NCBI RefSeq assembly: GCF_025165815.1
Contig: NZ_JAFFZE010000014.1
Location: 124,001-188,000 of the forward strand
DNA length: 64,000 bases
Source: Actinophytocola gossypii
Lineage (GTDB): Bacteria; Actinomycetota; Actinomycetes; Mycobacteriales; Pseudonocardiaceae
Direction of reading: 5' to 3'
Part shown: piece by piece, positions 1 to 64,000 of the stretch
Numbering within the stretch: position 1 is the stretch's first letter
Layout: every line of letters begins with the position of its first letter
Translations under genes and position numbers: made by a program
Notes under the pieces: generated by a model
Databases searched by the model: none
The model's input: the letters and a program-made list of their open reading frames with translations, nothing else
What the model was told of the DNA's origin: nothing

Positions 1-329
1 GCGAAGACCCGCGACTGGCCGGCCACCAGGCGGTGGGTGCCGCCGTCGCGGAGCACGTGCTCGGTCAGCTCACCCGAGACGATCGTGAAGGCGCCGACGG
101 ACGGGCCGTGGTCGTGCAGGCCGGTGGCCTGGCCGGGGAGCCAGCTCATCAGCCACACCTCCTGCTCGGGCGTCCGGTGCACCAGGGCGGTGTACCGCTC
201 GTCCGGGTCGTAGCGCAGCAGGTGCGCCCAGCTGGCGCGGTCCTCGGCGTACTGGCGGGCGATCAGGGCGGGATGCACGGTCGGGGCGGTGGTGGCGCGC
301 GCGACGGTGTTCTCTGGCACGGCGAACAT
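1..329 (-). CDS. Cysteine dioxygenase type I, C-terminally truncated by window edge
   Basis: Oxidises L-cysteine to cysteine sulfinate with a mononuclear Fe(II) site in a cupin fold. The visible 109 residues include LHDHGPSVGAFTIVSGELTE, the cupin motif 1 region with two metal-binding His (HDH). EVWLMSWLPGQATGLHDHG is the usual lead-in for the bacterial family. The remaining C-terminal half lies outside the window. ATG at 329 is chosen because GAGAAGG sits 11 nt upstream; an in-frame GTG about 50 nt further upstream (after a CCTCCCG stretch, no clear ribosome site) is possible. The adjacent RskA remnant is on the opposite strand and appears unrelated. Confidence 0.85.
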   Translation of the reverse strand, partial: MFAVPENTVARATTAPTVHPALIARQYAEDRASWAHLLRYDPDERYTALVHRTPEQEVWLMSWLPGQATGLHDHGPSVGAFTIVSGELTEHVLRDGGTHRLVAGQSRVF

Positions 330-483
330 CGGGGTCGGAACCTTCTCGGGAGAACCAGCGGAGGACGGCGGCTCGATCACCGGGAGGGACAGCTCGTGGT
401 CACGCCACCAGCAGACCACCCGGGCCGGCGGCGGGCAACACCGCCCACGATGTGGGAGCGTGCCGGGGCCAATCCGGTTCGGC

Positions 484-737
484 GGCCGCTCCGAAAACCT
501 GTCGAACGTCCAGCACGTCACCCACGACCTGCCCGCACCCGGCCCCGACCGCGACTACCAGGCCTGGAAGATCGGCGACGGCGCCGTCCGCTCGGCCGGC
601 CTGCTCCCCGACGGCGGCACCACCACCCTCGCCGTCGACGACCTCGGCCAGGCGGACCTGATCGGCATCACGATCGAGCCCACCGGCGGCTCCCCCGACC
701 CACGATGGACCCGGTCATGCGGTTCCCTCTCGCCTGA
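484..737 (+). pseudogene. Anti-sigma-K factor RskA C-terminal fragment, frameshifted
   Basis: Only the periplasmic RskA C-terminal domain survives (about 85 codons of a usual 230 or more). The reading frame shows YQAWKIGDGAVRSAGLLPDG, then ADLIGITIEPTGGSP, both diagnostic of RskA. At 691-701 the frame slips: the expected ending TMDPVMRFPLA followed by TGA at 735-737 is read one frame over. The N-terminal zinc-binding anti-sigma domain, the membrane helix and the partner sigma factor gene are absent. This is therefore a decayed remnant, not a functional anti-sigma factor. Confidence 0.75.
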
Positions 738-752
738 CCGCGACCGACCGGG

Positions 753-1757
753 TCAGCGTTCGGGTTTGGTCTTGCGGCCGATGAGGTCGGCGGCCATCTC
801 GCGAGGGTCGAAGCCGTCGTGGCAGACGCGGTGGACGACCTCGGTGATGGGCATCTCGACGTCGTGGCGCTTGGCGAGCTCGCGGATCGCGGAGCAGGAC
901 TTCACGCCCTCGGCGACCTGGCCGTGGGCGGCGGCCTGCGCCTGGACGACGGTCTCACCCCGGCCGAGGCGTTCGCCGAACGCGCGGTTGCGGGACAGCG
1001 GCGACGCGCAGGTGGCCACCAGGTCGCCGAGGCCGGCCAGGCCGGCGAACGTCATCGGGTCGGCGCCGAGCGCGACGCCGAGGCGCGAGGTCTCCGCCAG
1101 GCCTCGGGTGATCAGCGTGGCCAGCGTGTTGTCGCCGTAGCCGAGACCGCCGGCCATCCCGCAGGACAGCGCGATCACGTTCTTGCACGCACCACCCAGC
1201 TCGCAGCCGACCACGTCGGTGATGGTGTACGGGCGGAAGTAGCCGGTCGTGCAGGCCTCCTGCACCGCCACCGCCCGGTCGTGGTCGGTGCACGCGATCA
1301 CCGACGCGGTCGGCTGCTCGGCCGCGATCTCCTTGGCCAGGTTCGGCCCGGACACCACCGCGACCTGGCTCTCCGGCACCCCGAGCACCTCGACGATCAC
1401 CTCGGACATCCGCCGCAGCGTGCCCAGCTCGACGCCCTTGGCCAGTGAGATCAGCGTGGCCGACGGGTCGATCAGGTTCCGCCACGCGGTGAGGTTGTGC
1501 CGCAGGCTCTGGCTCGGCACCGCCAGGACCACCGCCTCGGCGCCGTTCAGCGCCACCCGGGGATCCGAAGTGGACCGCAGGGCCGGCAGCGGCACGCCGG
1601 GCAGGTAGTCCGGGTTCGACCGCTCCGCCGCGATCGACTCCGCCACCGCGGCCCGCCGCGCCCACAGGGTCACCTCGCTGCCGGCGTCGGCCAGGACCTT
1701 CGCGAACGCGGTCCCCCACGAGCCGGCGCCGAGCACCGCGATGGGACCGGTGCTCAC
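753..1757 (-). CDS. gpsA: NAD(P)-dependent glycerol-3-phosphate dehydrogenase
   Basis: Reduces dihydroxyacetone phosphate to sn-glycerol 3-phosphate for phospholipid synthesis in the cytosol. The 334-residue protein has full family length. The N-terminal Rossmann motif GAGSWGTA is at residues 10-17. The C-terminal domain carries the conserved [14 protein letters not shown] segment with the catalytic Lys and [12 protein letters not shown]. It overlaps the downstream end of plsC by 4 nt (upstream gene on the same strand), so the two are probably co-transcribed; both serve phosphatidic acid synthesis. The same gene pair precedes fbiD in mycobacteria. Confidence 0.97.
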
Positions 1758-2467
1758 TCGACGGTCCGCCGGGCGACGTAGAACTCCGACGGCGCCGGCT
1801 CCTGGCGGATCTCGGCGAGCTCGTCGCGCACCTTCACCATCAGCAGGTCGGTGACCTCGCGCAGCAGCTCGTTGGTCATCGGCCGGTCACGGTAGGCGGA
1901 CAGGTCCACCGGCTCACCCAGCCGGATGTGCACCTTCTTGCGCGGGAACGGCCGGAACTTCTTGCTGTAGCCGTCGAAGATGTGGTTCGTGCCCCACCGG
2001 GCGGCCGGGACGACCGGCACGTCGTTCTCCAGGGCCAGGCGCGCCACCCCGGTGCGGGAGCGCATCGGCCAGCCGTCCGGGTCCTTCGTGATCGTGCCCT
2101 CGGGGTAGATGATGACGAGCTTGCCCGACCGCAGCGCCTCGTTCGCCGCGGTCAGGCTCTCCCCCGCCCCGGCCGAGCGCCGGGCGACCGGGATGCTGCC
2201 CGCGCCGCCGATCAGGTACTTGAACACCGGTACCCGGAACAGGCTCTCCTTCGCCAGGAACCGGGGCACCCGGCCCTGCCGGTGCACGAACACCGCGTCG
2301 ACCGGCGGGTCGAGGTGTGAGACGTGGTTCATCACGAGCAGGACACCGCCCTCGCGGCGGATCCGCTCACCACCGACCGACACCGTCTTCCCGATCCAGG
2401 AGAGCGGGTAGAAGATCAACGCGGTCACCATGACCCAGAAACCGCTCTTCTCGATTCGTGCCGGCAC
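1754..2467 (-). CDS. plsC: 1-acyl-sn-glycerol-3-phosphate acyltransferase (PlsC family)
   Basis: Transfers an acyl chain to glycerophosphate or lysophosphatidate at the membrane. The HX4D motif NHVSHLDP is at residues 47-54 and the glycerophosphate-binding YPEGT at 121-125. An N-terminal hydrophobic stretch (about residues 10-28) can anchor it. GTG at 2467 is preferred because GAGAGG lies 7 nt upstream and it adds the conserved EKSGFWV lead-in; the internal ATG at 2431 has no such site. The product is 237 residues. It overlaps gpsA by 4 nt at its 3' end, and its 5' end faces fbiD divergently with 94 nt between starts. Confidence 0.93.
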
Positions 2468-2561
2468 GTGCGTTCCTCTCGTCGACGACTGCCGGAAGAA
2501 TATGCCCCGGCTCCGACGCCGGGCCGGCACCTGCGCCACCATGGAGCGCGTGGAGCACTCG

Positions 2562-3218
2562 ATGGACCCGGCCGTCGACCTGGTCGTCCCGATCAAACGG
2601 CTGGACCGGGCGAAGTCGCGGCTGCGCGGCGCGGTTCCCGGACCGCACGCCGACGTGGTGCTGGCGCTGCTGCTGGACACGCTGACCGCGGCCGCATCGG
2701 CCGCCGGGGTGCGGCGGGTGCTGGTCGTCTGCGAGGACCCCCGGGCGGTCAAGGCCGTCGACGAGGCCCTGCCGGGCATGGGCGTCGAGTCGGTCGACGA
2801 ACGCGGCCTGTCTGGGCTGAACGCCGCGCTCCAGCACGGCGCCGACCTGCTGCGCGCCGGTGACCCGCACGGTGTCGTCGGGGCGCTGCAGGCCGACCTG
2901 CCCGCGCTGCGGCCCGCCGAGCTGGCCTCGGCGATCGCCGAGGCGGGCGGGCGGCGGGCGTTCTGCGCCGACCGCCCCGGCACCGGCACGACGCTGTTGC
3001 TGTCCGCGCCCGGCGGTCCGCTCGACCCGCGCTTCGGTCCCGGCTCAGCGGCCGCGCACCTGGCCGGCGGCGCGACACCGGTCGGCGACGGGCTCGCCAC
3101 GCTGCGCTGCGACGTGGACACCGCCGCCGACCTCGCGGTGGCCATCGGTCTCGGCCTCGGACCGCACACGGCGAAGTTCATCGATCCGTTCGTCGCGGGA
3201 CGCGCCACCGACCGGTAG
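2562..3218 (+). CDS. fbiD: 2-phospho-L-lactate / phosphoenolpyruvate guanylyltransferase (F420 synthesis)
   Basis: Uses GTP to make the GMP-activated (enol)pyruvyl or lactyl precursor of coenzyme F420; CofC and FbiD are names for the same family. The 218-residue protein opens with [16 protein letters not shown], the nucleotide-binding lead of MobA-like nucleotidyltransferases. It has ALQADLPAL around residue 110 for metal and GTP binding, and [11 protein letters not shown] further on. ATG 2562 is chosen with GGAG 6 nt upstream; ATG 2541 and GTG 2550 are in-frame alternatives. Its place between plsC and ppk matches Rv2983 of M. tuberculosis. Confidence 0.92.
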
Positions 3219-3228
3219 TTGCTGGACA

Positions 3229-5466
3229 ATGGACGCCGTGAGCACGGAGAGCAGCACGGGAGCCAGCACGGAGACCAACACGGAGACCAACGCGGAGACC
3301 AGCACTGGGACCAGGGAGAACGGCGATACGCACGATCTCGGGTCCTCGATCCCGGCGCCCGAGCCCCGACCCGTCCCGTCGGCACCGCCCGCGGTCACCC
3401 CGCCGGTCAGCGAGAGCGACCTGCCGGACGACCGCTACCTCAACCGTGAGCTGTCCTGGTTGGACTTCAACGCCCGGGTGCTCGCGCTGGCCGAGGACGA
3501 GTCGCAGCCGCTGCTCGAACGCGCCAAGTTCCTCGCGATCTTCGCGTCCAACCTGGACGAGTTCTACATGGTCCGGGTCGCCGGGCTGAAGCGCCGCGAG
3601 GAGACCGGGCTCACCGTGCGCAGCGCCGACGGGCTGACCCCGCGCGAACAACTGGCCTACATCGCCAAGCGCAACCAGGAACTCGTGGCGCAGCACGCGG
3701 CCGCGTGGGAGCGGCGGCTGCGGCCCACGCTCGCCGAACGCGGCATCCGGATCGCCAGCTGGTCGGAGCTCACCGGCGAGGAACGGCAGGGGCTCACCCG
3801 CTACTTCCGGGAGCAGATCTTCCCGGTGCTGACCCCGCTCGCGGTCGACCCGGCGCACCCGTTCCCCTACATCTCCGGGCTGTCGCTGAACCTCGCGGTC
3901 ACCGTGCGGGACCCGGCCGGCGGCGGCGAGCGGTTCGCCCGGGTCAAGGTGCCGGACAACGTATCCAGGCTGGTGCGGGTCGACCCGAACCTGGGGACCG
4001 TGTTCCTGCCGCTGGAGGAGCTGATCGCCGCGCATCTCGGCGACCTGTTCACCGGCATGCAGGTCACCGAGGTGCACGCGTTCCGGGTCACCCGCAACGC
4101 CGACCTGGAGGTCGAGGAGGACCAGGACGAGGACCTGCTGAAGGCGCTGGAACGGGAGCTGGCGCAGCGGCGGTTCGGCCCGCCGGTGCGGCTCGAGGTC
4201 GCCGACGACATGAGCGACCACATGCTGGAGCTGCTGCTGCGCGAGCTGGAGGTCGACCCGCACGACGTGGTCGTGGTGCCCGGGCTGCTCGACCTGGTGT
4301 GCCTGTGGCAGCTGCACGGGGTGGACCGCACCGACCTCAAGGACCGGGCGTTCGTACCGGCCACCCATCCCGCGTTCGGCGAGCGGGAGACGCCGAAGAG
4401 CGTGTTCGCGACCCTGCGCGACGAGGGCGACGTGTTGGTGCACCACCCGTACGACTCGTTCTCCACCAGCGTTCAGCGGTTCATCGAGCAGGCCGCGAAC
4501 GACCCGAAGGTGCTGGCGATCAAGCAGACCCTCTACCGCACCTCCGGCGACTCGCCGATCGTGGACGCGCTGATCGACGCGGCCGAGGCGGGCAAGCAGG
4601 TCGTGGCGCTGGTGGAGATCAAGGCACGCTTCGACGAGCAGGCGAACATCAAGTGGGCGCGGAAGCTGGAGAAGGCGGGCGTGCACGTGGTGTACGGGAT
4701 GGTGGGCCTCAAGACCCACTGCAAGACCGCGCTCGTGGTGCGCCAGGAGGGCTCGGTCATCCGCCGCTACTGCCACATCGGCACCGGGAACTACAACCCG
4801 AAGACCGCCCGGCTGTACGAGGACGTCGGGCTGCTCACCGCGGAGCCGTCGATCGGCGCGGACCTCACCGACCTGTTCAACGTGCTGACCGGCTACGCGC
4901 GCCAGGACACCTACCGCAGCATTCTGGTGGCCCCGTACGGGATCCGGCGCGGGATCGTCGAGCAGGTGGAGCGGGAGATCGAGCACCTGCGGGCGGGACG
5001 GCCGGCCGGGGTGCGGATCAAAATCAACTCGCTGGTCGACGAGCAGGTCATCGACGCGCTGTACCGGGCGTCGCAGGCCGGGGTGCGGGTCGACATCGTG
5101 GTGCGCGGGATCTGCGCGCTGAAACCGGGGATCGAGGGACTGTCGGAGAACATCCGGGTGCGTTCGATCCTCGGCAGGTTCCTGGAGCACTCGCGGGTGT
5201 TCCATTTCGTCGGCTCCGACGAGCACTGGATCGGCAGCGCGGACCTGATGCACCGCAACCTCGACCGCCGCGTCGAGGTGCAGGTGCGGATCACCGACCG
5301 GCGGCTCACCGCGCAGCTGGACGCGATGTTCACCTCCGCGCTCGATCCGGCGACCCGGTGCTGGGTGCTGGAACAGAACGGCGACTGGGCGGCGTCCCCG
5401 GCGGAGGGTTCCTCGGTGACCGACCACCAGGCACAGCTGCTGCGCGAGCACGTCGCCCAGGGTTGA
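3229..5466 (+). CDS. ppk: Polyphosphate kinase 1
   Basis: Makes polyphosphate from ATP reversibly. The 745-residue protein has the four PPK1 domains. The autophosphorylated His is in [10 protein letters not shown] (about His516), and the second essential His is in EHSRVFHF (about His654). Before the PPK1 core, which begins at about residue 65 with [13 protein letters not shown], there is a Thr/Glu/Ser-rich leader coded by near-repeats of ACGGAGACCAAC and then a Pro/Ala-rich linker; this leader is probably disordered. GTG 3238 is an alternative start three codons in. The gene starts 10 nt after fbiD and leads into mutT1, so one transcript is likely. Confidence 0.96.
3241..3318 (+). repeat. Degenerate 12-15 bp repeats in the ppk 5' end
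   Basis: Tandem imperfect units resembling ACGGAGACCAAC and AGCACGGAG encode a low-complexity Ser/Thr/Glu leader of polyphosphate kinase. The units stay in frame. The tract ends before the conserved PPK core, so unit-number changes should be tolerated. Confidence 0.7.
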
Positions 5467-5468
5467 CG

Positions 5469-6377
5469 GTGACGGGGGGAATCGAGGCCGCGGGCGCGGT
5501 GGTGTGGCGTCCGGACCCGAACGACCGCACCGGCAAGGACGTCCAGCTCGCGGTGGTGCACCGGCCGAGGTACGACGACTGGAGCCTGCCGAAGGGGAAG
5601 CTGGAGCCCGGCGAGCCGGCGTGGGCCGGTGCCGTGCGGGAGGTGGCCGAGGAGACCGGTTCCCTGGTCGCGCTCGGGCGGCACCTCGGGCAGGTGCGCT
5701 ACCGGGTCACCCGGCCGGTGCGGGCGACGAAGGTCGTCGACTACTACGCGGCGCGGCACACCGGGGGCGGGTTCGCGCCCAACGAGGAAGTCGACGAGCT
5801 GCGCTGGTGCTCGCCGCAGGACGCGGCGGAACTACTGTCCTACCACCACGACTCCGGGATCGTGTCGTCGTTCACCGCGCTGCCGGCGGACCTCACGACG
5901 CTGCTCGTGGTGCGGCACGCCAAGGCGGGCAGCCGGGACCAGTGGGACGGGCCGGACGTCGAGCGGCCGCTGTCGGAGAACGGACGGCGCCAGCTGCCCG
6001 CGTTACGGGCCCTGGCCGGCCTGTACGGCGCCGATCGCGTCTACTCGGCCCCGTTGGTCCGCTGCGTGGACACGGTGGCGGGGATCGCCGATGACGCGGG
6101 TGTGCCGGTGTTGGACGAGCCGCTGCTGTCCGAAGAGGCGTACCAGGGCGCCGAGGAGCGGGCCGTGGCGCGACTGCGGGAGCTCGCGGCGGGCGGCGGC
6201 ACGCCGGTCGTGTGCAGTCAGGGTGGGGTGATCCCGGACCTGCTGTCCCGAGTGGCCGGCGACCTGCCCATGCCGATGCGCCGCCTGGAGAGCAAGAAGG
6301 GGAGCGTCTGGGCGCTGTTCTTCACCGTCGACGGCGGCGCACGGCTCGTCGCGGCGGACTACGTCCGGAGACCGTGA
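5469..6377 (+). CDS. mutT1: MutT1-type Nudix hydrolase / histidine phosphatase fusion
   Basis: In mycobacterial MutT1, the Nudix domain hydrolyses 8-oxo-(d)GTP and diadenosine polyphosphates, and the C-terminal histidine phosphatase domain acts further on products. Here the Nudix box G-x5-E-x7-REVAEETG occupies residues 43-66 of 302. The phosphatase starts at about residue 143 with VVRHAKAGSRDQWDG (catalytic His150). GTG 5469 begins 2 nt after the ppk stop, indicating translational coupling. The stop codon is embedded in the left arm of the strong hairpin shared with hupB. Order ppk-mutT1-hupB matches M. tuberculosis Rv2984-Rv2986c. Confidence 0.93.
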   Translation: MTGGIEAAGAVVWRPDPNDRTGKDVQLAVVHRPRYDDWSLPKGKLEPGEPAWAGAVREVAEETGSLVALGRHLGQVRYRVTRPVRATKVVDYYAARHTGGGFAPNEEVDELRWCSPQDAAELLSYHHDSGIVSSFTALPADLTTLLVVRHAKAGSRDQWDGPDVERPLSENGRRQLPALRALAGLYGADRVYSAPLVRCVDTVAGIADDAGVPVLDEPLLSEEAYQGAEERAVARLRELAAGGGTPVVCSQGGVIPDLLSRVAGDLPMPMRRLESKKGSVWALFFTVDGGARLVAADYVRRP

Positions 6378-6412
6378 AGGCCACCCACCGGAAACCGGCG
6401 GGTGGCCTTCAC
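6374..6412. terminator. Bidirectional terminator hairpin between mutT1 and hupB
   Basis: Arms GTGAAGGCCACCC (6374-6386) and GGGTGGCCTTCAC (6400-6412) are perfectly complementary. The interior CCGG-AAA-CCGG extends the stem past one mismatch. It lies between convergent genes and contains the mutT1 stop codon. No U-tract follows, as is usual for actinobacterial terminators. Confidence 0.85.
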
Positions 6413-6432
6413 GGAATGGGGCTACCGGCGCG

Positions 6433-7203
6433 TCACTTCTTGCGCGTGGTGGTCGCCTTCTTCGCGGCCGGACGGGCCTTGCTGGCGGCCTTCGTCGTCG
6501 TGGCCTTGGTGGCGGTCTTGGCGGTCGAGCGGGTGGCCGGCTTCGCCGCGGCCTTGGTGGTGGCCTTGGTGGTCGCCTTGGTGGTCGCCTTGGCCGGGGC
6601 CTTCTTGGCCGTCGACTTGGCCGCCGTGGTCTTCGCCGGAGCCGCCTTGGTGGCGGTCGACTTGGCCGTGCTCGCCCTGGCCGTGGTGGCCTTCTTGGCG
6701 GTGGACGCCTTGGCCGAGGTCGACTTCGCGGTCGACTTCGCGGCGGTGCTCTTCGCCGCCGTGGTACGGCTCGTCGCCGGCTTCGCCGCCGCGGCCCGCG
6801 TGCGGGTCGTGGTGGTGGAGCGCGACGCGGCCGGACGGGCCGCCGCCGTGCGCGTGGACGCCGCACGGCTCGTCGTGGTGGTGGCGCCGCGGCTGCCGGA
6901 GCGAGCCGTGGACACCTTGGGCAGCTTCTTCGCGCCGCTCACCACGTCCTTGAACGTCGTGCCGGCGCGGAACGCGGGCACGTTGGTCTTCTTCACCTTC
7001 ACCGTCTCGCCGGTGCGCGGGTTGCGCGCGGTGCGAGCGGCACGGGCACGCTTCTCGAACACACCGAAGCCGGTGATGTTCACCTTCTCGCCCTTGTTTA
7101 CCGTGCGGACGATCACATCGACCAGACCGTCGACAGCGGCGCCGGCAGCCTTCTTGTCGCCGAGACGATCCGAGAGCGCCTCGATGAGTTGGGCCTTGTT
7201 CAC
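6433..7203 (-). CDS. hupB: HU nucleoid protein with long Lys/Ala/Thr-rich tail
   Basis: Histone-like DNA-binding protein that bends and compacts DNA. Residues 1-90 form the HU fold (starting [20 protein letters not shown], with the DNA-grasping arm around [21 protein letters not shown]). Residues 95-256 are a basic tail of repeated [16 protein letters not shown]-like units similar to eukaryotic H1 and to mycobacterial HupB. At 256 residues it is longer than the 214-residue M. tuberculosis HupB. GTG 7203 has GGAGG 8 nt upstream. The tail repeats create long open frames on both strands that are not genes. Confidence 0.97.
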
Positions 7204-7343
7204 CCTTCAGTCCTCCGTTGACCACACATACGTTCTCGGCCAATCCGGCCGACTTCTGGCCACCGTATGCCTAACTCGGCACAATTTCCACGCGACTCGC
7301 CTGATTTCCCCGCTATGGGGGTGGCGATTCCGTTGCCTGACGG

Positions 7344-7955
7344 CTAATCGGCGACCTTGGACGGAAGTGTAGAGGTGGTGGGCTTCCAGGACGGCCTACC
7401 CCCCTCGTAAGTGTCGATCTCCTCGGAGTGGCGCAACGTCAAGGCGATGTCGTCGAGCCCTTCCAACAGCCGCCAACGGGTGTAGTCGTCGATGTGGAAC
7501 TGGGCGGTGAAGTCCTTGGCCCGCACGGTCTTGTCCCGCAGGTCCACGGTCACCTCGGTGCCCGGTTCCGCCTCCAGCAGCTTCCACAACAGCTCGACGT
7601 CGGACTGCGCGCACTCGGCCGCGACGAGCCCCTGCTTGCCCGCGTTGCCGCGGAAGATGTCCGCGAACCGGGAGGAGACGACGACCCGGAAGCCGTAGTC
7701 GGCGAGCGCCCACACGGCGTGCTCGCGGGAGGACCCGGTGCCGAAGTCCGGCCCCGCGACCAGGACGCTACCGGTCCTGTAGGGCTCCAGGTTCAACACG
7801 AAGTGCTCGTCGGAGCGCCAGGCGGAGAACAGCCCGTCCTCGAAGCCGGTGCGGGTCACCCGCTTGAGGTAGACGGCCGGGATGATCTGGTCGGTGTCCA
7901 CGTTGGACCTGCGCAGCGGCACGCCGACGCCGGTGTGGGTGGTGAACGGTTCCAT
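7344..7955 (-). CDS. leuD: 3-isopropylmalate dehydratase small subunit
   Basis: Swivel domain partner of LeuC; together they isomerise 2- to 3-isopropylmalate in leucine synthesis. The 203-residue protein has the N-terminal [14 protein letters not shown] and the [13 protein letters not shown] motif typical of LeuD. It lies 14 nt downstream of leuC in the same direction and is followed by 140 nt without a gene before hupB. Confidence 0.97.
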
Positions 7956-7969
7956 GGTCGTTACCCCTC

Positions 7970-9373
7970 TCAGTTCAGGTCTTCCGGGCTGGACAGGGTG
8001 CCGCGCACCGCCGTGGCGGCCGCGACCAGCGGCGAGACCAGGTGGGTGCGGCCACCCTTGCCCTGCCGGCCCTCGAAGTTGCGGTTCGATGTGGACGCGC
8101 TCCGCTCCCCCGGCTTGAGCTGGTCCGGGTTCATGCCCAGGCACATGGAGCAGCCAGCGGCCCGCCATTCGGCGCCGGCGTCGGTGAAGACCTTGTCCAG
8201 GCCCTCGGACTCGGCCACCGCCCGCACCCGCATCGATCCCGGCACGACGAGCATCCGCACGCCGTCGGCGACCCGGTGGCCGCGCAACACGTCCGCGGCG
8301 GCGCGCAGGTCCTCGATTCGACCATTTGTGCACGAGCCGAGGAAGACGGTGTCGACGTGGACGTCGCGCAGCGGGGTGCCGGGGGTGAGGTCCATGTAGC
8401 CGAGCGCCTTCTCGGCCGAAAGGCGCTCGTTCTCGTCGGCGAACTGCTCGGGGTCGGGCACGCGCTCGGACAGCGGCAGCCCCTGGCCCGGGTTGGTGCC
8501 CCAGGTGACGAACGGGGTGAGGGTGCTCGCGTCGATGCGCACCTCGGCGTCGAACTCCGCCCCGTCGTCGGTGCGCAGCGCCCGCCACGCGGCGACCGCC
8601 TCGTCCCACGCGGCGCCGGCCGGCGCGTGCGGACGGCCTTCGAGGTAGGCGAAGGTGGTGTCGTCCGGGGCGATCATGCCGGCGCGCGCACCCGCTTCGA
8701 TGGACATGTTGCAGATGGTCATCCTGGCCTCCATCGAGAGCTGTTCGATGGCGCGGCCGCGGTACTCGAGCACGTGGCCCTGTCCGCCGTTGGTGCCGAT
8801 CTTCGCGATGACGGCGAGGATGACGTCCTTCGCGGTGACGCCGGGGCGCAGCTCCCCGTCCACAGTGATCGCCATGGTCTTGAAGGGGCGCAGCGGCAAT
8901 GTCTGCGTGGCGAGCACGTGCTCCACCTCGGAGGTGCCGATACCGAAGGCGAGCGCGCCGAACGCGCCGTGGGTGGAGGTGTGACTGTCGCCGCACACCA
9001 CGGTCATGCCGGGCTGGGTGAGCCCGAGCTGCGGGCCGACCACGTGCACGATGCCCTGCTCCACGTCACCCATCGGGTGCAGGCGGACGCCGAACTCGGC
9101 GCAGTTCTTGCGCAGCGTCTCCACCTGGGTGCGGGAGACGGCGTCGGCGATGGGGAGCTCGATCTTCTCCGTCGGGACGTTGTGGTCCTCGGTCGCGATC
9201 GTCAGGTCGGGCCGGCGCACCCGCCGTCCGGACAGGCGGAGCCCGTCGAACGCCTGCGGGCTGGTCACCTCGTGAATGAGGTGGAGGTCGATGTAGAGCA
9301 GGTCCGGTTCGGCGCCGCTGCCCGCTCGCACGACGTGTTGGTCCCACACCTTCTCGGCAAGAGTTTTCGCCAT
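7970..9373 (-). CDS. leuC: 3-isopropylmalate dehydratase large subunit
   Basis: Catalytic aconitase-family subunit with a [4Fe-4S] cluster. Three ligand Cys are visible: one in [10 protein letters not shown] and two in CSMCLG. The 467-residue length is typical. [20 protein letters not shown] is the substrate-binding family signature. Start ATG at 9373. The 86-nt gap to divergent ndgR holds two operator-like repeats, so leuCD is probably under NdgR control as in Streptomyces and Corynebacterium. Confidence 0.97.
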
Positions 9374-9403
9374 CTTGGATTCACCATCGACTTCCACATG
9401 AGC

Positions 9404-9445
9404 GTTCCCACTGAGCGGAAGGCTGGACTTCCCATATAGCGGGAA
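9404..9445. promoter_or_regulatory. Tandem operator-like repeats between leuC and ndgR
   Basis: Two related sites, GTTCCCACTGAGCGGAAG (9404-9421) and TTCCCATATAGCGGGAA (9429-9445), share TTCCCA-N5/6-GC-GG(G)AA with 24 bp between equivalent positions. The second is an inverted repeat TTCCC/GGGAA. A weaker TTCC half-site begins at 9392. Their place in the divergent leuC/ndgR gap makes an IclR-type (NdgR) operator the simplest reading. Confidence 0.6.
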
Positions 9446-9459
9446 CATAGTATCGAGAC

Positions 9460-10161
9460 GTGGGACAGCATAGCGGCATCGGTGTTCTGGACAAGGCAAT
9501 GGCCGTGCTCGAGGCCGTGGCCAAGGAGCCGTGCGGTCTGGCCGAGCTCTGCACCAGGACCGGCCTTCCCCGTGCGACGGCGCACCGGCTCGCGGTGGGC
9601 CTTGAGGTGCATCGCTTGCTGCGCCGGGGAACCGACGGCCGCTGGCGCCCCGGTCCGGCGCTCGCCGAACTCGCCGGTGGCGCGGTCGACCCGTTGCTGG
9701 ACGCGGCGGGTTCGGTGCTTCCCCGGCTGCGCGACCGCACGGGCGAGAGCGTGCAGCTGTACCGGCGGGACGGAGCGCACCGGGTGTGCATCTCCACCGC
9801 CGAACCGCCGTCCGGGCTGCGGGACACCGTGCCGGTCGGCGCGAGGCTGCCGATGACCGCCGGCTCCGGCGCGAAAGTCCTTGCGGCGTGGACCGATCCG
9901 GCGACCCAGCGCACCCTGCTGAACGACGCGGTGTACGGCGAGCGCGCGCTGTTGGAGGTGCGACGGCGCGGCTGGGCACAGAGCGTGGGCGAGCGCGAAC
10001 CAGGCGTGGCAAGCGTGTCCGCGCCGGTGCGCGACGGCGCCGGAACGGTCGTCGCCGCGGTGTCGGTGTCCGGCCCCATCGACCGGATGGGGCGCCGGCC
10101 CGGTGCGCGGTGGGCGGCGGATCTGCTCGCCGCGGCGGACGCGTTGCAGGCGCGCCTCTAG
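9460..10161 (+). CDS. ndgR: IclR-family regulator of amino-acid metabolism (NdgR/LtbR-like)
   Basis: IclR-type transcription factor of 233 residues. An N-terminal winged helix (about 1-60, [20 protein letters not shown]) is followed by the ligand-binding domain (about 80-230, ending with [20 protein letters not shown]). Divergent arrangement with leuCD is the hallmark of NdgR in streptomycetes and LtbR in corynebacteria. There it controls leucine, tryptophan and related genes. GTG 9460 is the first start in frame. No Shine-Dalgarno is evident, so a very short leader is possible. Confidence 0.92.
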
Positions 10162-10211
10162 TCCATTCCGTACCGTCGACGGTGAGACCCTTCCGACTTC
10201 AGGAGCAGATC

Positions 10212-10493
10212 GTGCCGGATCAGGAGAAGCAGGAGCCGATCGACGCCGAGCTGGTGGAGGACCCCGCGCCGACGCCGGCGCCGGCGGGTGACTACACGGA
10301 CAGCGGAGTGCCGACGTTCGACTACGTGCGCGACCAGATCGAGAACCGCACCGCGACCGCCGCCGGCGCGACCGAACTGGCCGGCGAGTCCGCGCCGGGC
10401 CGGTCGGTCGAGCAGCAGTTCGCCGACCGCGAGAAGGCGGGCCGGGAAAAACTCGAGGAGATCCGCCGCGCCATGCGCGAAAAGAACGGGTGA
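10212..10493 (+). CDS. Conserved small acidic protein of unknown function
   Basis: A 93-residue hydrophilic protein. Residues 1-27 are acidic and Pro-rich. Residues 30-60 hold a PTFDYVRDQIENRTATA segment. Residues 65-93 are a charged helix (EQQFADREKAGREKLEEI). There is no signal peptide or membrane segment. GTG 10212 is chosen because AGGAG lies 6-7 nt upstream. It follows ndgR by 50 nt in the same direction. I do not recognise the family; the composition suggests a soluble, partly disordered partner protein. Confidence 0.72.
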   Translation: MPDQEKQEPIDAELVEDPAPTPAPAGDYTDSGVPTFDYVRDQIENRTATAAGATELAGESAPGRSVEQQFADREKAGREKLEEIRRAMREKNG

Positions 10494-10503
10494 CCTCCGC
10501 GGG

Positions 10504-10800
10504 TCAGCGGCGTCCCAGCAGGGCCCGTCTCCACGCCCGCCAGAGGCCGCGCCGTGGTCACCGCCTCGGGTGCGAGTTCGACGCGGCCCTCGGTGACCAC
10601 GACCAGGCGGGCGGCGGCCAGCCGGTCGACGGTGCGCCGGGTCCGGCGGCGAGCAGCGTGGACACGAAGGCGTCCTGGTCCTTCCGCGCGGCGAAGCGCG
10701 TGAACACCTCCTCGAACTGGCCCACCACCACGGGGTCGGCCTCGCCGCAACCGGTTCGGGGCCACGCGGTCGGGGTCGTGATCGCCACCAGGACCGTCAT
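10504..10800 (-). pseudogene. Degraded gene of unknown function, two frameshifts
   Basis: Starting from ATG 10800, the first frame gives about 53 plausible residues including GQFEEVFTRFAARKDQDAFV. The sequence then continues one frame over as RRTVDRLAAARLVVVTEGRV. In the third frame it ends GLWRAWRRALLGRR with TGA at 10504. Joined, the pieces make a continuous approximately 98-residue protein of normal codon use, so two small indels have broken the gene. The family is not recognised. Sequencing error would be an alternative explanation for the shifts. Confidence 0.45.
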
Positions 10801-10883
10801 GCCAGCCGACGTCGGGGCGGCCGCCTACGCGACCACCTACGCGGTCGCCGGCTCGCCACCGCCGCGGGCGACCGGCCGCCGCG

Positions 10884-11162
10884 TCAGAGGCCGCTGACGC
10901 CGATCGCGAGCAGCACCACCTCGAAGAACAGCTGGGCGCCGCCGACGGAGATTCCGGCCACGGCGGTCCAGTCGATGCGGTACTCCCGGCGGGTCACGAT
11001 CGACACCACGCCGAGGATGATCGCGACCGCCGCGACGGCGATGCCGAGGAACGGGGTCAGCCAACTCAGTACGGCCACGCCGAGCGAGATCGGCCCCAGC
11101 AACGCGAGCTTGCCGCGGCGGTCCCGCGCGGGCAGCTCCAGCGTGTCCGATTCTTCCGTCAC
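10884..11162 (-). CDS. Small three-helix membrane protein
   Basis: 92 residues. A short polar N-terminus (MTEESDTLELPARDRRG) is followed by three hydrophobic segments at about 18-36, 37-58 and 66-90. The pattern resembles small DUF4190-like actinobacterial membrane proteins, but no catalytic motif is present and the role is unknown. It faces the downstream LacI operon divergently, about 125 nt from the LacI start. Confidence 0.7.
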   Translation of the reverse strand: MTEESDTLELPARDRRGKLALLGPISLGVAVLSWLTPFLGIAVAAVAIILGVVSIVTRREYRIDWTAVAGISVGGAQLFFEVVLLAIGVSGL

Positions 11163-11210
11163 GTTCCCAGTGTCACACCGATGGGTTGCGATGGCGGTGC
11201 GCGCGGCCGT

Positions 11211-11250
11211 ACAGTCCCGGACTGTAAACGTTCTCGTAAACGTTTACAGT
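11211..11250. promoter_or_regulatory. Overlapping LacI-type operators upstream of the 11287 regulator
   Basis: The perfect palindrome GTAAACGTTTAC (11236-11247) is nested in a larger inverted repeat, ACTGTAAACG (11221-11230) with CGTTTACAGT (11241-11250). A second palindrome, ACAGTCCCGGACTGT (11211-11225), overlaps its left edge. The central CG and A/T-rich arms are typical of LacI-family sites. The position, 37 nt before the LacI start, indicates autoregulation of the operon. Confidence 0.8.
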
Positions 11251-11286
11251 CCAGCTGAGTCGCCTTTCACCGTTGCGAGGGACCCC

Positions 11287-12303
11287 GTGGCGCAGGCCAA
11301 GAAGTCGACGCTCACGCTCGTCGCCGAGCGGGCCGGCGTGTCGATCGCGTCCGTCTCGCGGGTGCTGAACGGGCAGCCGGCCTCCGAAGCGGTCACCGAG
11401 CGGGTGCGGGCCGCCGCCGCCGAGCTCGGGTACGTGCCGGACGCCACCGCCCGCTCGCTGAAGGTCGGCCGGACCGAACAGATCGCGCTCGCCGTCGCGG
11501 ACGTCGGGAACCCCGTCTACGTCAGCATGATGCGGGAGATCTCCGAGGTGGTGACCAGGGCCGGCTACCGGCTCGTGCTCTCCTCCACCGGCTCGGACCC
11601 GCGTGACCAGATCGACCTGCTGGTCGGCCTCAACCGCGGGTTCGCCGACGGCCTCATCCTCAGCCCGCTGCGGGTGCCGGAGGAACTCGGCACCCAGCTG
11701 CGCGCCAGCCGGTTCCCGATCGTCATCATCGGGTCGCTCCCGCCGGGCGTCGAGCTGGACAACGTCCGGGCGGACTCGGTCGCCGGCATGGCCCTCGCCG
11801 TCGATCATGTCGCGGACCAGGGGCGCGAGCGGGTCGCGTTCGTCAACGGGCCGGTCGACACGGTGCCGGGAGCTGCCAGGCGGGGCGGCTATCTGAAGGC
11901 ACTCGCGGCGCGGGGGCTGCGCCGGGACACCGGCGCCGAGGTCGAGGCCAGGGACTTCACCTACCGCGCGGGCCTGGACGCCGCCGCGCGGCTGCTCGAG
12001 CGGTGCACGCCGGACGCGATCGTCTGCGCCAACGACCTGCTCGCGATCGCCGCGCTGAACGTCGCCAGCCGGGGCGGCCTGCGCGTCCCCGACGACGTGG
12101 CGATCGTCGGCATGGACGACACCGACCTCGCCGAGCTGGCGAACCCCGCGATCACCAGCGTCGACCTCGGCGCGACCACCCGCGCGAAGGCCGCCGCCGA
12201 GCTGCTGCTGCGCCGGCTCGACGAGCCGGACGCGCCGGTCCAGCAGGTCGTCATCGAGCCGAAGCTCACCGTGCGCGCCTCCACCGAGAGGAGCGCCAGG
12301 TGA
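11287..12303 (+). CDS. LacI-family transcriptional regulator (first sugar operon)
   Basis: 338 residues. The N-terminal LacI helix-turn-helix is at about 8-55 (LVAERAGVSIASVSRVLNG), with a hinge helix near ATARSLKVG, then a periplasmic-binding-protein-like sensor domain ending VVIEPKLTVRAST. GTG 11287 has GAGGG 5 nt upstream. It is the first gene of a tightly packed operon running to 21893; its stop overlaps the first permease start (GTGA). It probably represses this operon through the palindromes just upstream and senses the imported sugar or a derivative. Confidence 0.93.
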   Translation: MAQAKKSTLTLVAERAGVSIASVSRVLNGQPASEAVTERVRAAAAELGYVPDATARSLKVGRTEQIALAVADVGNPVYVSMMREISEVVTRAGYRLVLSSTGSDPRDQIDLLVGLNRGFADGLILSPLRVPEELGTQLRASRFPIVIIGSLPPGVELDNVRADSVAGMALAVDHVADQGRERVAFVNGPVDTVPGAARRGGYLKALAARGLRRDTGAEVEARDFTYRAGLDAAARLLERCTPDAIVCANDLLAIAALNVASRGGLRVPDDVAIVGMDDTDLAELANPAITSVDLGATTRAKAAAELLLRRLDEPDAPVQQVVIEPKLTVRASTERSAR

Positions 12304-13235
12304 CCACTGCGACGAGCCGTCCGGTGCGGCCACGGCGGCCGCCGCGCGGGGTCGGCGGGTTCGGCGGCAACGGCGGGCGGGACGCCTGGCTGCTGGTGCT
12401 GCCGGCGCTCATCCCGGTCGTGCTGTTCAGCGTGTACCCGCTCGTCCAGGGGATCCTGCTCGGGTTCACCGACGCGCAGGCCGGGCTGAACCAGCCGGTC
12501 GACTTCAACGGCGTCGACAACTACACCCGGCTGCTCGACCACGACCTGTTCTGGAAGTCCTTCCGCATCGGGCTGATCTGGGCGTTCAGCGTCACGATCC
12601 TGCAGTTCCTCGCCTCGCTCGGGCTGGCGCTGCTGCTCAACCTGAACCTGCGGCTGCGCTGGCTCGCCCGCACGCTCGCGCTGGTGCCGTGGGCGATGCC
12701 CCCGGTGATCATCGCGATCATGTGGAAGCTGATGCTGAACCCGAGCTACGGGCCGATCAACGAGCTGATGCGCACGCTCGGGCTCCCGGGGGACATCAAC
12801 TGGCTCGGCGACTTCTCCACCGCGCTCCCCGCGGTGATCGTCGTCGGCATCTGGGCCGGCATGCCGCAGACCACGATCACGCTGCTCGCCGGCCTGCAGA
12901 ACGTCCGGGGCGAACTGCACGAGGCCGCGGCCATCGACGGCGCCGGCACCTGGCAGCGGTTCTGGCACGTGACGCTGCCGGCACTGCGCCCGGTGATCGT
13001 GGCGATCACCTCGCTCGACCTGATCTGGAACTTCAACTCGTTCGCACTGGTCTACGTGCTCACCGCGGGCGGCCCGGGCGGACAGACGATGCTGCCGATG
13101 CTCTTCGCCTACAACGAGGCGTTCCGCTACGGCAACTTCGGCTACGCGGCCGCGCTGGGCAACGTCATGGTCGTCGTGATCGCCGCGTTCCTCGTCCTCT
13201 ACCTGCGTGGCCAGGCAAGGAGCCGGGACTCATGA
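12300..13235 (+). CDS. Carbohydrate ABC transporter permease (MalF type)
   Basis: 311 residues with six predicted membrane segments after a basic N-terminus. The cytoplasmic EAA loop, which docks the ATPase, reads EAAAIDGAGTWQRFWHVTLP at about residues 204-223. It overlaps both neighbours by 4 nt (GTGA and ATGA), so the genes are translationally coupled. It pairs with the next permease and the lipoprotein after it. No ATPase is encoded in the operon; in actinomycetes a shared MsiK-like ATPase commonly serves such systems. Confidence 0.93.
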   Translation: MTTATSRPVRPRRPPRGVGGFGGNGGRDAWLLVLPALIPVVLFSVYPLVQGILLGFTDAQAGLNQPVDFNGVDNYTRLLDHDLFWKSFRIGLIWAFSVTILQFLASLGLALLLNLNLRLRWLARTLALVPWAMPPVIIAIMWKLMLNPSYGPINELMRTLGLPGDINWLGDFSTALPAVIVVGIWAGMPQTTITLLAGLQNVRGELHEAAAIDGAGTWQRFWHVTLPALRPVIVAITSLDLIWNFNSFALVYVLTAGGPGGQTMLPMLFAYNEAFRYGNFGYAAALGNVMVVVIAAFLVLYLRGQARSRDS

Positions 13236-14089
13236 CACCGACCGTCGCGCCGGTGCGGCGCACCCGCCCGTTCGCCCGGCCGCTGCAGTACCTGGCGCTG
13301 GCCGCCTACATGGTGTTCCTCGGCTTCCCGCTGGTGTTCCTGCTGTCCACGTCGATGAAGACGGCCCAGGAGCTGCGGTCGCCGGACAACTCTTTCCTGC
13401 CCGACCGGCTGAGCTGGGACAACTTCGGCGACGCGATCGAGAAGGCGAACCTGGTGCAGGCGGCCGGGAACAGCCTCTACGTGGCGACGTTGACGACGGT
13501 GATCGTGACGCTGGTCTCGCTGCCGGCGGCCTACGCGATGGCCCGGTTCCGCACGAGGCTGCGCGGGGCCGCGACGATCTGGATCCTGCTCAGCCAGGTG
13601 TTCCCGTTCATCCTGATCATCGTCCCGCTGTTCCTGGTGCTCAAGCAGATCGGGCTTGTCGACGACCCGCACGGGCTGGTGATCGCCTACACCGTCTGGT
13701 CGCTGCCGTTCGCGCTGTGGATGCTGCGAGGCTATGTCGCCGCGGTGCCGGTCGACCTGGAGGAGGCGGGCGCGATCGACGGCGCGTCGCGGTTGCGGGT
13801 GCTGCGCTCGATCGTGCTGCCGCTGCTGGCACCCGGGCTGGTGGCGACGAGCCTGTTCACGTTCATCTCCTCCTGGAACGAGTTCTTCTTCGCCCTGGTG
13901 CTCATCCAGGACCCGGACCTGCAGACCCTGCCGCTGACGCTCGCCCGGTTCGTCGGCGCCGAGGGTCAGGTCCAGATGGGACAGCTCGCGGCGGCGTCGC
14001 TGCTGGCGACGATCCCGAGCCTCGCGTTCTTCCTGCTCATCCAGCGCCGGCTCACCTCCGGGTTGATGAGCGGTGCGGTGAAGGGCTGA
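13232..14089 (+). CDS. Carbohydrate ABC transporter permease (MalG type)
   Basis: 285 residues with six membrane helices. The EAA loop EEAGAIDGASRLRVLRSIVL occupies about residues 173-192. C-terminal RRLTSGLMSGAVKG is typical of MalG-like permeases of the sugar (CUT1) class. ATG 13232 overlaps the previous stop (ATGA). It forms the heterodimeric channel with the preceding MalF-type protein. Confidence 0.93.
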   Translation: MTPTVAPVRRTRPFARPLQYLALAAYMVFLGFPLVFLLSTSMKTAQELRSPDNSFLPDRLSWDNFGDAIEKANLVQAAGNSLYVATLTTVIVTLVSLPAAYAMARFRTRLRGAATIWILLSQVFPFILIIVPLFLVLKQIGLVDDPHGLVIAYTVWSLPFALWMLRGYVAAVPVDLEEAGAIDGASRLRVLRSIVLPLLAPGLVATSLFTFISSWNEFFFALVLIQDPDLQTLPLTLARFVGAEGQVQMGQLAAASLLATIPSLAFFLLIQRRLTSGLMSGAVKG

Positions 14090-14126
14090 GCCCCGAGCCG
14101 AACGACCGACACAGAAGGAGTCACAC

Positions 14127-15422
14127 ATGAAGCGAAAGGCGTTGCTCGGCATCGGAGCCGTCGCCGTCGTCGCGCTGGTCGGCGGATGCGCCTTCAACTC
14201 CGAACAGGCCGACTCGGGCGGGGCGGCGGACGGCCCGGTCACGCTGACCTTCCAGAGCCTGGCGTACCAGGACTCGACGGTGGCCGCCACGAAGGAGATC
14301 GTCGACACCTGGAACGCCGAGCACCCCGACATCACGATCGAGCTGACGCAGGGCAGCTGGGACGGGGTGCACGACCAGCTGGTGACGCAGTTCCAGGGCG
14401 GCACCGCACCGGACATCATCCACAACGAGTCCAGCGACATCATGGGCTTCGCCGAGCAGGGCTACCTCGCCGACCTCGGCCAGTACCTCAGCGAGGACAC
14501 CACGAACGCGGTCAGCGACGAGGTGTGGGACACCGTCACCACCCGGGACGGCGAGGTCGTCGCCGCGCCGACGCTGATCCAGACCTACGTCGTGTTCGCC
14601 AACACCGACGCGTTCGCCGCCGCCGGCGTCGAGGTGCCGTCCGGCGACCAGTTGAGCTGGGACGACCTGCAAGCCACGGCCAAGCAGCTCACCCGCGACG
14701 GGAAGTTCGGCGTCGGCTGGGGACTGCGGCAGCCCACCGCGGCGGTGATGAACACCGCGCTCGGGTTCGGCGGCACGTACTTCGACATCGGCGAGGGCGA
14801 CGAGGCGGACACGATCCACGTCGGGGACGCTGAGCTGGCCGTGCCGGAGCGGATCCACGCGATGGCCCACGAGGACCGCTCGCTGGACCCGGTGTCGCTC
14901 ACCCAGTCCGGCAGCGACGTGCTGCCCGGCTTCCTCAGCGGCAAGTACGCCATGTACGTCGGCGGCAACTACCTGGCCCAGCAGATCACCGAGTCCGCTC
15001 CGGAGGGGTTCAACTGGACGGTGCTGCCGCCGCTGGCCGGCACCGAGGGCCCGGTGCAGGCGGCGAACCCGCAGACGATGTCGGTCTCCGCGCGCAGCGA
15101 GGCCCCGGAGCAGGCGGCCGAGTTCATCGACTACTTCATGAGCCCGGAGAACCAGGCGAAGCTGGCCCAGGGCGACTGGCTGATCCCGGCGTCCTCGCCC
15201 GCCCGCGACGAGTTGGCCGAGCAGACGAAGGACACCCCGGTGTGGCAGCCGATGCTGGCCAGCGCCGAGAACCTGTCCGGCGCGCCGTTCCAGCAGGCGT
15301 CGAAGTACCCGCAGTGGAAGGACCAGTACGCGACGCCGGCACTGCAGCAGTACTTCGCCGACTCGATCGGCCTGGGGGACCTGCGTACGAAGCTGACCGA
15401 CGGCTGGAACTCGATCGAGTGA
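14127..15422 (+). CDS. Sugar-binding lipoprotein of the ABC importer
   Basis: 431-residue extracellular solute-binding protein. The signal peptide ends in lipobox LVGGC with the lipidated Cys at residue 21. The mature protein has the family 1 pattern (DIIHNESSDIMGFAEQGYLADL, then FLSGKYAMYVGGNY and the ENQAKLAQGDWLIPA region). Ribosome site AAGGAG is 7-8 nt upstream. It is the substrate-specifying component for the two permeases before it. The ligand cannot be read from sequence; CUT1 proteins usually bind oligosaccharides or glycosides. Confidence 0.92.
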   Translation: MKRKALLGIGAVAVVALVGGCAFNSEQADSGGAADGPVTLTFQSLAYQDSTVAATKEIVDTWNAEHPDITIELTQGSWDGVHDQLVTQFQGGTAPDIIHNESSDIMGFAEQGYLADLGQYLSEDTTNAVSDEVWDTVTTRDGEVVAAPTLIQTYVVFANTDAFAAAGVEVPSGDQLSWDDLQATAKQLTRDGKFGVGWGLRQPTAAVMNTALGFGGTYFDIGEGDEADTIHVGDAELAVPERIHAMAHEDRSLDPVSLTQSGSDVLPGFLSGKYAMYVGGNYLAQQITESAPEGFNWTVLPPLAGTEGPVQAANPQTMSVSARSEAPEQAAEFIDYFMSPENQAKLAQGDWLIPASSPARDELAEQTKDTPVWQPMLASAENLSGAPFQQASKYPQWKDQYATPALQQYFADSIGLGDLRTKLTDGWNSIE

Positions 15423-15448
15423 CCGAACGACCCGAAGGAGAACGACAC

Positions 15449-16591
15449 ATGGACCTGCTCGAGGACAAGGCGACGGGCGCGCTGGCCGGAGCCGCGGTGG
15501 CCGACGCGCTCGGCGGCGCGGCGGAGGGCAACACGCCCGAGGCCATCCGCGAGCGGTACGACGGGTTCGTCGAGGGCATCGTGCCGCCGTTCAACGAGGA
15601 CTGGCGGCACGCCCGCCCGATCGCGCCGTACCACAAGGGCGACGGGCACGTCACCGACGACACCCTGATGACCACCGCCCTCGTGCGGGTCTACGACACC
15701 GTCCGCGACCACCTGGACGCGCACGCGGTCGCCGAGCACCTGGTGCCGCTGCTGATGGGCGAGCGCCGCTGGATCCCGGAGCTGGAGACCGAGACGATCC
15801 TGCTGCACCGGCTGTTCCTGGCGGAGAAGTGGCTCGTGGCGCGCCTGCACTACGGGCACGTCGACCCGCGCTCGGCGGGCGTTGGCAACATCGTCAACTG
15901 CGGCGCGGCGATGTACGCGGCGCCGATCGGGATCGCGAACGCCGGCTCGCCGGACGGCGCGTACACGGAGGCGATCGACGTCGCAGGCGCGCACCAGTCG
16001 AGCTACGGGCGCGAGGCCGCCGGCGTGTACGCGGCCTGTGTCGCGGAGGCGATGCGGCCGGAGGCGTCGGTCTCCTCGGTCGTCGAGGTCGCGCTGCGGC
16101 TGGCGAAGGACGGCACCCGGGACGCGATCGACGCCGTGGTCGGGGCGGCGTCGACGCTTCCGGACTGGCGGTCGTCGCTGGCCGGGCTGCGGGCGGCGGT
16201 GGAGCCGTTCGACACGGTCGGGCCGAACTACCGGGAGCCGGCGCGGGACGCGCGGATCCCGAGCCGCACCAAGTCGATCGAGGAGCTGCCGGTGGCACTC
16301 GGCATGCTCGTGGTGGCCGGCGGCGACTACCGGGAGACCGTGCTCGGCTCGGTGAACTACGGCCGCGACTCGGACTCGATCGCGGTCATGGGCGGGTCGA
16401 TCGCCGGTGCCCTCGGCGGACGCGGCGTCGTGCCGGACGAGTGGGTCACCGACGTCGGCGAGGCCAGCCGGATGGACGTCACCGCCACCGGCCCGACGAT
16501 GGCGGCGGTCGCGAAGGAGATCTGGGCCAAGGACCGGGAGCGGTTCGACCGCCGCGCCGCCCTGTTCGACTCGCTCGGGAAGGCCGCCTGA
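15449..16591 (+). CDS. ADP-ribosylglycohydrolase-fold enzyme 1
   Basis: 380 residues. This all-helical ARH/DraG fold usually cleaves N- or O-glycosidic bonds to ADP-ribose at a binuclear Mg site. The metal motifs are present: HVTDDTLMTTALV at about residue 68 and GRDSDSIAVMGGSIAGALGG at about residue 310. Ribosome site GAAGGAG is 8 nt before ATG 15449. Genes of this fold next to sugar transporters probably act on an imported glycoside or nucleoside rather than on ADP-ribosylated proteins; this is inference from context. Confidence 0.88.
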   Translation: MDLLEDKATGALAGAAVADALGGAAEGNTPEAIRERYDGFVEGIVPPFNEDWRHARPIAPYHKGDGHVTDDTLMTTALVRVYDTVRDHLDAHAVAEHLVPLLMGERRWIPELETETILLHRLFLAEKWLVARLHYGHVDPRSAGVGNIVNCGAAMYAAPIGIANAGSPDGAYTEAIDVAGAHQSSYGREAAGVYAACVAEAMRPEASVSSVVEVALRLAKDGTRDAIDAVVGAASTLPDWRSSLAGLRAAVEPFDTVGPNYREPARDARIPSRTKSIEELPVALGMLVVAGGDYRETVLGSVNYGRDSDSIAVMGGSIAGALGGRGVVPDEWVTDVGEASRMDVTATGPTMAAVAKEIWAKDRERFDRRAALFDSLGKAA

Positions 16592-16593
16592 GG

Positions 16594-17943
16594 ATGCTGC
16601 GACTGACCTGGACCCAGCCGGAGGACCTGGTGCCGCACGGCATCCGGGCCGCCCGGCTCGACGGGATCGACGTGGACGACCTGGCCGGCGAGTGGGTCGC
16701 GGCGGGCGGCTCGCTGGACGCGCCCGCGTCCGGCGCGACGCCACGGCCCGTGTCCGAGGAGCTGCGCGCGCTGGGGCGGGCCACGCTGTCCCGGTTGGAC
16801 GAGCGGGCGGCGCCGGCGGAACTGCGCCGGGTCGAGCCGGACGGGCTCGACGAGATCCTGGCGTCGGCCCGGCCGGTCGGCGCGACCGGTGTGCCGGCGG
16901 ACCTGGACGACCGGGTGCACGGCGCCTGGCTCGGGCGCGCGGCGGGGTGCCTGCTGGGCAAGCCGGTGGAGAAGATCCCGCGCGAGGGCATCCGGGCGAT
17001 CGCGCGCGGCACCGGCAACTGGCCGATCTCCGGGTACTTCACCGAGGTCGGGCTGCCCGAGGACGTGGCGGCCCGGTACGCGTGGAACCGCCGCAGCCGT
17101 TCGACCAGCCTCGTCGAGAACATCGACGGGATGCCCGAGGACGACGACCTGAACTACCCGCTCATCGCGCTGGACCTGCTGGAGCGGCACGGCGACGGAT
17201 TCACCACCGACGACGTGGCGCAGTCCTGGTTGGACAACCTGCCGGGCGGGCGGGTGTTCACCGCCGAGCGGGTGGCCTACCGGAACCTGCTCGACGGGTA
17301 CGAGCCGGAGGTGGCGGGCGCGGTGCGGAACCCGTTCCGGGACTGGATCGGCGCGCAGATCCGCACCGACGTGTACGGCTGGACGCACCCGGGCGACCCG
17401 GTCACCGCGGCCCGGCTCGCGTGGACGGACGCACGGCTCAGCCACGGACGGAACGGCGTGTACGGGGCGATGTTCGCGGCCGCCGCGTGCTCGGTGGCGG
17501 TCACCGGGGTCGGCGTGGCGGGGGTGCTCGAGGCCGGGCTGTCGGTGGTGCCGCCGGGATCGCGGTTCGCTGCGGCGGTCACGCTCGGTGCGGAACTGGG
17601 TGCCGGGCCGCGGCCGGTGGAGGACGCGCTGGACGTCATCCACGACCGGTACGGCGACCTGCACTGGGTGCACGTGCTGAACAACGCCGCCGTTCTCGGG
17701 TTCGCGCTCGTGCGCGGCGACGGCGACTACGCGCGGACGATCACGACCGCGGTGACCGGCGGGTGGGACACCGACTCGACCGGCGCCACCGCGGGGTCGA
17801 TCGCGGGTGCGTCGACCGGTGCGTCGGCGCTGCCCGCCCGGTGGGTGGATCCGCTGCGCAACCGGCTCGCCACCAGCATTCCCGGCTTCGACGGCATCGG
17901 GTTCGACGAACTGTCCGCGCGCACGGTCGCACTGGTGAGGTGA
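16594..17943 (+). CDS. ADP-ribosylglycohydrolase-fold enzyme 2, N-terminally extended
   Basis: 449 residues, starting 2 nt after the first ARH-fold gene. The ARH core starts at about residue 105 (DRVHGAWLGRAAGCLLGKPVEK). The first metal motif is the variant GMPEDDDLNYPLIALDLLE instead of TDDT. The second is GWDTDSTGATAGSIAGA. The extra 100 N-terminal residues have no recognised domain. The two paralogues differ enough to suggest different substrates or successive steps in one pathway. Confidence 0.87.
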   Translation: MLRLTWTQPEDLVPHGIRAARLDGIDVDDLAGEWVAAGGSLDAPASGATPRPVSEELRALGRATLSRLDERAAPAELRRVEPDGLDEILASARPVGATGVPADLDDRVHGAWLGRAAGCLLGKPVEKIPREGIRAIARGTGNWPISGYFTEVGLPEDVAARYAWNRRSRSTSLVENIDGMPEDDDLNYPLIALDLLERHGDGFTTDDVAQSWLDNLPGGRVFTAERVAYRNLLDGYEPEVAGAVRNPFRDWIGAQIRTDVYGWTHPGDPVTAARLAWTDARLSHGRNGVYGAMFAAAACSVAVTGVGVAGVLEAGLSVVPPGSRFAAAVTLGAELGAGPRPVEDALDVIHDRYGDLHWVHVLNNAAVLGFALVRGDGDYARTITTAVTGGWDTDSTGATAGSIAGASTGASALPARWVDPLRNRLATSIPGFDGIGFDELSARTVALVR

Positions 17944-17947
17944 CGCC

Positions 17948-19906
17948 ATGACCGACCCAGACGAGGCGAACACCAACAACGTCGACCCGTTGGTGCCGCG
18001 CGCGATCGACCTGCCGACGACGCTGCCCCTCGACGGTTCGCTCGACCCGGCCGCCGGGGACGTCGCCAAGGTCTTCGCCGCGCCGGACGATCCGGCGGAC
18101 TGGCCGGCGTGGCGGGCCGCGCTCGCCCGCTGGCGCACCGAGGCCCGCACCCGCCTGGACTACGACGGTTCGCTGTACGACAGGCCGGAGACGGCGTGGA
18201 CGCGATCCTGCTACAGCGTCGCCCTGGTGTGGCTGTGGGACGAGCGGCTGTTCGACCGGACGCTCGGGCGGTTCGACGTGGCCGGGTTCCTCGAGCGCAC
18301 CGAGGACCACGGCGGGTTCGACGGGGTGGTGCTGTGGCACGCCTACCCGGTCATCGGCATCGACGACCGCAACCAGTTCGACTTCTACCGCGAGGTTCCC
18401 GGGCTGCGCGAGGTCGTCGGCGAGTTCCAGGCACGCGGGATCCGGGTGTTCCTGAACTACAACCCGTGGGACACCGGCACCCGGCGGCCCGCGCACGACG
18501 ACGCCACCGAGCTCGCGCTGCTGGCCGGCGAGCTCGGCGCCGACGGGATGTTCCTCGACACGATGAAGGAGGGCGACGCCCGCCTCGTGTCGGCCCTGCT
18601 GGACGCGGGTCAGGTGTTGGAGGGCGAGTCGCGGGTGCCGAACCAGCGGATCCCCGACCACCAGCTGAGCTGGGCCCAGTGGTTCGCCGACAGCGCCGTG
18701 CCCGGCGTGATGCGGGCCCGCTGGTACGAGCAACGGCACATGACGCACTCGACCAGGCGGTGGAACCGGGACCACAGCGACGAGCTCCAGTCGGCGTTCC
18801 TGAACGGCGCCGGGATGTTGGTGTGGGACACGGTGTTCGGCGTCTGGGTCGGCTGGAACGAACGCGACCGGGCGACGCTGCGGCGGATGCTGCGGGTGCA
18901 GCGGGCGTGCACGGACCTGTTCGCCTTCGGCGCGTGGGAGCCGCTGGTCGACGCCTCCCCCGATGCGCTCGCCGCCGGGGTGTACGCGTCCCGGTTCGAC
19001 GGGGACGGGCTGCGGCTCTGGACGCTGGTGAACCGAGGCGACACGGACTTCACCGGCGAGCCGCTGACCGCGACCGGCGGTACCTGGTTCGACCTCACCG
19101 CCGGCGCGCGCACCGACGGCCGGATCACGGTGCCCGCCCGCGGGGTCGCGGCCGTGCTCGCGGTCGACGGCGCCGAGCCGGACTGGCTGCCCGGACTGCT
19201 GGCGGCCGCCGCGCGGGACGACGGCGGGACCGGCACGGGCTTCCCGGCGCGCTGGGCGTCCCGGGTGGAGCCGTCCCGCGCGACCGGGTCGGCCGGGGCC
19301 GCGGTGCGGGTCGCCGGCGGTCGGCGCGAGCTGACGATGACCTACCGGCGCCGCGAGACCGGGAGCTACCAGGGGGCGCCGTACGTCGAGGAGTGGAAGC
19401 CGCTGCCGCCACGCCTGCACGATCCGCGCGAGGAACGGCTGACCGTCGACCTCGCCGAGGTGGCCGTCGCGGTGACCGAGGTGACCGGTGCGCAGTTCGC
19501 GGAGTTCCTCGCCGCCACCGGCTACGAACCGTTGTGCGGCAACAGGTTCCGGCCGGGATCAGACGACGGGCCGGTGACCATGGTCGGGCTCGACGACGCG
19601 CGCGCGTACGCGGCGTGGGCGGGCGCGCGCCTGCCGACCGAGTTCGAGTGGCAGGTGGCCGCGGGGTCCCCGGAGTTCCGGCGGGCCACTCCCCTGGTGT
19701 GGAACTGGACCGAGAGCGAGCACACCGACGGCGTCACCCGGTTCGTGATGCTCAAGGGCGGCAGCGACCACGAGAGCACCGGCTCCGACTGGTACGTCGA
19801 CGGCGGCCCGCGCGAGCCGTCGTTCAGCCTGAAGTTCCTGCTGCCCGGTCTCGGCCTGGACCGCTCGCCGAACATCGGCTTCCGCCTGGCCTGGGAGGTC
19901 CGATGA
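17948..19906 (+). CDS. Glycosidase-like TIM-barrel protein fused to an FGE-fold domain
   Basis: 652 residues. About 60-330 looks like a glycoside hydrolase barrel: VVLWHAYPV at 127, GIRVFLNYNPWDTG at 164, DGMFLDTM with candidate nucleophile Asp204, and LEGES with candidate acid Glu225. A beta-rich segment follows to about 400. Residues 500-652 match the formylglycine-generating-enzyme/EgtB (C-type lectin-like) fold: VTEVTGAQFAEFLAATGYEP, RLPTEFEWQVAA and FVMLKGGSDHEST. The paired catalytic Cys of true FGE are missing after KGGS, so sulfatase activation is unlikely. No signal peptide is visible, so it is probably cytosolic. Confidence 0.72.
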   Translation: MTDPDEANTNNVDPLVPRAIDLPTTLPLDGSLDPAAGDVAKVFAAPDDPADWPAWRAALARWRTEARTRLDYDGSLYDRPETAWTRSCYSVALVWLWDERLFDRTLGRFDVAGFLERTEDHGGFDGVVLWHAYPVIGIDDRNQFDFYREVPGLREVVGEFQARGIRVFLNYNPWDTGTRRPAHDDATELALLAGELGADGMFLDTMKEGDARLVSALLDAGQVLEGESRVPNQRIPDHQLSWAQWFADSAVPGVMRARWYEQRHMTHSTRRWNRDHSDELQSAFLNGAGMLVWDTVFGVWVGWNERDRATLRRMLRVQRACTDLFAFGAWEPLVDASPDALAAGVYASRFDGDGLRLWTLVNRGDTDFTGEPLTATGGTWFDLTAGARTDGRITVPARGVAAVLAVDGAEPDWLPGLLAAAARDDGGTGTGFPARWASRVEPSRATGSAGAAVRVAGGRRELTMTYRRRETGSYQGAPYVEEWKPLPPRLHDPREERLTVDLAEVAVAVTEVTGAQFAEFLAATGYEPLCGNRFRPGSDDGPVTMVGLDDARAYAAWAGARLPTEFEWQVAAGSPEFRRATPLVWNWTESEHTDGVTRFVMLKGGSDHESTGSDWYVDGGPREPSFSLKFLLPGLGLDRSPNIGFRLAWEVR

Positions 19907-21078
19907 GCGCGCCGCTGCACGGGATCCGGGTGCTGGACGTGTCGACGTTGTTCGCCGGGCCGCTGGCCGCGACGCTGCTCGGTGACTTCGGCGCCGACGT
20001 GATCAAGGTCGAGCACCCGCGCAAGCCGGACGCCGCGCGCGGGCACGGCCCGGCCAAGGACGGGGTCAACCTGTGGTGGAAGACCCTCGGCCGCAACAAG
20101 CGCACCGTCACCATCGACCTCGGCACGCCGCGCGGCGCGGAGCTGCTGCTGGCGCTGGCCGCCGAGGCGGACGTGCTGATCGAGAACTTCCGGCCGGGCA
20201 CACTCGAACGCTGGGGCCTCGGACCGGACGAGCTGCACGCGGCGAACCCGCGGCTGGTGATCGCGCGGGTGACCGCGTTCGGCCAGTTCGGGCCGTACTC
20301 GGCGCGCCCCGGCTTCGGCAGCCTGGCCGAGGCGATGAGCGGTTTCGCCGCCCTCACCGGCGAACCGGACGGTCCGCCGACGCTGCCGCCGTTCGGGCTC
20401 GCCGACGGCATCGCCGCGCTGGCCACCGCCTACGCGGTCATGGTCGGCCTGCGCGCCGGCACCGGCCAGGTGATCGACATGGCGATCATCGAGCCGATCC
20501 TGATGCTGCTCGGCGGCCAGATCACCGCCTACGACCAGCTCGGGCAGGTGCAGCCGCGCACCGGCAACCGGTCGGTGAACAACGCGCCGCGCAACGTCTA
20601 CCGCACCGCCGACGGCGACTGGGTGGCGGTGTCGACCAGCTCCCAGTCGATCGCCGAGCGGGTGCTGCGGCTGGTTGGCCGCCCGGACGTGGTCGACGAA
20701 CCGTGGTTCGCCTCCGGGCACCAGCGCGCCCAGCACGCCGACGAACTGGACGCGGCCGTGTCGGCGTGGATCGCCGCCCGGCCGACCGAGCGGGTGGTCG
20801 CCGAGTTCGAACGGGCGCAGGCGGCCGTCTCCCGCGTCTACGACGTCCGCGGCGTGCTCGCCGACCCGCAGTACCAGGCCCTGGGCACGGTCCGCACGGT
20901 CGACGACGAGGAGCTGGGGCCGATCCGGATGCAGAACGTGCTGTTCCGGATGTCCGCGACACCCGGCGAGATCCGCTGGCCGGGACGGCGGCACGGCGCC
21001 GACACCGACGAGGTGCTGGCCTCGATCGGGGTCACGCCCGAGCAGCTGGCCGCGCTGCGGGAAAGCGGGATCGTGTGA
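19903..21078 (+). CDS. Family III CoA-transferase (CaiB/BaiF type)
   Basis: 391 residues. Transfers CoA between carboxylic acids through an acyl-Asp intermediate. N-terminal GIRVLDVSTLFAGPLAATLL and FGADVIKVEHP are family signatures. The probable catalytic Asp is Asp168 in FGLADG, at the position corresponding to Asp169 of formyl-CoA transferase. RPGFGSLAEAMSGFAAL resembles enzymes acting on C4-C5 dicarboxylates such as mesaconate or citramalate. ATG overlaps the preceding stop (ATGA) and the gene's own 3' end overlaps the lyase start, so activation and cleavage appear coupled. Confidence 0.9.
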   Translation: MSAPLHGIRVLDVSTLFAGPLAATLLGDFGADVIKVEHPRKPDAARGHGPAKDGVNLWWKTLGRNKRTVTIDLGTPRGAELLLALAAEADVLIENFRPGTLERWGLGPDELHAANPRLVIARVTAFGQFGPYSARPGFGSLAEAMSGFAALTGEPDGPPTLPPFGLADGIAALATAYAVMVGLRAGTGQVIDMAIIEPILMLLGGQITAYDQLGQVQPRTGNRSVNNAPRNVYRTADGDWVAVSTSSQSIAERVLRLVGRPDVVDEPWFASGHQRAQHADELDAAVSAWIAARPTERVVAEFERAQAAVSRVYDVRGVLADPQYQALGTVRTVDDEELGPIRMQNVLFRMSATPGEIRWPGRRHGADTDEVLASIGVTPEQLAALRESGIV

Positions 21079-21893
21079 TCACCGGGCTGTACGTGCCGGG
21101 TGACCGACCGGACCGCTTCGACAAGGCCGTGGCCACGGGCGCCGACCTGGTGATCCTGGACCTGGAGGACGCGGTGGCGCCGGAGCGCAAGGCGTTCGCG
21201 CGGGACGCGGTGGTGGCGTGGCTGGTCGACCGGGCCGCGGAGTGCGTGGTGCAGGTCCGGGTGAACGCGGGCGACGGCGACGACCTCGCCGCGTTGCGAG
21301 GGCTGGCCGGCTTCGAGGTGCGGCTGCCGAAGGTGGAGGCCCCGAGCGAGGTCGACGAGGTGGCGGCGGTGCTGCCCGGCGTGCCGGTCACCGCACTGGT
21401 GGAGAGCGCGCTCGGGGTGGAGCGGGCGGCGCGGATCGCCGGGCACCCGGCCGTCACCCGGCTCGGGCTCGGCGAGTCCGACCTGGCCAGCGAGCTGGGC
21501 ACGGACGCGGACGCGGTGCTCGACCACGCCCGGGTCCGGCTGCTCTACGCGGCGCGGGCGGCCGGCCTGCCGCCGCCGATGCTGTCGGCCTACCCCGCGA
21601 TCGCCGACCTGGCCGGCCTGCGTGCCGACACCGAACGCGGGCGGCGGCTGGGCTGGGTCGGCCGGGTCGCGGTGCACCCGACGCAGCTGCCGGTCATCGC
21701 GGAGGTGTTCCGGCCAACCGAGGCCGAACGCCGCTGGGCCGACCAGGTCCTGGCGGCGGTCGGCACCGGCGGCGTCGCGACCCTGCCGAACGGCGAGATG
21801 GTCGACCCGGCCATGGTCGGCCGGGCCAGAGCCATCCTCACGCGCACGGGGGTAACTCCACAGGGTGATCGACACCACCTACCGAAACGGTAG
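21075..21893 (+). CDS. HpcH/HpaI-CitE family lyase
   Basis: 272 residues. Metal-dependent C-C lyase of the CitE/malyl-CoA lyase class. GLYVPGDRPDRFDKA and LVILDLEDAV start the barrel. VRVNAG provides the carboxylate-binding Arg. LVESALGV and LGESDLASELG provide the metal-binding acids. GTG 21075 overlaps the CoA-transferase stop. CoA-transferase plus CitE-like lyase suggests CoA activation of a hydroxy-dicarboxylate followed by cleavage to acetyl- or propionyl-CoA and a 2-oxoacid. The stop TAG is inside the palindrome that precedes the tetR gene. Confidence 0.88.
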   Translation: MITGLYVPGDRPDRFDKAVATGADLVILDLEDAVAPERKAFARDAVVAWLVDRAAECVVQVRVNAGDGDDLAALRGLAGFEVRLPKVEAPSEVDEVAAVLPGVPVTALVESALGVERAARIAGHPAVTRLGLGESDLASELGTDADAVLDHARVRLLYAARAAGLPPPMLSAYPAIADLAGLRADTERGRRLGWVGRVAVHPTQLPVIAEVFRPTEAERRWADQVLAAVGTGGVATLPNGEMVDPAMVGRARAILTRTGVTPQGDRHHLPKR

Positions 21894-21895
21894 GT
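21877..21895. promoter_or_regulatory. Palindromic TetR operator candidate
   Basis: ACCTACCGAAACGGTAGGT is a perfect 8-bp inverted repeat around AAA. It spans the last codon and stop of the lyase gene and lies 41 nt before the tetR start. It could be the TetR operator, an operon terminator, or both. Its AT-containing arms and odd spacer favour an operator. Confidence 0.65.
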
Positions 21896-21935
21896 AACCG
21901 GACTACATCGGTCGGGGCACGGGTAGCCTCGCGGC

Positions 21936-22562
21936 GTGGCACGATCGATTCGCCGACATCTGGACGAGGAGATCCTCGACCGCGCGGCCGGCCTGTTCGC
22001 CAGGCACGGTTTCGACCACACCTCGCTCAAGGACCTGGCCGACGCCGTCGAGCTGTCCAAGCCCGGGTTGCTGCACCACTACCCGAGCAAGGAGGCCCTG
22101 TTCGCCGCCGCGATGGCGATGGGCCGCCGGCAGGGCCAGGAGGTGCTCGAACGGGCAACCCGGGTACCGCCCGGCCAGGAACGCGACCGGCGGGCCGTGG
22201 AACTGCTGGTCGACTTCGCGTTGGAGCGCCCCGGCCTGATCGCCCTCGCCTCGCGCGGCATCAGCACCCTGGGCGACGGCGCGGACCTCGACGTGGACGA
22301 CCCGGACGAGAGCCGGTTCAGCGGCATCGAACAGCCCGTGCTGGCGGCGCTCGGCGTCGAGCCCACCTCCCCCGGGGACGACCCCGAGCGACTGGTGCGG
22401 GTCGTCGGGATGCTCGCCGCGCTGGCGGTGCTCAGCCTGTCGGCCAACCACGTCAACGAGAAGGCCGCCTGGCGGCCGCACATCATCACGACCTGTCTCG
22501 ACGCGCTCGGCCACCACGGCCGGGGCGGCGCTCCGACCGACCCAGCTCAGGTGGAGGCCTGA
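21936..22562 (+). CDS. TetR-family regulator of the adjacent MMPL exporter
   Basis: 208 residues. The N-terminal helix-turn-helix spans about 10-57 (GFDHTSLKDLADAVELSKPGLLHHYPSKEALFAA). The C-terminal ligand domain is variable. GTG 21936 starts 41 nt after a perfect palindrome. The following MMPL gene begins 5 nt after its stop, so regulator and exporter form one unit in which the regulator probably represses both. Confidence 0.92.
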   Translation: MARSIRRHLDEEILDRAAGLFARHGFDHTSLKDLADAVELSKPGLLHHYPSKEALFAAAMAMGRRQGQEVLERATRVPPGQERDRRAVELLVDFALERPGLIALASRGISTLGDGADLDVDDPDESRFSGIEQPVLAALGVEPTSPGDDPERLVRVVGMLAALAVLSLSANHVNEKAAWRPHIITTCLDALGHHGRGGAPTDPAQVEA

Positions 22563-22567
22563 TCACC

Positions 22568-24748
22568 ATGGCACGTCTGCTCTACCGTCTCGGCTTCGGC
22601 GCCCACCGGCGCAGGCTGGCCGTCGTCCTGTTGTGGCTGCTGGTGCTGGGCGGCACCGGGGTCGGCGCGCTCACGCTGTCCGGCAACACCGCCGACTCCT
22701 TCTCCATCCCGGGGCAGGAGTCGACGATCGCGCTGGACAAGATCGACAGCGAGTTCGGCGCCCAGGGCGGCGCCACCGCCCGCGTGGTGGTCAAGGCGCC
22801 GGACGGGCAGCAGCTGACCACGCCGCAGAACGCGCCGAAGGTCGCCGCGCTGGTCGCCGAGCTTGGCGAGCTGCCCGGCGTGACATCGGCGACGAACCCG
22901 CTCGACCCGAGGGCCCCGACGGTCAACCCCGACCAGAACGTCGCCTACAGCACGGTCACCTACGACGCCAAGGTCGGCGAGGTCACCGAGGAAGAACGCA
23001 CCGCGCTGCTCGACGCGATGGCCGACGCCCGCGCCGGCGGGCTGACCGTGGAGGCGGGCGGCGAGGCCACCCAGACCCCGCCGCACGTCGGTGGCATCGT
23101 CGAGGTCATCGGCGTCGTCGTCGCCCTGGTGATCCTGATGCTGACCTACGGCTCGCTGGTGATGGCGGGCATGAACCTGCTCACCGCGGGCGTCGGCGTC
23201 GGTATCGGCGCGCTGGGCATCACGATCGCCACCGGCTTCATGGACCTGCAGTCGACCACGCCGATCCTGGCCGCGATGCTCGGCTTGGCCGTCGGCATCG
23301 ACTACGCGCTGTTCATCATCAACCGCTACCGCCACGAGCTGCGTACCGGCAAGGACGTCGGCGACGCGATCGGCATCGCCGTGGGCACCGCCGGCTCCGC
23401 GGTCGTCACCGCCGGTCTGACCGTGGTCATCGCGCTGGCCGGCCTGGCCGTGGTGGGCATCCCGTTCCTCACCCAGATGGGTGTCGCCGCGGCCGTGACC
23501 ATCGTGGTGGCGGTGCTGGTGGCCGTCACGCTGGTGCCCGCCGTGCTCAGCTACCTCGGCCGGCGGGCCCTGCCCCGCAAGCAGCGCACCGCGCCCGCCG
23601 AGCCGAGCGCGGAGCCGGCCGCGCCCAACGGCCGCGGCTTCTTCCGCGGCTGGATCGGCGGCGTGACCAAGCGCCGGATCACCGCGCTGGTGCTGTCGGT
23701 CGTCGGGCTCGGCGCGATCGCGATCCCGGTCATGTCCACCGAGACCACGCTGGTCCTCGCGCCGGTCGAGGACAGCACCCAGGCCCGCGCGGAGGCGCTG
23801 CTGACCGAGGGCTTCGGTGAGGGCTTCAACGGCCCGCTGGTGATCCTGTTCGAGGGCGGGAACGCGGTCCAGTCCGCCGCCGGCACCGTGCCGGACGTCC
23901 AGGGCATCCAGGACGTCGCGGTCGTCACGCCGCCGATCCCCAACCAGGACGGCACGGCGGCCATGCTCACCGTCATCCCGGAGTCCGGGCCGGCCACGCC
24001 GGAGACCGAGCAGCTGGTCGACGACCTGCGCGCCTATCTGTCCGGAGTGGACGGTGTGGAGACCTATGTCACCGGCACGACCGCGGTGAGCGTGGACGTC
24101 GCCGTGGCACTGGACGAGGCGATGCCGGTCTACCTGGCGCTGGTGGTCGGGCTGGCCCTGCTGCTGCTGATCCTGGTGTTCCGGTCCATTCTGGTCCCGC
24201 TGGTCGGCGTGCTGGGCTTCCTGCTCACCATCGGCGCCTCGCTCGGCGCGACGGTGGCGGTGTTCCAGTGGGGCTGGCTGGGTGACGTGGTCAACCTGGA
24301 CAGCCCGGGCCCGCTGCTGAGCCTCACCCCGATCCTGATGGTCGGCATCCTGTTCGGACTCGCGATGGACTACCAGATCTTCCTGGTGTCCCGAATGCAC
24401 GAGGCACACGCCCACGGCGCCGCCCCGCGCGACGCCATCGTCACCGGTTTCCGCCAGGCGGCGCCGGTCGTGGTGGCCGCGGCGCTGATCATGTTCTCGG
24501 TGTTCGCCGGCTTCGTGCCGTCCGGCGAGGGCCCGGTCAAGTCCATCGCGTTCGCCCTGGCCGTCGGCATCCTCGTGGACGCGTTCGTGGTCCGGATGGT
24601 CCTGGTGCCGGCCGCGGTGGCGCTGCTCGGCAGGAGCGCGTGGTGGCTGCCGAAGTGGCTGAGCTGGCTGCCGACCCTCGACGTCGAGGGCGCCGGCCTG
24701 GAGAAGCAGCAGAAGACCGAGCGGGAGCTGGAGCACAGCAAGCACTGA
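22568..24748 (+). CDS. MMPL/RND-family membrane exporter
   Basis: 726 residues. Two repeats of one helix, a large extracellular loop and five helices form the RND pattern. SSD-like repeats are at GLAVGIDYALFIINRYR (residues 239-255) and LFGLAMDYQIFLVSRMHE (597-614). The conserved Asp-Tyr pairs (GIDYALF and AMDYQIF) drive proton coupling. Close to mycobacterial MmpL and actinomycete efflux proteins moving lipids or drugs. GGAGG lies 10 nt before ATG 22568. The substrate is unknown; the tetR partner suggests inducible efflux. Confidence 0.93.
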   Translation: MARLLYRLGFGAHRRRLAVVLLWLLVLGGTGVGALTLSGNTADSFSIPGQESTIALDKIDSEFGAQGGATARVVVKAPDGQQLTTPQNAPKVAALVAELGELPGVTSATNPLDPRAPTVNPDQNVAYSTVTYDAKVGEVTEEERTALLDAMADARAGGLTVEAGGEATQTPPHVGGIVEVIGVVVALVILMLTYGSLVMAGMNLLTAGVGVGIGALGITIATGFMDLQSTTPILAAMLGLAVGIDYALFIINRYRHELRTGKDVGDAIGIAVGTAGSAVVTAGLTVVIALAGLAVVGIPFLTQMGVAAAVTIVVAVLVAVTLVPAVLSYLGRRALPRKQRTAPAEPSAEPAAPNGRGFFRGWIGGVTKRRITALVLSVVGLGAIAIPVMSTETTLVLAPVEDSTQARAEALLTEGFGEGFNGPLVILFEGGNAVQSAAGTVPDVQGIQDVAVVTPPIPNQDGTAAMLTVIPESGPATPETEQLVDDLRAYLSGVDGVETYVTGTTAVSVDVAVALDEAMPVYLALVVGLALLLLILVFRSILVPLVGVLGFLLTIGASLGATVAVFQWGWLGDVVNLDSPGPLLSLTPILMVGILFGLAMDYQIFLVSRMHEAHAHGAAPRDAIVTGFRQAAPVVVAAALIMFSVFAGFVPSGEGPVKSIAFALAVGILVDAFVVRMVLVPAAVALLGRSAWWLPKWLSWLPTLDVEGAGLEKQQKTERELEHSKH

Positions 24749-24818
24749 TCCGCATCCGCTCCCGGCGGCGACCCGACGGCTACGGTCACGATGGGTCGTT
24801 GTCGGGAGGGGAGGTCCC

Positions 24819-26348
24819 ATGGTGCGGTTGGACCGCCTGGTGAACGTGTTGGGCGGGTACGGCGTGCGGTTGTGCTGCTGCCCGGTGCCGCGCTCGGCGG
24901 AGGTGCGCAGTGTGGTGCTGCCCGAGGCCGCCGACCAGGAGGCGGTGCCGGGCGACCTGTTCCTGGCCGTGGGCGCCGGCTCGGTGACCGAGGCGGTGGA
25001 GTGGGCGGCGTCGGCGCGCGCGTTCGCGGTGCTGGTGCGCGGCGGCGCCGACGTCGCGCGGGAGGCCAGTGGCCTCGCGGACCGGGGCGTCGCGGTGCTG
25101 GTGGCCGACCCCGCCGTGTCGTGGGGACAGCTCGCCGGCGTGGTCTACGGGCTGGTGCTGGAGGGCCGGGAGACCGAGTCCGGCCGGGGGCCGACCGACC
25201 TGTTCGCGTTGGCCGACAGTCTGGCGGCGGCGGTCGGTGGCGCGGTGACCATCGAGGACCGGCTGTCGCGCGTGCTGGCGTACTCGGGCATGTGGCAGGA
25301 GGCCGACCCGGCCCGCTCGGCGACGATCCTGGGGCGGCGGGCGTCGGATCGGCTGCGGGCGCTGTTCGAGGCCCGTGGTGTGTTCGCGCACCTGACGGCC
25401 TCGGACGAGCCGTTGTTCGTCGAGGAGGATCCGGCGCACGGGCTGTCCGGGCGGGTGGTGGTCGCGGTGCGGGCCGGTCGGGAGCTGCTCGGCTCGGTGT
25501 GGGTGGCCTGCGCGCGCCCGCTCACCGGCGTCCGGCGCACCGCGCTGGTCGACGGCGCGCGCACGGTGGCCCTGCACCTGCTGCGGTTGCGGGCGAGCGC
25601 GGACCTGGAACGCCAGGTCGAGTCGGACCTGGTGATCCGCCTGCTGGAGGGCACGGCGGACGCCAGTACGGTGCTCAGCCAGCTCGGGTTGCCGCAGGAA
25701 CCGGTACGGGTGATCGCGGTCCACGCGCACGTGCGGGCCGAGTGGCACGCGGCGCTCCTGCTGGCCTTCGAGTGGGCCACGACCGGCTTCGGCTGGTCCC
25801 GGCCGGGGCGCAGCGCGCTGTCGGGCAACACGCTGTACACGGTCCTGCCCGGCGAGCAGGTGACCGCGGCGCGCACCTGGGTGGCCGCGCTCCGGGCCGG
25901 GCTGCCGGCCCACGTGACGGTGTCGGCCGGGATCGGCGGGCCCGCTTCGGCGGCCGACCTGCCCGCCGGGCGGCAGGAGGCCGACGAGTGCCTGGCGTTG
26001 CACGAGACGCGGGCGCCGGGCGATTCCGAGCCGCCCGCCTACGACGAGTCCTGGGACGACATCCTGCTGCAGCGGCTGCGGGCGGCGGCCAGGGCGGGGC
26101 GGACGCCGGCGCGGGGGCCGGTGGCCGAACTGCGCAGGTACGACCAGGAACACGGCACGCAGTTCGTGCCGACGCTGCGCGCGTGGCTGGACGACCAGGG
26201 CGACCTCGGCGACGCGGCCGAGCGGCTCGGCGTGCATCCGAACACGGTGCGGAACCGGCTGCGCCGGATGACCGAGGTCACCGCGCTGGACCTGGGCGAC
26301 GCCCGCAAACGCCTCGCCATGATCATCGATCTGGCCGCGGCCGACTAG
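24819..26348 (+). CDS. PucR-family transcriptional regulator
   Basis: 509 residues. An N-terminal purine-catabolism-like domain (about 1-120) and a GAF-like middle region are followed by the C-terminal PucR helix-turn-helix at about 450-500 (LGDAAERLGVHPNTVRNRLR). GGAGG is 5-6 nt before ATG 24819. It lies just upstream of the amino-acid oxidase gene in the same direction, 114 nt away. PucR-type regulators next to proline, purine or D-amino-acid catabolism genes are usually their activators. Confidence 0.9.
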   Translation: MVRLDRLVNVLGGYGVRLCCCPVPRSAEVRSVVLPEAADQEAVPGDLFLAVGAGSVTEAVEWAASARAFAVLVRGGADVAREASGLADRGVAVLVADPAVSWGQLAGVVYGLVLEGRETESGRGPTDLFALADSLAAAVGGAVTIEDRLSRVLAYSGMWQEADPARSATILGRRASDRLRALFEARGVFAHLTASDEPLFVEEDPAHGLSGRVVVAVRAGRELLGSVWVACARPLTGVRRTALVDGARTVALHLLRLRASADLERQVESDLVIRLLEGTADASTVLSQLGLPQEPVRVIAVHAHVRAEWHAALLLAFEWATTGFGWSRPGRSALSGNTLYTVLPGEQVTAARTWVAALRAGLPAHVTVSAGIGGPASAADLPAGRQEADECLALHETRAPGDSEPPAYDESWDDILLQRLRAAARAGRTPARGPVAELRRYDQEHGTQFVPTLRAWLDDQGDLGDAAERLGVHPNTVRNRLRRMTEVTALDLGDARKRLAMIIDLAAAD

Positions 26349-26462
26349 GAGCGAGTGTGGGATCCGGCCAGTCCGAGGCCGGGCGATTGTGGGAACCGGA
26401 CAAGCGGATCACGTGATCTTCGCGCCATCGTGGTGGCGACAGCGAGTGGCGTGGAGGTGGTC

Positions 26463-27722
26463 ATGGCTGGCGTCGAGCGGATCGACGGCGGTCCTCGGTC
26501 GGTCGTCGTGGTCGGCGCGGGCATCGTCGGCCTGTCGACCGCCTGGTTCCTACAGGAACGCGGCGTCGAGGTCACGGTCGTCGACCGGACGGGAGTGGCG
26601 GCCGGCGCCTCGTGGGGCAACGCCGGCTGGATCGCGCCCGGACTGGCGATCCCGCTCAACGAGCCGTCCGTGCTGCGCTACGGCCTGCGGTCGCTGCTGA
26701 ACCCGACCGCACCGCTGCACGTCCCCATGTCCCCCGACCCCCGGCTGTGGGCGTTCCTGGCCCGGTTCGCCGCGAACTGCCGGTGGCCGTCGTGGAACCG
26801 CGCCGTGCGGTCCAACCTGCCGCTCAACGACGAGTGCCTGGAAGCCTTCGACGTGCTCACCGAGAACGGCGTCCAAGCCCCCACGATCGACTCGCCGATC
26901 ACCGCCGCGTTCCAGAGCCAGAAGCAGGCACAGGGGCTGCTGCGCGAGCTGGAGCGGATGGCCGAGGCGGGCCAGGCGGTCCGGCACGTCGCCCTCGACA
27001 CCGACCAGGTGCGCGCCGAGGTTCCGCTGGTGTCCCCCGCCATCACCTCGGGTGTGCGCATCGAGGGGCAGCGCTACCTCGACCCGGGGCGCTTCGTGCG
27101 CGCGCTGGCCGACGCCGTGGCCGCCCGCGGCGCGACGTTCCACACGACCGAGGTCGTCGACGTGCGCACGCACGGAACCGGCGTCACCGTCCTGGCCGCC
27201 TCCGGCGACGACGTGTCCGCCGACGCGGTCGTGGTGGCGACCGGCGCGTGGCTGTCCCGGCTGGCCCGCCGGTGGGGAGTCCGCGTGCCGGTGCGCGCCG
27301 GCCGCGGCTACTCGTTCACCGTGCCGACCGACCAGCCGGTCACCGGCCCGGTCTACCTGCCGGAGGCGCGGGTCGCGTGCACGCCCTACCAGGGCGCACT
27401 GCGCGTGGCCGGCACGATGGAGTTCCGCGATCCCGACGCCCAGGGCGTGCCGGCCAGGCTGGCGGGGCTGATCGCCTCGGCCGAGCCGCTGCTGGACGGC
27501 GTCCGCTGGCGGGATCGCACCGACGTCTGGGTCGGCCCCCGTCCCGTGACCCCGGACGGACGACCGGTGGTCGGCGAGGTCCGGCCGCCGAACGTGTACG
27601 TCGCGGGCGGCCACGGCATGTGGGGGATGGTGCACGGCCCGGTCACCGGCCGACTGCTGGCCGAGCAGGTCACCACCGGCAAGCAGCCCGCCGCCCTGCG
27701 CGACTTCGACCCGCTCCGGTGA
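26463..27722 (+). CDS. FAD-dependent D-amino-acid dehydrogenase-like oxidoreductase
   Basis: 419-residue DAO-fold protein. The dinucleotide-binding motif VVVVGAGIVGLSTAW is at about 14-28. VDRTGVAAGASWGNAGWIAP matches DadA-type enzymes, whose substrate D-amino acid is oxidised to a 2-oxoacid and ammonia. The C-terminal FAD motif reads VYVAGGHGMWGMVHGPVTG. GGAGG ends 5 nt before ATG 26463. Regulation by the adjacent PucR gene is likely. Exact substrate (D-Ala, D-Pro or hydroxyproline isomer) is not determinable. Confidence 0.88.
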   Translation: MAGVERIDGGPRSVVVVGAGIVGLSTAWFLQERGVEVTVVDRTGVAAGASWGNAGWIAPGLAIPLNEPSVLRYGLRSLLNPTAPLHVPMSPDPRLWAFLARFAANCRWPSWNRAVRSNLPLNDECLEAFDVLTENGVQAPTIDSPITAAFQSQKQAQGLLRELERMAEAGQAVRHVALDTDQVRAEVPLVSPAITSGVRIEGQRYLDPGRFVRALADAVAARGATFHTTEVVDVRTHGTGVTVLAASGDDVSADAVVVATGAWLSRLARRWGVRVPVRAGRGYSFTVPTDQPVTGPVYLPEARVACTPYQGALRVAGTMEFRDPDAQGVPARLAGLIASAEPLLDGVRWRDRTDVWVGPRPVTPDGRPVVGEVRPPNVYVAGGHGMWGMVHGPVTGRLLAEQVTTGKQPAALRDFDPLR

Positions 27723-27889
27723 CCACGCCCGCCGACACCCCGCTCGACGACGACGAACGCGCCGAACTGAACTGGCTCCGGTCGGAGAACCGGTTGCTGC
27801 GCGTGGAGCGGGACATCCTGCTGCGCGTCGCGAGCGACTACGCCCACGACGCCATGACTCCCCACCCGAACGAACGGACCATCCGATGA
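27719..27889 (+). CDS. Coiled-coil microprotein resembling an IS3 OrfA zipper
   Basis: 56 residues. The central LDDDERAELNWLRSENRLLR-VERDILLRVASDYAHDA heptad pattern resembles the leucine-zipper end of IS3-family OrfA, but there is no helix-turn-helix and no OrfB or inverted repeats nearby. GTG overlaps the oxidase stop (GTGA), and its own stop overlaps the GreA-like start (ATGA). Such tight coupling suggests a real gene, possibly domesticated from a transposase. Function unknown. Confidence 0.6.
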   Translation: MTTPADTPLDDDERAELNWLRSENRLLRVERDILLRVASDYAHDAMTPHPNERTIR

Positions 27890-28302
27890 CCACCGTCTGG
27901 CTGACCCCGCAGGCACACAGCCGCCTCCGGGCCGAACTCGACGCGCTGCTCGCCTCCGGCGCGGACGACGTCTCCTCCCGACAGGCCCGCATCCGGCAGC
28001 TCCAGGACCTGCTGCACAACGCGGTCGTCGGCGAGGACCCGCCCGACGACGGCATCGCCGAGCCCGGCATGGTGCTCACCGTCCGCTACGACGACACCGA
28101 CGAGACCGAGACCTTCCTGCTCGGCACCCGCACCGCCGAGCACGGCGACCTCGAGGTCTACTCCCCGGAGTCCCCCCTCGGCGCCGCCCTCACCGGTGCC
28201 CACCAGGGCGACCACCGCACCTACCAGACCCCGACCGGTGCCACCGTGCGCGTCACCCTGCTCAAGGCCGTCCCCTACGGCCACACCGCACCGCGCCCCT
28301 GA
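27886..28302 (+). CDS. GreA/GreB-like C-terminal-domain protein
   Basis: 138 residues. The N-terminal 50 residues form a shortened helical part (LTPQAHSRLRAELDALLASG). About 60-133 is the FKBP-like Gre C-terminal domain (GMVLTVRYDDTDETETFLLG, then YSPESPLGAALTGAHQGD). The acidic tip of the Gre coiled coil that stimulates RNA cleavage is not evident. It is therefore more like Rnk or Gfh-type polymerase-binding proteins than true GreA. Translationally coupled to the preceding microprotein; both may act together at RNA polymerase. Confidence 0.8.
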   Translation: MTTVWLTPQAHSRLRAELDALLASGADDVSSRQARIRQLQDLLHNAVVGEDPPDDGIAEPGMVLTVRYDDTDETETFLLGTRTAEHGDLEVYSPESPLGAALTGAHQGDHRTYQTPTGATVRVTLLKAVPYGHTAPRP

Positions 28303-28354
28303 GGCGGACATTCGTCCAATACCGAGGACGGTCGCCCCGGTTAGCGTCCCGGCC

Positions 28355-29167
28355 ATGAACCAGTACGACGTCGACCGCCCGCACGTGATCCAGGACGGTC
28401 GCCGGGACGCGCCGCCGCTGGTACTCGTGCACGGCACGGGGGCCTCGAGCGCGACCTGGGAACCGGTGGCCGACCGGCTCGCCGCCCACCACCACGTCGT
28501 CCGGGTCGACCTTCCCGGGTGCGGCCAGTCCCCGCCCGCGCGGTCGTACGACGTGCCGGCGCAGGCGGCCCGGCTGGCCGCGCTGCTCGACGACCTCGGG
28601 CTCCGGCAGGTCACCGTCGCCGGCCACTCCAGCGGCGGCTACGTCGGGACCTCGCTCGCCGAACAGCGGCCCGACCTCGTCGGTTCGCTCGCGCTGGTCA
28701 GCAGCGGCCCCAGCCTCGACGCCCTGCTCCCGGTGCCGTTGATCCTCCGCTTCCTGCTCGGCCCGCCCTTCGGTCCGATCGTCTGGTCACGACGCTCGGA
28801 CGCGATGATCCGCAAGGGCATCGAGGCGACGACCGCCCACCCGGTGGACGTCCCGGACGACGTGATCGCCGACCTCCGAGGCCTCTCGTACCGCGCGTTC
28901 CGGACGATGTCGCGCCGGAACACCGAGTACCTCGCCGAGCGGAGCGTGCCGGAGCGGCTCGCCGTCCTCGACGTCCCGGTGCTGGTGGTCTTCGGCGCCG
29001 CCGACCCCCGCTGGGAACCGACGTCGGCCCGCCGGTACGAGGCCGTACCCACCGCGCGGGTGGAGATGCTGCCCGGCGTCGGCCACCTCCCCATGCTCGA
29101 AGCAACCGGACGGACCGCCGACCTGCTCCTCGACTTCACCGCGAGAACCCGTGATCGTCGGGCCTAG
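28355..29167 (+). CDS. Alpha/beta hydrolase
   Basis: 270 residues. Oxyanion motif HGTGASSATWEP near residue 26, nucleophile elbow AGHSSGGY near 90, and the catalytic Asp and His expected in VFGAADPRW and GVGHLPMLE. The cytosolic alpha/beta hydrolase fold could act as an esterase, lactonase or haloperoxidase-like enzyme; the substrate is not readable. It is followed 9 nt later by an AraC-family gene, its likely regulator. Confidence 0.9.
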   Translation: MNQYDVDRPHVIQDGRRDAPPLVLVHGTGASSATWEPVADRLAAHHHVVRVDLPGCGQSPPARSYDVPAQAARLAALLDDLGLRQVTVAGHSSGGYVGTSLAEQRPDLVGSLALVSSGPSLDALLPVPLILRFLLGPPFGPIVWSRRSDAMIRKGIEATTAHPVDVPDDVIADLRGLSYRAFRTMSRRNTEYLAERSVPERLAVLDVPVLVVFGAADPRWEPTSARRYEAVPTARVEMLPGVGHLPMLEATGRTADLLLDFTARTRDRRA

Positions 29168-29176
29168 TCTGTCCAC

Positions 29177-30013
29177 ATGAGGACGCCGCCGCACCCGATG
29201 TGGTCGGACGTGGACGTCGCCGTCCCGGGCCCGTCGGCCCGGCTGCCGGGCGTCAGCATGGCCGGTTTCCGGCAACGGGTGTCCACCCCGGTCGAGATCA
29301 CCATGATCCCGCACCCGTCGGTCACCATCATCGTCGACGTGAGCGAGACGGGAGACATCGTCCACGACACCGACGGCCGCCGACGGCGCGGCAGCTTCGC
29401 CGCTGGCCTGCTCCCCGGGCGCCTGGACACCGGCGGCTCGAGCGGCGAATGCCTCCAGCTCCGGTTGTCCCCCGTCGTCGCGGCCACGGTGCTCGACTCG
29501 TCGCCCGACCTCACCGGGACGGTGGCCCCGTTGCGGGACGTCTGGGGCCCCGACACCGAACAGCTGGAGGAGCGCCTCCGCGCCGCCACGTCCTGGAACG
29601 ACCGGTTCGCGATCGCGGCCGACCTCCTCCGCCACCGGCTCGACACCCGCCCACCGGTCGACCCGGAAGTCGCCCACATCTGGCGGCGAACGGTCACCAG
29701 CCGGGGACGGCTGCGCGTCGACCGCATGGCGGCCGAGGTCGGCTGGAGCCGCAAACGACTGTGGTCCCGCTCCCGCTCGCAACTCGGCATCACCCCCAAA
29801 CGCGCCGCACAACTGGCACGCTTCGACCACGCCGCCCACCTACTCGCCGCCGGCCACTCCCCCGCCACCGTCGCCGCGCGCAGCGGATACGTCGACCAGC
29901 CACACCTCCACCGCGAGGTGAAGGCCGTCACCGGCAGCACCCCCACCGCCGTCTCCAGCGCCCCCTGGCTGGCCATCGACGACGTGGCGTGGCCGACGTA
30001 CCCGCGAACCTGA
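29177..30013 (+). CDS. AraC-family transcriptional regulator
   Basis: 278 residues. A C-terminal double helix-turn-helix is at about 185-265 (RMAAEVGWSRKRLWSRSRSQ, then TVAARSGYVDQPHLHREVKA). The N-terminal 160 residues form a cupin-like sensing region (VEITMIPHPSVTIIVDVSE). It starts 9 nt after the hydrolase and probably regulates it. Convergent with the chitinase gene, with only 11 nt between stops. Confidence 0.88.
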   Translation: MRTPPHPMWSDVDVAVPGPSARLPGVSMAGFRQRVSTPVEITMIPHPSVTIIVDVSETGDIVHDTDGRRRRGSFAAGLLPGRLDTGGSSGECLQLRLSPVVAATVLDSSPDLTGTVAPLRDVWGPDTEQLEERLRAATSWNDRFAIAADLLRHRLDTRPPVDPEVAHIWRRTVTSRGRLRVDRMAAEVGWSRKRLWSRSRSQLGITPKRAAQLARFDHAAHLLAAGHSPATVAARSGYVDQPHLHREVKAVTGSTPTAVSSAPWLAIDDVAWPTYPRT

Positions 30014-30024
30014 CGCCAACCGGT

Positions 30025-30936
30025 TCAGCAGTAGAGGTTGCCCCCGGTGGGAACACCCAACATCTGCGCGAACTGCTGGTACTTGCTCACCCGACTCTGC
30101 ACCTGACCCGGATTGCCCCCGTCACACTCGATCGCACCGTTGATGCTCCGGATCGAGTGGCCGAACCCGTGTCCACCGACCATCGCCGTGTGACCGGACA
30201 TCGTGCCCGGCCCGCTCTGGGTCATCCAGTACCACAACGCCGTCTTCCACGACACCGCGGAGTCGTTCTGCACCAGCCACGGGTTCCCGAGCAGGTCGAG
30301 CCCCAACCGGTCCCCCGCCGCCTTGTAGTTGAAGTTCCAACTCAACTGGATCGGTCCACGCCCGTAGTACGCCGCCCGCCCCGCGGGACACCCGTAGGAC
30401 TGGCTGTCATCGCAGTAGTGCGGATAGTTCGCCTGGTTCTGCTCGACGATGTGCACCAACCCACCGGTCTCGTGCGAGACGTTGGCCAGGAACGCGGCCG
30501 CCTCCTGCCGCCGCACGGTGTCCGACCCGGTGTTGGCGAAAGCCGGGAACGCCCCCATGGCGTTGATCAGCCCGTTGTACGTGTAGAAGGAGTTCCGCCA
30601 CGGGAACATCTGGTTGAACTGCGCCTCACTGACCACGAATCCCGGTCCGGGACCGGGGTCGCCACCGCCACCGTCGCACTGGTACGGATCCCAGAACCAG
30701 TGACTGATCACCGGGTCGTACCCCGGATTGGCGTGCACGGCGATGTAGAGCCCACCGTCGGTGTACCGCACGATGTCGCCGGGAGAGTACGCGCGACCGG
30801 CCTGCCAGGCCGGATAATCACACGCCGCCGACGGCGCCACCGGCGCCCCGACCGCGGACGCCGACGGAACAACCGCCGACAGCCCCAGCATGACCACGAA
30901 AACGACCAACGATCCCAAGATACGTCTCAGCACCAT
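30025..30936 (-). CDS. Secreted GH19 chitinase with CBM5/12 module
   Basis: 303 residues. The Sec signal peptide ends near residue 28. A chitin-binding CBM5/12 module is at about 39-88 (YPAWQAGRAYSPGDIVRY, ending HWFWDPYQC). A Gly/Pro linker leads to the GH19 domain at about 100-303. The catalytic pair is visible as Glu156 (SHETGG) and Glu165 (VEQN). ATG 30936 has AAGGAG only 2 nt upstream; the next codon GTG 30933 would have better spacing. It hydrolyses extracellular chitin and may be antifungal, as in streptomycetes. Confidence 0.95.
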   Translation of the reverse strand: MVLRRILGSLVVFVVMLGLSAVVPSASAVGAPVAPSAACDYPAWQAGRAYSPGDIVRYTDGGLYIAVHANPGYDPVISHWFWDPYQCDGGGGDPGPGPGFVVSEAQFNQMFPWRNSFYTYNGLINAMGAFPAFANTGSDTVRRQEAAAFLANVSHETGGLVHIVEQNQANYPHYCDDSQSYGCPAGRAAYYGRGPIQLSWNFNYKAAGDRLGLDLLGNPWLVQNDSAVSWKTALWYWMTQSGPGTMSGHTAMVGGHGFGHSIRSINGAIECDGGNPGQVQSRVSKYQQFAQMLGVPTGGNLYC

Positions 30937-31011
30937 GACTCCTTCGCGCAGGGAACGACCGGAGACGTCACGACGTGACCCACTCAGCAAAGCAGTATTG
31001 GTCTAAACCAG

Positions 31012-32382
31012 TCAATACCCGGCTCGCCCCAGGCGCGCACTGGTCCTGCGGTGCAGCGGGGACGTGACGGCGCCGTCCAGGAGCGGGTCGCCGGTTTCGG
31101 CCATCCAGGTGCGCAGCCGGGCCGACAGGTCCTCGACCGTCGCCGCGTGTGCCGGCTCGGTCGCCAGGTCGGTCAGCTCGTGCGGGTCCTCGACGAGGTC
31201 GTACAGCTCGACCGGCGGGTGGTAGGCCATCGGCTCGACCCGAGGCGTGCAGCGCCGGTTCCACGACTGGCTGGGGTCCATGAACGCGTACGCGTTGCTG
31301 AAGTTGGCGATCAGCTTGTGGCGGTCGGTGCGGACGCAGCGGCGGGGGTCGTAGTAGTCGTGGTAGGTCAGCTCGCCGAAGACCTCCTCGCGGGGCCGGT
31401 GATCTCCGCCGTCCAGCAGGCCGAGGAAACTCCAGCCGTGCGGCTCACGCTCGGGTTCGATGCCGAGCAGCTCCAGCAGGGTCGGCACGACGTCCACGTT
31501 GGACAACAGGTCGGCGTGTGCCCGGCCGCCCAGCCAGCCCCGCGCCGGGTACCGGGCGATCATCGCGACCTCGAGGCCGGGGTCGTAGAGGGAGCACTTG
31601 GCCCGGGGCAGGGCCAGGCCGTGGTCGGTGGTGAACAGGACGAGCGTGTCGTCGGCCATCCCCAGCCGGTCGAGCTGGTCGAGGATCCGGCCCGCGGCCT
31701 GGTCCATGTGGGCGACCGCGCCCTGCAACTCGGCGAGCTCCGCGCGGGCGGACTCGGAGTCGGCGAGGTAGGGCGGGATCTCGATGCCCAGCTCGTCGTC
31801 CGGCTCGACGTGGTCGCCGAGGAAGCCCTTGGTGCCCTCCGGGTCGCGGGCGCCGCCCATCCGGTGCGGTTCGAAGAAGCCCACCTGGAGGTAGAAGGGT
31901 CGCGCGCCCGCCAGCTCCGACAGGTGCGCGCAGGCGAGGTCGGCCACCGGCGTGGCCATGATCCGCGAGGTGTCGACGTGGTCGAACCCGAGCCGGGCGG
32001 CGAGTTCGGTGTCCGGCCGGGCACGGGACTCGTGGTGCACGCCGAGGAGCACACTGCGATAGCCGGCGTCGCGCAGCAGGCCGCCGAGGTGGCGCTCGCC
32101 GGGGTGGAGATCCCAGGCGAAGTCGCCGTGGGTCAGGCCCATGACGCCGTTCGCGTGCGGCCACCTCCCGGTGAACAGCGACGCCCGCGACGGGCTGCAC
32201 TGCGGCGCGGTGGCGAACGCGCGGTCGAAGCGGACACCGTCCGAGGCGAACGAGTCCAGGTTCGGCGTACGCACGGTCGGGTGGCCGTAGCAGCCGAGGA
32301 AACGTCCGAGATCGTGACAGTGCAGGACGATGATGTTGGGACGCACGGATGCCATCGGTCTCCTTGGTTCGCGGGCCGTCAC
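31012..32382 (-). CDS. Type I sulfatase, Cys type (N-sulfoglucosamine sulfohydrolase-like)
   Basis: 456 residues. Hydrolyses sulfate esters or sulfamates using a formylglycine made from Cys62 in the signature CSPSRASLFTG. Metal-binding residues are in LHCHDLG (Asp24) and TTDHG. The region around the signature and ANGVMGLTHGDF resembles heparan N-sulfatase (S1_8) enzymes; this is inference. No signal peptide is seen, so it is probably cytosolic. GTG 32382 overlaps the upstream stop (GTGA) with AGGAGG ahead; ATG 32355 with AAGGAG is an equally good alternative. Last gene of the GH92 operon. Confidence 0.9.
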   Translation of the reverse strand: MTAREPRRPMASVRPNIIVLHCHDLGRFLGCYGHPTVRTPNLDSFASDGVRFDRAFATAPQCSPSRASLFTGRWPHANGVMGLTHGDFAWDLHPGERHLGGLLRDAGYRSVLLGVHHESRARPDTELAARLGFDHVDTSRIMATPVADLACAHLSELAGARPFYLQVGFFEPHRMGGARDPEGTKGFLGDHVEPDDELGIEIPPYLADSESARAELAELQGAVAHMDQAAGRILDQLDRLGMADDTLVLFTTDHGLALPRAKCSLYDPGLEVAMIARYPARGWLGGRAHADLLSNVDVVPTLLELLGIEPEREPHGWSFLGLLDGGDHRPREEVFGELTYHDYYDPRRCVRTDRHKLIANFSNAYAFMDPSQSWNRRCTPRVEPMAYHPPVELYDLVEDPHELTDLATEPAHAATVEDLSARLRTWMAETGDPLLDGAVTSPLHRRTSARLGRAGY

Positions 32383-33143
32383 GAGCCCTCCTGGCGGGTC
32401 ACCGCACGGACGAACCGGATCATTTCCCGTGTCGTCCGGTCGAAGTACGAACCGTCCCCGTCGCGGGAAGCCGGGTCGCGCGGATTGAAGAACCCGTGCC
32501 GCTGGCCGGGGTACAGCACGATCTCCGCGTGCCCGCCGAGTAGCTTCACCTTCTCGACGAACTCCACCGAGTTCTCGTGGTGGACCGCGGTGTCCGCCGT
32601 GCCGTGCATGACCAGCACCGGCGGCATTCCCGCACCGACGTGCCGCAGCGGCGAATAACGCAGTGCCTGGTCGTCGTCGGCGAAGTGCCGCCTGCCGAAC
32701 CCGTCCGGGAACTCACCGGTCGTCTTCGTCACCGGGTTCAACAGCACGAGCGCCGAGGGCCGGTGCTCGGGGTTCGTGTTCGGCAGGTCGAGCACGGTCG
32801 TCGCCAGCGCCAGGTGTCCCCCGGCCGACCCCCCGATCGCGACGACGCGACCGGGGTCGCCCCCAAGACCCGGAGCCTTCTCGAACACCGCGTTCATCGC
32901 GGCCACCGCGTCCTCGGTCGCCGCAACCGGGCCCTCCGTCCGATACTCGACCAGGACGGCGAGCATCCCCAGCGCGGTCAGCCGCGCGGCCTGTGGCCGA
33001 AACTGCCGCCAACTCCCCTTCACCCACCCACCACCGTGGAAGAACACGCCCACCGGCGCCGCCCGCGCGTCCACCACGGGCGGCGCCGACACATGGAGGA
33101 ACAGCGTCCTGCCACCAGCGGACGGATAGGGAATCTGCCGCAC
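32379..33143 (-). CDS. Alpha/beta hydrolase (BD-FAE/HSL-like esterase)
   Basis: 254 residues. Oxyanion motif FFHGGGW, nucleophile elbow IGGSAGGHL, Asp in VMHGTADTAVHHEN, and His in PGQRHGF: the complete triad of hormone-sensitive-lipase-like esterases. GTG 33143 is the first plausible start after the upstream stop (19 nt gap) with GAGG 9 nt ahead. No signal peptide. In this operon it probably removes acyl groups from sugars or glycan fragments. Confidence 0.87.
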   Translation of the reverse strand: MRQIPYPSAGGRTLFLHVSAPPVVDARAAPVGVFFHGGGWVKGSWRQFRPQAARLTALGMLAVLVEYRTEGPVAATEDAVAAMNAVFEKAPGLGGDPGRVVAIGGSAGGHLALATTVLDLPNTNPEHRPSALVLLNPVTKTTGEFPDGFGRRHFADDDQALRYSPLRHVGAGMPPVLVMHGTADTAVHHENSVEFVEKVKLLGGHAEIVLYPGQRHGFFNPRDPASRDGDGSYFDRTTREMIRFVRAVTRQEGS

Positions 33144-33162
33144 GACAAGCAACCTCGCGGAC

Positions 33163-34113
33163 TCAGTAGGTGACGCGGTCCAGGTACCGGAACGAGGTAC
33201 GCGCCTCGTCGAGCATGGTGTCGACCTCGCCGAAGAAGATCGGGTCCTGTTCAAACACGTAGTAGCGGACCTTGCCCTTGGCGGCGGCGAGGATCGGGCG
33301 CAGGTCCACCTCGCCCGCACCCAGTGGCGCCTGCACGAACTCGCCGTCCACCTCGGTGCCGTCCTTGACGTGCAGCAGGTCGATGCGGTCGCCGTACTTC
33401 TCGAGGAGTCGCGGCACGTCCACTCCCGCGGCCACCGCCCAGCCCACGTCGAGCTGGAAGGTCACGTAGCGGTGGTCGGTGTTGAGCAGCAGGAGTTCCC
33501 ACGCCGAGATCGCGCGTCCCGTCGTCGGGTCGGTGAAGGTCGTCGTGAACTCGTTCTGGTGGTTGTGCACGAAGATCTTGCCGGTGCCGTTGCGCACGGA
33601 ACGGCTGCCCAGCCGGTCCAGTGTCGCCGCCGTCGCGAGCGTGTCCTCGTAGGACCACAGTCCCGGTGCGGCGGACCCGCCCGACCCGACGAACTTCTGC
33701 CCGAGCGTCCTGGAGTTCGCGAGCTCGGCGTCCCAGGTCGCCTCGTTCGTGTCGCCGTGCCTGCTGGTGGCGCGCAGACCGTAACCGTCGAGCAGGGCGT
33801 CGAACCGCTCCGCCGTCAACCCGTTGAAGGTGAAGGGTTCGACGTTGCGGTAGCCGATCTCGGCGAGCTCGGACAACACGAACCTGAGGCGGTCCAGCGT
33901 CGCCTCGTCGCTGCCGAACCCGATGTACTCGGCGAAGGTGTAGAGCTGGATCGAGATCTGACTGTCCGGAACACCGCGACCGGCGCCGCGCTCCTCGACG
34001 CCGGGACCGTTCTCGGGCGGGGCCGCGCCCGAGACCGCGGTTCCGGTCAGGATCAGGCCGACGGACAGGGCGGCGGCGAGCGCGGCGCGCACGGTGGCGG
34101 GGATGGTCTTCAT
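33163..34113 (-). CDS. Secreted sugar phosphate isomerase/epimerase-like protein
   Basis: 316 residues with a signal peptide (about 1-30, ending SGAAP). The xylose-isomerase-like TIM barrel follows: ISIQLYTFAEYIGF, NVEPFTFNGLTAERFDALL, FVHNHQNEF and QLDVGWAVAAGVD. Metal ligands are expected at the Glu of NVEPF and at the His/Asp/Glu of NHQNEF, QLDVGW and FEQDP. ATG 34113 has AAAGGA 6 nt upstream. It lies 38 nt after the GH92 gene in the same operon. Secreted members of this family are common beside polysaccharide-degrading genes; the sugar is unknown. Confidence 0.87.
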   Translation of the reverse strand: MKTIPATVRAALAAALSVGLILTGTAVSGAAPPENGPGVEERGAGRGVPDSQISIQLYTFAEYIGFGSDEATLDRLRFVLSELAEIGYRNVEPFTFNGLTAERFDALLDGYGLRATSRHGDTNEATWDAELANSRTLGQKFVGSGGSAAPGLWSYEDTLATAATLDRLGSRSVRNGTGKIFVHNHQNEFTTTFTDPTTGRAISAWELLLLNTDHRYVTFQLDVGWAVAAGVDVPRLLEKYGDRIDLLHVKDGTEVDGEFVQAPLGAGEVDLRPILAAAKGKVRYYVFEQDPIFFGEVDTMLDEARTSFRYLDRVTY

Positions 34114-34151
34114 GGGGTTCCTTTCGCAGTCGGGTCCAGGTGGGACCACGG

Positions 34152-37100
34152 TCATCCGGTGGTCTCCAGGCGGAGGCCCGCGAGCCAGCCACCCCAGCCG
34201 TCCGCCGGGCGACTGTCGCCGATCCGCAGGTAGAGCTCCTGCCCGGCATCACCCGCCTGCTCGCGCAGGTCCGCGAGGTCCAGGGTGCGCTGGCCCCGGT
34301 TGCTCTGGAACATGACGGCGTTCGGTTCGCGCAGGACGGTCGTCCAGTTCCGCCCGTCGGTCGAGACGTCGACGAGGAATTCGTTGGCGATGTCGAGCGT
34401 CACGGTGCCGCTGGTCGCCCCGGCCGGCAGCGGGAGGCGGTAGGTGAAGGAACCGGTCGCGTCCGCGAAGCGCGCCTGGCCGCCCGCCCCGTCACCGGTC
34501 AGCTGGGATCCGTCGTCGGCCACGAGGATGTCCCGTTCGTCGGGGGTACCGGGCTCGATCTCGGTGACGTCGCCGACGACCCGCACGTCGCCCTCCCCGG
34601 TGACCACCCAGTCGTCCCACCGTGCGGTGACCAGGACCGGATGCGGACCCGGAGCGGCATCGGCCGCGGCGGTGACCTCGACGGTGACCGTGGCCGAGTC
34701 ACCGGGGGCCAGGTCGGACACCATGCCGGCCGCCGGGTCGACGGCCCAGGACGCGGGCACGGCGACCGTCAGCTCCGGCGAGAGGAGCGTGTCGCCGGTG
34801 TTGGTCAGCCGCACGTCGACGGGCGCGGTCGTGCCAGGGCGCAGCGCGACGGGATCCACCCGCACCCGGAGCGGGGACTCCGGGACGGCGTCCCGGGTCA
34901 GCAACTCGACCTCCGCCAGGGAGAACGTCGACTGTCCGCCGGTGCCGAGGAGCCGGAGGCGGTAGTGCCGCATGCTCACCGGTTTCCGGATCTTGAACGG
35001 GCGGGTCTGGTCGCGCCAGCGGAACTCCTCCCCGTTCCGGCGGTCCAGGGTCTGCCACCGCTTTCCGTCGTCGGAACCCTCGAGCACCCAGTGGCCGGGG
35101 TCCTGGCGGGGATCGGCCTGGCTGGACGTGATCGTGTAGAACTCCACGCGGGCGCGGTCGCCGCCGTTGACGGTGTACCGGACCGACGGGTGGTGTCCGG
35201 TCAGGACGGTGGCGGTCCGGGAGTCGTCGTCCAGCAGGCCGCTGACGTCCTCGCCGGTGCTGGCCGTCACCAGCCCCCGGTTCTTCCCGGTCACGTCGTG
35301 CAGCGGCCGGGGCCGGTCGCCGACCTCGGTGACCGAGCCTGGAACGGCGTTCGCACCGGTTCCCCACGAGGACGGCTCCGGCCCCATGGTGAACCGCAGT
35401 ACGCCGCCGTCGGCCAGCTCGTCGTGGGAGATCGTGGTGGACGTGTGCGGGTGTCCGTCGACCGTGAGGCCCTGCACGTAGATGTTCCCGTCGCTGGTTC
35501 CCGGTGCCTCGATCACCAGGGAGCCGCCGGGTAGGTGCAGGGTGGCCTTCTCGAACAGCGGCGAGCCGATGGTGTACTCGCCGGACGCCAGCTGGAGCGG
35601 GTACAGGCCGAGCGCGCTCATGATCCACCACCCGGAGGTGGCACCGTTGTCCTCGTCGCCGGGGTAGCCCTGGCCGATCTCGGAACCGACCCAGCCGCGA
35701 GCCAACGCCTGCCGAACGTGGTACTGCGCCTTCCACGGTTCCTGGGTGTAGTTGTACATCCAGGGGATGTGGTGCGACACCTGGTTGGGCATGGACCACT
35801 GCCCAAGCCGGAGGTCACGGGTTTCCCGCATCTCGTGGATCACCCCGCCGTAGGAACCGGGGAACCGCGCGGTCTCCGGCGTGGCGAAGAACTCGTCCAG
35901 CTTGTCGGCGAGCCCGGCTCGACCGCCGTACAGCTCGGCGAGCCCCTGACCGTCGTGCGGGGCGGTGAACGCCTCGTTCCACCCGTTGGCCTCGGTGTAG
36001 TCGTGGTCGTTCCCCCAGACCCTGGGGTCGTACCGCTCCGGCGGAGTCGTCCACACCCCGTCGGCGGACTTGCCCTGGAAGAACCCGACCGCCGGGTCGA
36101 AGACGTCGACGTAGCCCTGGGAACGGAGCCGGAAGTACTCCGCCTCCTCGCGGAGGCGCTTGCGCTCCCGCCCCGGCGTCCCGGGTCGACGCGCCATCGC
36201 CTCGGCCATGGCACCGATCGCGAAGTCGTTCAGGTAGCCGTCGAGCGACCACGCGAACCCGGTGGAGACGTCGTTGGGTACGTATCCCAGGAAGAGCGAG
36301 CGGTCCAGGTCGGAGCGTCCGACGCTGTCGTTCGGCGGGCGCACGGTCGCGTTCTTCAGTGCCGCGGCGTAGGTGTCCTCGGCGTCGATCCCGGGCACAC
36401 CCTTGACGACGGCGTCCGCGAAGGCCGAGTCGGAGCTCGTCCCGGTCATCACCCTGGCGTAGCCGGGCGAGGACCACGGCGAGATCCAGCCCCCGTCGCG
36501 GTACTGCTGGACGAACCCGTCCACCAGCTCACCGGCCGGCTCGGGCGCCAGGAGGAAGTACGCCGGCCAGGCGGCGCGGAAGGTGTCCCAGAAGCCCGTG
36601 TTGACGTAGACCTTGCCGTCCGCGATCTCGGCACCGGTGTGCGTCGGCGAGCTCGGCGGTGGGCTGAAGGAGTCGGACGACTGGACGGCGTGCCGGTAGC
36701 GCGGTCGCTCGCGGGTCCCGGTGTTCTCGTACCCCGAGTTCGGGTACAGGAACAGTCGGTAGAGGTTGGAGTACAGCGTGGTCAGCTGGGCGTCGCTGGC
36801 GCCATCCACCTCGACGACACCGAGCCGGTCGTCCCACGCCGTCCGCGCCCGCTCGACGACGTCGGCGAAGGAGTCGTCGGCCGCGATCTCCAGCTCGAGG
36901 TTCTTCTTCGCCTGGTCGACACCGATCAGCGAGGTGGCCACGCGCATCGTGACCACGTCCCGGTCGAACGACACGTATCCGGTGGACGGGCGGTTTCCCT
37001 CGGTGAGCATTCCACTGGCGACGATCTCGGCGTCGAAGGTCGCGTACATGTACATGCGGGTCATCCCGGTCGAGATGACGCGGGTCTCCGACCAGCCGGA

Positions 37101-38381
37101 GACCACTCCCTTCTCCGCGTCGATCGTCAGCCCCGTCCGCTCGTCGATGTTGTCGAGGATCAGGTGCCGGCCCTCGCCAGCGGGAAAGGTGAACCGGAAC
37201 ATCGCCGCGTGGTCGGTCGGCGCGATGTCGGTGCGCAGACCGTTCTGGAACGTGACGCCGTAGTGGTGCGGGGACGCCGTCTCGTCCTCGTGGCGGAACG
37301 CCAGTGCCCTGGCGTCACGGTCCGCGTCCGGCACGCCCTCGCCGACCGTCGGCATGAACTGGAAGGTCTGCCGGTCGCCCAACCAGATGCTCGGCTGGTG
37401 GCTGGCCGCGAACGCCTCGATCTCCGGCAGGTTCCGCTCGTTGTTGGCCTCGTGGTAGCTGTACAGGGTGGCCAGGGAGCCGGCGTCGGTCACCGGGGTC
37501 CAGAAGTTGAAGCCGTTGGGCACCGCGGTCGCGGGAAAGTTGTTGCCCCGCGAGTAACCGCCGCCGTTCGAGTGCGTGCCCCGGGTGGTGACGACCCAGT
37601 CCGACGGCCGTGACCGCTCCGGCTCCCGCGGCTCGGCCTCCAGGACGATGTCGTCGAGCCAGCCGAGGACGTCGGCGGAACCGTCGGGCCCGTCGTAGGT
37701 GAGCAGCACCTGGTCGATGGTCCTGCCGGCCGCGACCTGTCCGACGGACACGGACCGGTGGTTCCACTGCAGCGGGTAGAGCGTCCTGGACTCGCCCTGC
37801 GCCCTGGCGGTGATCGGCACGCCGTTCTGGTCCTCGACGTCGAGGTCGCTGAGCCGGGTGCCGTCGGTGAAGGCCAGGTCGACGGCTACATGGGTGCTCG
37901 CGTAGTCGACGGCCTCCTCGTCGAACCACGGAAGTACCACATAGGACAGTTCGGTCTCGGGCCGCACGGGGACGTCGACGTCGAACAGGACGTTGGTCGA
38001 GTGCGCGGGACCGCCGGACTCGTGCCGGCCGGCGTAGCGCAGTGCGCGCGTGCCGGTGAACCCGACGTCGGTCTTCGCGGCGTAGGCGCGATCCGGTCCG
38101 TCGTCGACGACGGTGCTCAGCCCGGGCGCACCGGAGTCCGGGTGGAGCACCCCGGCGACGTCGGGACGCCCGTCCGGGCCGGTGGCCACCTGGCCGTCAG
38201 CGGGACGTGCTCCGTCCTCGAAGGACGTGCTCCAGTCCGTCTGGCCGGTCGTCGCTCGGGCGGTCGGGGCGGTACCGCCGGGCATCGTCGCCGAGCCGGC
38301 GACGAGTGCGAGGACGAGGGAACCGATCACGGCTGTCGAGCGAGGACCGGAACGTCGCGAATGGGCGGACAACAGCGGCAT
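34152..38381 (-). CDS. Secreted GH92 alpha-mannosidase, multidomain
   Basis: 1409 residues. The signal peptide ends near residue 43. An N-terminal beta-sandwich (about 50-250) precedes the GH92 region (about 255-980, starting DWVVTTRGTHSNGGGYSRGN). Expected general acid Glu is in DYTEANGW (about residue 796) and the base Asp in GYPGDEDNG (about 906). A discoidin (F5/8 type C) domain follows at about 1050-1170, an NPCBM-associated NEW3 domain at about 1180-1270, and a final beta-sandwich. It cleaves alpha-mannosidic bonds outside the cell. AGGAG is 5 nt before ATG. An operator TGACAACGTTGTCA lies 14 nt upstream of the start. Confidence 0.95.
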   Translation of the reverse strand: MPLLSAHSRRSGPRSTAVIGSLVLALVAGSATMPGGTAPTARATTGQTDWSTSFEDGARPADGQVATGPDGRPDVAGVLHPDSGAPGLSTVVDDGPDRAYAAKTDVGFTGTRALRYAGRHESGGPAHSTNVLFDVDVPVRPETELSYVVLPWFDEEAVDYASTHVAVDLAFTDGTRLSDLDVEDQNGVPITARAQGESRTLYPLQWNHRSVSVGQVAAGRTIDQVLLTYDGPDGSADVLGWLDDIVLEAEPREPERSRPSDWVVTTRGTHSNGGGYSRGNNFPATAVPNGFNFWTPVTDAGSLATLYSYHEANNERNLPEIEAFAASHQPSIWLGDRQTFQFMPTVGEGVPDADRDARALAFRHEDETASPHHYGVTFQNGLRTDIAPTDHAAMFRFTFPAGEGRHLILDNIDERTGLTIDAEKGVVSGWSETRVISTGMTRMYMYATFDAEIVASGMLTEGNRPSTGYVSFDRDVVTMRVATSLIGVDQAKKNLELEIAADDSFADVVERARTAWDDRLGVVEVDGASDAQLTTLYSNLYRLFLYPNSGYENTGTRERPRYRHAVQSSDSFSPPPSSPTHTGAEIADGKVYVNTGFWDTFRAAWPAYFLLAPEPAGELVDGFVQQYRDGGWISPWSSPGYARVMTGTSSDSAFADAVVKGVPGIDAEDTYAAALKNATVRPPNDSVGRSDLDRSLFLGYVPNDVSTGFAWSLDGYLNDFAIGAMAEAMARRPGTPGRERKRLREEAEYFRLRSQGYVDVFDPAVGFFQGKSADGVWTTPPERYDPRVWGNDHDYTEANGWNEAFTAPHDGQGLAELYGGRAGLADKLDEFFATPETARFPGSYGGVIHEMRETRDLRLGQWSMPNQVSHHIPWMYNYTQEPWKAQYHVRQALARGWVGSEIGQGYPGDEDNGATSGWWIMSALGLYPLQLASGEYTIGSPLFEKATLHLPGGSLVIEAPGTSDGNIYVQGLTVDGHPHTSTTISHDELADGGVLRFTMGPEPSSWGTGANAVPGSVTEVGDRPRPLHDVTGKNRGLVTASTGEDVSGLLDDDSRTATVLTGHHPSVRYTVNGGDRARVEFYTITSSQADPRQDPGHWVLEGSDDGKRWQTLDRRNGEEFRWRDQTRPFKIRKPVSMRHYRLRLLGTGGQSTFSLAEVELLTRDAVPESPLRVRVDPVALRPGTTAPVDVRLTNTGDTLLSPELTVAVPASWAVDPAAGMVSDLAPGDSATVTVEVTAAADAAPGPHPVLVTARWDDWVVTGEGDVRVVGDVTEIEPGTPDERDILVADDGSQLTGDGAGGQARFADATGSFTYRLPLPAGATSGTVTLDIANEFLVDVSTDGRNWTTVLREPNAVMFQSNRGQRTLDLADLREQAGDAGQELYLRIGDSRPADGWGGWLAGLRLETTG

Positions 38382-38394
38382 GTCGACTCCTAGC

Positions 38395-38450
38395 TGACAA
38401 CGTTGTCAACGCATCCAGCAAAGTATCAAGCTCCTTCGTGAATCGGTCAA
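38395..38450 (-). promoter_or_regulatory. Promoter and LacI operator of the GH92 operon
   Basis: On the minus strand, -35 TTGACC (38450-38445), a 17-nt spacer and -10 GATACT (38427-38422) precede the perfect palindrome TGACAACGTTGTCA (38408-38395). The operator falls just downstream of the expected transcription start, where bound repressor would block elongation or initiation. Confidence 0.75.
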
Positions 38451-38500
38451 GCCCTTGTGCGAATGTGCCTTGCGCACAACGGCCGTTCGGGTGTCCGACG

Positions 38501-38552
38501 TTGACATTCGTCGGCGCGGCCGAGTATGTCCATAGTTGACATCAACGTTGTC
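38501..38552 (+). promoter_or_regulatory. Promoter and LacI operator of the SGNH hydrolase gene
   Basis: -35 TTGACA (38501-38506), an 18-nt spacer and -10 TATGTC (38525-38530) are followed by GACATCAACGTTGTC (38538-38552), an imperfect copy of the same operator with one arm stretched. Together with the GH92 promoter it forms a divergent control region under the LacI regulator at 39856-40866. Confidence 0.65.
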
Positions 38553-38568
38553 GGCCAGGGAGCTGATG

Positions 38569-39840
38569 ATGAACCCGTCCGGACACGACACCGGCCGCGC
38601 CCGCCTGCGGCCGCTCGGCACCCTCGCGGCCACCATCGTGACGACCCTGGCCGTCGTCCTCGGAACACTCGCACTCACCGGTCCGAACCACCTCGACCGC
38701 CCGGTCGGCCGAACGCCCGCGCCCGTGGCCGGCACGCCCGCCACATCGTGGGTGGGCACCTGGGGCACGAGCCTGCACCGGTCGTTCAACCCGAGTTTCG
38801 ACGACGTCACGCTGCGGCTCGTCGTGCGCACCAGCACCGCGGGCGACGCGCTGCGCATCCGGCTCGCCAACACCTTCGGTGGCCAACCGCTCGACATCGG
38901 CGCGGTGACCGTCGGCGTGCAGCGCACGGGTGCGGAGTTGGTCGCCGGCTCGAACCGGCCGGTGACGTTCGGCGGGAAGCGCTCGGTCACGGTCGCGGAA
39001 GGCGCCCAGATCATCAGTGACCCGGTCGCGATGCGCGTGCCGGCGCTCACGAACCTGGCGGTGAGCCTGCACCTGCCCACCGACACCCACGGCGCCACCA
39101 CCCAGCACCTCAACAGCAACCAGACGTCCTACGTGTCCACACCGGGCGACCACAGCGGGGACGCGGGGTCGGAGAACTTCCCCACCACCACCGAACACTG
39201 GTCGTACCTGCAGGGCATCGACGTACGCCGACCGAACGGCGGCACGATCGTCGCGCTGGGCGACTCGATCACCGCGGGTGGGGACGTCACCTATCCCGAC
39301 GTGCTCGCTCAGCGTCTACAACGGACACCGCGGTTCCGCGGACTCGGGGTGCTCAACGAGGGCATCGGCGCCGCCGAACTGCTCCGCCGCGCCGCGCTGT
39401 ACGGGCTCAGCGATCCGATGCTCACCCGGATGGACCGCGACGTCCTGCTGCAGTCCGCCGTGCGGGCCGTCATCGTGCTCGCGGGCACCAACGACATCCT
39501 GGGCGGCCACCAGGCGTCGGCCGAACAGGTCATCGCCGGTTTCCGGCAGCTCGTCGCCCGGACGCACGACGAGGGGGTGCGGGTGCTCGGCGGCACGATC
39601 ACGCCGTGCTCCTGCTACAGCCGGGAACGAGAGCGCACCCGCCAAGCGGTGAACACGTGGATCAGGACCAGCGGAGCCTTCGACGGCGTGATCGACTTCG
39701 ACCGGGCCCTTCGCGACCCGGCCGATCCGCACCGCATGGACCCCGCCTTCCACCACCCCGACGACCCGCTCCACCCGAACGCCACCGGCTACCGCGTGAT
39801 GGCGAACAGCGTGCCGTTGCACCTGCTGTCCCCTCGGTAG
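38569..39840 (+). CDS. Secreted SGNH/GDSL hydrolase
   Basis: 423 residues. An N-terminal signal or anchor lies at about 20-45, then a beta-sandwich region (WVGTWGTSLHRSF) and the SGNH esterase domain from about residue 225. Block I IVALGDSITAGG holds the nucleophile Ser, block III has VLAGTNDILGG, and block V DDPLHPNATGY holds the catalytic Asp and His. ATG 38569 is chosen because AGGGAG is 6 nt upstream; ATG 38566 is adjacent. Such enzymes deacylate polysaccharides, fitting the divergent mannosidase operon. Confidence 0.9.
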   Translation: MNPSGHDTGRARLRPLGTLAATIVTTLAVVLGTLALTGPNHLDRPVGRTPAPVAGTPATSWVGTWGTSLHRSFNPSFDDVTLRLVVRTSTAGDALRIRLANTFGGQPLDIGAVTVGVQRTGAELVAGSNRPVTFGGKRSVTVAEGAQIISDPVAMRVPALTNLAVSLHLPTDTHGATTQHLNSNQTSYVSTPGDHSGDAGSENFPTTTEHWSYLQGIDVRRPNGGTIVALGDSITAGGDVTYPDVLAQRLQRTPRFRGLGVLNEGIGAAELLRRAALYGLSDPMLTRMDRDVLLQSAVRAVIVLAGTNDILGGHQASAEQVIAGFRQLVARTHDEGVRVLGGTITPCSCYSRERERTRQAVNTWIRTSGAFDGVIDFDRALRDPADPHRMDPAFHHPDDPLHPNATGYRVMANSVPLHLLSPR

Positions 39841-39855
39841 CCGCGGGAACGCGCC

Positions 39856-40866
39856 TCAGACCAGGTGGGACGAGTCGCGGACGACGAGACGCGTGGGCAG
39901 GACCACCGTACGAGCCGGGCCGCCTTCCCCGGCCAGGCGCCGGAAGAGCAGGTGCGCGGCCTGCTCGCCCATGGCGGCCGGGTCCTGCGCCACGACGGTC
40001 ACGGCGGGTTCGACCATGTCGGCCAGCTCGAAGTCGTCGAAGCCGACCAGGGCCAGCCGCTTGCCGACCCGCCGCAGGGCACGCAGGGCCGTCACCGACA
40101 GCCGGTTGTTGCCGGTGACGAGCGCGGTCACGGGATCGCTGTCCCTGGTCCAGGTCTCCACGAGCGCGGCGATGCCCTCGACCTCGTGCGGCCCCATCGC
40201 GGTCAGGTCGGAGCGCAGGCCGAGGGCCGCCGTCGCCGACCCGAAGGCGGCCAGCCGCTGACCGGCGGTCCAGAACTCCGGGTTGTCGCCGAGGAAGCCG
40301 ATATTGCGGTGACCACGCGCGGCGAGGTGCTCGACCGCACTGCGCACCCCGGCGTCGTTGTCGGTCAGCACCGCGTCCGCGGAGAGGCCGCTGGCCGGTC
40401 GGTCGACGAAGACGACGGGTGTCCCCGCGGCGAGTTCGGCGGCCAGCCAGTGGTGGTCCTCGATCGCCGGTACGACGATCAGGCCGGCGACGCGGCGGGA
40501 CAGGAAGGCACCGGTGAGATCACGCTCGCGTTCCGCCGAACCCTCCGCGGAGCCCATCAGCAGCAGGTGCCGCTGTAGTCGCGCCACCCGCTCCACAGCC
40601 GCGCCGATGACCGAGTAGAACGGGTCGGACATGTTCTCGACGATGAGTCCGATCCCCTCGGCTCGGCCACGCCGGAGGTCGCTCGCGCTGTCGTTGCGCC
40701 GGAAGCCAAGTTGGCGGATGGCTTCGTCGACCCGGGCCTTGGTGTCCGGCCGGACACCTTCTTCTCCGTTGACCACACGCGAAACCGTCTTGACCGACAC
40801 GGCCGCGCGCTTCGCGACGTCGACCATGGTGGCGCGGGTTGTCCTACTGGACGACAACGATGTCAC
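39856..40866 (-). CDS. LacI-family regulator of the mannoside regulon
   Basis: 336 residues. Helix-turn-helix at about 14-60 (ATMVDVAKRAAVSVKTVSRV), hinge near RRNDSASDLRRG, and a sugar-sensing domain to residue 330. GTG 40866 is preferred over ATG 40827 because a promoter-like TTGACA (40901-40896) is placed so that transcription would start at or beside this GTG. The operator GACAACGATGTC (40853-40864) overlaps codons 1-5, implying autorepression. Sites of the same sequence precede GH92, the SGNH hydrolase, the 42083 gene and manA. Confidence 0.9.
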   Translation of the reverse strand: MTSLSSSRTTRATMVDVAKRAAVSVKTVSRVVNGEEGVRPDTKARVDEAIRQLGFRRNDSASDLRRGRAEGIGLIVENMSDPFYSVIGAAVERVARLQRHLLLMGSAEGSAERERDLTGAFLSRRVAGLIVVPAIEDHHWLAAELAAGTPVVFVDRPASGLSADAVLTDNDAGVRSAVEHLAARGHRNIGFLGDNPEFWTAGQRLAAFGSATAALGLRSDLTAMGPHEVEGIAALVETWTRDSDPVTALVTGNNRLSVTALRALRRVGKRLALVGFDDFELADMVEPAVTVVAQDPAAMGEQAAHLLFRRLAGEGGPARTVVLPTRLVVRDSSHLV

Positions 40867-40901
40867 CCAGCTAGCGTGCCCCGACGCGATATCGGTGTCA
40901 A
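40853..40901 (-). promoter_or_regulatory. Promoter and operator of the mannoside LacI gene
   Basis: Minus-strand -35 TTGACA (40901-40896), weak -10 ACGCTA or CACGCT 17-18 nt later, then the start codon GTG and operator GACAACGATGTC (40864-40853), one base off the perfect palindrome. No ribosome site is visible, consistent with a leaderless mRNA. Confidence 0.6.
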
Positions 40902-40910
40902 GCCGGCCCG

Positions 40911-42083
40911 TCAGGGCCGCGCCGACGGTGCGCACGGGCGGGACTGGGGCGCGAACCGGACGTTCAGGAACCGCGCGCGGTTGTTGCTGATGTCGGCGTA
41001 GAGGTCCTCGATCGCCGTACTGTTCGTGTTGTAGGAGACCACGAGCCGGTTGGTGGAGCTCACCGCGGGGTGCACGGCCACGTTGTAGGTGTAGATGTCG
41101 CCCGCGGCGTCCGCGTCGAACTCCGGCTGCCCCTCGGGCGTGTCGTAGATCCGCACGCGCTCGGAACCGGCGAACCCGTAGGGCGTCGTCGCGGTGTGGA
41201 CGTAGATCTCGGAACCGAGGAAGCTGTTCGTCGTCACGAGCACGTACCGACCGTGCACCCGCGCGACGCCGAAGGACGAACCGACGTCGCCGAGGACGGG
41301 TGCGGCGTCACCCTCGTCCGGCGACCACCCAGTGCCGGTGTAGAACTCCCAGGCCCCGTCCAGCTCGCCGGCACGGGCCCGCGCGACATGGGCCTGCTTG
41401 CCGAACGCCGCCGGGCCCACGCCGTAGATGTAGATGTGGTCGTCCACGCGGAGCAGCTCCACACCCCACTGGATGCCGTGCCCGTCGTAGGTTGGAACGA
41501 CCTTCTCCACCTCCAGGTCCGGGAGCGACAGCACGGCGAGGTCCGTGCCGATCCACTCGAACCCGAAGTGTCCCTCTCCCGCCGCCCGCTGCTGGAACTC
41601 GACGACGTGGAGCTTGCCGTCGTCGACGATGCCGTCGCCGTTCCAGTACCACGGCTCCGCCGTTCCCGGTGGACCGACGACCGGCAGCGGGTTCTCCGGA
41701 GTCCCCTCGACGACGGTCTCGATCGGCCGGTCACCTCGGCCGTGGGCCGGCACGATCGTGTTGTGCACCGGCGCGTGAGGCCTGATCGCGCGTCCCGGAC
41801 CCACCGGGCCGAGGAACGTGTCGTTGAACAGCCAGGCGACGCGACCGTCCGGCAGCGGCGTCGAGTACGTGCCGTCGCCGCCCGCCCACTCCCCTTCGCC
41901 GGCCCGGTCGCCGAAGTGGGCCCACTTGTTCTGCAGGCCGACGGCCGGTGTCGCACTCGCCACGACCGGTCCGCACCCACCGGTCGGCTGCTGCGCACCG
42001 GCCCCCGCCGCCGACGGCGCCACGAGAGCCGCCGAGCCGGCGATCAGCGTGACCAGCGCGCTACGGAGAACGGTTTGTCGCAT
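40911..42083 (-). CDS. Secreted beta-propeller-like protein (DUF5005/DUF4185-type)
   Basis: 390 residues. The Sec signal peptide ends near residue 29 (APSAAGAGA). The mature region shows propeller-like repeats: KWAHFGDRAGEGEWAGGDGT, VAWLFNDTFLGPVGPG, IYIYGVGPAAFGKQAHVARA and YVLVTTNSFLGSEIYVHTAT. Similar to secreted DUF4185/DUF5005 proteins of soil bacteria, related to five-bladed glycosidase propellers. The exact catalytic residues are not assignable. AAGGAGG 4 nt before ATG 42083 is a very strong ribosome site. A copy of the regulon operator lies 34 nt upstream. Confidence 0.8.
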   Translation of the reverse strand: MRQTVLRSALVTLIAGSAALVAPSAAGAGAQQPTGGCGPVVASATPAVGLQNKWAHFGDRAGEGEWAGGDGTYSTPLPDGRVAWLFNDTFLGPVGPGRAIRPHAPVHNTIVPAHGRGDRPIETVVEGTPENPLPVVGPPGTAEPWYWNGDGIVDDGKLHVVEFQQRAAGEGHFGFEWIGTDLAVLSLPDLEVEKVVPTYDGHGIQWGVELLRVDDHIYIYGVGPAAFGKQAHVARARAGELDGAWEFYTGTGWSPDEGDAAPVLGDVGSSFGVARVHGRYVLVTTNSFLGSEIYVHTATTPYGFAGSERVRIYDTPEGQPEFDADAAGDIYTYNVAVHPAVSSTNRLVVSYNTNSTAIEDLYADISNNRARFLNVRFAPQSRPCAPSARP

Positions 42084-42116
42084 GGTTCCTCCTTGACCCA
42101 CGTGACGCCGCAGAAC

Positions 42117-42128
42117 GACAACGTTGTC
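42117..42128. promoter_or_regulatory. LacI operator upstream of the propeller-protein gene
   Basis: GACAACGTTGTC, a perfect 12-bp palindrome identical to the core sites at GH92 and manA. On the minus strand a TTGACC at 42175-42170 could be the -35 box, placing the operator about 10 nt after the expected transcription start. The -10 region is poor. Confidence 0.75.
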
Positions 42129-42218
42129 AAACCACAAGGCATTTCGACCATCGCACAGCCCGGGAAGCGGGTCAAGGTACGCGCGACCAGCGAACGCCGA
42201 CCCGTGACCCGGAAGGGA

Positions 42219-42272
42219 TTGACAAGAGCAGAAGGCCGGGTGTGCAATCGGCGGCACTATGACAACGTTGTC
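42219..42272 (+). promoter_or_regulatory. Leaderless promoter with operator on the manA start codon
   Basis: -35 TTGACA (42219-42224), an 18-nt spacer, and -10 TGCAAT (42243-42248) lie 10 nt before ATG 42259. There is no Shine-Dalgarno. The perfect operator GACAACGTTGTC (42261-42272) begins at the G of the ATG and occupies codons 1-5. Transcription would start at or within a few nucleotides of the AUG. Confidence 0.72.
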
Positions 42273-43314
42273 TTCTGATGTCGGACCGGTCGCCCTGCCA
42301 CCCAACCAACCGCCGCAGTTCTACCGAGGCGGTGCGGCGATCACCGCGCTGCGCGGCACGACCGACGAACGGCACGGTCACGGTCCCGAGGACTGGGTCG
42401 GTTCCACGACGACCTTGTTCGGCGAGGACACGGCGGGGTTGAGCAGGCTCCCGGACGGTCGCTGGCTGCGGGACGCGGTGGGCGCCGACCCGGAGGGCTG
42501 GCTCGGCGCCGAGCACACGAGCGCCTTCGGCGACTCCACCGCGCTCCTGGTGAAGCTGCTCGACGCGGGCCAGCGGCTGCCGGTGCACTTCCACCCCTCC
42601 GACGCCTTCGCCCGGCGCCACTTCGACTCCCATTTCGGCAAGAGCGAGGCCTGGATCGTGATCGGCACGACCGGCGCCGACCCCCGCGTCCACGTCGGTT
42701 TCACCGAGCCGCACTCGGCGAAGGAGATCAACGACTGGGTGCGTGACCAGGACGCACCCGAGATGCTCCATGCGCTGAACAGCGTCGCCGTGCGACCTGG
42801 TGACACCGTGTACGTCCCGGCGGGGCTACCGCACGCGATCGGTGCCGGGGTGTTCGTCGTCGAGTTGCAGCAACCGACCGACTTCTCGCTCACCCTGGAA
42901 TGGCGGGACTTCCTCGCCGAACCGGAGAAGGGGCATCTCGGGCTCGGTTTCGAGACGGCGATCGAGGCCCTGGACACCTCGGGCTGGGACGAGACCCGGT
43001 TGGCCACCCTGATCCGGCGTACCGGTGACGAGAACGCCGCCGCGGTGCGCCTGCTGGCGGACGGGGCGGACCGGTACTTCCGCGCCGAACGGCTGTGCCC
43101 CTCCCCCGCGTTGGTCCTCGAACCCTCGTTCGCCGTCCTGGTCGTGCTCGACGGCAGTGGGTTGCTGCGTACCGAGCACGGCAGCACACTCGAGATCGGC
43201 CGGGGCGACACGCTCGTTCTGCCCCACCGTGCCGGACAGGTCGAACTGGCCGGTGGGCTCACCGCGATCCGTTGCCGTCCACCCCTGCCGGGCAAGGAGA
43301 CCCAGAATGTCTGA
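42259..43314 (+). CDS. manA: Mannose-6-phosphate isomerase-type cupin enzyme
   Basis: 351 residues. Class I phosphomannose isomerase fold. The zinc ligands are visible as His110 and His112 in PVHFHPSD, Glu130 in GKSEAW and His192 in PAGLPHA. Interconverts mannose 6-phosphate and fructose 6-phosphate, or acts on a related sugar. It starts the rightward operon that continues into the ABC importer with an 8-nt overlap. Start-codon-embedded operator and missing ribosome site point to leaderless, LacI-controlled expression. Confidence 0.87.
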   Translation: MTTLSSDVGPVALPPNQPPQFYRGGAAITALRGTTDERHGHGPEDWVGSTTTLFGEDTAGLSRLPDGRWLRDAVGADPEGWLGAEHTSAFGDSTALLVKLLDAGQRLPVHFHPSDAFARRHFDSHFGKSEAWIVIGTTGADPRVHVGFTEPHSAKEINDWVRDQDAPEMLHALNSVAVRPGDTVYVPAGLPHAIGAGVFVVELQQPTDFSLTLEWRDFLAEPEKGHLGLGFETAIEALDTSGWDETRLATLIRRTGDENAAAVRLLADGADRYFRAERLCPSPALVLEPSFAVLVVLDGSGLLRTEHGSTLEIGRGDTLVLPHRAGQVELAGGLTAIRCRPPLPGKETQNV

Positions 43315-44074
43315 ACAAGGACTGCTGGAGGCGCGGGACCTCGTCAAGCACTACGGTTCCGTGGAAGCGCTGCGTGGTGTCTCCTTCGAGGCACGCGCCG
43401 GCGAGGTCACCGCGTTGATCGGTGACAACGGGGCGGGCAAGTCCACCTTGGTCAAATGCCTGTCCGGTGCCGAACAGCCGGACTCCGGATCGATCCTGCT
43501 GGACGGCCGGCCGGTGACGCTCGAGTCGCCGACCGCCGCGCGCGGCCTCGGCATCGAGACCGTGTACCAGGACCTGGCGGTGGCACCCGAACTGGACCCG
43601 GCGGCGAACCTCTTCCTGGGCAGGGAGATCCACCGGAAGGGGCTGCTCGGCAAGCTCGGCATGCTCGACAAGGCGGAGATGCGCAGACGGGCCGTCGCCG
43701 AGTTCGCCCGGCTCGGCGTGACGTTGCAGAACACCGACGTCCCGATCGGCTCCCTGTCCGGTGGCCAGCGGCAGAGCGTCGCGGTGGCGCGCTCGGTGGT
43801 GTGGGCGAGCAAGGTCGTGTTCATGGACGAGCCGACCGCCGCCCTCGGTGTTGTCCAGCGGGAGCGTGTCCTGGACGTGATCCGCCGGGTCCGGGACGAG
43901 GGCATCGCCGTCGTGCTCATCAGTCACAACATGCCCGAGGTGCTGTCCGTCGCGGACCGCGTCGAGGTGCTGCGCCTCGGCGAACGGGTGGCCAGCTTCA
44001 CCACGACCGACACCACACTCGAGGACCTCGTCGGCGCGATGACGGGGGCACTGACGAAAGAGGACGCGTCGTGA
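43307..44074 (+). CDS. ABC transporter ATPase for ribose/fructose-type importer
   Basis: 255 residues, single nucleotide-binding domain of the CUT2 class (FrcA-like; RbsA proteins have two). Walker A GDNGAGKST at 39-47, Q-loop VYQD at 87-90, signature LSGGQ at 150-154, Walker B VVFMDEP. ATG 43307 overlaps the end of manA by 8 nt. It energises the following permease for uptake of the sugar captured by the lipoprotein at 45164. Confidence 0.94.
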   Translation: MSEQGLLEARDLVKHYGSVEALRGVSFEARAGEVTALIGDNGAGKSTLVKCLSGAEQPDSGSILLDGRPVTLESPTAARGLGIETVYQDLAVAPELDPAANLFLGREIHRKGLLGKLGMLDKAEMRRRAVAEFARLGVTLQNTDVPIGSLSGGQRQSVAVARSVVWASKVVFMDEPTAALGVVQRERVLDVIRRVRDEGIAVVLISHNMPEVLSVADRVEVLRLGERVASFTTTDTTLEDLVGAMTGALTKEDAS

Positions 44075-45120
44075 CCAGCACCAAGGACGCACCGTCCACA
44101 GTGGACGAGTTTCCCGGCATCGGCGCGCGCTCGCTGCGGGCCAGGACGCTGTCGAGCAACACCTTCTGGATCTTCCTGGTGCTGGTCGCACTGCTGGTGG
44201 TCTTCAGCCTGCTCCGCCCGGACGTCTTCCCGACGTTCCAGAACGCGCAACTGCTGCTGATCGAGACCTCGGTGCTGCTCGTGCTCGCGGTCGGCATGAC
44301 GTTCGTGATCACCACCGCCGGAATCGACCTCTCCGTCGGCTCGGTACTGATCTTCTCCGGCATGGTCGCGGCCAAGACCATGGAGGGCATGAGCCCCGGC
44401 GGGGACGCGTCCAGCGCCGGCTGGAACGTCATCGTCGTCGGCATGGTCATCGGAGTCGTCGCCGGAGCGGCGTGGGGACTCGTCAACGGCGTGCTGGTGG
44501 CGGTGGCCAAGATCCCGCCACTGATCGTGACGCTGGGCACCATGGGGGCGGCGCTCGGCGCGGCGAACCTGCTCAACGACGGTTCGGACATCAACACCGT
44601 GCCGATCGAGCTCAACCAGACGCTCGGCTACGGCACCTCGCTCGGCGTCGTGCCCAACATCGTGCTGGTCGCGGTGGTCATCACCGTGTTCGGCACCTGG
44701 CTGCTGCACACCACGAGATTCGGCCGCTACACCTACGCGATCGGCTCGAACCAGGAAGCGGCCCGGCGCTCCGGAATCGGCGTCACCCGACACCTGCTCA
44801 TGGTGTACCTGCTCACCGGCCTGCTCGCCGGAATAGCCGGCGTCATGTCCCTGGCCTACTACAACTCCACCACCATCGCCGCCCACACCCTAGACAACCT
44901 GGACGCCATCTCGGCCGTCGTGCTCGGCGGCACGAGCCTGTTCGGCGGCGTGGGATCCATGATCGGCACCGTCATCGGCGTCTTCATCCCGGCCGTACTG
45001 ACCAAGGGCTTCAACATCGTCGGGGTTCAGGACTTCTGGCAGCAGATCGCGCTCGGTGCCGTCCTCATCGCCGCGGTCTGGTTCGACCAACAGCGCAGGC
45101 GCGCGCGAAACAACAGGTGA
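44071..45120 (+). CDS. ABC transporter permease (RbsC/FrcC type)
   Basis: 349 residues with eight to ten hydrophobic segments. The BPD_transp_2 signature TTAGIDLSVGSVLIFSGM is at about 88-105 and LDAISAVVLGGTSLFGG in the C-terminal half. GTG 44071 overlaps the ATPase stop (GTGA). Presumably homodimeric, as in CUT2 monosaccharide importers. Confidence 0.94.
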   Translation: MTSTKDAPSTVDEFPGIGARSLRARTLSSNTFWIFLVLVALLVVFSLLRPDVFPTFQNAQLLLIETSVLLVLAVGMTFVITTAGIDLSVGSVLIFSGMVAAKTMEGMSPGGDASSAGWNVIVVGMVIGVVAGAAWGLVNGVLVAVAKIPPLIVTLGTMGAALGAANLLNDGSDINTVPIELNQTLGYGTSLGVVPNIVLVAVVITVFGTWLLHTTRFGRYTYAIGSNQEAARRSGIGVTRHLLMVYLLTGLLAGIAGVMSLAYYNSTTIAAHTLDNLDAISAVVLGGTSLFGGVGSMIGTVIGVFIPAVLTKGFNIVGVQDFWQQIALGAVLIAAVWFDQQRRRARNNR

Positions 45121-45163
45121 GAGTTCTCGGTGCCACCACCGAATCGACAAAGATGGGAAAGCA

Positions 45164-46153
45164 ATGAAGCGATCGTCACTCACCACAACCGGAGTCATGC
45201 TCGCCACAACGGCCCTACTGGCGGCCGCCTGCAGTGGCCAGGTCGGAGACGCCGGCGGTGACGACTCGGCGTCGATCGACAGCAAGAACCTCACGCTGAT
45301 CACCGGCACGCAGAACGAGCCCTTCTACATCTCCCTACGCTGCGGGGCCGAAGCCGCGGCCCAGGAGGCAGGCTACGAACTCGGCACGCAGGAGCCGGCG
45401 AAGTTCGACCCCACCCTGCAGACGGAGAAGGTCAACGCCCTCATCGGCGACCCACCGGCGGCACTCCTGATCGCCCCGACCGACGACAAGGCGATGAAGG
45501 CACCGATCCAGCAGGTGAAGAACGCCGGCAGCAAGATCATCGAGGTCGACACCGCACTAGCCGACCAGTCGGTAGCCGAGTCGTCGATCTCCTCGGACAA
45601 CACCGAAGGCGGCCGCCTGGCCGCACAAACCCTGGCCGACCTGGTCGGCGACAAGTCCGGCTCCGTCCTGGTACTGGACACCATCGCCGGCACCTCAACC
45701 ACCAACGAACGCGCCGCCGGCTTCGAAGAAGAGCTGAAGAACTACCCCAACCTCAAGTCCATCGGCATCCAGTTCACCCAGAACGAACCCGCGGAGGCGG
45801 CGTCGAAGGTCACCGCGGCCGTCGCCGCCCACCCCGACCTGGTAGGCATCTTCGCCACCAACCTCAACGCCGGCGAGGGCGCGGCGACGGGCCTGCGCAA
45901 CGTGCGCAAGATCGGCCAGGTCAACCTCGTCGGCTTCGACGCCAGCCCGTCGGAGGTGGAAGGCCTGCGCAAAGGCGAGTTCCAGGCCCTGATCGCACAG
46001 GACCCCGCCGCCATCGGCCGCCAGGGCGTCGAACAGGCGATCGCCGCGATCGAGGGAAACCCGGTGGAACGCGCCATCACCGCCGACCTACACGCCCTCA
46101 CCCAGGACAACATGGACGCCAACGAGCAGTACTTCTACAAGCAGCGCTGCTGA
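45164..46153 (+). CDS. Monosaccharide-binding lipoprotein (RbsB/FrcB type)
   Basis: 329 residues. Signal peptide with lipobox LAAAC, lipidated Cys at residue 23. Mature type I periplasmic binding fold: PFYISLRCGAEAAAQEAGYE, ALLIAPTDDKAMKAPIQQVK, SDNTEGGRLAAQTLADLVG and VGFDASPSEVEGLRKG. It lies 43 nt after the permease and completes the CUT2 importer. With manA in the operon, the ligand is plausibly mannose or a mannose-derived monosaccharide released by the GH92 enzyme. Confidence 0.93.
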   Translation: MKRSSLTTTGVMLATTALLAAACSGQVGDAGGDDSASIDSKNLTLITGTQNEPFYISLRCGAEAAAQEAGYELGTQEPAKFDPTLQTEKVNALIGDPPAALLIAPTDDKAMKAPIQQVKNAGSKIIEVDTALADQSVAESSISSDNTEGGRLAAQTLADLVGDKSGSVLVLDTIAGTSTTNERAAGFEEELKNYPNLKSIGIQFTQNEPAEAASKVTAAVAAHPDLVGIFATNLNAGEGAATGLRNVRKIGQVNLVGFDASPSEVEGLRKGEFQALIAQDPAAIGRQGVEQAIAAIEGNPVERAITADLHALTQDNMDANEQYFYKQRC

Positions 46154-46925
46154 GCAGCACCATCCGGGACCGAGCGCGGTTCGCCGAACGGCGCGCCGCG
46201 CTCGACCCCTAACCACGCCGCTACTTCGTCGCCTCGCCAGGACGCCCGAATCGCCCCAGCGGCATCGCACTCACCTACGTCCACAGGAGCTGGACCCCGC
46301 ACAGTCCTCCACCCCGGGCCCTCCCCCACCTCAGCATCCGCGCCTTGTTCGCTTCCGAAGACTGGGCTCCTCGATCGTCGTCAGTTCGATCACCTGTTTC
46401 AGCTCGGTCCGAGCGAGTCTCCCCCGATAACCAAGACGGACACACCCAGTCAAGCCAGGCCGGAGAATGCGGTAGCGGCGTGCAGGAAACAGAGGGGTCA
46501 CTTGCCACACAGCGGCGCGTTCGGACGCGTCCGGTCTACCGAAAAGGGCGAAACCGCAGCTGCGGTGAGCGACATCCGCTGCCTCGCGGCCATGTACCGG
46601 TCGCGCAAGTCGTCCTCGACGAGCCCTCATCTACGGCGTCCGGCTACACCTCCAAGACCTCTCCGGCCCGGCCCGTCCTGCCCGCGACCGTCGACGGCTG
46701 GCTCATGGTCGAGGTCGACCGCCCCGACGTCACCGACCCGTTCGACAGCGCGGTCACGTCGGCGTCCTGGATGCGGCCGCGTTCGGGTAGGATCATGGCC
46801 GGTGGTTCCCGGCCGCCTCTGGGTCCGCGGGCAGAGCTGCAAGCTCACCGGTTTCGTCAAGCCAATCGTCGGCATGTCTTTCCTGCCCGATGTCGCGGAC
46901 CCGCGGGTGACGAGGAAGGACTGCC
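46154..46925. other. 772-nt region without a convincing intact gene
   Basis: The first 55 nt read on the plus strand as STIRDRARFAERRAALDP and a stop, which looks like the tail of a lost gene. A GTTCG-C-CGAAC hairpin near 46178-46188 may be a weak terminator for the sugar-transport operon. A 99-codon minus-strand frame (46331-46630) and plus-strand frames around 46640-46900 have irregular composition and no motif I recognise. The region looks like accumulated gene debris. Confidence 0.5.
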
Positions 46926-47414
46926 TTGTCCGATCAGTCACGTGCGCTCCCCGACCAGCCCAGTCTTCGGTATCTGAAGCTCGAGGCGAAACGCCGCCTC
47001 TCCACCGGGGAGTTCGCAACGCTGGACCAAGCCCAGCTGGCCATCGCCCGTGAGCACGGGATGCCGAGCTGGACCACGCTCAAGCAACACATCGAGAGCC
47101 ACGCCCTCACGCAGATGCGGTGGGTCGTCTCCCGCTTCGCCACGGCCGACGCCCCGGAATGGGCGCCGCCCAGCAACGAGGAACTGCGCCGGCATTTCGA
47201 TGACCGCTACCTGAGCCTCGTGCCGCAGGACTGGCTGATCCGCCTGTTACGCACGGTGGCCAAGCAACTGCGCGAGGACCTCGCCGACGTACGGGCCGAG
47301 CCGCTGCTCCTGCACGCGCGGGTCGGCGACCTGCGGGTCGAGGCGGCTACCGAGGCCGACCCGCCGTACCGGTTGCGCCAACTGGAGTTCCATCCACTGG
47401 AGAGGAAGGCCTAG
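46926..47414 (+). pseudogene. Truncated N-terminal part of an actinobacterial serine-hydrolase-type protein
   Basis: 162 residues. PSLRYLKLEAKRRLSTGEFA and LDQAQLAIAREHGMPSWTTL form the helical leader found at the front of larger actinobacterial proteins. The following segment (QMRWVVSRFATADAPEWAPP, then FDDRYLSLVPQDWLIRLLRT) matches the region that normally leads into a beta-lactamase/serine-hydrolase domain of about 300 residues. Here the reading frame stops after HPLERKA and no catalytic domain follows. TTG 46926 has GAAGGA 5 nt upstream. Whether the stump is expressed is unknown. Confidence 0.6.
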
Positions 47415-47607
47415 GACCCCCGCGCGTCGCTCAGCCGGTAGCTGATCGAGCCGCACCGCAACGATCAGCGGGAGCAGTCCCGGCCCCCGGCCACTCAGCG
47501 TCGTCTCCGCTGTACGTCGCATCGTCGACCGGACGACGCCCGTTGAGTCCACGAGGCATTCCAGACGGCCCCTCTCGGGTTACCGCTGATTGTTCCGCTC
47601 AGACGAC

Positions 47608-47641
47608 CGCAGCGGCGCTGACCTGCGTCAGCGCCGCTGCG
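47608..47641 (-). terminator. Terminator hairpin after the tRNA-Glu gene
   Basis: CGCAGCGGCGCTGAC (47608-47622) and GTCAGCGCCGCTGCG (47627-47641) form a perfect 15-bp stem with loop CTGC, 8 nt beyond the 3' end of tRNA-Glu on the minus strand. No U-tract; symmetric, so it could also stop plus-strand transcription. Confidence 0.85.
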
Positions 47642-47649
47642 AAGTGTTG

Positions 47650-47722
47650 TAGCCCCGACGGGATTTGAACCCGCGCTACCGCCTTGAGAGGGCGGCGTCC
47701 TAGGCCGCTAGACGACGGGGCC
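47650..47722 (-). tRNA. tRNA-Glu (anticodon CTC)
   Basis: 73 nt; CCA is not encoded. The acceptor stem pairs GGCCCCG with CGGGGCT (one G-T). D-loop region TCTAGCGGCCTAGGAC, anticodon loop CTCTCAA and T-arm GGGTTCGAATCCC are all canonical. It lies 44 nt downstream of tRNA-Gln on the same strand, so the pair may be one transcript. gltX lies about 1.9 kb away. Confidence 0.96.
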
Positions 47723-47766
47723 AGGAACAGAGTGAACGCTATCAGAAGCCGATCTCGTTCTCTCCG

Positions 47767-47838
47767 CTGGGGTACCAGGACTCGAACCTAGACTAACTGA
47801 ACCAGAATCAGTCGTGCTGCCGATTACACCATACCCCA
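47767..47838 (-). tRNA. tRNA-Gln (anticodon CTG)
   Basis: 72 nt; CCA is not encoded. The acceptor stem pairs TGGGGTA with TACCCCA, with discriminator G. Anticodon loop TTCTGGT and T-arm region AGGTTCGAGTCCT are canonical. In actinobacteria this tRNA is charged with Glu by GltX and then amidated by GatCAB. Confidence 0.95.
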
Positions 47839-47886
47839 CCGACACTCCAGCTCAGCGCGCCGTTGTCGTCACCGGCTCGCTGTTCC

Positions 47887-48726
47887 TCAGTGCCGAGAAG
47901 AGATGTTAGACCACAGCTCCGGTGGCCGCGAAAGGGGCTCCCCGTGCACGGGTACCGCGGCCGCCAGCGCGGGCGTCCGGTACTCGGTGACCAGCAGTTC
48001 CGGCAGGTCGGCAAGGCTTTCGATCATGTCGATGCCGGTCGCCGGGCGCGCGTCGTCCACGGAGCGGTTCAGCCACACCCCGTGCAGGCCGGCGTCGCGG
48101 GCGCCGACCGCGTCGGCCTCCAGGAGGTCGCCGACGTGGAGGGTCTCCTCCGGGGGGACGCCCATCAGCGCGCAGGCGGTGTGGAAGATCACCGGGTCGG
48201 GTTTGGCCGCGCCCAGCTCGCCGGCGATGAGCACGGTGTCGAAGAAGCGGCTGATGCCGAGGCGTTCGAGCTTGGTCCGCTGGTGGGCACCGGAGGCGTT
48301 GGTCACGGCGGCCAGCTTGAGCCCGGCCGCGCGCAACCAGTCCAGGCACGGCACGGCGTCCTCGAACAGGCGCCAGGACGTCCGCAGCCGCGTGCTGCGG
48401 CGCCGCTCGAGCAACGCCACCAGCTCGTCGTCCAGCAGGGCCCCCAGATCGGCCATGAACGCCTTCGTGCGGGCCCGGTGCATGTCCTCGTAGGCGAGGT
48501 CACCCGCGACCACCTTGGCCACGTGCTCGTCGGTCGTGCGCTGCCACTTCAGCCACATGTCGTCGCGGCCGATCATGTGCGACAGCGCCTGGCGCGCGGT
48601 CGCGGTGAAGTCGACGAGGGTGTCGTCGATGTCCAGACAGATCGCGTTGATCGTTGCGGGCCGGTGCCCGGGGACGCCTCCGCGAGGCCTGCGTGCGGCC
48701 GAGGATGCGCCGGTCGGAAATGGCAC
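47887..48726 (-). CDS. HAD-superfamily hydrolase
   Basis: 279 residues. Motif I ICLDIDDTLVDF holds the nucleophile and acid Asp pair, motif II is AAVTNASGAHQRTKL, motif III AAKPDP, and motif IV HVGDLLEADAVGARDAG. The helical cap between I and II indicates a class I phosphatase, similar to haloacid dehalogenase/phosphoglycolate phosphatase. The first usable start is GTG 48726, about 10 nt from the right end of the TnpB-type element and without a ribosome site. The native 5' end and promoter may therefore have been replaced by the insertion. Confidence 0.85.
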   Translation of the reverse strand: MPFPTGASSAARRPRGGVPGHRPATINAICLDIDDTLVDFTATARQALSHMIGRDDMWLKWQRTTDEHVAKVVAGDLAYEDMHRARTKAFMADLGALLDDELVALLERRRSTRLRTSWRLFEDAVPCLDWLRAAGLKLAAVTNASGAHQRTKLERLGISRFFDTVLIAGELGAAKPDPVIFHTACALMGVPPEETLHVGDLLEADAVGARDAGLHGVWLNRSVDDARPATGIDMIESLADLPELLVTEYRTPALAAAVPVHGEPLSRPPELWSNISSRH

Positions 48727-48736
48727 GAGCCCAAAG

Positions 48737-49219
48737 TTGACGTGCTCCCCGTCGTGAACGGCGGGGATTCCCTCGCGGTCATTCCGCGGGGGTGGTAGTT
48801 CCTCGCGGTTTCCCTCTGCTTCCTGCTTCTTCACCCAACGCCCCCTCGGAAGGGGGACTCACACGGGCTCCACAGGCGTTTATTCTCTCCGCACGCCCTG
48901 CGGCGAGGATGTTGATCGCGGCGTTGAAGTCGCGGTCGTGGACAGCGCCGCACCCGCAGGTCCACTTGCGTATCCGCAGCGGCATCGAGTCGGCCACCAG
49001 ACCGCATTCGGAGCAGGTTTTGGATGACGGGAACCACCGATCGACTTTCACCACGGTGCGGCCGTAGTGCTCGGCTTTCTCTTCCAGAATGGACACGAAC
49101 CGACCCCACCCCGCGTCGTTGAACACGACCCGGACACAACCGAATGTGCGCGCCAACACCGCCCGTTGTGGTCCGGTGGGCTCGATGCGATAGCGGTAGC
49201 GGACGAGCACGTCGATCAC
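48737..49219 (-). mobile_element. Remnant IS605/IS1341-type element with internally deleted tnpB
   Basis: The minus-strand right end shows the usual IS605 hairpin CCCCGCCGTTCACGACGGGG (48746-48765) followed by GAGCACGTCAAC, ending near 48737. The element contains only a shortened tnpB; no tnpA (Y1 transposase) is recognisable in the next 370 nt. The left end cannot be fixed, so the upper coordinate is the tnpB start. Confidence 0.65.
48779..49219 (-). pseudogene. tnpB: Internally deleted TnpB (RNA-guided nuclease family)
   Basis: 146 residues instead of about 380-400. Residues 1-36 are a normal TnpB N-terminus (RYRIEPTGPQRAVLARTFGC). Residue 37 on is the C-terminal third: KVDRWFPSSKTCSECG with zinc ligands Cys69 and Cys72, then CGC with Cys88 and Cys90, and HDRDFNAAINIL with RuvC-III Asp97. 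RuvC-I and RuvC-II acids and the REC/WED core are deleted without loss of frame. It cannot be a nuclease; a guide-RNA or DNA-end binding role is conceivable but unproven. Confidence 0.82.
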
Positions 49220-49591
49220 CGTATCTCGCCACAGCAGCCGCAGGACACGTTCCCGCGGTGAGCACCTGTGGTAGCCGTCCTACCTCTACCTCGCCACCTC
49301 CTGCGGTGACGCGTCCCTGGCGACCACCATGCAGGACATCAGGGACCAGCAACTCCCGACGTGACAGCTCACTACCCGAACCGGACATGATCGGATCGGC
49401 CATCCCCGCCCCACGGACCGGGGACAGCACCGATTTGGTCCAAGTCATCAGGAGAGGCTAGGCGTTGATCGCCCCTCACCGATTCGGCTAAGGAGGTGAT
49501 AGTGGCTCTACTGACACGATTAAGTGAGCGTGCCTCCACCGGAACCCGATTAAGCTGTATCGGTTGTTGTCAACGGCGCGTTACAGACCTG
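49220..49591. other. 372-nt gap between tnpB remnant and gltX
   Basis: No conserved gene is seen. Minus-strand frames upstream of tnpB do not show the Y1 transposase signature. On the plus strand an extended Shine-Dalgarno match AAGGAGGTGAT (49490-49500) is followed 5 nt after GGAGG by GTG 49502 and a Cys-rich start; the frame then runs antisense to gltX. Confidence 0.5.
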
Positions 49592-51076
49592 TCAGCTTCG
49601 TGCCGAACGCAGCCGTCCGAGGGACCGCTCCCGGCCGAGCAGCTCCAGCGACTCGTACAGCGGCGGCGACACCGTGCGCCCGGTCGCGGCCACCCGCACC
49701 GGTCCGAACGCCTTGCGGGGCTTGAGGCCCAGACCGTCGACCAGCGCGCCGCGCAGTGCCTCCTCGATCGCGGGCGTGGCCCACTCCGGCAGCGCCTCGA
49801 GCGCGGCGATGCTCGCGTCGAGCACCGGGCCGGCGTCCTCGCCGAGCGACTTCGCGGCGGCCGCGGGCTCCGGGGTGAACTCCTCCTCCGGCACGAACAG
49901 GAAACGCACCATCTCGACCGCGTCGGACAGCACGGTGACGCGTTCGCGCACCAGCGGGCCGATCGCGGTGAGGGTCGCCAGCTGCTCGCTCGACGGATTC
50001 TCCGGCAGGAGTTTCGCGGTCACCAGATAGGGCACCACGCGGGCGACGAAATCCTCCTCGGAAAGCCGCCGAATGTGCTCGGCGTTGATGGCCTCGGCCT
50101 TTTTCAGGTCGAACCGGGCGGGATTCGAGCTGACCCGGGACACGTCGAACGCCTCGACCATCTCGGCCATCGTGAAGACGTCCCGGTCCTCGGCGATCGC
50201 CCAGCCGAGCAGCGCGAGGTAGTTCAGCATCCCCTCGGGCAGGAAGCCGCGGTCGCGGTAGTGGAACAGGTTGGACTCGGGGTCGCGCTTGGACAGCTTC
50301 TTGTTGCCCTCGCCGCGCACCAGCGGCAGGTGCCCGAACTCGGGGGTGAACGTGGTGACCCCGATCCGCCGCAGCGCGCCGTAGAGCGCGATCTGGCGCG
50401 GGGTCGACGGCAGCAGGTCCTCGCCGCGGAGCACGTGCGTGATGCCCATCAGCGCGTCGTCGACCGGGTTGGTGAGGGTGTAGAGCGGGGCACCGTTCGC
50501 GCGCACCAGCACCGGGTCGGGCACGCTGCCGGCCTTGAAGACGATGTCGCCGCGGACCAGGTCGGTGAACGCGATGTCCTCGTCCGGCATCCGCAGCCGC
50601 AGCACCGGCTCGCGGCCGTCGGCCCGCAGCTCGGCCTTCCGCTCGTCGGTCAGCTCCCGGTCGGCGTTGTCGTAGCCGAGCTTGGGGTCCTGGCCGGCGG
50701 CACGCCTGCGCTGCTCGACCTCCTCGTTCGTGGAGAACGACTCGTACAGCTCGCCGGCCTCGAGCAGCCGGCGGGCGACGTCGGCGTAGAGGTCCGAGCG
50801 GCCGCTCTGCCGGTAGGGCTCGTGCGGGCCGCCGACCTCGGGGCCCTCGTCCCAGTCGAGGTTCAGCCAGCGCAGCGCGTCGAGCAGCGCCTGGTAGCTG
50901 TCCTCCGAGTCGCGGGAGGCGTCGGTGTCCTCGATCCGGAAGACGAGCCTGCCCCCGTGGTGTCGGGCGAAGGCCCAGTTGAACAGCATCGTCCGGATGA
51001 GGCCGACGTGCGGCGTTCCGGTCGGCGACGGCGAGAAGCGGGCCCGGACGGCGGCGGGCTGTGATGCGGTGCTCAT
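49592..51076 (-). CDS. gltX: Glutamyl-tRNA synthetase
   Basis: 494 residues. Class I synthetase charging tRNA-Glu and, non-discriminatingly in actinobacteria, tRNA-Gln. The HIGH-type motif reads [10 protein letters not shown] near residue 19, and [10 protein letters not shown] is the KMSKS equivalent near residue 265. The C-terminal helical domain is complete to [23 protein letters not shown] 51076 lies 89 nt from the divergent monooxygenase. Confidence 0.98.
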
Positions 51077-51165
51077 GGTCCGATCAGGGTATTCGGCTTG
51101 ACGGTGGGCGCGAGCGGGGGCATGGTGAAGTTATTCAACACGCGATGAAAACAACTGGAGGGGCC

Positions 51166-52410
51166 ATGGAACGGACGACGTGCGTGATCGCCGGTGGCGG
51201 TCCGGCGGGGATGGTGCTCGGTCTGCTGCTCGCCCGGGGCGGCGTGGACGTCCAGGTGCTGGAGAAGCACGGCGACTTCCTGCGTGACTTCCGCGGCGAC
51301 ACCGTGCACGCGTCGACGATCCGGCTGCTCGACGAGCTGGGCCTCGGCGAGGAGTTCCGCGCGCTGCCGCAGAGCAGGCTGGAGCGACTGGCCTTCCCCG
51401 ACCCGGAGGGCGGCGTGGCGGTGATCGGCGAGTTCAGCCGGCTGTCACCGCCGTACGACTACGTGGCCATGGTGCCGCAGTGGGACTTCCTCGACCTGCT
51501 GGCCGACGCGGCCAAGGAGGAGCCGACGTTCACGCTGCGGATGAACACCGAGGTGACCGAGCTGGTGCGGGACGGCGACCGGGTCGTCGGCGTGCGGTAC
51601 CGCACCGCGGACGGCGCCGAGGGGGAGATCCGCGCCGGCCTGACCGTGGCGTGCGACGGGCGCGGCTCGATCCTGCGCGACCAGGCCGGCATGCGGGCGC
51701 GCGAGTTCCCGGTGCCGTTCGACGTGTGGTGGTTCCGCCTGCCGCGCACCGAGGAGAGCGGCGAGGTCAGCGGCATCCAGGCACACATCGTGGGCCACGA
51801 GATGATGCTGCTCATCAACCGGGGCGACTACTACCAGGTGGCGTACTTCCTGAAGAAGGGCGAGGACGCGCACCTGCGGGCGGAGGGGGTCGAGCGGTTC
51901 CGCGATCGGGTCGCGAACCTCGCGCCCGAGGTCGCAGACCGCGTTCACACGATCGGGTCAATGGACGAGGTCAAGACCCTGGACGTCCGGCTGAACCGGC
52001 TGCGCCGCTGGCACACCGACGGCCTGCTGCTGATCGGCGACGCGGCACACGCGATGTCCCCGATCGGTGGGGTCGGCATCAACGTCGCGGTCCAGGACGC
52101 GGTCGCGACGGCCGCCCTGCTGGCCGGGCCCCTGCGCGGGCGCCGGGTCAGCGAGTCGGAGCTGGCCAGGGTCCGCCGCCGCCGGTGGCTGCCGACCGCG
52201 GTGACCCAGGGCCTGCAGCGCCTCCTGCAGCGAGTGGTGGTCGGACCGGTGATCTCCGGCCGGCGGACGACGTTCCCGAAGCCGCCGTTGGTGCTGACCC
52301 GCAGGTTCCCCGCCCTGCGCCGGATCCCGGCCTACCTGGTGGCGATCGGCCTGCGGCCGGAGCACGCCCCGGAGTTCTCGCGCCGGGGTGGCGTCGGCAC
52401 TACGCCTTGA
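51166..52410 (+). CDS. FAD-dependent aromatic monooxygenase (PheA/TfdB-like)
   Basis: 414 residues. FAD motif CVIAGGGPAGMVLGLLLARG at about 6-25, the second FAD/NADPH region TVACDGRGS near 165, and GDAAHAMSPIGGVGINVAVQ near 288-307. Group A flavin hydroxylase that uses NAD(P)H and O2 on an aromatic or polyketide substrate. GGAGG is 5 nt before ATG 51166. Its 3' end overlaps the tail of the frameshifted oxidoreductase on the other strand by 11 nt. Confidence 0.9.
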   Translation: MERTTCVIAGGGPAGMVLGLLLARGGVDVQVLEKHGDFLRDFRGDTVHASTIRLLDELGLGEEFRALPQSRLERLAFPDPEGGVAVIGEFSRLSPPYDYVAMVPQWDFLDLLADAAKEEPTFTLRMNTEVTELVRDGDRVVGVRYRTADGAEGEIRAGLTVACDGRGSILRDQAGMRAREFPVPFDVWWFRLPRTEESGEVSGIQAHIVGHEMMLLINRGDYYQVAYFLKKGEDAHLRAEGVERFRDRVANLAPEVADRVHTIGSMDEVKTLDVRLNRLRRWHTDGLLLIGDAAHAMSPIGGVGINVAVQDAVATAALLAGPLRGRRVSESELARVRRRRWLPTAVTQGLQRLLQRVVVGPVISGRRTTFPKPPLVLTRRFPALRRIPAYLVAIGLRPEHAPEFSRRGGVGTTP

Positions 52411-52650
52411 CCTCGTGGAAGGCGGGAACGGCGATCAGGTCGAGCCTCGCACTCCATAGTCGAAGCGACGCTTCGCCGGATGGGACCGCGTGGAGCACGG
52501 GGCCGAAGAACGCCCGTCGGGCTCCATCGGGTGTGGTGATGGCAGGACGGGTGTGCCGATCGCGGCCTCGATGCGGTCGACGCCGTCGTGGTGGGACGCG
52601 CGCAGTGCCTGGTCGTAGTCGGTGGTGGTCCCGGCCTCGACGAGTCGGGC
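52400..52650 (-). pseudogene. C-terminal fragment of a DsbA-type (mycothiol-dependent nitroreductase-like) oxidoreductase, frameshifted
   Basis: One minus frame reads VEAGTTTDYDQALRASHHDG and then DRIEAAIGTPVL. After a frame slip near 52530 the next frame continues TPDGARRAFFGPVLHAVPSG, then LDLIAVPAFHEVKA and TAG at 52402-52400. The order GTPV...AFFGPVL...G.EA...FHE.K is the C-terminal pattern of Rv2466c-like thioredoxin-fold enzymes. The N-terminal half with the CPWC active site is gone, cut off at the ABC-transporter remnant. Confidence 0.7.
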
Positions 52651-52701
52651 GACGCCTACGAGACCACCACCGACGAGCCGATCGCGGTCAGCCATGCCTA
52701 A
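52627..52701 (+). pseudogene. Tail of a DrrA-type ABC ATPase
   Basis: The plus frame ending TAA at 52699-52701 reads GLDESGDAYETTTDEPIAV-SHA, the usual C-terminal tail of DrrA-like ATPases. Its stop overlaps the start of the ABC-2 permease at 52694, as in intact drrAB operons. Everything upstream of about 25 codons has been replaced by the oxidoreductase fragment on the other strand. Confidence 0.5.
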
Positions 52702-53458
52702 GCTCATCCACGACACCGCGACGGTCTTCTCCCGCGAGATAACTCCCGAGCTTCGCTCCCCGGTCAGCATCGTCCTGGCCATGGGACAGCCCCTGCTGTT
52801 CCTCGTCCTGTTCGGCTCGATGCTCGTCGGCACCGGCGCGAGCCTGGGGGATGGCGACGGCGACGTCTGGCAGTGGTTCGTCCCGGGCATCCTCGTGATG
52901 ATGTGCCTCCTGGGGCCGCTGTCCGCCGGCCACAGTCTGCTCAGCGAACTCAACGGCGGGCAGATGGAACGCTTCCTCGTCACCCCTCTCAGCCGTGCCT
53001 CGCTCATCCTCGGACGCACCGGCAAGGACACCGCCACGTTATTCACCCAGGCCATCCTCCTCACCGCCGTCGCCGTACCCCTGGGCATGCGACTCCACCT
53101 GGCCGGCGCGCTGGCCACCGTGGTGCTGCTGATCATCCTGGCCGTCGGACTCAGCGCCCTGTCCTACGTTCTGGCCCTCGCCTCACGACCCAGCGGCACC
53201 CTGTTCTGGATGGTCACCCAGATGCTGGTCTTCCCGCTCATGCTGCTCTCGGGCATCCTGCTCCCGGTCGACGCCGGACCCGGCTGGTTGGGCGCGGTCG
53301 CCGCGGTCAACCCCGTCACCTACATCGTCGACGCCGCCCGTGCCCTGTTCATCGGCGACTTCCTCGACGCCTCCGTGCGCTACGGCCTCATCGCCGCCAC
53401 GGCCATCGCGGTCATCGGGCTGACCCTGTCCACCCGCGCCATGAGACACGGCATCTGA
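52694..53458 (+). CDS. ABC-2 type permease (DrrB-like), orphaned
   Basis: 254 residues with six membrane segments. An N-terminal REITPELRSPVSIVLAMGQP amphipathic helix is followed by helices near 28-46, 55-78, 105-130, 135-160, 170-190 and 225-245. ATVVLLIILAVGLSALSY and FPLMLLSGILLPVDAGPGW are typical of drug or lipid ABC-2 exporters. The partner ATPase is reduced to a tail just upstream, so the permease has no promoter of its own visible and may be non-functional unless it borrows an ATPase. Convergent with sdaA. Confidence 0.87.
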   Translation: MPKLIHDTATVFSREITPELRSPVSIVLAMGQPLLFLVLFGSMLVGTGASLGDGDGDVWQWFVPGILVMMCLLGPLSAGHSLLSELNGGQMERFLVTPLSRASLILGRTGKDTATLFTQAILLTAVAVPLGMRLHLAGALATVVLLIILAVGLSALSYVLALASRPSGTLFWMVTQMLVFPLMLLSGILLPVDAGPGWLGAVAAVNPVTYIVDAARALFIGDFLDASVRYGLIAATAIAVIGLTLSTRAMRHGI

Positions 53459-53464
53459 TCACCA

Positions 53465-54832
53465 CTAGCACTCGATGACGTTGACGGCGAGGCCGCCGCG
53501 CGCGGTCTCCTTGTACTTGACCTTCATGTCCTTGCCGGTCTCGCGCATGGTCTTGATGACCTTGTCCAGGGAGACGACCTGGTTGCCGTCGCCCTGCAGG
53601 GCCATCCGGGCGGCGTTGATCGCCTTCACCGACGCCATCGCGTTGCGCTCGATGCACGGGATCTGCACGAGACCGCCGACCGGGTCGCAGGTCAGGCCCA
53701 GGTTGTGCTCCATGCCGATCTCGGCGGCGTTCTCCACCTGCTCGGGGGTGCCGCCGAGCACCTCGCACAGCGCGCCGGCGGCCATCGAGCAGGCCGAGCC
53801 GACCTCGCCCTGGCAGCCGACCTCGGCACCGGAGATCGACGCGGTCTCCTTGTAGATCACGCCGATCGCGCCCGCGGTGAGCAGGAAGCGCAGCGCGCCC
53901 TCCGGCGTGGCACCCGGCACGAACCGCGCGTAGTAGTGCAGTACCGAGGGGATGATGCCGGCCGCGCCGTTCGTCGGCGCGGTCACCACCCGGCCGCCGG
54001 AGGCGTTCTCCTCGTTGACCGCGAGCGCGAACAGGTTCACCCAGTCCATCACCCGCAGCGGGTCGGTGGAGAACGGGTCGCCGGACAGCCGCTCGTACAT
54101 CTCCTTGGCCCGGCGGCGCACCTTCAGCCCGCCGGGCAGGGTGCCGGGCTGGGAGCAGCCGCGGCGCACGCACTCCTGCATGACGTCCCAGATCCGGGCC
54201 AGGCCGGCGTGCACCTCGGCACGCGGGCGCCAGGCGGTCTCGTTGGCGAGCATGATCTCGCTGACCGCGAGGCCGGTGCGACGGCAGTGTGCCAGCAGCT
54301 CGGCGCCGGTGCGGAACGGGTGGGCGACCTCGGTGTCGTCGACCTTGATCCGGTCGGCGCCCTGGGCCTCCTCGTCGACCACGAAGCCGCCGCCGACCGA
54401 GTAGTACGTTCGCTCCCGCGACCACCCGGTGCCGGTCGCGGCGAAGCGCATGCCGTTGGGGTGGAACGGGAGGCTCTTGCGGCGGTGCAGGACCAGGTCG
54501 TCGTCGGTCGAGAACGGGAGCTCGTGCCGGCCGAGCAGCGCGAGCCGGCGGGTGGCGCGGATGCGGTCGACCCGGTCGGTGACGGTGTCGGTGTCGACGG
54601 TCTCCGGGTCCTCCCCCTCCAGGCCGAGCAGCACGGCACGGTCGCTGCCGTGGCCGTGGCCGGTGGCGCCGAGCGAGCCGAACAGCTCCGCGCGCACCGA
54701 TGTGACCGAGTCGAGCAGCCCGTCGGCGTCCAGGCCGGTGACGAACGTGCGTGCCGCCCGCATCGGGCCGACGGTGTGCGAGCTGGACGGGCCGATGCCG
54801 ATGCTGAACAGGTCGAAGACGCTGATCGTCAC
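53465..54832 (-). CDS. sdaA: L-serine ammonia-lyase, iron-sulfur dependent
   Basis: 455 residues, single-chain type. Converts L-serine to pyruvate and ammonia with a [4Fe-4S] cluster. N-terminal beta domain ([20 protein letters not shown]) and C-terminal alpha domain with cluster Cys in [15 protein letters not shown] and [21 protein letters not shown] 54832 with GGGAG 5 nt upstream overlaps the soxG stop by 4 nt (GTGA). Last gene of the sarcosine operon; it drains serine formed from glycine and methylene-tetrahydrofolate. Confidence 0.96.
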
Positions 54833-55350
54833 CAGAACTCCCTCGTCGCGTCGGCCAGCCATTCGGCCAGGTACGGGGCGAACGACCCTCGTACCAGCAC
54901 ATGGTAGGTCGGGTCGGCGTCCACCTGCCGCAGGACCACCTGTGCCCTGGCCAGCAGGGTCTGCGCGCAGTGACCCGGCCCGAACACGCTGGGGTGCAGG
55001 TCGAGCGGGCAGCCCTTGGCGAGCGTGTCGCGGGCGTGCGGGCCGGAGACGGCCAGCGTGGTGCGGTTCGCCGAGACGTCCACGACGGAGCCGTGCGTGT
55101 CGCCGAGGGCCTGGTGCAGCAGGGTTTCGATCGCGGGCGCGTCACCGGGCGGGCCGACGACGAGCCATTCGTCGGGTCCGAGCCACAACACGTCGCGGCC
55201 GTCGAGCGTGCCGACGCGGTTCGGGCCGGGCAGCGGGTGCGGGAAGGTCCCCACGCGCAGGTTGACCATGGCGAGGAACGGCAGTTCGCGGACGAACGGC
55301 GCGGTGAAGGTCACACCGGCGAGTGGGCTGCGCATGAGGTCATCCGTCAC
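54829..55350 (-). CDS. soxG: Sarcosine oxidase gamma subunit
   Basis: 173 residues. Small GcvT-like subunit of heterotetrameric sarcosine oxidase. [37 protein letters not shown] and [20 protein letters not shown] are family signatures. GTG 55350 has an AGGGA site 7 nt upstream; it overlaps soxA by 11 nt. Confidence 0.94.
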
Positions 55351-57946
55351 GGCGGGTTCCCTCCGGGTCGTAGAACACTGGCTCGGTCACGATCGCGGCG
55401 ATCGTGCGGTCGGCCAGCGGGGCGTGCACGACCTGGCCGAGGCGGTCGCGGCCGGAGCGGAGCAGGGCGAGCGCGAACGTGCGGCCGAGCGCGGCGGACC
55501 GGTAGCTGGAGGTGACGTGGCCGAGCATCGGCACCGGCGGGTCGAGCGGGGTGTCGGGGGCGACCAGCTGCGCGCCCTCCGGCAGCAGGTCGTCCGGGTC
55601 GACGGGCAGCAGGCCGACGAGCTGTTTGCGGTCCGGGCGGGCGGTGTCGGGGCGGCGCAGCGAGCGTTTGCCGACGAACGACTTGCGCTTGGACACGATC
55701 CAGTCCATGCCCAGGTCCAGCGGGGTGACCGTGCCGTCGGTGTCCTGGCCGACGATCGGGTAGCCCTTCTCGGCGCGCAGCACGTGCATGGTCTCGGTGC
55801 CGTACGGGGTGATGCCGAACTCCTCCCCCGCCGCCATGACCGCCTCCCACACGGCGAGGCCGTGCCAACCGGCGACGTTGACCTCGTAGGCCAGCTCGCC
55901 GGAGAAGCTGATCCGCGCGACCCTGGCCGGCACCCCGTGCACGGTCGTGTCCACGAACGCCATGAACTTCGGCGGCAGGTCGGCGGCCAGCGCGCCGACC
56001 ACCCGGCCGGACAGCGGCCCGACGACGGCGATCGTGGCCCACTGCTCGGTGACCGACGTGCAGTGCACCCGCAGGTCGGGCCACTCGGTCTGCAGCCACT
56101 CCTCGAAGTGGTCGAGCACGGCGGCCGCGTTGCCGGTGGTGGTCGTGGCGAGGTAGCGGTCCTCGGCGAGGCGCAGCACGACGCCGTCGTCGAACACCAT
56201 GCCGTCGGCGGTGCACATCATGCCGTAGCGGGCGGTGCCGACCGGGAGCTTCGCGAACGCGTTGGTGTACATGCGGTTCAGGAACTCGCCCGCGTCCGGG
56301 CCGACCAGCTCGATCTTGCCGAGCGTGGACGCGTCCTGGACGCCGACGCCCTCGCGGGCGGCCCGGCACTCGCGCAGCACGGCCTCGGTCATGGTCTCGC
56401 CGGGCAGCGGGTAGTACCAGGGGCGCCGCCACTGGCCGACGTTCTCGAACTCCGCGCCGCGGGCGACGTGCCAGGCGTGGATGGGGGTGACCCGCGCCGG
56501 GTCGAGCAGTGCGCCGCGGTCGCGGCCGGCGAGCAGGGCGAACGGGACCGGCGTGTACGGCGGGCGGTACGTGGTCGGGCCGGGGGTACCGGCGCCGAGC
56601 GCCTCCGCGATGACGCCGAGGGTGTTCACACCGGCGGTCTTGCCCTGGTCGTGCGCGGTGCCGATGGTCGTGTAGCGCTTGACGTGCTCGGCCGAGCGCA
56701 TCCCGGCGCCGGTGGCCCGGAGGACGTCGGCGACCGTGGCGTCGCGTTGCTGGTCGACGAAGTGGGTGTCCCACGAGCCGTCGGCGGCCGGGATCGTCCA
56801 CAGCGGGTGGACGGGGTCCAGCTCGCCGTTCGCGGAGCCGACGGACACGTGGGCCTGCCGGGCGACGTCCGGCACGAACGCGGCCGTCGCGTCGTCGTAG
56901 CGCAGGGTGCCGCCGGCCTGGCTGTGCAGGTGCACCACCGGGTTCCAGCCGCCGGACACGGCGACCAGGTCGCAGTCGGCGGTCTCGGAGCCGAGCGACA
57001 CCGACGTGACCCACGGCGAGCCCGTCGTGCCGGTGACCGTGGTCCCGGCCCGCACCTCGCCGCCGGCGGAGCGGACCAGGGCGGCGAGCGCTGACTCCTC
57101 GTCCCGGACGTCCGCGACCAGCACCTCCGCGCCGGACTCCAGCAGGTCGAGCGCGGTCGCGTAGGCGCTGTCGTTGTTCGTGCACACGACGGCGCGCCGG
57201 CCGGGGCGGACCGCGTACCGGTTCAGGTACGTGCGGACCGCGCCGGCGAGCATGACGCCGGGCCGGTCGTTGCCGGCGAACACCAGCGGCCGTTCGTGCG
57301 CGCCGGTCGCGAGCACGACCCGGCCGGCGCGTACGTGCCACAGCCGGCCGCCGCCGGGCCGGCGCTGCGCGATGGACAGGTAGTTGTGGTCGTAGTAGCC
57401 GAACACCGTGGCGCGGGTGAGGACCCTGGTCTCCGGGAACGACGCCAGCTCGGCGACGACGGTGTCCAGCCACTCCCAGGTGTCCGGGGTGGACAGCAGG
57501 GAGCCGCCGAGCTCGGGCTGCTCGTCGGCCAGGAACACCCGCGCGCCAGAGCGCCCGGCCTCGACCGCCGCCGCGAGCCCGGCGCGCCCGCCGCCGACGA
57601 CCAGCACGTCGCAGTGGGCGTAGGTCTTGTCGAAGTAGCCGTCGTTCGGGGTGGCCAGGCGGCCACGGCCGGACAGGGTGGTCGCCTCGATGCCGTCGGT
57701 CAGCTCGACCGTGGTGGCCGGGAGCATCGGCTCGGGACCGACCTGTACCAGGGCGTTGGGTTCCTCGACCCCGGCGGCGACGATCCCGCGTGGCCGGCCC
57801 AGGTGGATACTCGGACCGGCGAGGACGTTGTTGGCGAGCATGGCGGACGCCAGCGTGTCGCCGCGGTACCCCGTGTGGGTGACACCGTCCACGGTGAACG
57901 TCAGGGGCGTGGTGCGGTCGATCCGACCGCCGGACGGCAGCCTCAC
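55340..57946 (-). CDS. soxA: Sarcosine oxidase alpha subunit
   Basis: 868 residues, about 100 shorter than corynebacterial SoxA (about 965). N-terminal ferredoxin-like domain ([20 protein letters not shown]), then a Rossmann NAD-binding domain with [20 protein letters not shown] near 138 and [20 protein letters not shown]. The C-terminal GcvT-like domain (about 490-860) binds tetrahydrofolate and converts the iminium product to methylene-tetrahydrofolate. GTG 57946 overlaps the soxD stop (GTGA). Works with SoxB, SoxD and SoxG to oxidise sarcosine to glycine, hydrogen peroxide and a C1 unit. Confidence 0.95.
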
Positions 57947-58191
57947 GACTCCTCCCGGAACTCGTGGGTCACGGTGTTCCGCACGGCGCGGAACCATCGC
58001 CGGCACCCGGCCGTGTGCACCCACCGCTCGGCGAACGGGCCGCGCGGGTTGTCCCGGACGAACACGTACTCACCCCATTCGGCGTCGGACAGCGCGTCCG
58101 GGTCGGGCGGGTAGACCACGTCGGCGGCCCCGCCGTAGGAGAACTCGACCTCGTTCCTCGGCCCGCACCAGGGGCAGCGGATGAGCAGCAC
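57943..58191 (-). CDS. soxD: Sarcosine oxidase delta subunit
   Basis: 82 residues. Zinc-binding small subunit: N-terminal [20 protein letters not shown] gives two Cys ligands, and HTAGCRRWF the remaining His and Cys. [14 protein letters not shown] is characteristic. 13 nt after soxB and overlapping soxA. Confidence 0.95.
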
Positions 58192-58204
58192 AGGGAACCC
58201 CCGT

Positions 58205-59407
58205 TCAGTGCGCGACGGCCGCGGCGCCGTGCTCGTCGACCAGCGCGCCGGTGGTGAAGCGGTCCAAACCGAACGGTCTGTTCAGGGCGTGCGGCTCGCC
58301 GTGCGCGATCGTGTGCGCGTACACCCAGCCGGACGCCGGGGTGGCCTTGAACCCGCCGGTGCCCCAGCCGCAGTTGACGTAGAGCCCGGGCACCGGGGTC
58401 GGTCCCACGATCGGCGAGGCGTCCGGGGAGGTGTCCACGATCCCCGCCCAGGTGCGCAGGACGTGCGCGTGCCCGAAGACCGGGAACAGCTCGAGCGCCG
58501 CCGCCAGCTGGTGCTCGACGACGTGCACCGAGCCGCGTTGGGCGTAGGAGTTGAACGGGTCGATGCCCGCGCCGAGCACCAGCTCGCCCTTGTGCGCCTG
58601 GCTGACGTAGACGTGCACGTGGTTGGACATGACCACGCACGGGTGCACCGGCTCCAGCAGCTCCGAGACCATCGCCTGCAGCGGGTGGCTCTGGATCGGC
58701 AGGCGCAGGCCGGCCAGCGACGCCAGCACCGACGAGTGCCCGGCCGACGCGAGCGCCACCGCGCCCGCCCGGATCGGCCCGCGGTTGGTGTCGACCCCGA
58801 CGACCCGGCCGCCGCTGCGGACGAAGCCGGTGACCTCGCAGCCCTGCACGAGGTCGACCCCGAGCCGGTCAGCGGCCCGCGCGTACGCCCACGCCACGTG
58901 GTCGTGCTTGGCGATCCCGCCGCGCGGCTGCAGGGTGGCGCCGAGCACCGGGTACCGCACGTCCGGCGAGATGTCCACGATCGGGCAGAATTCCTTCACC
59001 TGATCGGGGGTCAACCACTCGGCGTCAACCCCGTTGAGCCGGTTCGCGTTGACCCGCCGCACGCCCTCGCGCACGTCGCCGAGCGTGTGCGCCAGGTTGA
59101 GCACGCCCCGCTGGCTGAACAGGATGTCGTAGTCGAGCTCGTCGGACAGGCCCTCCCAGAGCTTCATGGCGTGCTCGTAGATGGCCGCGCTCTCGTCCAT
59201 GAGGTAGTTGGAGCGGATGATCGTGGTGTTGCGGGCCATGTTCCCGCCGGCGAGCCACCCCTTCTCCAGCACCGCGACGTTGGTGATGCCGTGCTCGCGC
59301 GCCAGGTAGTACGCGGTGGCCAGCCCGTGCCCGCCGCCCCCGACGATGACCACGTCGTAGGACCATTTCAGGCACGGATTACGCCACAGCCGGTCCGGGT
59401 GCGTCAT
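58205..59407 (-). CDS. soxB: Sarcosine oxidase beta subunit
   Basis: 400 residues. Catalytic flavoprotein of the heterotetramer. FAD motif [20 protein letters not shown] at about 18-37. [17 protein letters not shown] at about 174 is the region that covalently holds FMN in this family. C-terminal [19 protein letters not shown] completes the active site. ATG 59407 overlaps the stop region of the methyltransferase gene, so oxidase and methyltransferase are coupled. Confidence 0.96.
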
Positions 59408-60846
59408 CAGTCCCCCAGTTCGCGACGGCGGCGGGTGACGTACTCGGCCAGCTCCTCACGGATGGCGTCGTCGAGCGGGGGCTGTTCGTACTCCTCGAGC
59501 TTGGTCCGTGCGATCTCGCCCGCGCGGGTGGCGGCGTCGCGGGCGCCGTCGCGGGTCCAGCGCTCGTAGTTGTCCGAACTGGACAGGAACGGGCGGTAGA
59601 AGCAGGTGCGGAAGCGTTCCAGGGTGTGCGCGGCGCCGAGGAAGTGCCCGCCGTGCCCGACCTCGGTGTGCGCGTCGAACGCCAGCGACTCCTCGGTGAC
59701 CTCCAGCGGTCGGAACTCCTGCTGGAGCATCTCCAGCACCTGCACGTCGATGACGAACTTCTCGTACGAGGCCACCAGCCCGCCTTCGAGCCAGCCCGCG
59801 CTGTGCATCACCCAGTTGATACCGGCCAGGAACGCCGGCAGCATCGTCATCAGGCCCTCGTAGGCGGCCTGCGCGTCCGGGGTCTGGCTGGACGTCAACC
59901 CACCGCCGGACCGCACCGGCAGGCCGAACCGGCGCGCGATCTGCCCGGTGGCGAGCAGCCCGACCGCCGACTCCGGGGTGCCGAAGCACGGCGACCCGGA
60001 CCGCATGTCGATGTTGGACAGGAACGATCCGAAGACCACCGGCGCGCCGGGGCGGATCAGCTGGGACAGCGCGATCCCGGTCAGCGCCTCGGCCATCTGC
60101 TGGGCCAGCGCGGCCGGGATCGACACCGGCGACATCGCGCCCATCAGCAGGAACGGGGTCAGCACCACCGGCTGGTTCGCGCCGCTGTACTCGAACTGCG
60201 CCTCCAGCATCCGGTCGTCCCAGCGCAGCGGCGAGTTGCAGTTGATGAGCGAGATCGTCGCCGGGGTCCGCTCGATCGCCTCCCGGCCGCCGAAGAGGAT
60301 CTCGGTCATCCGGATGGTGTCGGCCGCGTTCACCGCCGAGACGACGTTGCCCATGTAGAACTTGTCGGTCAGGGTCTGCAGCGCGTAGGTCATGTCCAGG
60401 TGCCGGGAGTCCAGCGGAGCGTCGTTCGGCTCGCACATCACGCCGCCGGCGGTGTCCAGCGCGGAGAAGCTCTGGGCCAGCCGGGCGAAGTTCTCGAAGT
60501 CGGCCATCGACCCGTCCCGGCGCGCCTCGCCCTCGCGCACGAACGGCGGCCCGTACACGCCGCCGAAGACCATGTGGTCACCGCCGATGTGGACGTTGTT
60601 GGCGGGGTTGCGGGCCTGCACGCCGAACTCGCGGGGCGCCTTCGCCACCTGAGCCAGCAGGAAGTCCGGGTCGAAGCGGACGTTGTTGTCCTCGACCTTC
60701 TGCCCCGCGGCGCGGAACAGCTCCAGCGCACGGTCCGACATGAACTCGACGCCGATCTCCGAGACGATCCGGCGCCAGCCGGAGTCGAGCACCTCCATCG
60801 CCTCGCCGGACAGGATTTCGTAGTGCGGCAACTGGTTCCGGAACAT
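59407..60846 (-). CDS. Non-pyrrolysine MttB-family corrinoid methyltransferase
   Basis: 479 residues. Trimethylamine-methyltransferase fold that moves a methyl group from a quaternary or tertiary amine to the Co(I) corrinoid protein. [35 protein letters not shown] and [20 protein letters not shown] are family motifs. No amber codon interrupts the frame, so this is an MtgB-like member, for which known substrates are glycine betaine, proline betaine or carnitine, not trimethylamine. ATG 60846 has AAGGGAG 4 nt upstream; an upstream in-frame ATG at 60909 overlaps the operator and is less likely. Heads the operon with soxBDAG and sdaA. Confidence 0.9.
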
Positions 60847-60855
60847 CGCTCTCCC

Positions 60856-60919
60856 TTGACGTTCGGGCTCGTCGAATCTTACGCTCGTGTTATGGAACTT
60901 CGGTTCCACAACATGGAAC
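60856..60919. promoter_or_regulatory. Divergent promoter region with IclR operator
   Basis: The perfect inverted repeat TGGAACTTCGGTTCCA (60893-60908) plus a third half-site TGGAAC (60914-60919) lies between mttB-like and iclR. Rightward -35 TTGACG (60856-60861) and -10 TACGCT (60880-60885) place the operator at the transcription start. Leftward -10 TAAGAT (60881-60876) places the operator over the -35 region. Confidence 0.72.
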
Positions 60920-60942
60920 TCTCACTCGATCGAGGAGGTTCG

Positions 60943-61707
60943 GTGACCCCTCCGGCGGGGAGTCAGGCAGTGGACAGGGCAGCGGCTCTGCTCGCCCTCA
61001 TCGTCGAGTCCGGCGAGCGCACGTTCACCTCATTGGTGGACGAGGTCGGTCTCGCCAAGTCGACGACGTCGCGGCTGTTGCACGCTCTCGAGCGCAACCG
61101 CCTGGTGCGCCGCGACCGCGCCGGCCTGTTCCGCCCCGGACCGCTCTTCGCCGTCTACGCCGCCCAGCACGACACCACCCAGGACCTGCTCGAGCTGGCC
61201 CAGCCGGTTCTCGACGAGCTCAGCGAGCACACCGGCGAGACGGTGAACCTCGCCGTGCCGCGCGGGGCCGAGGTCGTGCAGGTCGCCCAGGTCGACTCCG
61301 CCTACCTGCTCGGCGCGACCAACTGGCTCGACGTCTCGGTGCCGCCGCACTGCTCCGCGCTGGGCAAGGTCTTCTACGCCTACCGCGCGCTGCCGATGCC
61401 GGACGGCGACCTGCCCGAGTCGCCGGTCGGCCGCACACCGACCATCCGGCAGCTCAAGGACGACCTCGCCGAGGTGTCCCGGCGCGGCTGGGCGCTGACC
61501 TGGGAGGAACTCGAGGAGGGGCTGGTGGCCGTCGCCGCCCCCGTGCACACCCGGGACGACTCGGTGGTCGCCGCGGTCTCGGTTTCCGGGCCGACCACGC
61601 GGATATCCAAGGCGGACGCGGCACGCATCGGGTCCCGCCTGGTCGACAGCACCCGGTCGCTGTCCGTACGGCTCGGCTACCGGCCGAGACGAGCCACACA
61701 GAAATGA
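60943..61707 (+). CDS. IclR-family regulator of the methyl-corrinoid/sox locus
   Basis: 254 residues. Winged helix at about 10-70 (FTSLVDEVGLAKSTTSRLLH), effector domain about 85-245 (ETVNLAVPRGAEVVQVAQVD, then [20 protein letters not shown]). GTG 60943 is chosen because GAGGAGG stands 4 nt upstream; the upstream ATG codons lie within the operator. It probably controls both divergent operons through the TGGAAC repeats and senses the amine substrate. Confidence 0.9.
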   Translation: MTPPAGSQAVDRAAALLALIVESGERTFTSLVDEVGLAKSTTSRLLHALERNRLVRRDRAGLFRPGPLFAVYAAQHDTTQDLLELAQPVLDELSEHTGETVNLAVPRGAEVVQVAQVDSAYLLGATNWLDVSVPPHCSALGKVFYAYRALPMPDGDLPESPVGRTPTIRQLKDDLAEVSRRGWALTWEELEEGLVAVAAPVHTRDDSVVAAVSVSGPTTRISKADAARIGSRLVDSTRSLSVRLGYRPRRATQK

Positions 61708-61716
61708 GGCGGAACA

Positions 61717-62382
61717 GTGGGTCCTGACGAGATTCTTAAGGCGCTGTACGACGAGACCCTCGTCGGCAACGGACCGCGTGTGCTCGAGCTGACGAACCTC
61801 GGGCTGGAACAGGGAATGACGCCCGAGACGATGCTGTTCGACGCGCTGATCCCCTCGCTGGAGGAGGTCGGCGCCCGGTTCGAGCGCGGCGACTTCTTCG
61901 TGCCGGAGATGCTCATCGCCGGCAAGGCGATGAGCGGCGCCCTGGACGTGCTGCGCCCGCTGCTCGCCGACACCGGCGCGGAGACGGCCGGCACGTTCCT
62001 GATGGGCACGGTCAAGGGCGACGTGCACGACATCGGCAAGAACCTGGTCAACATCATGCTGGAGGGCGCCGGTTTCCACGTGATCGACCTCGGCGTGCAG
62101 GTGGCGCCGGAGAAGTTCGTGACCGCGATCCAGGAGCACAAGCCGGACGTGGTCGGGTTCTCCGCGTTCCTCACCACCACGATGCCGATGTTCAAGGCGA
62201 ACATGAACGCCCTGCAGAAGGCTGGGCTGCGGGACCAGGTGATCGTGATGGTCGGCGGCGCGCCGGTCACGCAGGAGTACGCCGACGCGGTCGGCGCCGA
62301 CGGCTACGCGGCCGACGCGTCCGCGGCGGTCAAGCGGGCCAAGGAGCTGATCCGGCAACGCCGCGTCGCGGCGACCGTCTGA
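61717..62382 (+). CDS. Methyltransferase cognate corrinoid protein
   Basis: 221 residues. Helical cap (about 1-85) and B12-binding Rossmann domain (about 90-215). The cobalamin lower-ligand motif is GDVHDIGKNLV (Asp-x-His-x-x-Gly) near residue 104, followed by FSAFLTTTM and VMVGGAPVT. It carries the methyl group from the MttB-like enzyme to the pterin-binding methyltransferase encoded next. GTG 61717 follows iclR by 9 nt. MttC/MtgC-like by context. Confidence 0.94.
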   Translation: MGPDEILKALYDETLVGNGPRVLELTNLGLEQGMTPETMLFDALIPSLEEVGARFERGDFFVPEMLIAGKAMSGALDVLRPLLADTGAETAGTFLMGTVKGDVHDIGKNLVNIMLEGAGFHVIDLGVQVAPEKFVTAIQEHKPDVVGFSAFLTTTMPMFKANMNALQKAGLRDQVIVMVGGAPVTQEYADAVGADGYAADASAAVKRAKELIRQRRVAATV

Positions 62383-62396
62383 ACAGGAGCCGTGCC

Positions 62397-63257
62397 ATGG
62401 AGACAGTCATCTCCTCGCCGGGCCGAACCGTCACGATCGGACCGGACGAGCCGTTCTGCGTCATCGGCGAGCGGATCAACCCGACCGGCCGGCCGAAGTT
62501 CCAGGAGAAGCTGCGGGCGGGCGACCTGTCCCGGATCGAGGTCGACGTCGCCGAGCAGGTGGCCGGCGGCGCGATGGTGCTGGACGTCAACATGGGCGTC
62601 CCGCTCACCGACGAGGCCGAACTGCTGAGCAAGGCGGTCACCATGGTCCAGGGCCTCACCGACCTGCCGCTGGTGATCGACTCCTCCGTGGTCGAGGCAC
62701 TGGACGCGGCGCTGCGGGTCTACCAGGGCAAGCCGCTGGTGAACTCGGTGACCGGCGAGCAGGAGCGGCTCGACCAGATCCTCCCGCTGGTCAAGCGGTA
62801 CGGCGCGGCGGTGATCGCGCTGCCGAACGAGGAGGACGAGATTCCGGACGACCCGCGCAAGCGGCTGGAGATCGTCCGCAAGATCATCGACGTCGCGGTG
62901 GGACAGTACGGGATCCCGCTGGAGGACATCGTGATCGACCCGCTGGCGATGCCGATCGGCGCCGACACCACGCTGGTGAACAAGACGCTGGAGACGATCT
63001 GGCTGATCCGCGAGGAGTTCGGCGTGAACATGACGCTCGGCGCCGGCAACGTGTCCTTCGGCATGCCGGACCGCGACGCCATCGGGGCCACGTTCCTGCC
63101 GATGGCCATGCACTGCGGGCTCACCTCGGCCATCATGGACGCGCGCTCGCCGGTGATGGTGGAGGCGGTGAAGGCGGCCGACCTGCTGCTCGGCAACGAC
63201 GCGTGGGGCGCGAACTGGATCGCCGCGCACCGGGCGAAGCGGCGCGCCGCGCCATGA
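62397..63257 (+). CDS. Pterin-binding corrinoid methyltransferase (MtgA/AcsE-like)
   Basis: 286 residues. Dihydropteroate-synthase-like TIM barrel: CVIGERINPTGRPKFQ at the N-terminus, GAMVLDVNMGVPL, LPLVIDSSVVEAL, LVNSVTGEQERL and VIDPLAMPIGAD. Transfers the methyl group from the corrinoid protein to tetrahydrofolate, or the reverse. 14 nt after the corrinoid gene. In glycine-betaine demethylation MtgA performs this step and yields methyl-tetrahydrofolate. Confidence 0.93.
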   Translation: METVISSPGRTVTIGPDEPFCVIGERINPTGRPKFQEKLRAGDLSRIEVDVAEQVAGGAMVLDVNMGVPLTDEAELLSKAVTMVQGLTDLPLVIDSSVVEALDAALRVYQGKPLVNSVTGEQERLDQILPLVKRYGAAVIALPNEEDEIPDDPRKRLEIVRKIIDVAVGQYGIPLEDIVIDPLAMPIGADTTLVNKTLETIWLIREEFGVNMTLGAGNVSFGMPDRDAIGATFLPMAMHCGLTSAIMDARSPVMVEAVKAADLLLGNDAWGANWIAAHRAKRRAAP

Positions 63258-64000
63258 CCGACCGGGTGCGGATCTCCTTCGGCGACAAGGAGGTCCGGGT
63301 GCCCGCCGGGGTGAGCGTGTTCGACGCGGCGAGCTGGCACGGCATCGCGATCGACTCGACCTGCGGCGGCCACGGCACCTGCCGCAAGTGCCGGGTGCGG
63401 GTCGACGGGCAGGTCGAGGTGTCCACGTCGGACCCGAGGGCGTTCAGCGAGGACGAGCTGGCGGCCGGGTGGCGGCTGGCGTGCCTGGCGCGCGCCGGGT
63501 GCGACCTCGCGGTCGAGGTGCCGCCGCTGGTCACCCGGCCCAAGGCGGCGATGGTCGGCGTCGGTCGGCAGGTGATCCTGCGGCCGGCGGTGCAGAAGCG
63601 GTGCGTGACGCTGACCGAGCCCACGCTCACCGACCAGCGGTCCGACGTGGAGCGACTGCTGGACGCACTGGACGACCTGGAGCCTTCGGTCGACCTGCAG
63701 GCCGTACGGAACCTGCCGAAGGCGTTGCGGGAGAACGACTACACGGTCACCGCGGTGGTCGTGGACGACCGGCTGGTGGACGTCGAGCCGGGCGACACCA
63801 CGGCGCAGCGGTACGGGATCGCGTTCGACCTCGGCACCACGACGGTGGTGGCGACCCTGCTCGACCTGTCCACCGGCACCCCGGCGGCGGTGGCGTCGAT
63901 GCTGAACGCGCAACAGCCGTTCGGCGCGGACGTGATCACCCGGATCAGCGCGACCATGCTCGACCCGGACACGCTGGGCAGGCTGACCGGGCGCGCGCAC
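63254..64000 (+). CDS. RamA-like reductive activator of corrinoid proteins, truncated by window end
   Basis: At least 249 residues are visible. The N-terminal [2Fe-2S] ferredoxin domain carries CGGHGTCRKC and a fourth Cys in ACLARAG. A linker domain follows at about 100-190. The ASKHA nucleotide-binding domain begins YGIAFDLGTTTVVATLLDL at about 193. Proteins of this kind use ATP to return accidentally oxidised Co(II) corrinoid to Co(I). ATG 63254 overlaps the previous stop (ATGA). The C-terminus is beyond 64000. Confidence 0.92.
   Translation, partial: MTDRVRISFGDKEVRVPAGVSVFDAASWHGIAIDSTCGGHGTCRKCRVRVDGQVEVSTSDPRAFSEDELAAGWRLACLARAGCDLAVEVPPLVTRPKAAMVGVGRQVILRPAVQKRCVTLTEPTLTDQRSDVERLLDALDDLEPSVDLQAVRNLPKALRENDYTVTAVVVDDRLVDVEPGDTTAQRYGIAFDLGTTTVVATLLDLSTGTPAAVASMLNAQQPFGADVITRISATMLDPDTLGRLTGRAH

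Follow-up and report, generated by a model that had tools for sequence, protein, structure and literature searches.

A conserved actinobacterial operon that may import and degrade a furanoside of a hydroxy-dicarboxylic acid

We identified nine plus-strand open reading frames at positions 11287–21893 of the window, the 64,000-nucleotide stretch of Actinophytocola gossypii DNA analysed here, that form a gene set conserved far beyond chance among related genomes. That the nine genes serve one pathway, as the initial annotation had proposed, is well supported by a near-fixed gene content over many families (all nine genes in 64 of 66 relatives) and by the co-occurrence of the ADP-ribosylglycohydrolase-fold gene ARH1 with the CoA-transferase gene caiB in 61 of 61 genomes. 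More tentatively, and with slightly less than even confidence, we propose that the operon serves the uptake and degradation of a hydroxy-dicarboxylic acid furanoside, most probably a riboside. Adjacent genes are joined by 4-base overlaps or separated by gaps of 2 to 37 bases, and all nine were recovered on the same strand with the families initially named:

11236..11247, no strand assigned: predicted palindromic LacI-type operator GTAAACGTTTAC, exact match, 39 bases before lacI
11287..12303, + strand: LacI-family regulator (P0001; PF00356/PF13377)
12300..13235, + strand: CUT1-type permease 1 (P0002; PF00528)
13232..14089, + strand: CUT1-type permease 2 (P0003; PF00528)
14127..15422, + strand: sugar-binding lipoprotein (P0004; PF01547, SBP_bac_1), lipobox visible in the sequence
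15449..16591, + strand: ARH1, ADP-ribosylglycohydrolase fold (P0005; PF03747), TDDT and DxDS motifs
16594..17943, + strand: ARH2, ADP-ribosylglycohydrolase fold with N-terminal extension (P0006; PF03747), EDDD and DTDS motifs
17948..19906, + strand: GHFGE (P0007), 652 residues, unclassified N-terminal domain (~1–490) and FGE-like C-terminal domain (PF03781)
19903..21078, + strand: type III CoA-transferase CaiB (P0008; PF02515, 392 bits), D167
21075..21893, + strand: CitE-type beta-hydroxyacyl-CoA lyase (P0009; PF03328), R62, E110 and D136

The TetR and MmpL genes that begin at 21936 were excluded from the operon because they were not seen after citE in relatives read gene by gene.

Genes of relatives were named by tblastn to the window proteins or by reading of N-termini, and representatives of some kinds were confirmed by Pfam. 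From the best 80 of 195 stretches matching GHFGE, 14 without full flanks were left out, and the gene order is collinear with that of the window in 65 of the 66 flank-complete loci retained. CaiB and CitE are encoded in 64 of these 66 loci and are lacking in loci L042 and L061, and a ribokinase-like gene absent from the window is added in 57. In a class sample of 394 genomes, CaiB lies within 10 kb of ARH1 in 57 of the 61 ARH1-bearing genomes and at another locus in four; these 61 are not independent, as 27 belong to one genus and all to 16 genera, and L165 and L101, whose contigs are equally long, probably represent one genome. A sugar importer and LacI accompany ARH1 at 14 of 20 loci and a kinase at 12, and loci without GHFGE carry two further ARH genes (ARHx/ARHy) instead. 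CaiB occurs without ARH1, at the threshold used, in 36 of the 97 CaiB-bearing genomes of the class sample, although among the 17 of these that were read, two (L200, L208) proved to carry parts of the ARH cluster.

The modules are separated in Nonomuraea, Deinococcus and Mycolicibacterium; in Nonomuraea the ARH pair and importer lie together, with CaiB/CitE about 600 kb away. ARH2 relatives were found without GHFGE or CaiB, ARH2 occurs without CaiB in four relatives, and at one ARH1/ARH2 locus without CaiB a LarA gene adjoins ARH1, which favours the proposed reading. Also in its favour, a Sphingopyxis locus has the order TonB receptor–ribokinase–GHFGE–GH127-like–CoA-transferase, in which the CoA-transferase is only 35% identical to that of the operon and nearest a different model, and in the annotation around a Spirosoma homologue of GHFGE every one of the partners is missing. 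Occurrence of the acid genes and the ARH pair independently of the importer had been named at the outset as evidence against the proposal; this is partly the case, in that the modules are separable, but they are still strongly associated.

The barrel glycosidase of the initial annotation is at most a possible assignment: residues 1–481 of GHFGE match neither a Pfam family nor a solved structure, a shorter part likewise, and neither Pfam nor PDB yielded a useful match to this N-terminal part when alignments of 4 and 17 rows were searched. D204 and E227, candidates for the two catalytic acids of such a barrel, are invariant in all 41 alignment rows and also in the Sphingopyxis and Spirosoma homologues. 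The PF03781 match covers residues 500–589 only. In formylglycine-generating enzymes the active-site cysteine pair lies close together; the FGE-like part of GHFGE has no invariant cysteine in the 41 rows and lacks such a pair, since its only columns with more than 30% cysteine, 555 (18/41) and 647 (20/41), are 92 residues apart. With whole GHFGE as query, the FGE-like part (residues ~500–620) accounted for most of the matches in relatives; these were not counted as orthologues, and relatives were sought with the N-terminal part only. In a phylum sample of 396 genomes this part matched only in the window's own genome, so that either it is rare or the scan was insensitive.

ARH1 and ARH2 both have the PF03747 fold with intact motifs, which presumably form the metal site (TDDT and DxDS in 74 of 74 ARH1 relatives compared, EDDD and DTDS in 75 of 75 ARH2 relatives). 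Both missed the curated equivalogs DraG and Tri1, with 38.8 bits (cut-off 337.05) and 45.4 bits (cut-off 490) for ARH1 and 29.9 and 20.6 bits for ARH2. The CUT1 importer consists of two BPD_transp_1 permeases and the SBP_bac_1 lipoprotein; no ATPase gene lies within the operon, and four UgpC/MsiK-like ATPases (best 63%) are encoded elsewhere in the genome. The exact operator match has an expectation of 0.01 in shuffles, and TGTAAACGTTTACA, with at most one mismatch, occurs at a single place in the whole genome, which is the operator before lacI. Among 72 relatives, 60 have a loose form of the operator no more than 220 bases from lacI (a raw count without chance control). The LacI protein is nearest the RbsR, CytR, PurR and UriR models and below the cut-off of each, the best NCBIfam model being RbsR (181.5 bits against a cut-off of 531).

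Ribose is suggested as the sugar by the ribokinase-like gene of the relatives and by the closeness of LacI to the RbsR and CytR models. The single actinobacterial copy scanned (P0010) reaches 273.1 bits with the ribokinase model TIGR02152, below its cut-off of 299.65, and 16 of its 18 PDB matches are ribokinases. N10, D12, GGKG, N42, E136 and D240, which we take to be sugar- and ATP-site residues, are present in 63 of 63 kinases; the best match in the window's genome, outside the operon, is 49% identical. Aceric acid or apiose was considered as the sugar and rejected: the Sphingopyxis GH127-like protein scores 83.4 bits against the 950 of the aceric acid hydrolase model, ribokinase is the better fit to the kinase motifs, and the literature searched on apiose and aceric acid held nothing relevant.

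The acid module is likewise conserved in its catalytic residues, with D167 of CaiB in 75 of 75 relatives and R62, E110 and D136 of CitE in 70 of 70. CaiB is nearest the succinate-glutarate and succinate-HMG CoA-transferases but misses the cut-off of every CoA-transferase model, and the best NCBIfam model of CitE is RipC_Ccl (144.4 bits, cut-off 375). Paired by motif, the three CitE residues correspond to active-site Arg64, Glu112 and Asp138 of the related Rv2498c, which, according to the accessible part of its description, cleaves (S)-citramalyl-CoA and (R)-HMG-CoA and places Met133 against the methyl group of the substrate (PMC6689899). At the motif-matched position of Met133, 69 of 70 CitE sequences have Gly or Ala, so the CitE substrate may differ. 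A quick CitE tree covered only rows of at least 200 residues and, of those from the operon, roughly one half. Among 20 neighbourhoods of CaiB homologues away from ARH1, several include genes for MmgE/PrpD, for amidohydrolases or for a DctM permease together with an RraA-like aldolase, which suggests hydroxy-dicarboxylates. CaiB has a CitE match as its same-strand neighbour in 10 of the 20; in the others the match is farther away, on the opposite strand or absent.

Known systems resemble the operon in part. The 3-hydroxypropionate bi-cycle uses succinyl-CoA:citramalate CoA-transferase and citramalyl-CoA lyase, which like the operon pair are a type III CoA-transferase and a CitE-family lyase with no hydratase between; in the operon, however, acid genes are tied to sugar genes and CitE misses the RipC_Ccl cut-off. 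RipABC itaconate degradation is similar in that CitE is nearest the RipC_Ccl model, but no itaconyl-CoA hydratase is among the nine genes and CaiB belongs to another family than RipA. The GHFGE-free Nonomuraea operon (L135) shares LacI, the CUT1 importer, ARH1 (68%), ARH2 (54%), a ribokinase and a like operator, but has ARHx/ARHy in place of GHFGE and CaiB/CitE at another locus. Streptomyces-like genomes have the order ARHx–ARHy–ARH1–ARH2–(ribokinase)–CaiB–CitE between gltB-like and lgt/trpA-like genes (flanks named by reading); unlike the operon, this cluster is not accompanied by GHFGE, an importer or LacI, and an importer trio matching that of the operon lies elsewhere in four of 10 such genomes searched. 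Judged by gene order, the four consecutively numbered SCO2028–2031 are probably its ARH genes, and the S. coelicolor counterpart of the operon would include them. In the parts of the sources available, SCO2028–2031 (PMC9411070) and SCO2028–2030 (PMC5087735) are listed as DraG/ARH homologues, in the former as uncharacterised. E. coli yegTUV, tied to glycogen in the accessible part of PMC10819704, also brings together a sugar kinase, a transporter and a protein of the ARH fold, but comprises three genes only, with a putative nucleoside symporter and a GntR-type regulator.

From gene content, order and conservation, the operator sequence, the intact catalytic motifs, the co-occurrence of ARH1 and CaiB and the way in which GHFGE and ARHx/ARHy stand in for each other, all directly observed, we infer a route in which regulation, substrate, ribose, acid and every enzymatic step are putative. 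LacI would repress the operon at the upstream operator until a sugar-like inducer arrives, and the conjugate would enter through the CUT1 importer with an ATPase encoded elsewhere, in some relatives after removal of an ester by a surface esterase. GHFGE, or the second ARH pair in other species, would hydrolyse glycosidic bonds together with ARH1 and ARH2, releasing the acid and ribose. Ribose would be turned into ribose-5-phosphate by a ribokinase, which most relatives encode in the operon and which may be encoded elsewhere here. CaiB would move CoA onto the acid and CitE would cleave a C–C bond of the resulting hydroxyacyl-CoA to yield an acyl-CoA and an oxo-acid. The glycoside of an organic acid initially suggested fits these data and is narrowed to a riboside of a hydroxy-dicarboxylate by the kinase and by the neighbours of the CaiB homologues. 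A role of GHFGE as a glycosidase is putative, and so are the identities of the acid and the substrate. No common natural riboside of a hydroxy-dicarboxylate is known to us, and a full-text literature search, with subscription papers mostly outside its coverage, returned no description of the pathway.

The substrate could instead be an esterified furanose-containing oligosaccharide of plant or microbial walls, from which a surface esterase frees the acid while the importer takes up the sugar, the ARH proteins and GHFGE act as furanosidases, and CaiB/CitE burn the separately entering acid. An esterase gene (PF00756 with a beta-propeller repeat) indeed lies near GHFGE in 20 of the 66 flank-complete loci (23 of the best 80 of 195), separates GHFGE from CaiB in two Plantactinospora loci and, in L176, is oriented divergently to lacI across a gap that contains operator-like sites; the GH127-like Sphingopyxis gene points the same way. 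We consider this unlikely, given that 46 of the 66 loci have no esterase nearby, an importer for the freed acid is missing from the nine window genes, the kinase resembles ribokinase and plant walls rarely contain ribofuranose. The acid module might also be unrelated and merely share the transcript, as its separation in Nonomuraea and the 36 of 97 genomes with CaiB but no ARH1 would allow; its retention in every ARH1 genome, even where at another locus (four of 61), and in 64 of 66 GHFGE loci makes this very improbable.

Two further explanations were considered. An N-riboside substrate, nucleoside-like and with the acid derived later from its base, would agree with the proximity of LacI to RbsR, CytR, PurR and UriR (below cut-offs), with the hydantoinase/dihydroorotase-like, cyclase and racemase genes found near CaiB homologues away from ARH1, with the putative nucleoside symporter beside ARH and sugar kinase in yegTUV (PMC10819704, in the part available) and with an apparent amidohydrolase gene after GHFGE in the reduced locus L061. 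Visual inspection of two sets of neighbourhoods, one of 11 and one of 20, showed such a gene in L061 only, and we regard this explanation as improbable. We give slightly less credence still to the ARH proteins being true ADP-ribosyl hydrolases in a cluster that erases ADP-ribosylation or salvages ADP-ribose. Their PF03747 motifs are intact and SCO2028–2031, which probably belong to this kind of cluster, appear in a list of S. coelicolor DraG/ARH homologues (PMC9411070, in part), but the DraG and Tri1 models score far below cut-off, importer and LacI genes are included in 14 of 20 ARH1 loci, CaiB/CitE would have no evident role, and SCO2028 and SCO2030 showed no activity on uracil-linked ADP-ribose, the only substrate named in the accessible part of PMC13036486.

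Taken jointly, the furanoside reading would have wider consequences, which we consider possible but rather doubtful as a whole: furanosyl or ribosyl conjugates of hydroxy-dicarboxylic acids would be a common, overlooked carbon source with a conserved pathway in actinobacteria including Streptomyces, four of the eight S. coelicolor DraG/ARH homologues would be its furanosidases, and the N-terminal domain of GHFGE would found a new glycosidase family replacing two ARH enzymes. The operator, the binding protein and the enzymes make the substrate directly testable. If the reading is true, GHFGE is a candidate new glycoside hydrolase family, some ADP-ribosylglycohydrolase-fold proteins now counted as ADP-ribosylation enzymes would work in sugar catabolism, and many actinobacteria would use a nutrient not yet recognised.

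The operon comprises nine plus-strand genes from 11287 to 21893, which overlap by 4 bases or are spaced by 2 to 37 bases. Their coordinates and Pfam families bear out the initial annotation, which had described nine genes overlapping or nearly abutting over 10.6 kb.

Features of the operon (Pfam families)
11236–11247: candidate operator, a perfect 12-base palindrome (shuffles, 0.01 on average)
11287–21893, plus strand, in gene order:
gene 1: LacI
genes 2 and 3: BPD_transp_1 permeases
gene 4: SBP_bac_1 binding protein
genes 5 and 6: ADP_ribosyl_GH proteins (ARH1, ARH2)
gene 7: GHFGE, a 652-residue fusion of an unclassified N-terminal domain and an FGE-like domain (FGE-sulfatase at residues 500–589)
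gene 8: CoA_transf_3 (CaiB)
gene 9: HpcH_HpaI (CitE)

The nine genes very probably form one LacI-controlled catabolic unit. Allowing at most one mismatch, a 14-base form of the operator was found at one place in the 7.4 Mb genome, and a loose pattern matched <220 bases from lacI in 60 of 72 loci, a count made without a chance control; eleven of the twelve misses were in Glycomyces. A search with only the N-terminal part of GHFGE gave 195 matching stretches, the best 80 of which were, judging by their titles, all from Actinomycetota. Among the 66 of these 80 with full flanks, the complete nine-gene set was present in 64, and gene order was collinear in 65 (LacI and ARH1, n = 65 each; both permeases, the binding protein and ARH2, n = 66 each; CaiB and CitE, n = 64 each). 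Exceptions were L061, without LacI, ARH1, kinase, CaiB and CitE, L047, with a different order, and L042 (Arthrobacter sp. M4, 2284–11992), where importer, ARH1, ARH2, kinase and GHFGE are present and CaiB/CitE are missing. The kinase, a ribokinase-like gene between ARH2 and GHFGE, occurs in 57 of the 66 loci; it is absent from the operon in the window and from nine of them, including L061. A putative surface esterase gene (PF00756 plus beta-propeller repeat) lies nearby in 20/66, and in L176 (16141–19411) such a gene and lacI are divergent, and the space between them contains two palindromes resembling the operator.

Residues that we take to form the active sites are invariant: TDDT and DxDS in ARH1 (74/74 relatives compared), EDDD and DTDS in ARH2 (75/75), D167 in CaiB (75/75), N10, D12, GGKG, N42, E136 and D240 in the kinase (63/63), and D204 and E227 in all 41 alignment rows of GHFGE and in its Sphingopyxis and Spirosoma homologues. 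The FGE-like part of GHFGE has no invariant cysteine in these 41 rows. A sulfatase-family protein (PF00884) is encoded in the same window at 31012–32382 on the minus strand. CitE keeps R62, E110 and D136 in 70/70 relatives, which match by motif active-site residues described in the available text on Rv2498c (PMC6689899), in which Met133 contacts the methyl group of the substrate. Since the matching position is Gly or Ala in 69/70 CitE of this family, their substrate may differ from citramalate.

ARH1 (E <= 1e-80) was found in 61/394 genomes of the class and 10/396 of the phylum. In 20 neighbourhoods read, it was accompanied by ARH2 in 18, by CaiB and CitE in 17, by an importer with LacI in 14 and by the kinase in 12; the loci without CaiB (L161, which ends at a contig end, L162 and L164) are from genomes with CaiB elsewhere. 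A further ARH pair, ARHx/ARHy, occurred in 16 of the 20 and GHFGE in five, with both in L176 only, and ARHx/ARHy was the best match (E <= 1e-10) in none of the best 80 of 195 GHFGE loci, some of which are cut. Because the two almost never co-occur, GHFGE seems to replace ARHx/ARHy across loci, which suggests a like task.

Genomes of a Streptomyces-like genus carry ARHx-ARHy-ARH1-ARH2 followed by CaiB-CitE, with the kinase before CaiB in four of five read. The flanking genes, named by reading, are presumably gltB/gltD-like and lgt/trpA/trpB-like, and the neighbourhoods read hold no importer or LacI beside the cluster. An importer trio lies elsewhere in 4/10 such genomes (permease 1 identity 61–64%); one other has a 37% match only and five have no match at that threshold. 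Judging by gene order, SCO2028–2033 is probably the S. coelicolor counterpart. SCO2028 to SCO2031 are among eight uncharacterised DraG/ARH homologues (available part of PMC9411070) and SCO2028–2030 among seven in an earlier list (excerpt of PMC5087735); neither SCO2028 nor SCO2030 acted on uracil-linked ADP-ribose, the one substrate concerned in the accessible text of PMC13036486.

The initial annotation had regarded independence of the CoA pair and the ARH pair from the importer as evidence against a single pathway, and such independence holds in part. CaiB (E <= 1e-110) was present in 61/61 ARH1 genomes of the class, <10 kb from ARH1 in 57, although these represent 16 genera with 27/61 from the Streptomyces-like genus above, so that the statistical weight of the association is overstated; 36 genomes have CaiB without ARH1. 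In Nonomuraea, one locus (L135) combines LacI and the importer with four ARH genes and the kinase; CaiB-CitE lies ~600 kb away (L140), and this stand-alone CitE forms one branch with the 42 operon copies (support 89; quick tree, inner order open). On plasmids of Deinococcus and Mycolicibacterium, ARH, kinase and importer genes are present and the CoA genes absent. Among 60 relatives, GHFGE is full-length in four genomes and broken in a fifth, and ARH2 (E <= 1e-40) occurs in eight, four of them without GHFGE and with no CaiB in the ARH2 neighbourhood: L156 (ARH2, kinase, mannitol-dehydrogenase-family gene), L158 and L159 (ARH2 the sole member of the set), and L157, with importer, LacI, ARH2 (44%), ARH1 (65%) and, next after ARH1, a gene that scores above the LarA lactate-racemase cut-off (549.8 vs 460 bits). 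L157 (5163–13850) also holds Gfo/Idh/MocA, UPF0261 and PEP-hydrolase-like genes and, at its end, an apparent FGE-like protein. A Sphingopyxis locus has adjoining genes for a TonB receptor, a ribokinase (47%), GHFGE (32%), a GH127-like protein and a CoA-transferase (35% to CaiB; nearest model mesaconate); the Spirosoma GHFGE homologue has no partners. Away from ARH1, CaiB homologues in several of 20 neighbourhoods lie beside MmgE/PrpD, cyclase, hydantoinase-like, racemase, DctM or RraA-like genes, which we read as putative hydroxy-dicarboxylate chemistry; an MmgE/PrpD protein of an itaconate cluster isomerises methylsuccinate (available text of PMC12290011).

The operon was likely transferred between families. 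In a quick tree (branch support 100), CitE of the window falls among sequences of Microbacteriaceae and Glycomyces and apart from those of other Pseudonocardiaceae, for example Amycolatopsis, and GHFGE occurs in 3/6 genomes of the genus. A decayed operon in another genome of the family (L024, about 8172–10765) retains GHFGE in pieces, a CitE fragment and an apparent kinase fragment. Elsewhere in the window, 55340–64000 looks like a corrinoid demethylation set adjoining sarcosine oxidation: a sarcosine-oxidase-like alpha subunit and DAO oxidase beside MttB-family methyltransferase, B12-binding and pterin-binding proteins, and a RACo-like protein truncated at the edge of the window.

The ARH enzymes quite likely hydrolyse a furanoside, whose sugar is, on balance, ribose, and a hydroxy-diacid is probably activated as its CoA ester and cleaved by a retro-Claisen reaction. 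Malate, citramalate and 3-hydroxy-3-methylglutarate are not distinguishable as the acid, because both (S)-citramalyl-CoA and (R)-HMG-CoA are substrates of the related Rv2498c (available text of PMC6689899). That both halves derive from one imported molecule is a tentative proposal. Import of such a conjugate, its hydrolysis, use of the ribose and passage of the acid through a CoA ester is, taken whole, possible at slightly below even confidence, because several curated cut-offs were missed, the window lacks the kinase and the modules occur separately. Two small genomes (L173, L174; 1.3 and 1.8 Mb, 98–99% complete) retain LacI, the importer, ARH1 and CaiB, together with a CitE of distant kind (29 and 34%); the kinase is missing from both, and ARH2 from L173 as well. 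This retention suggests a substrate worth keeping during genome reduction.
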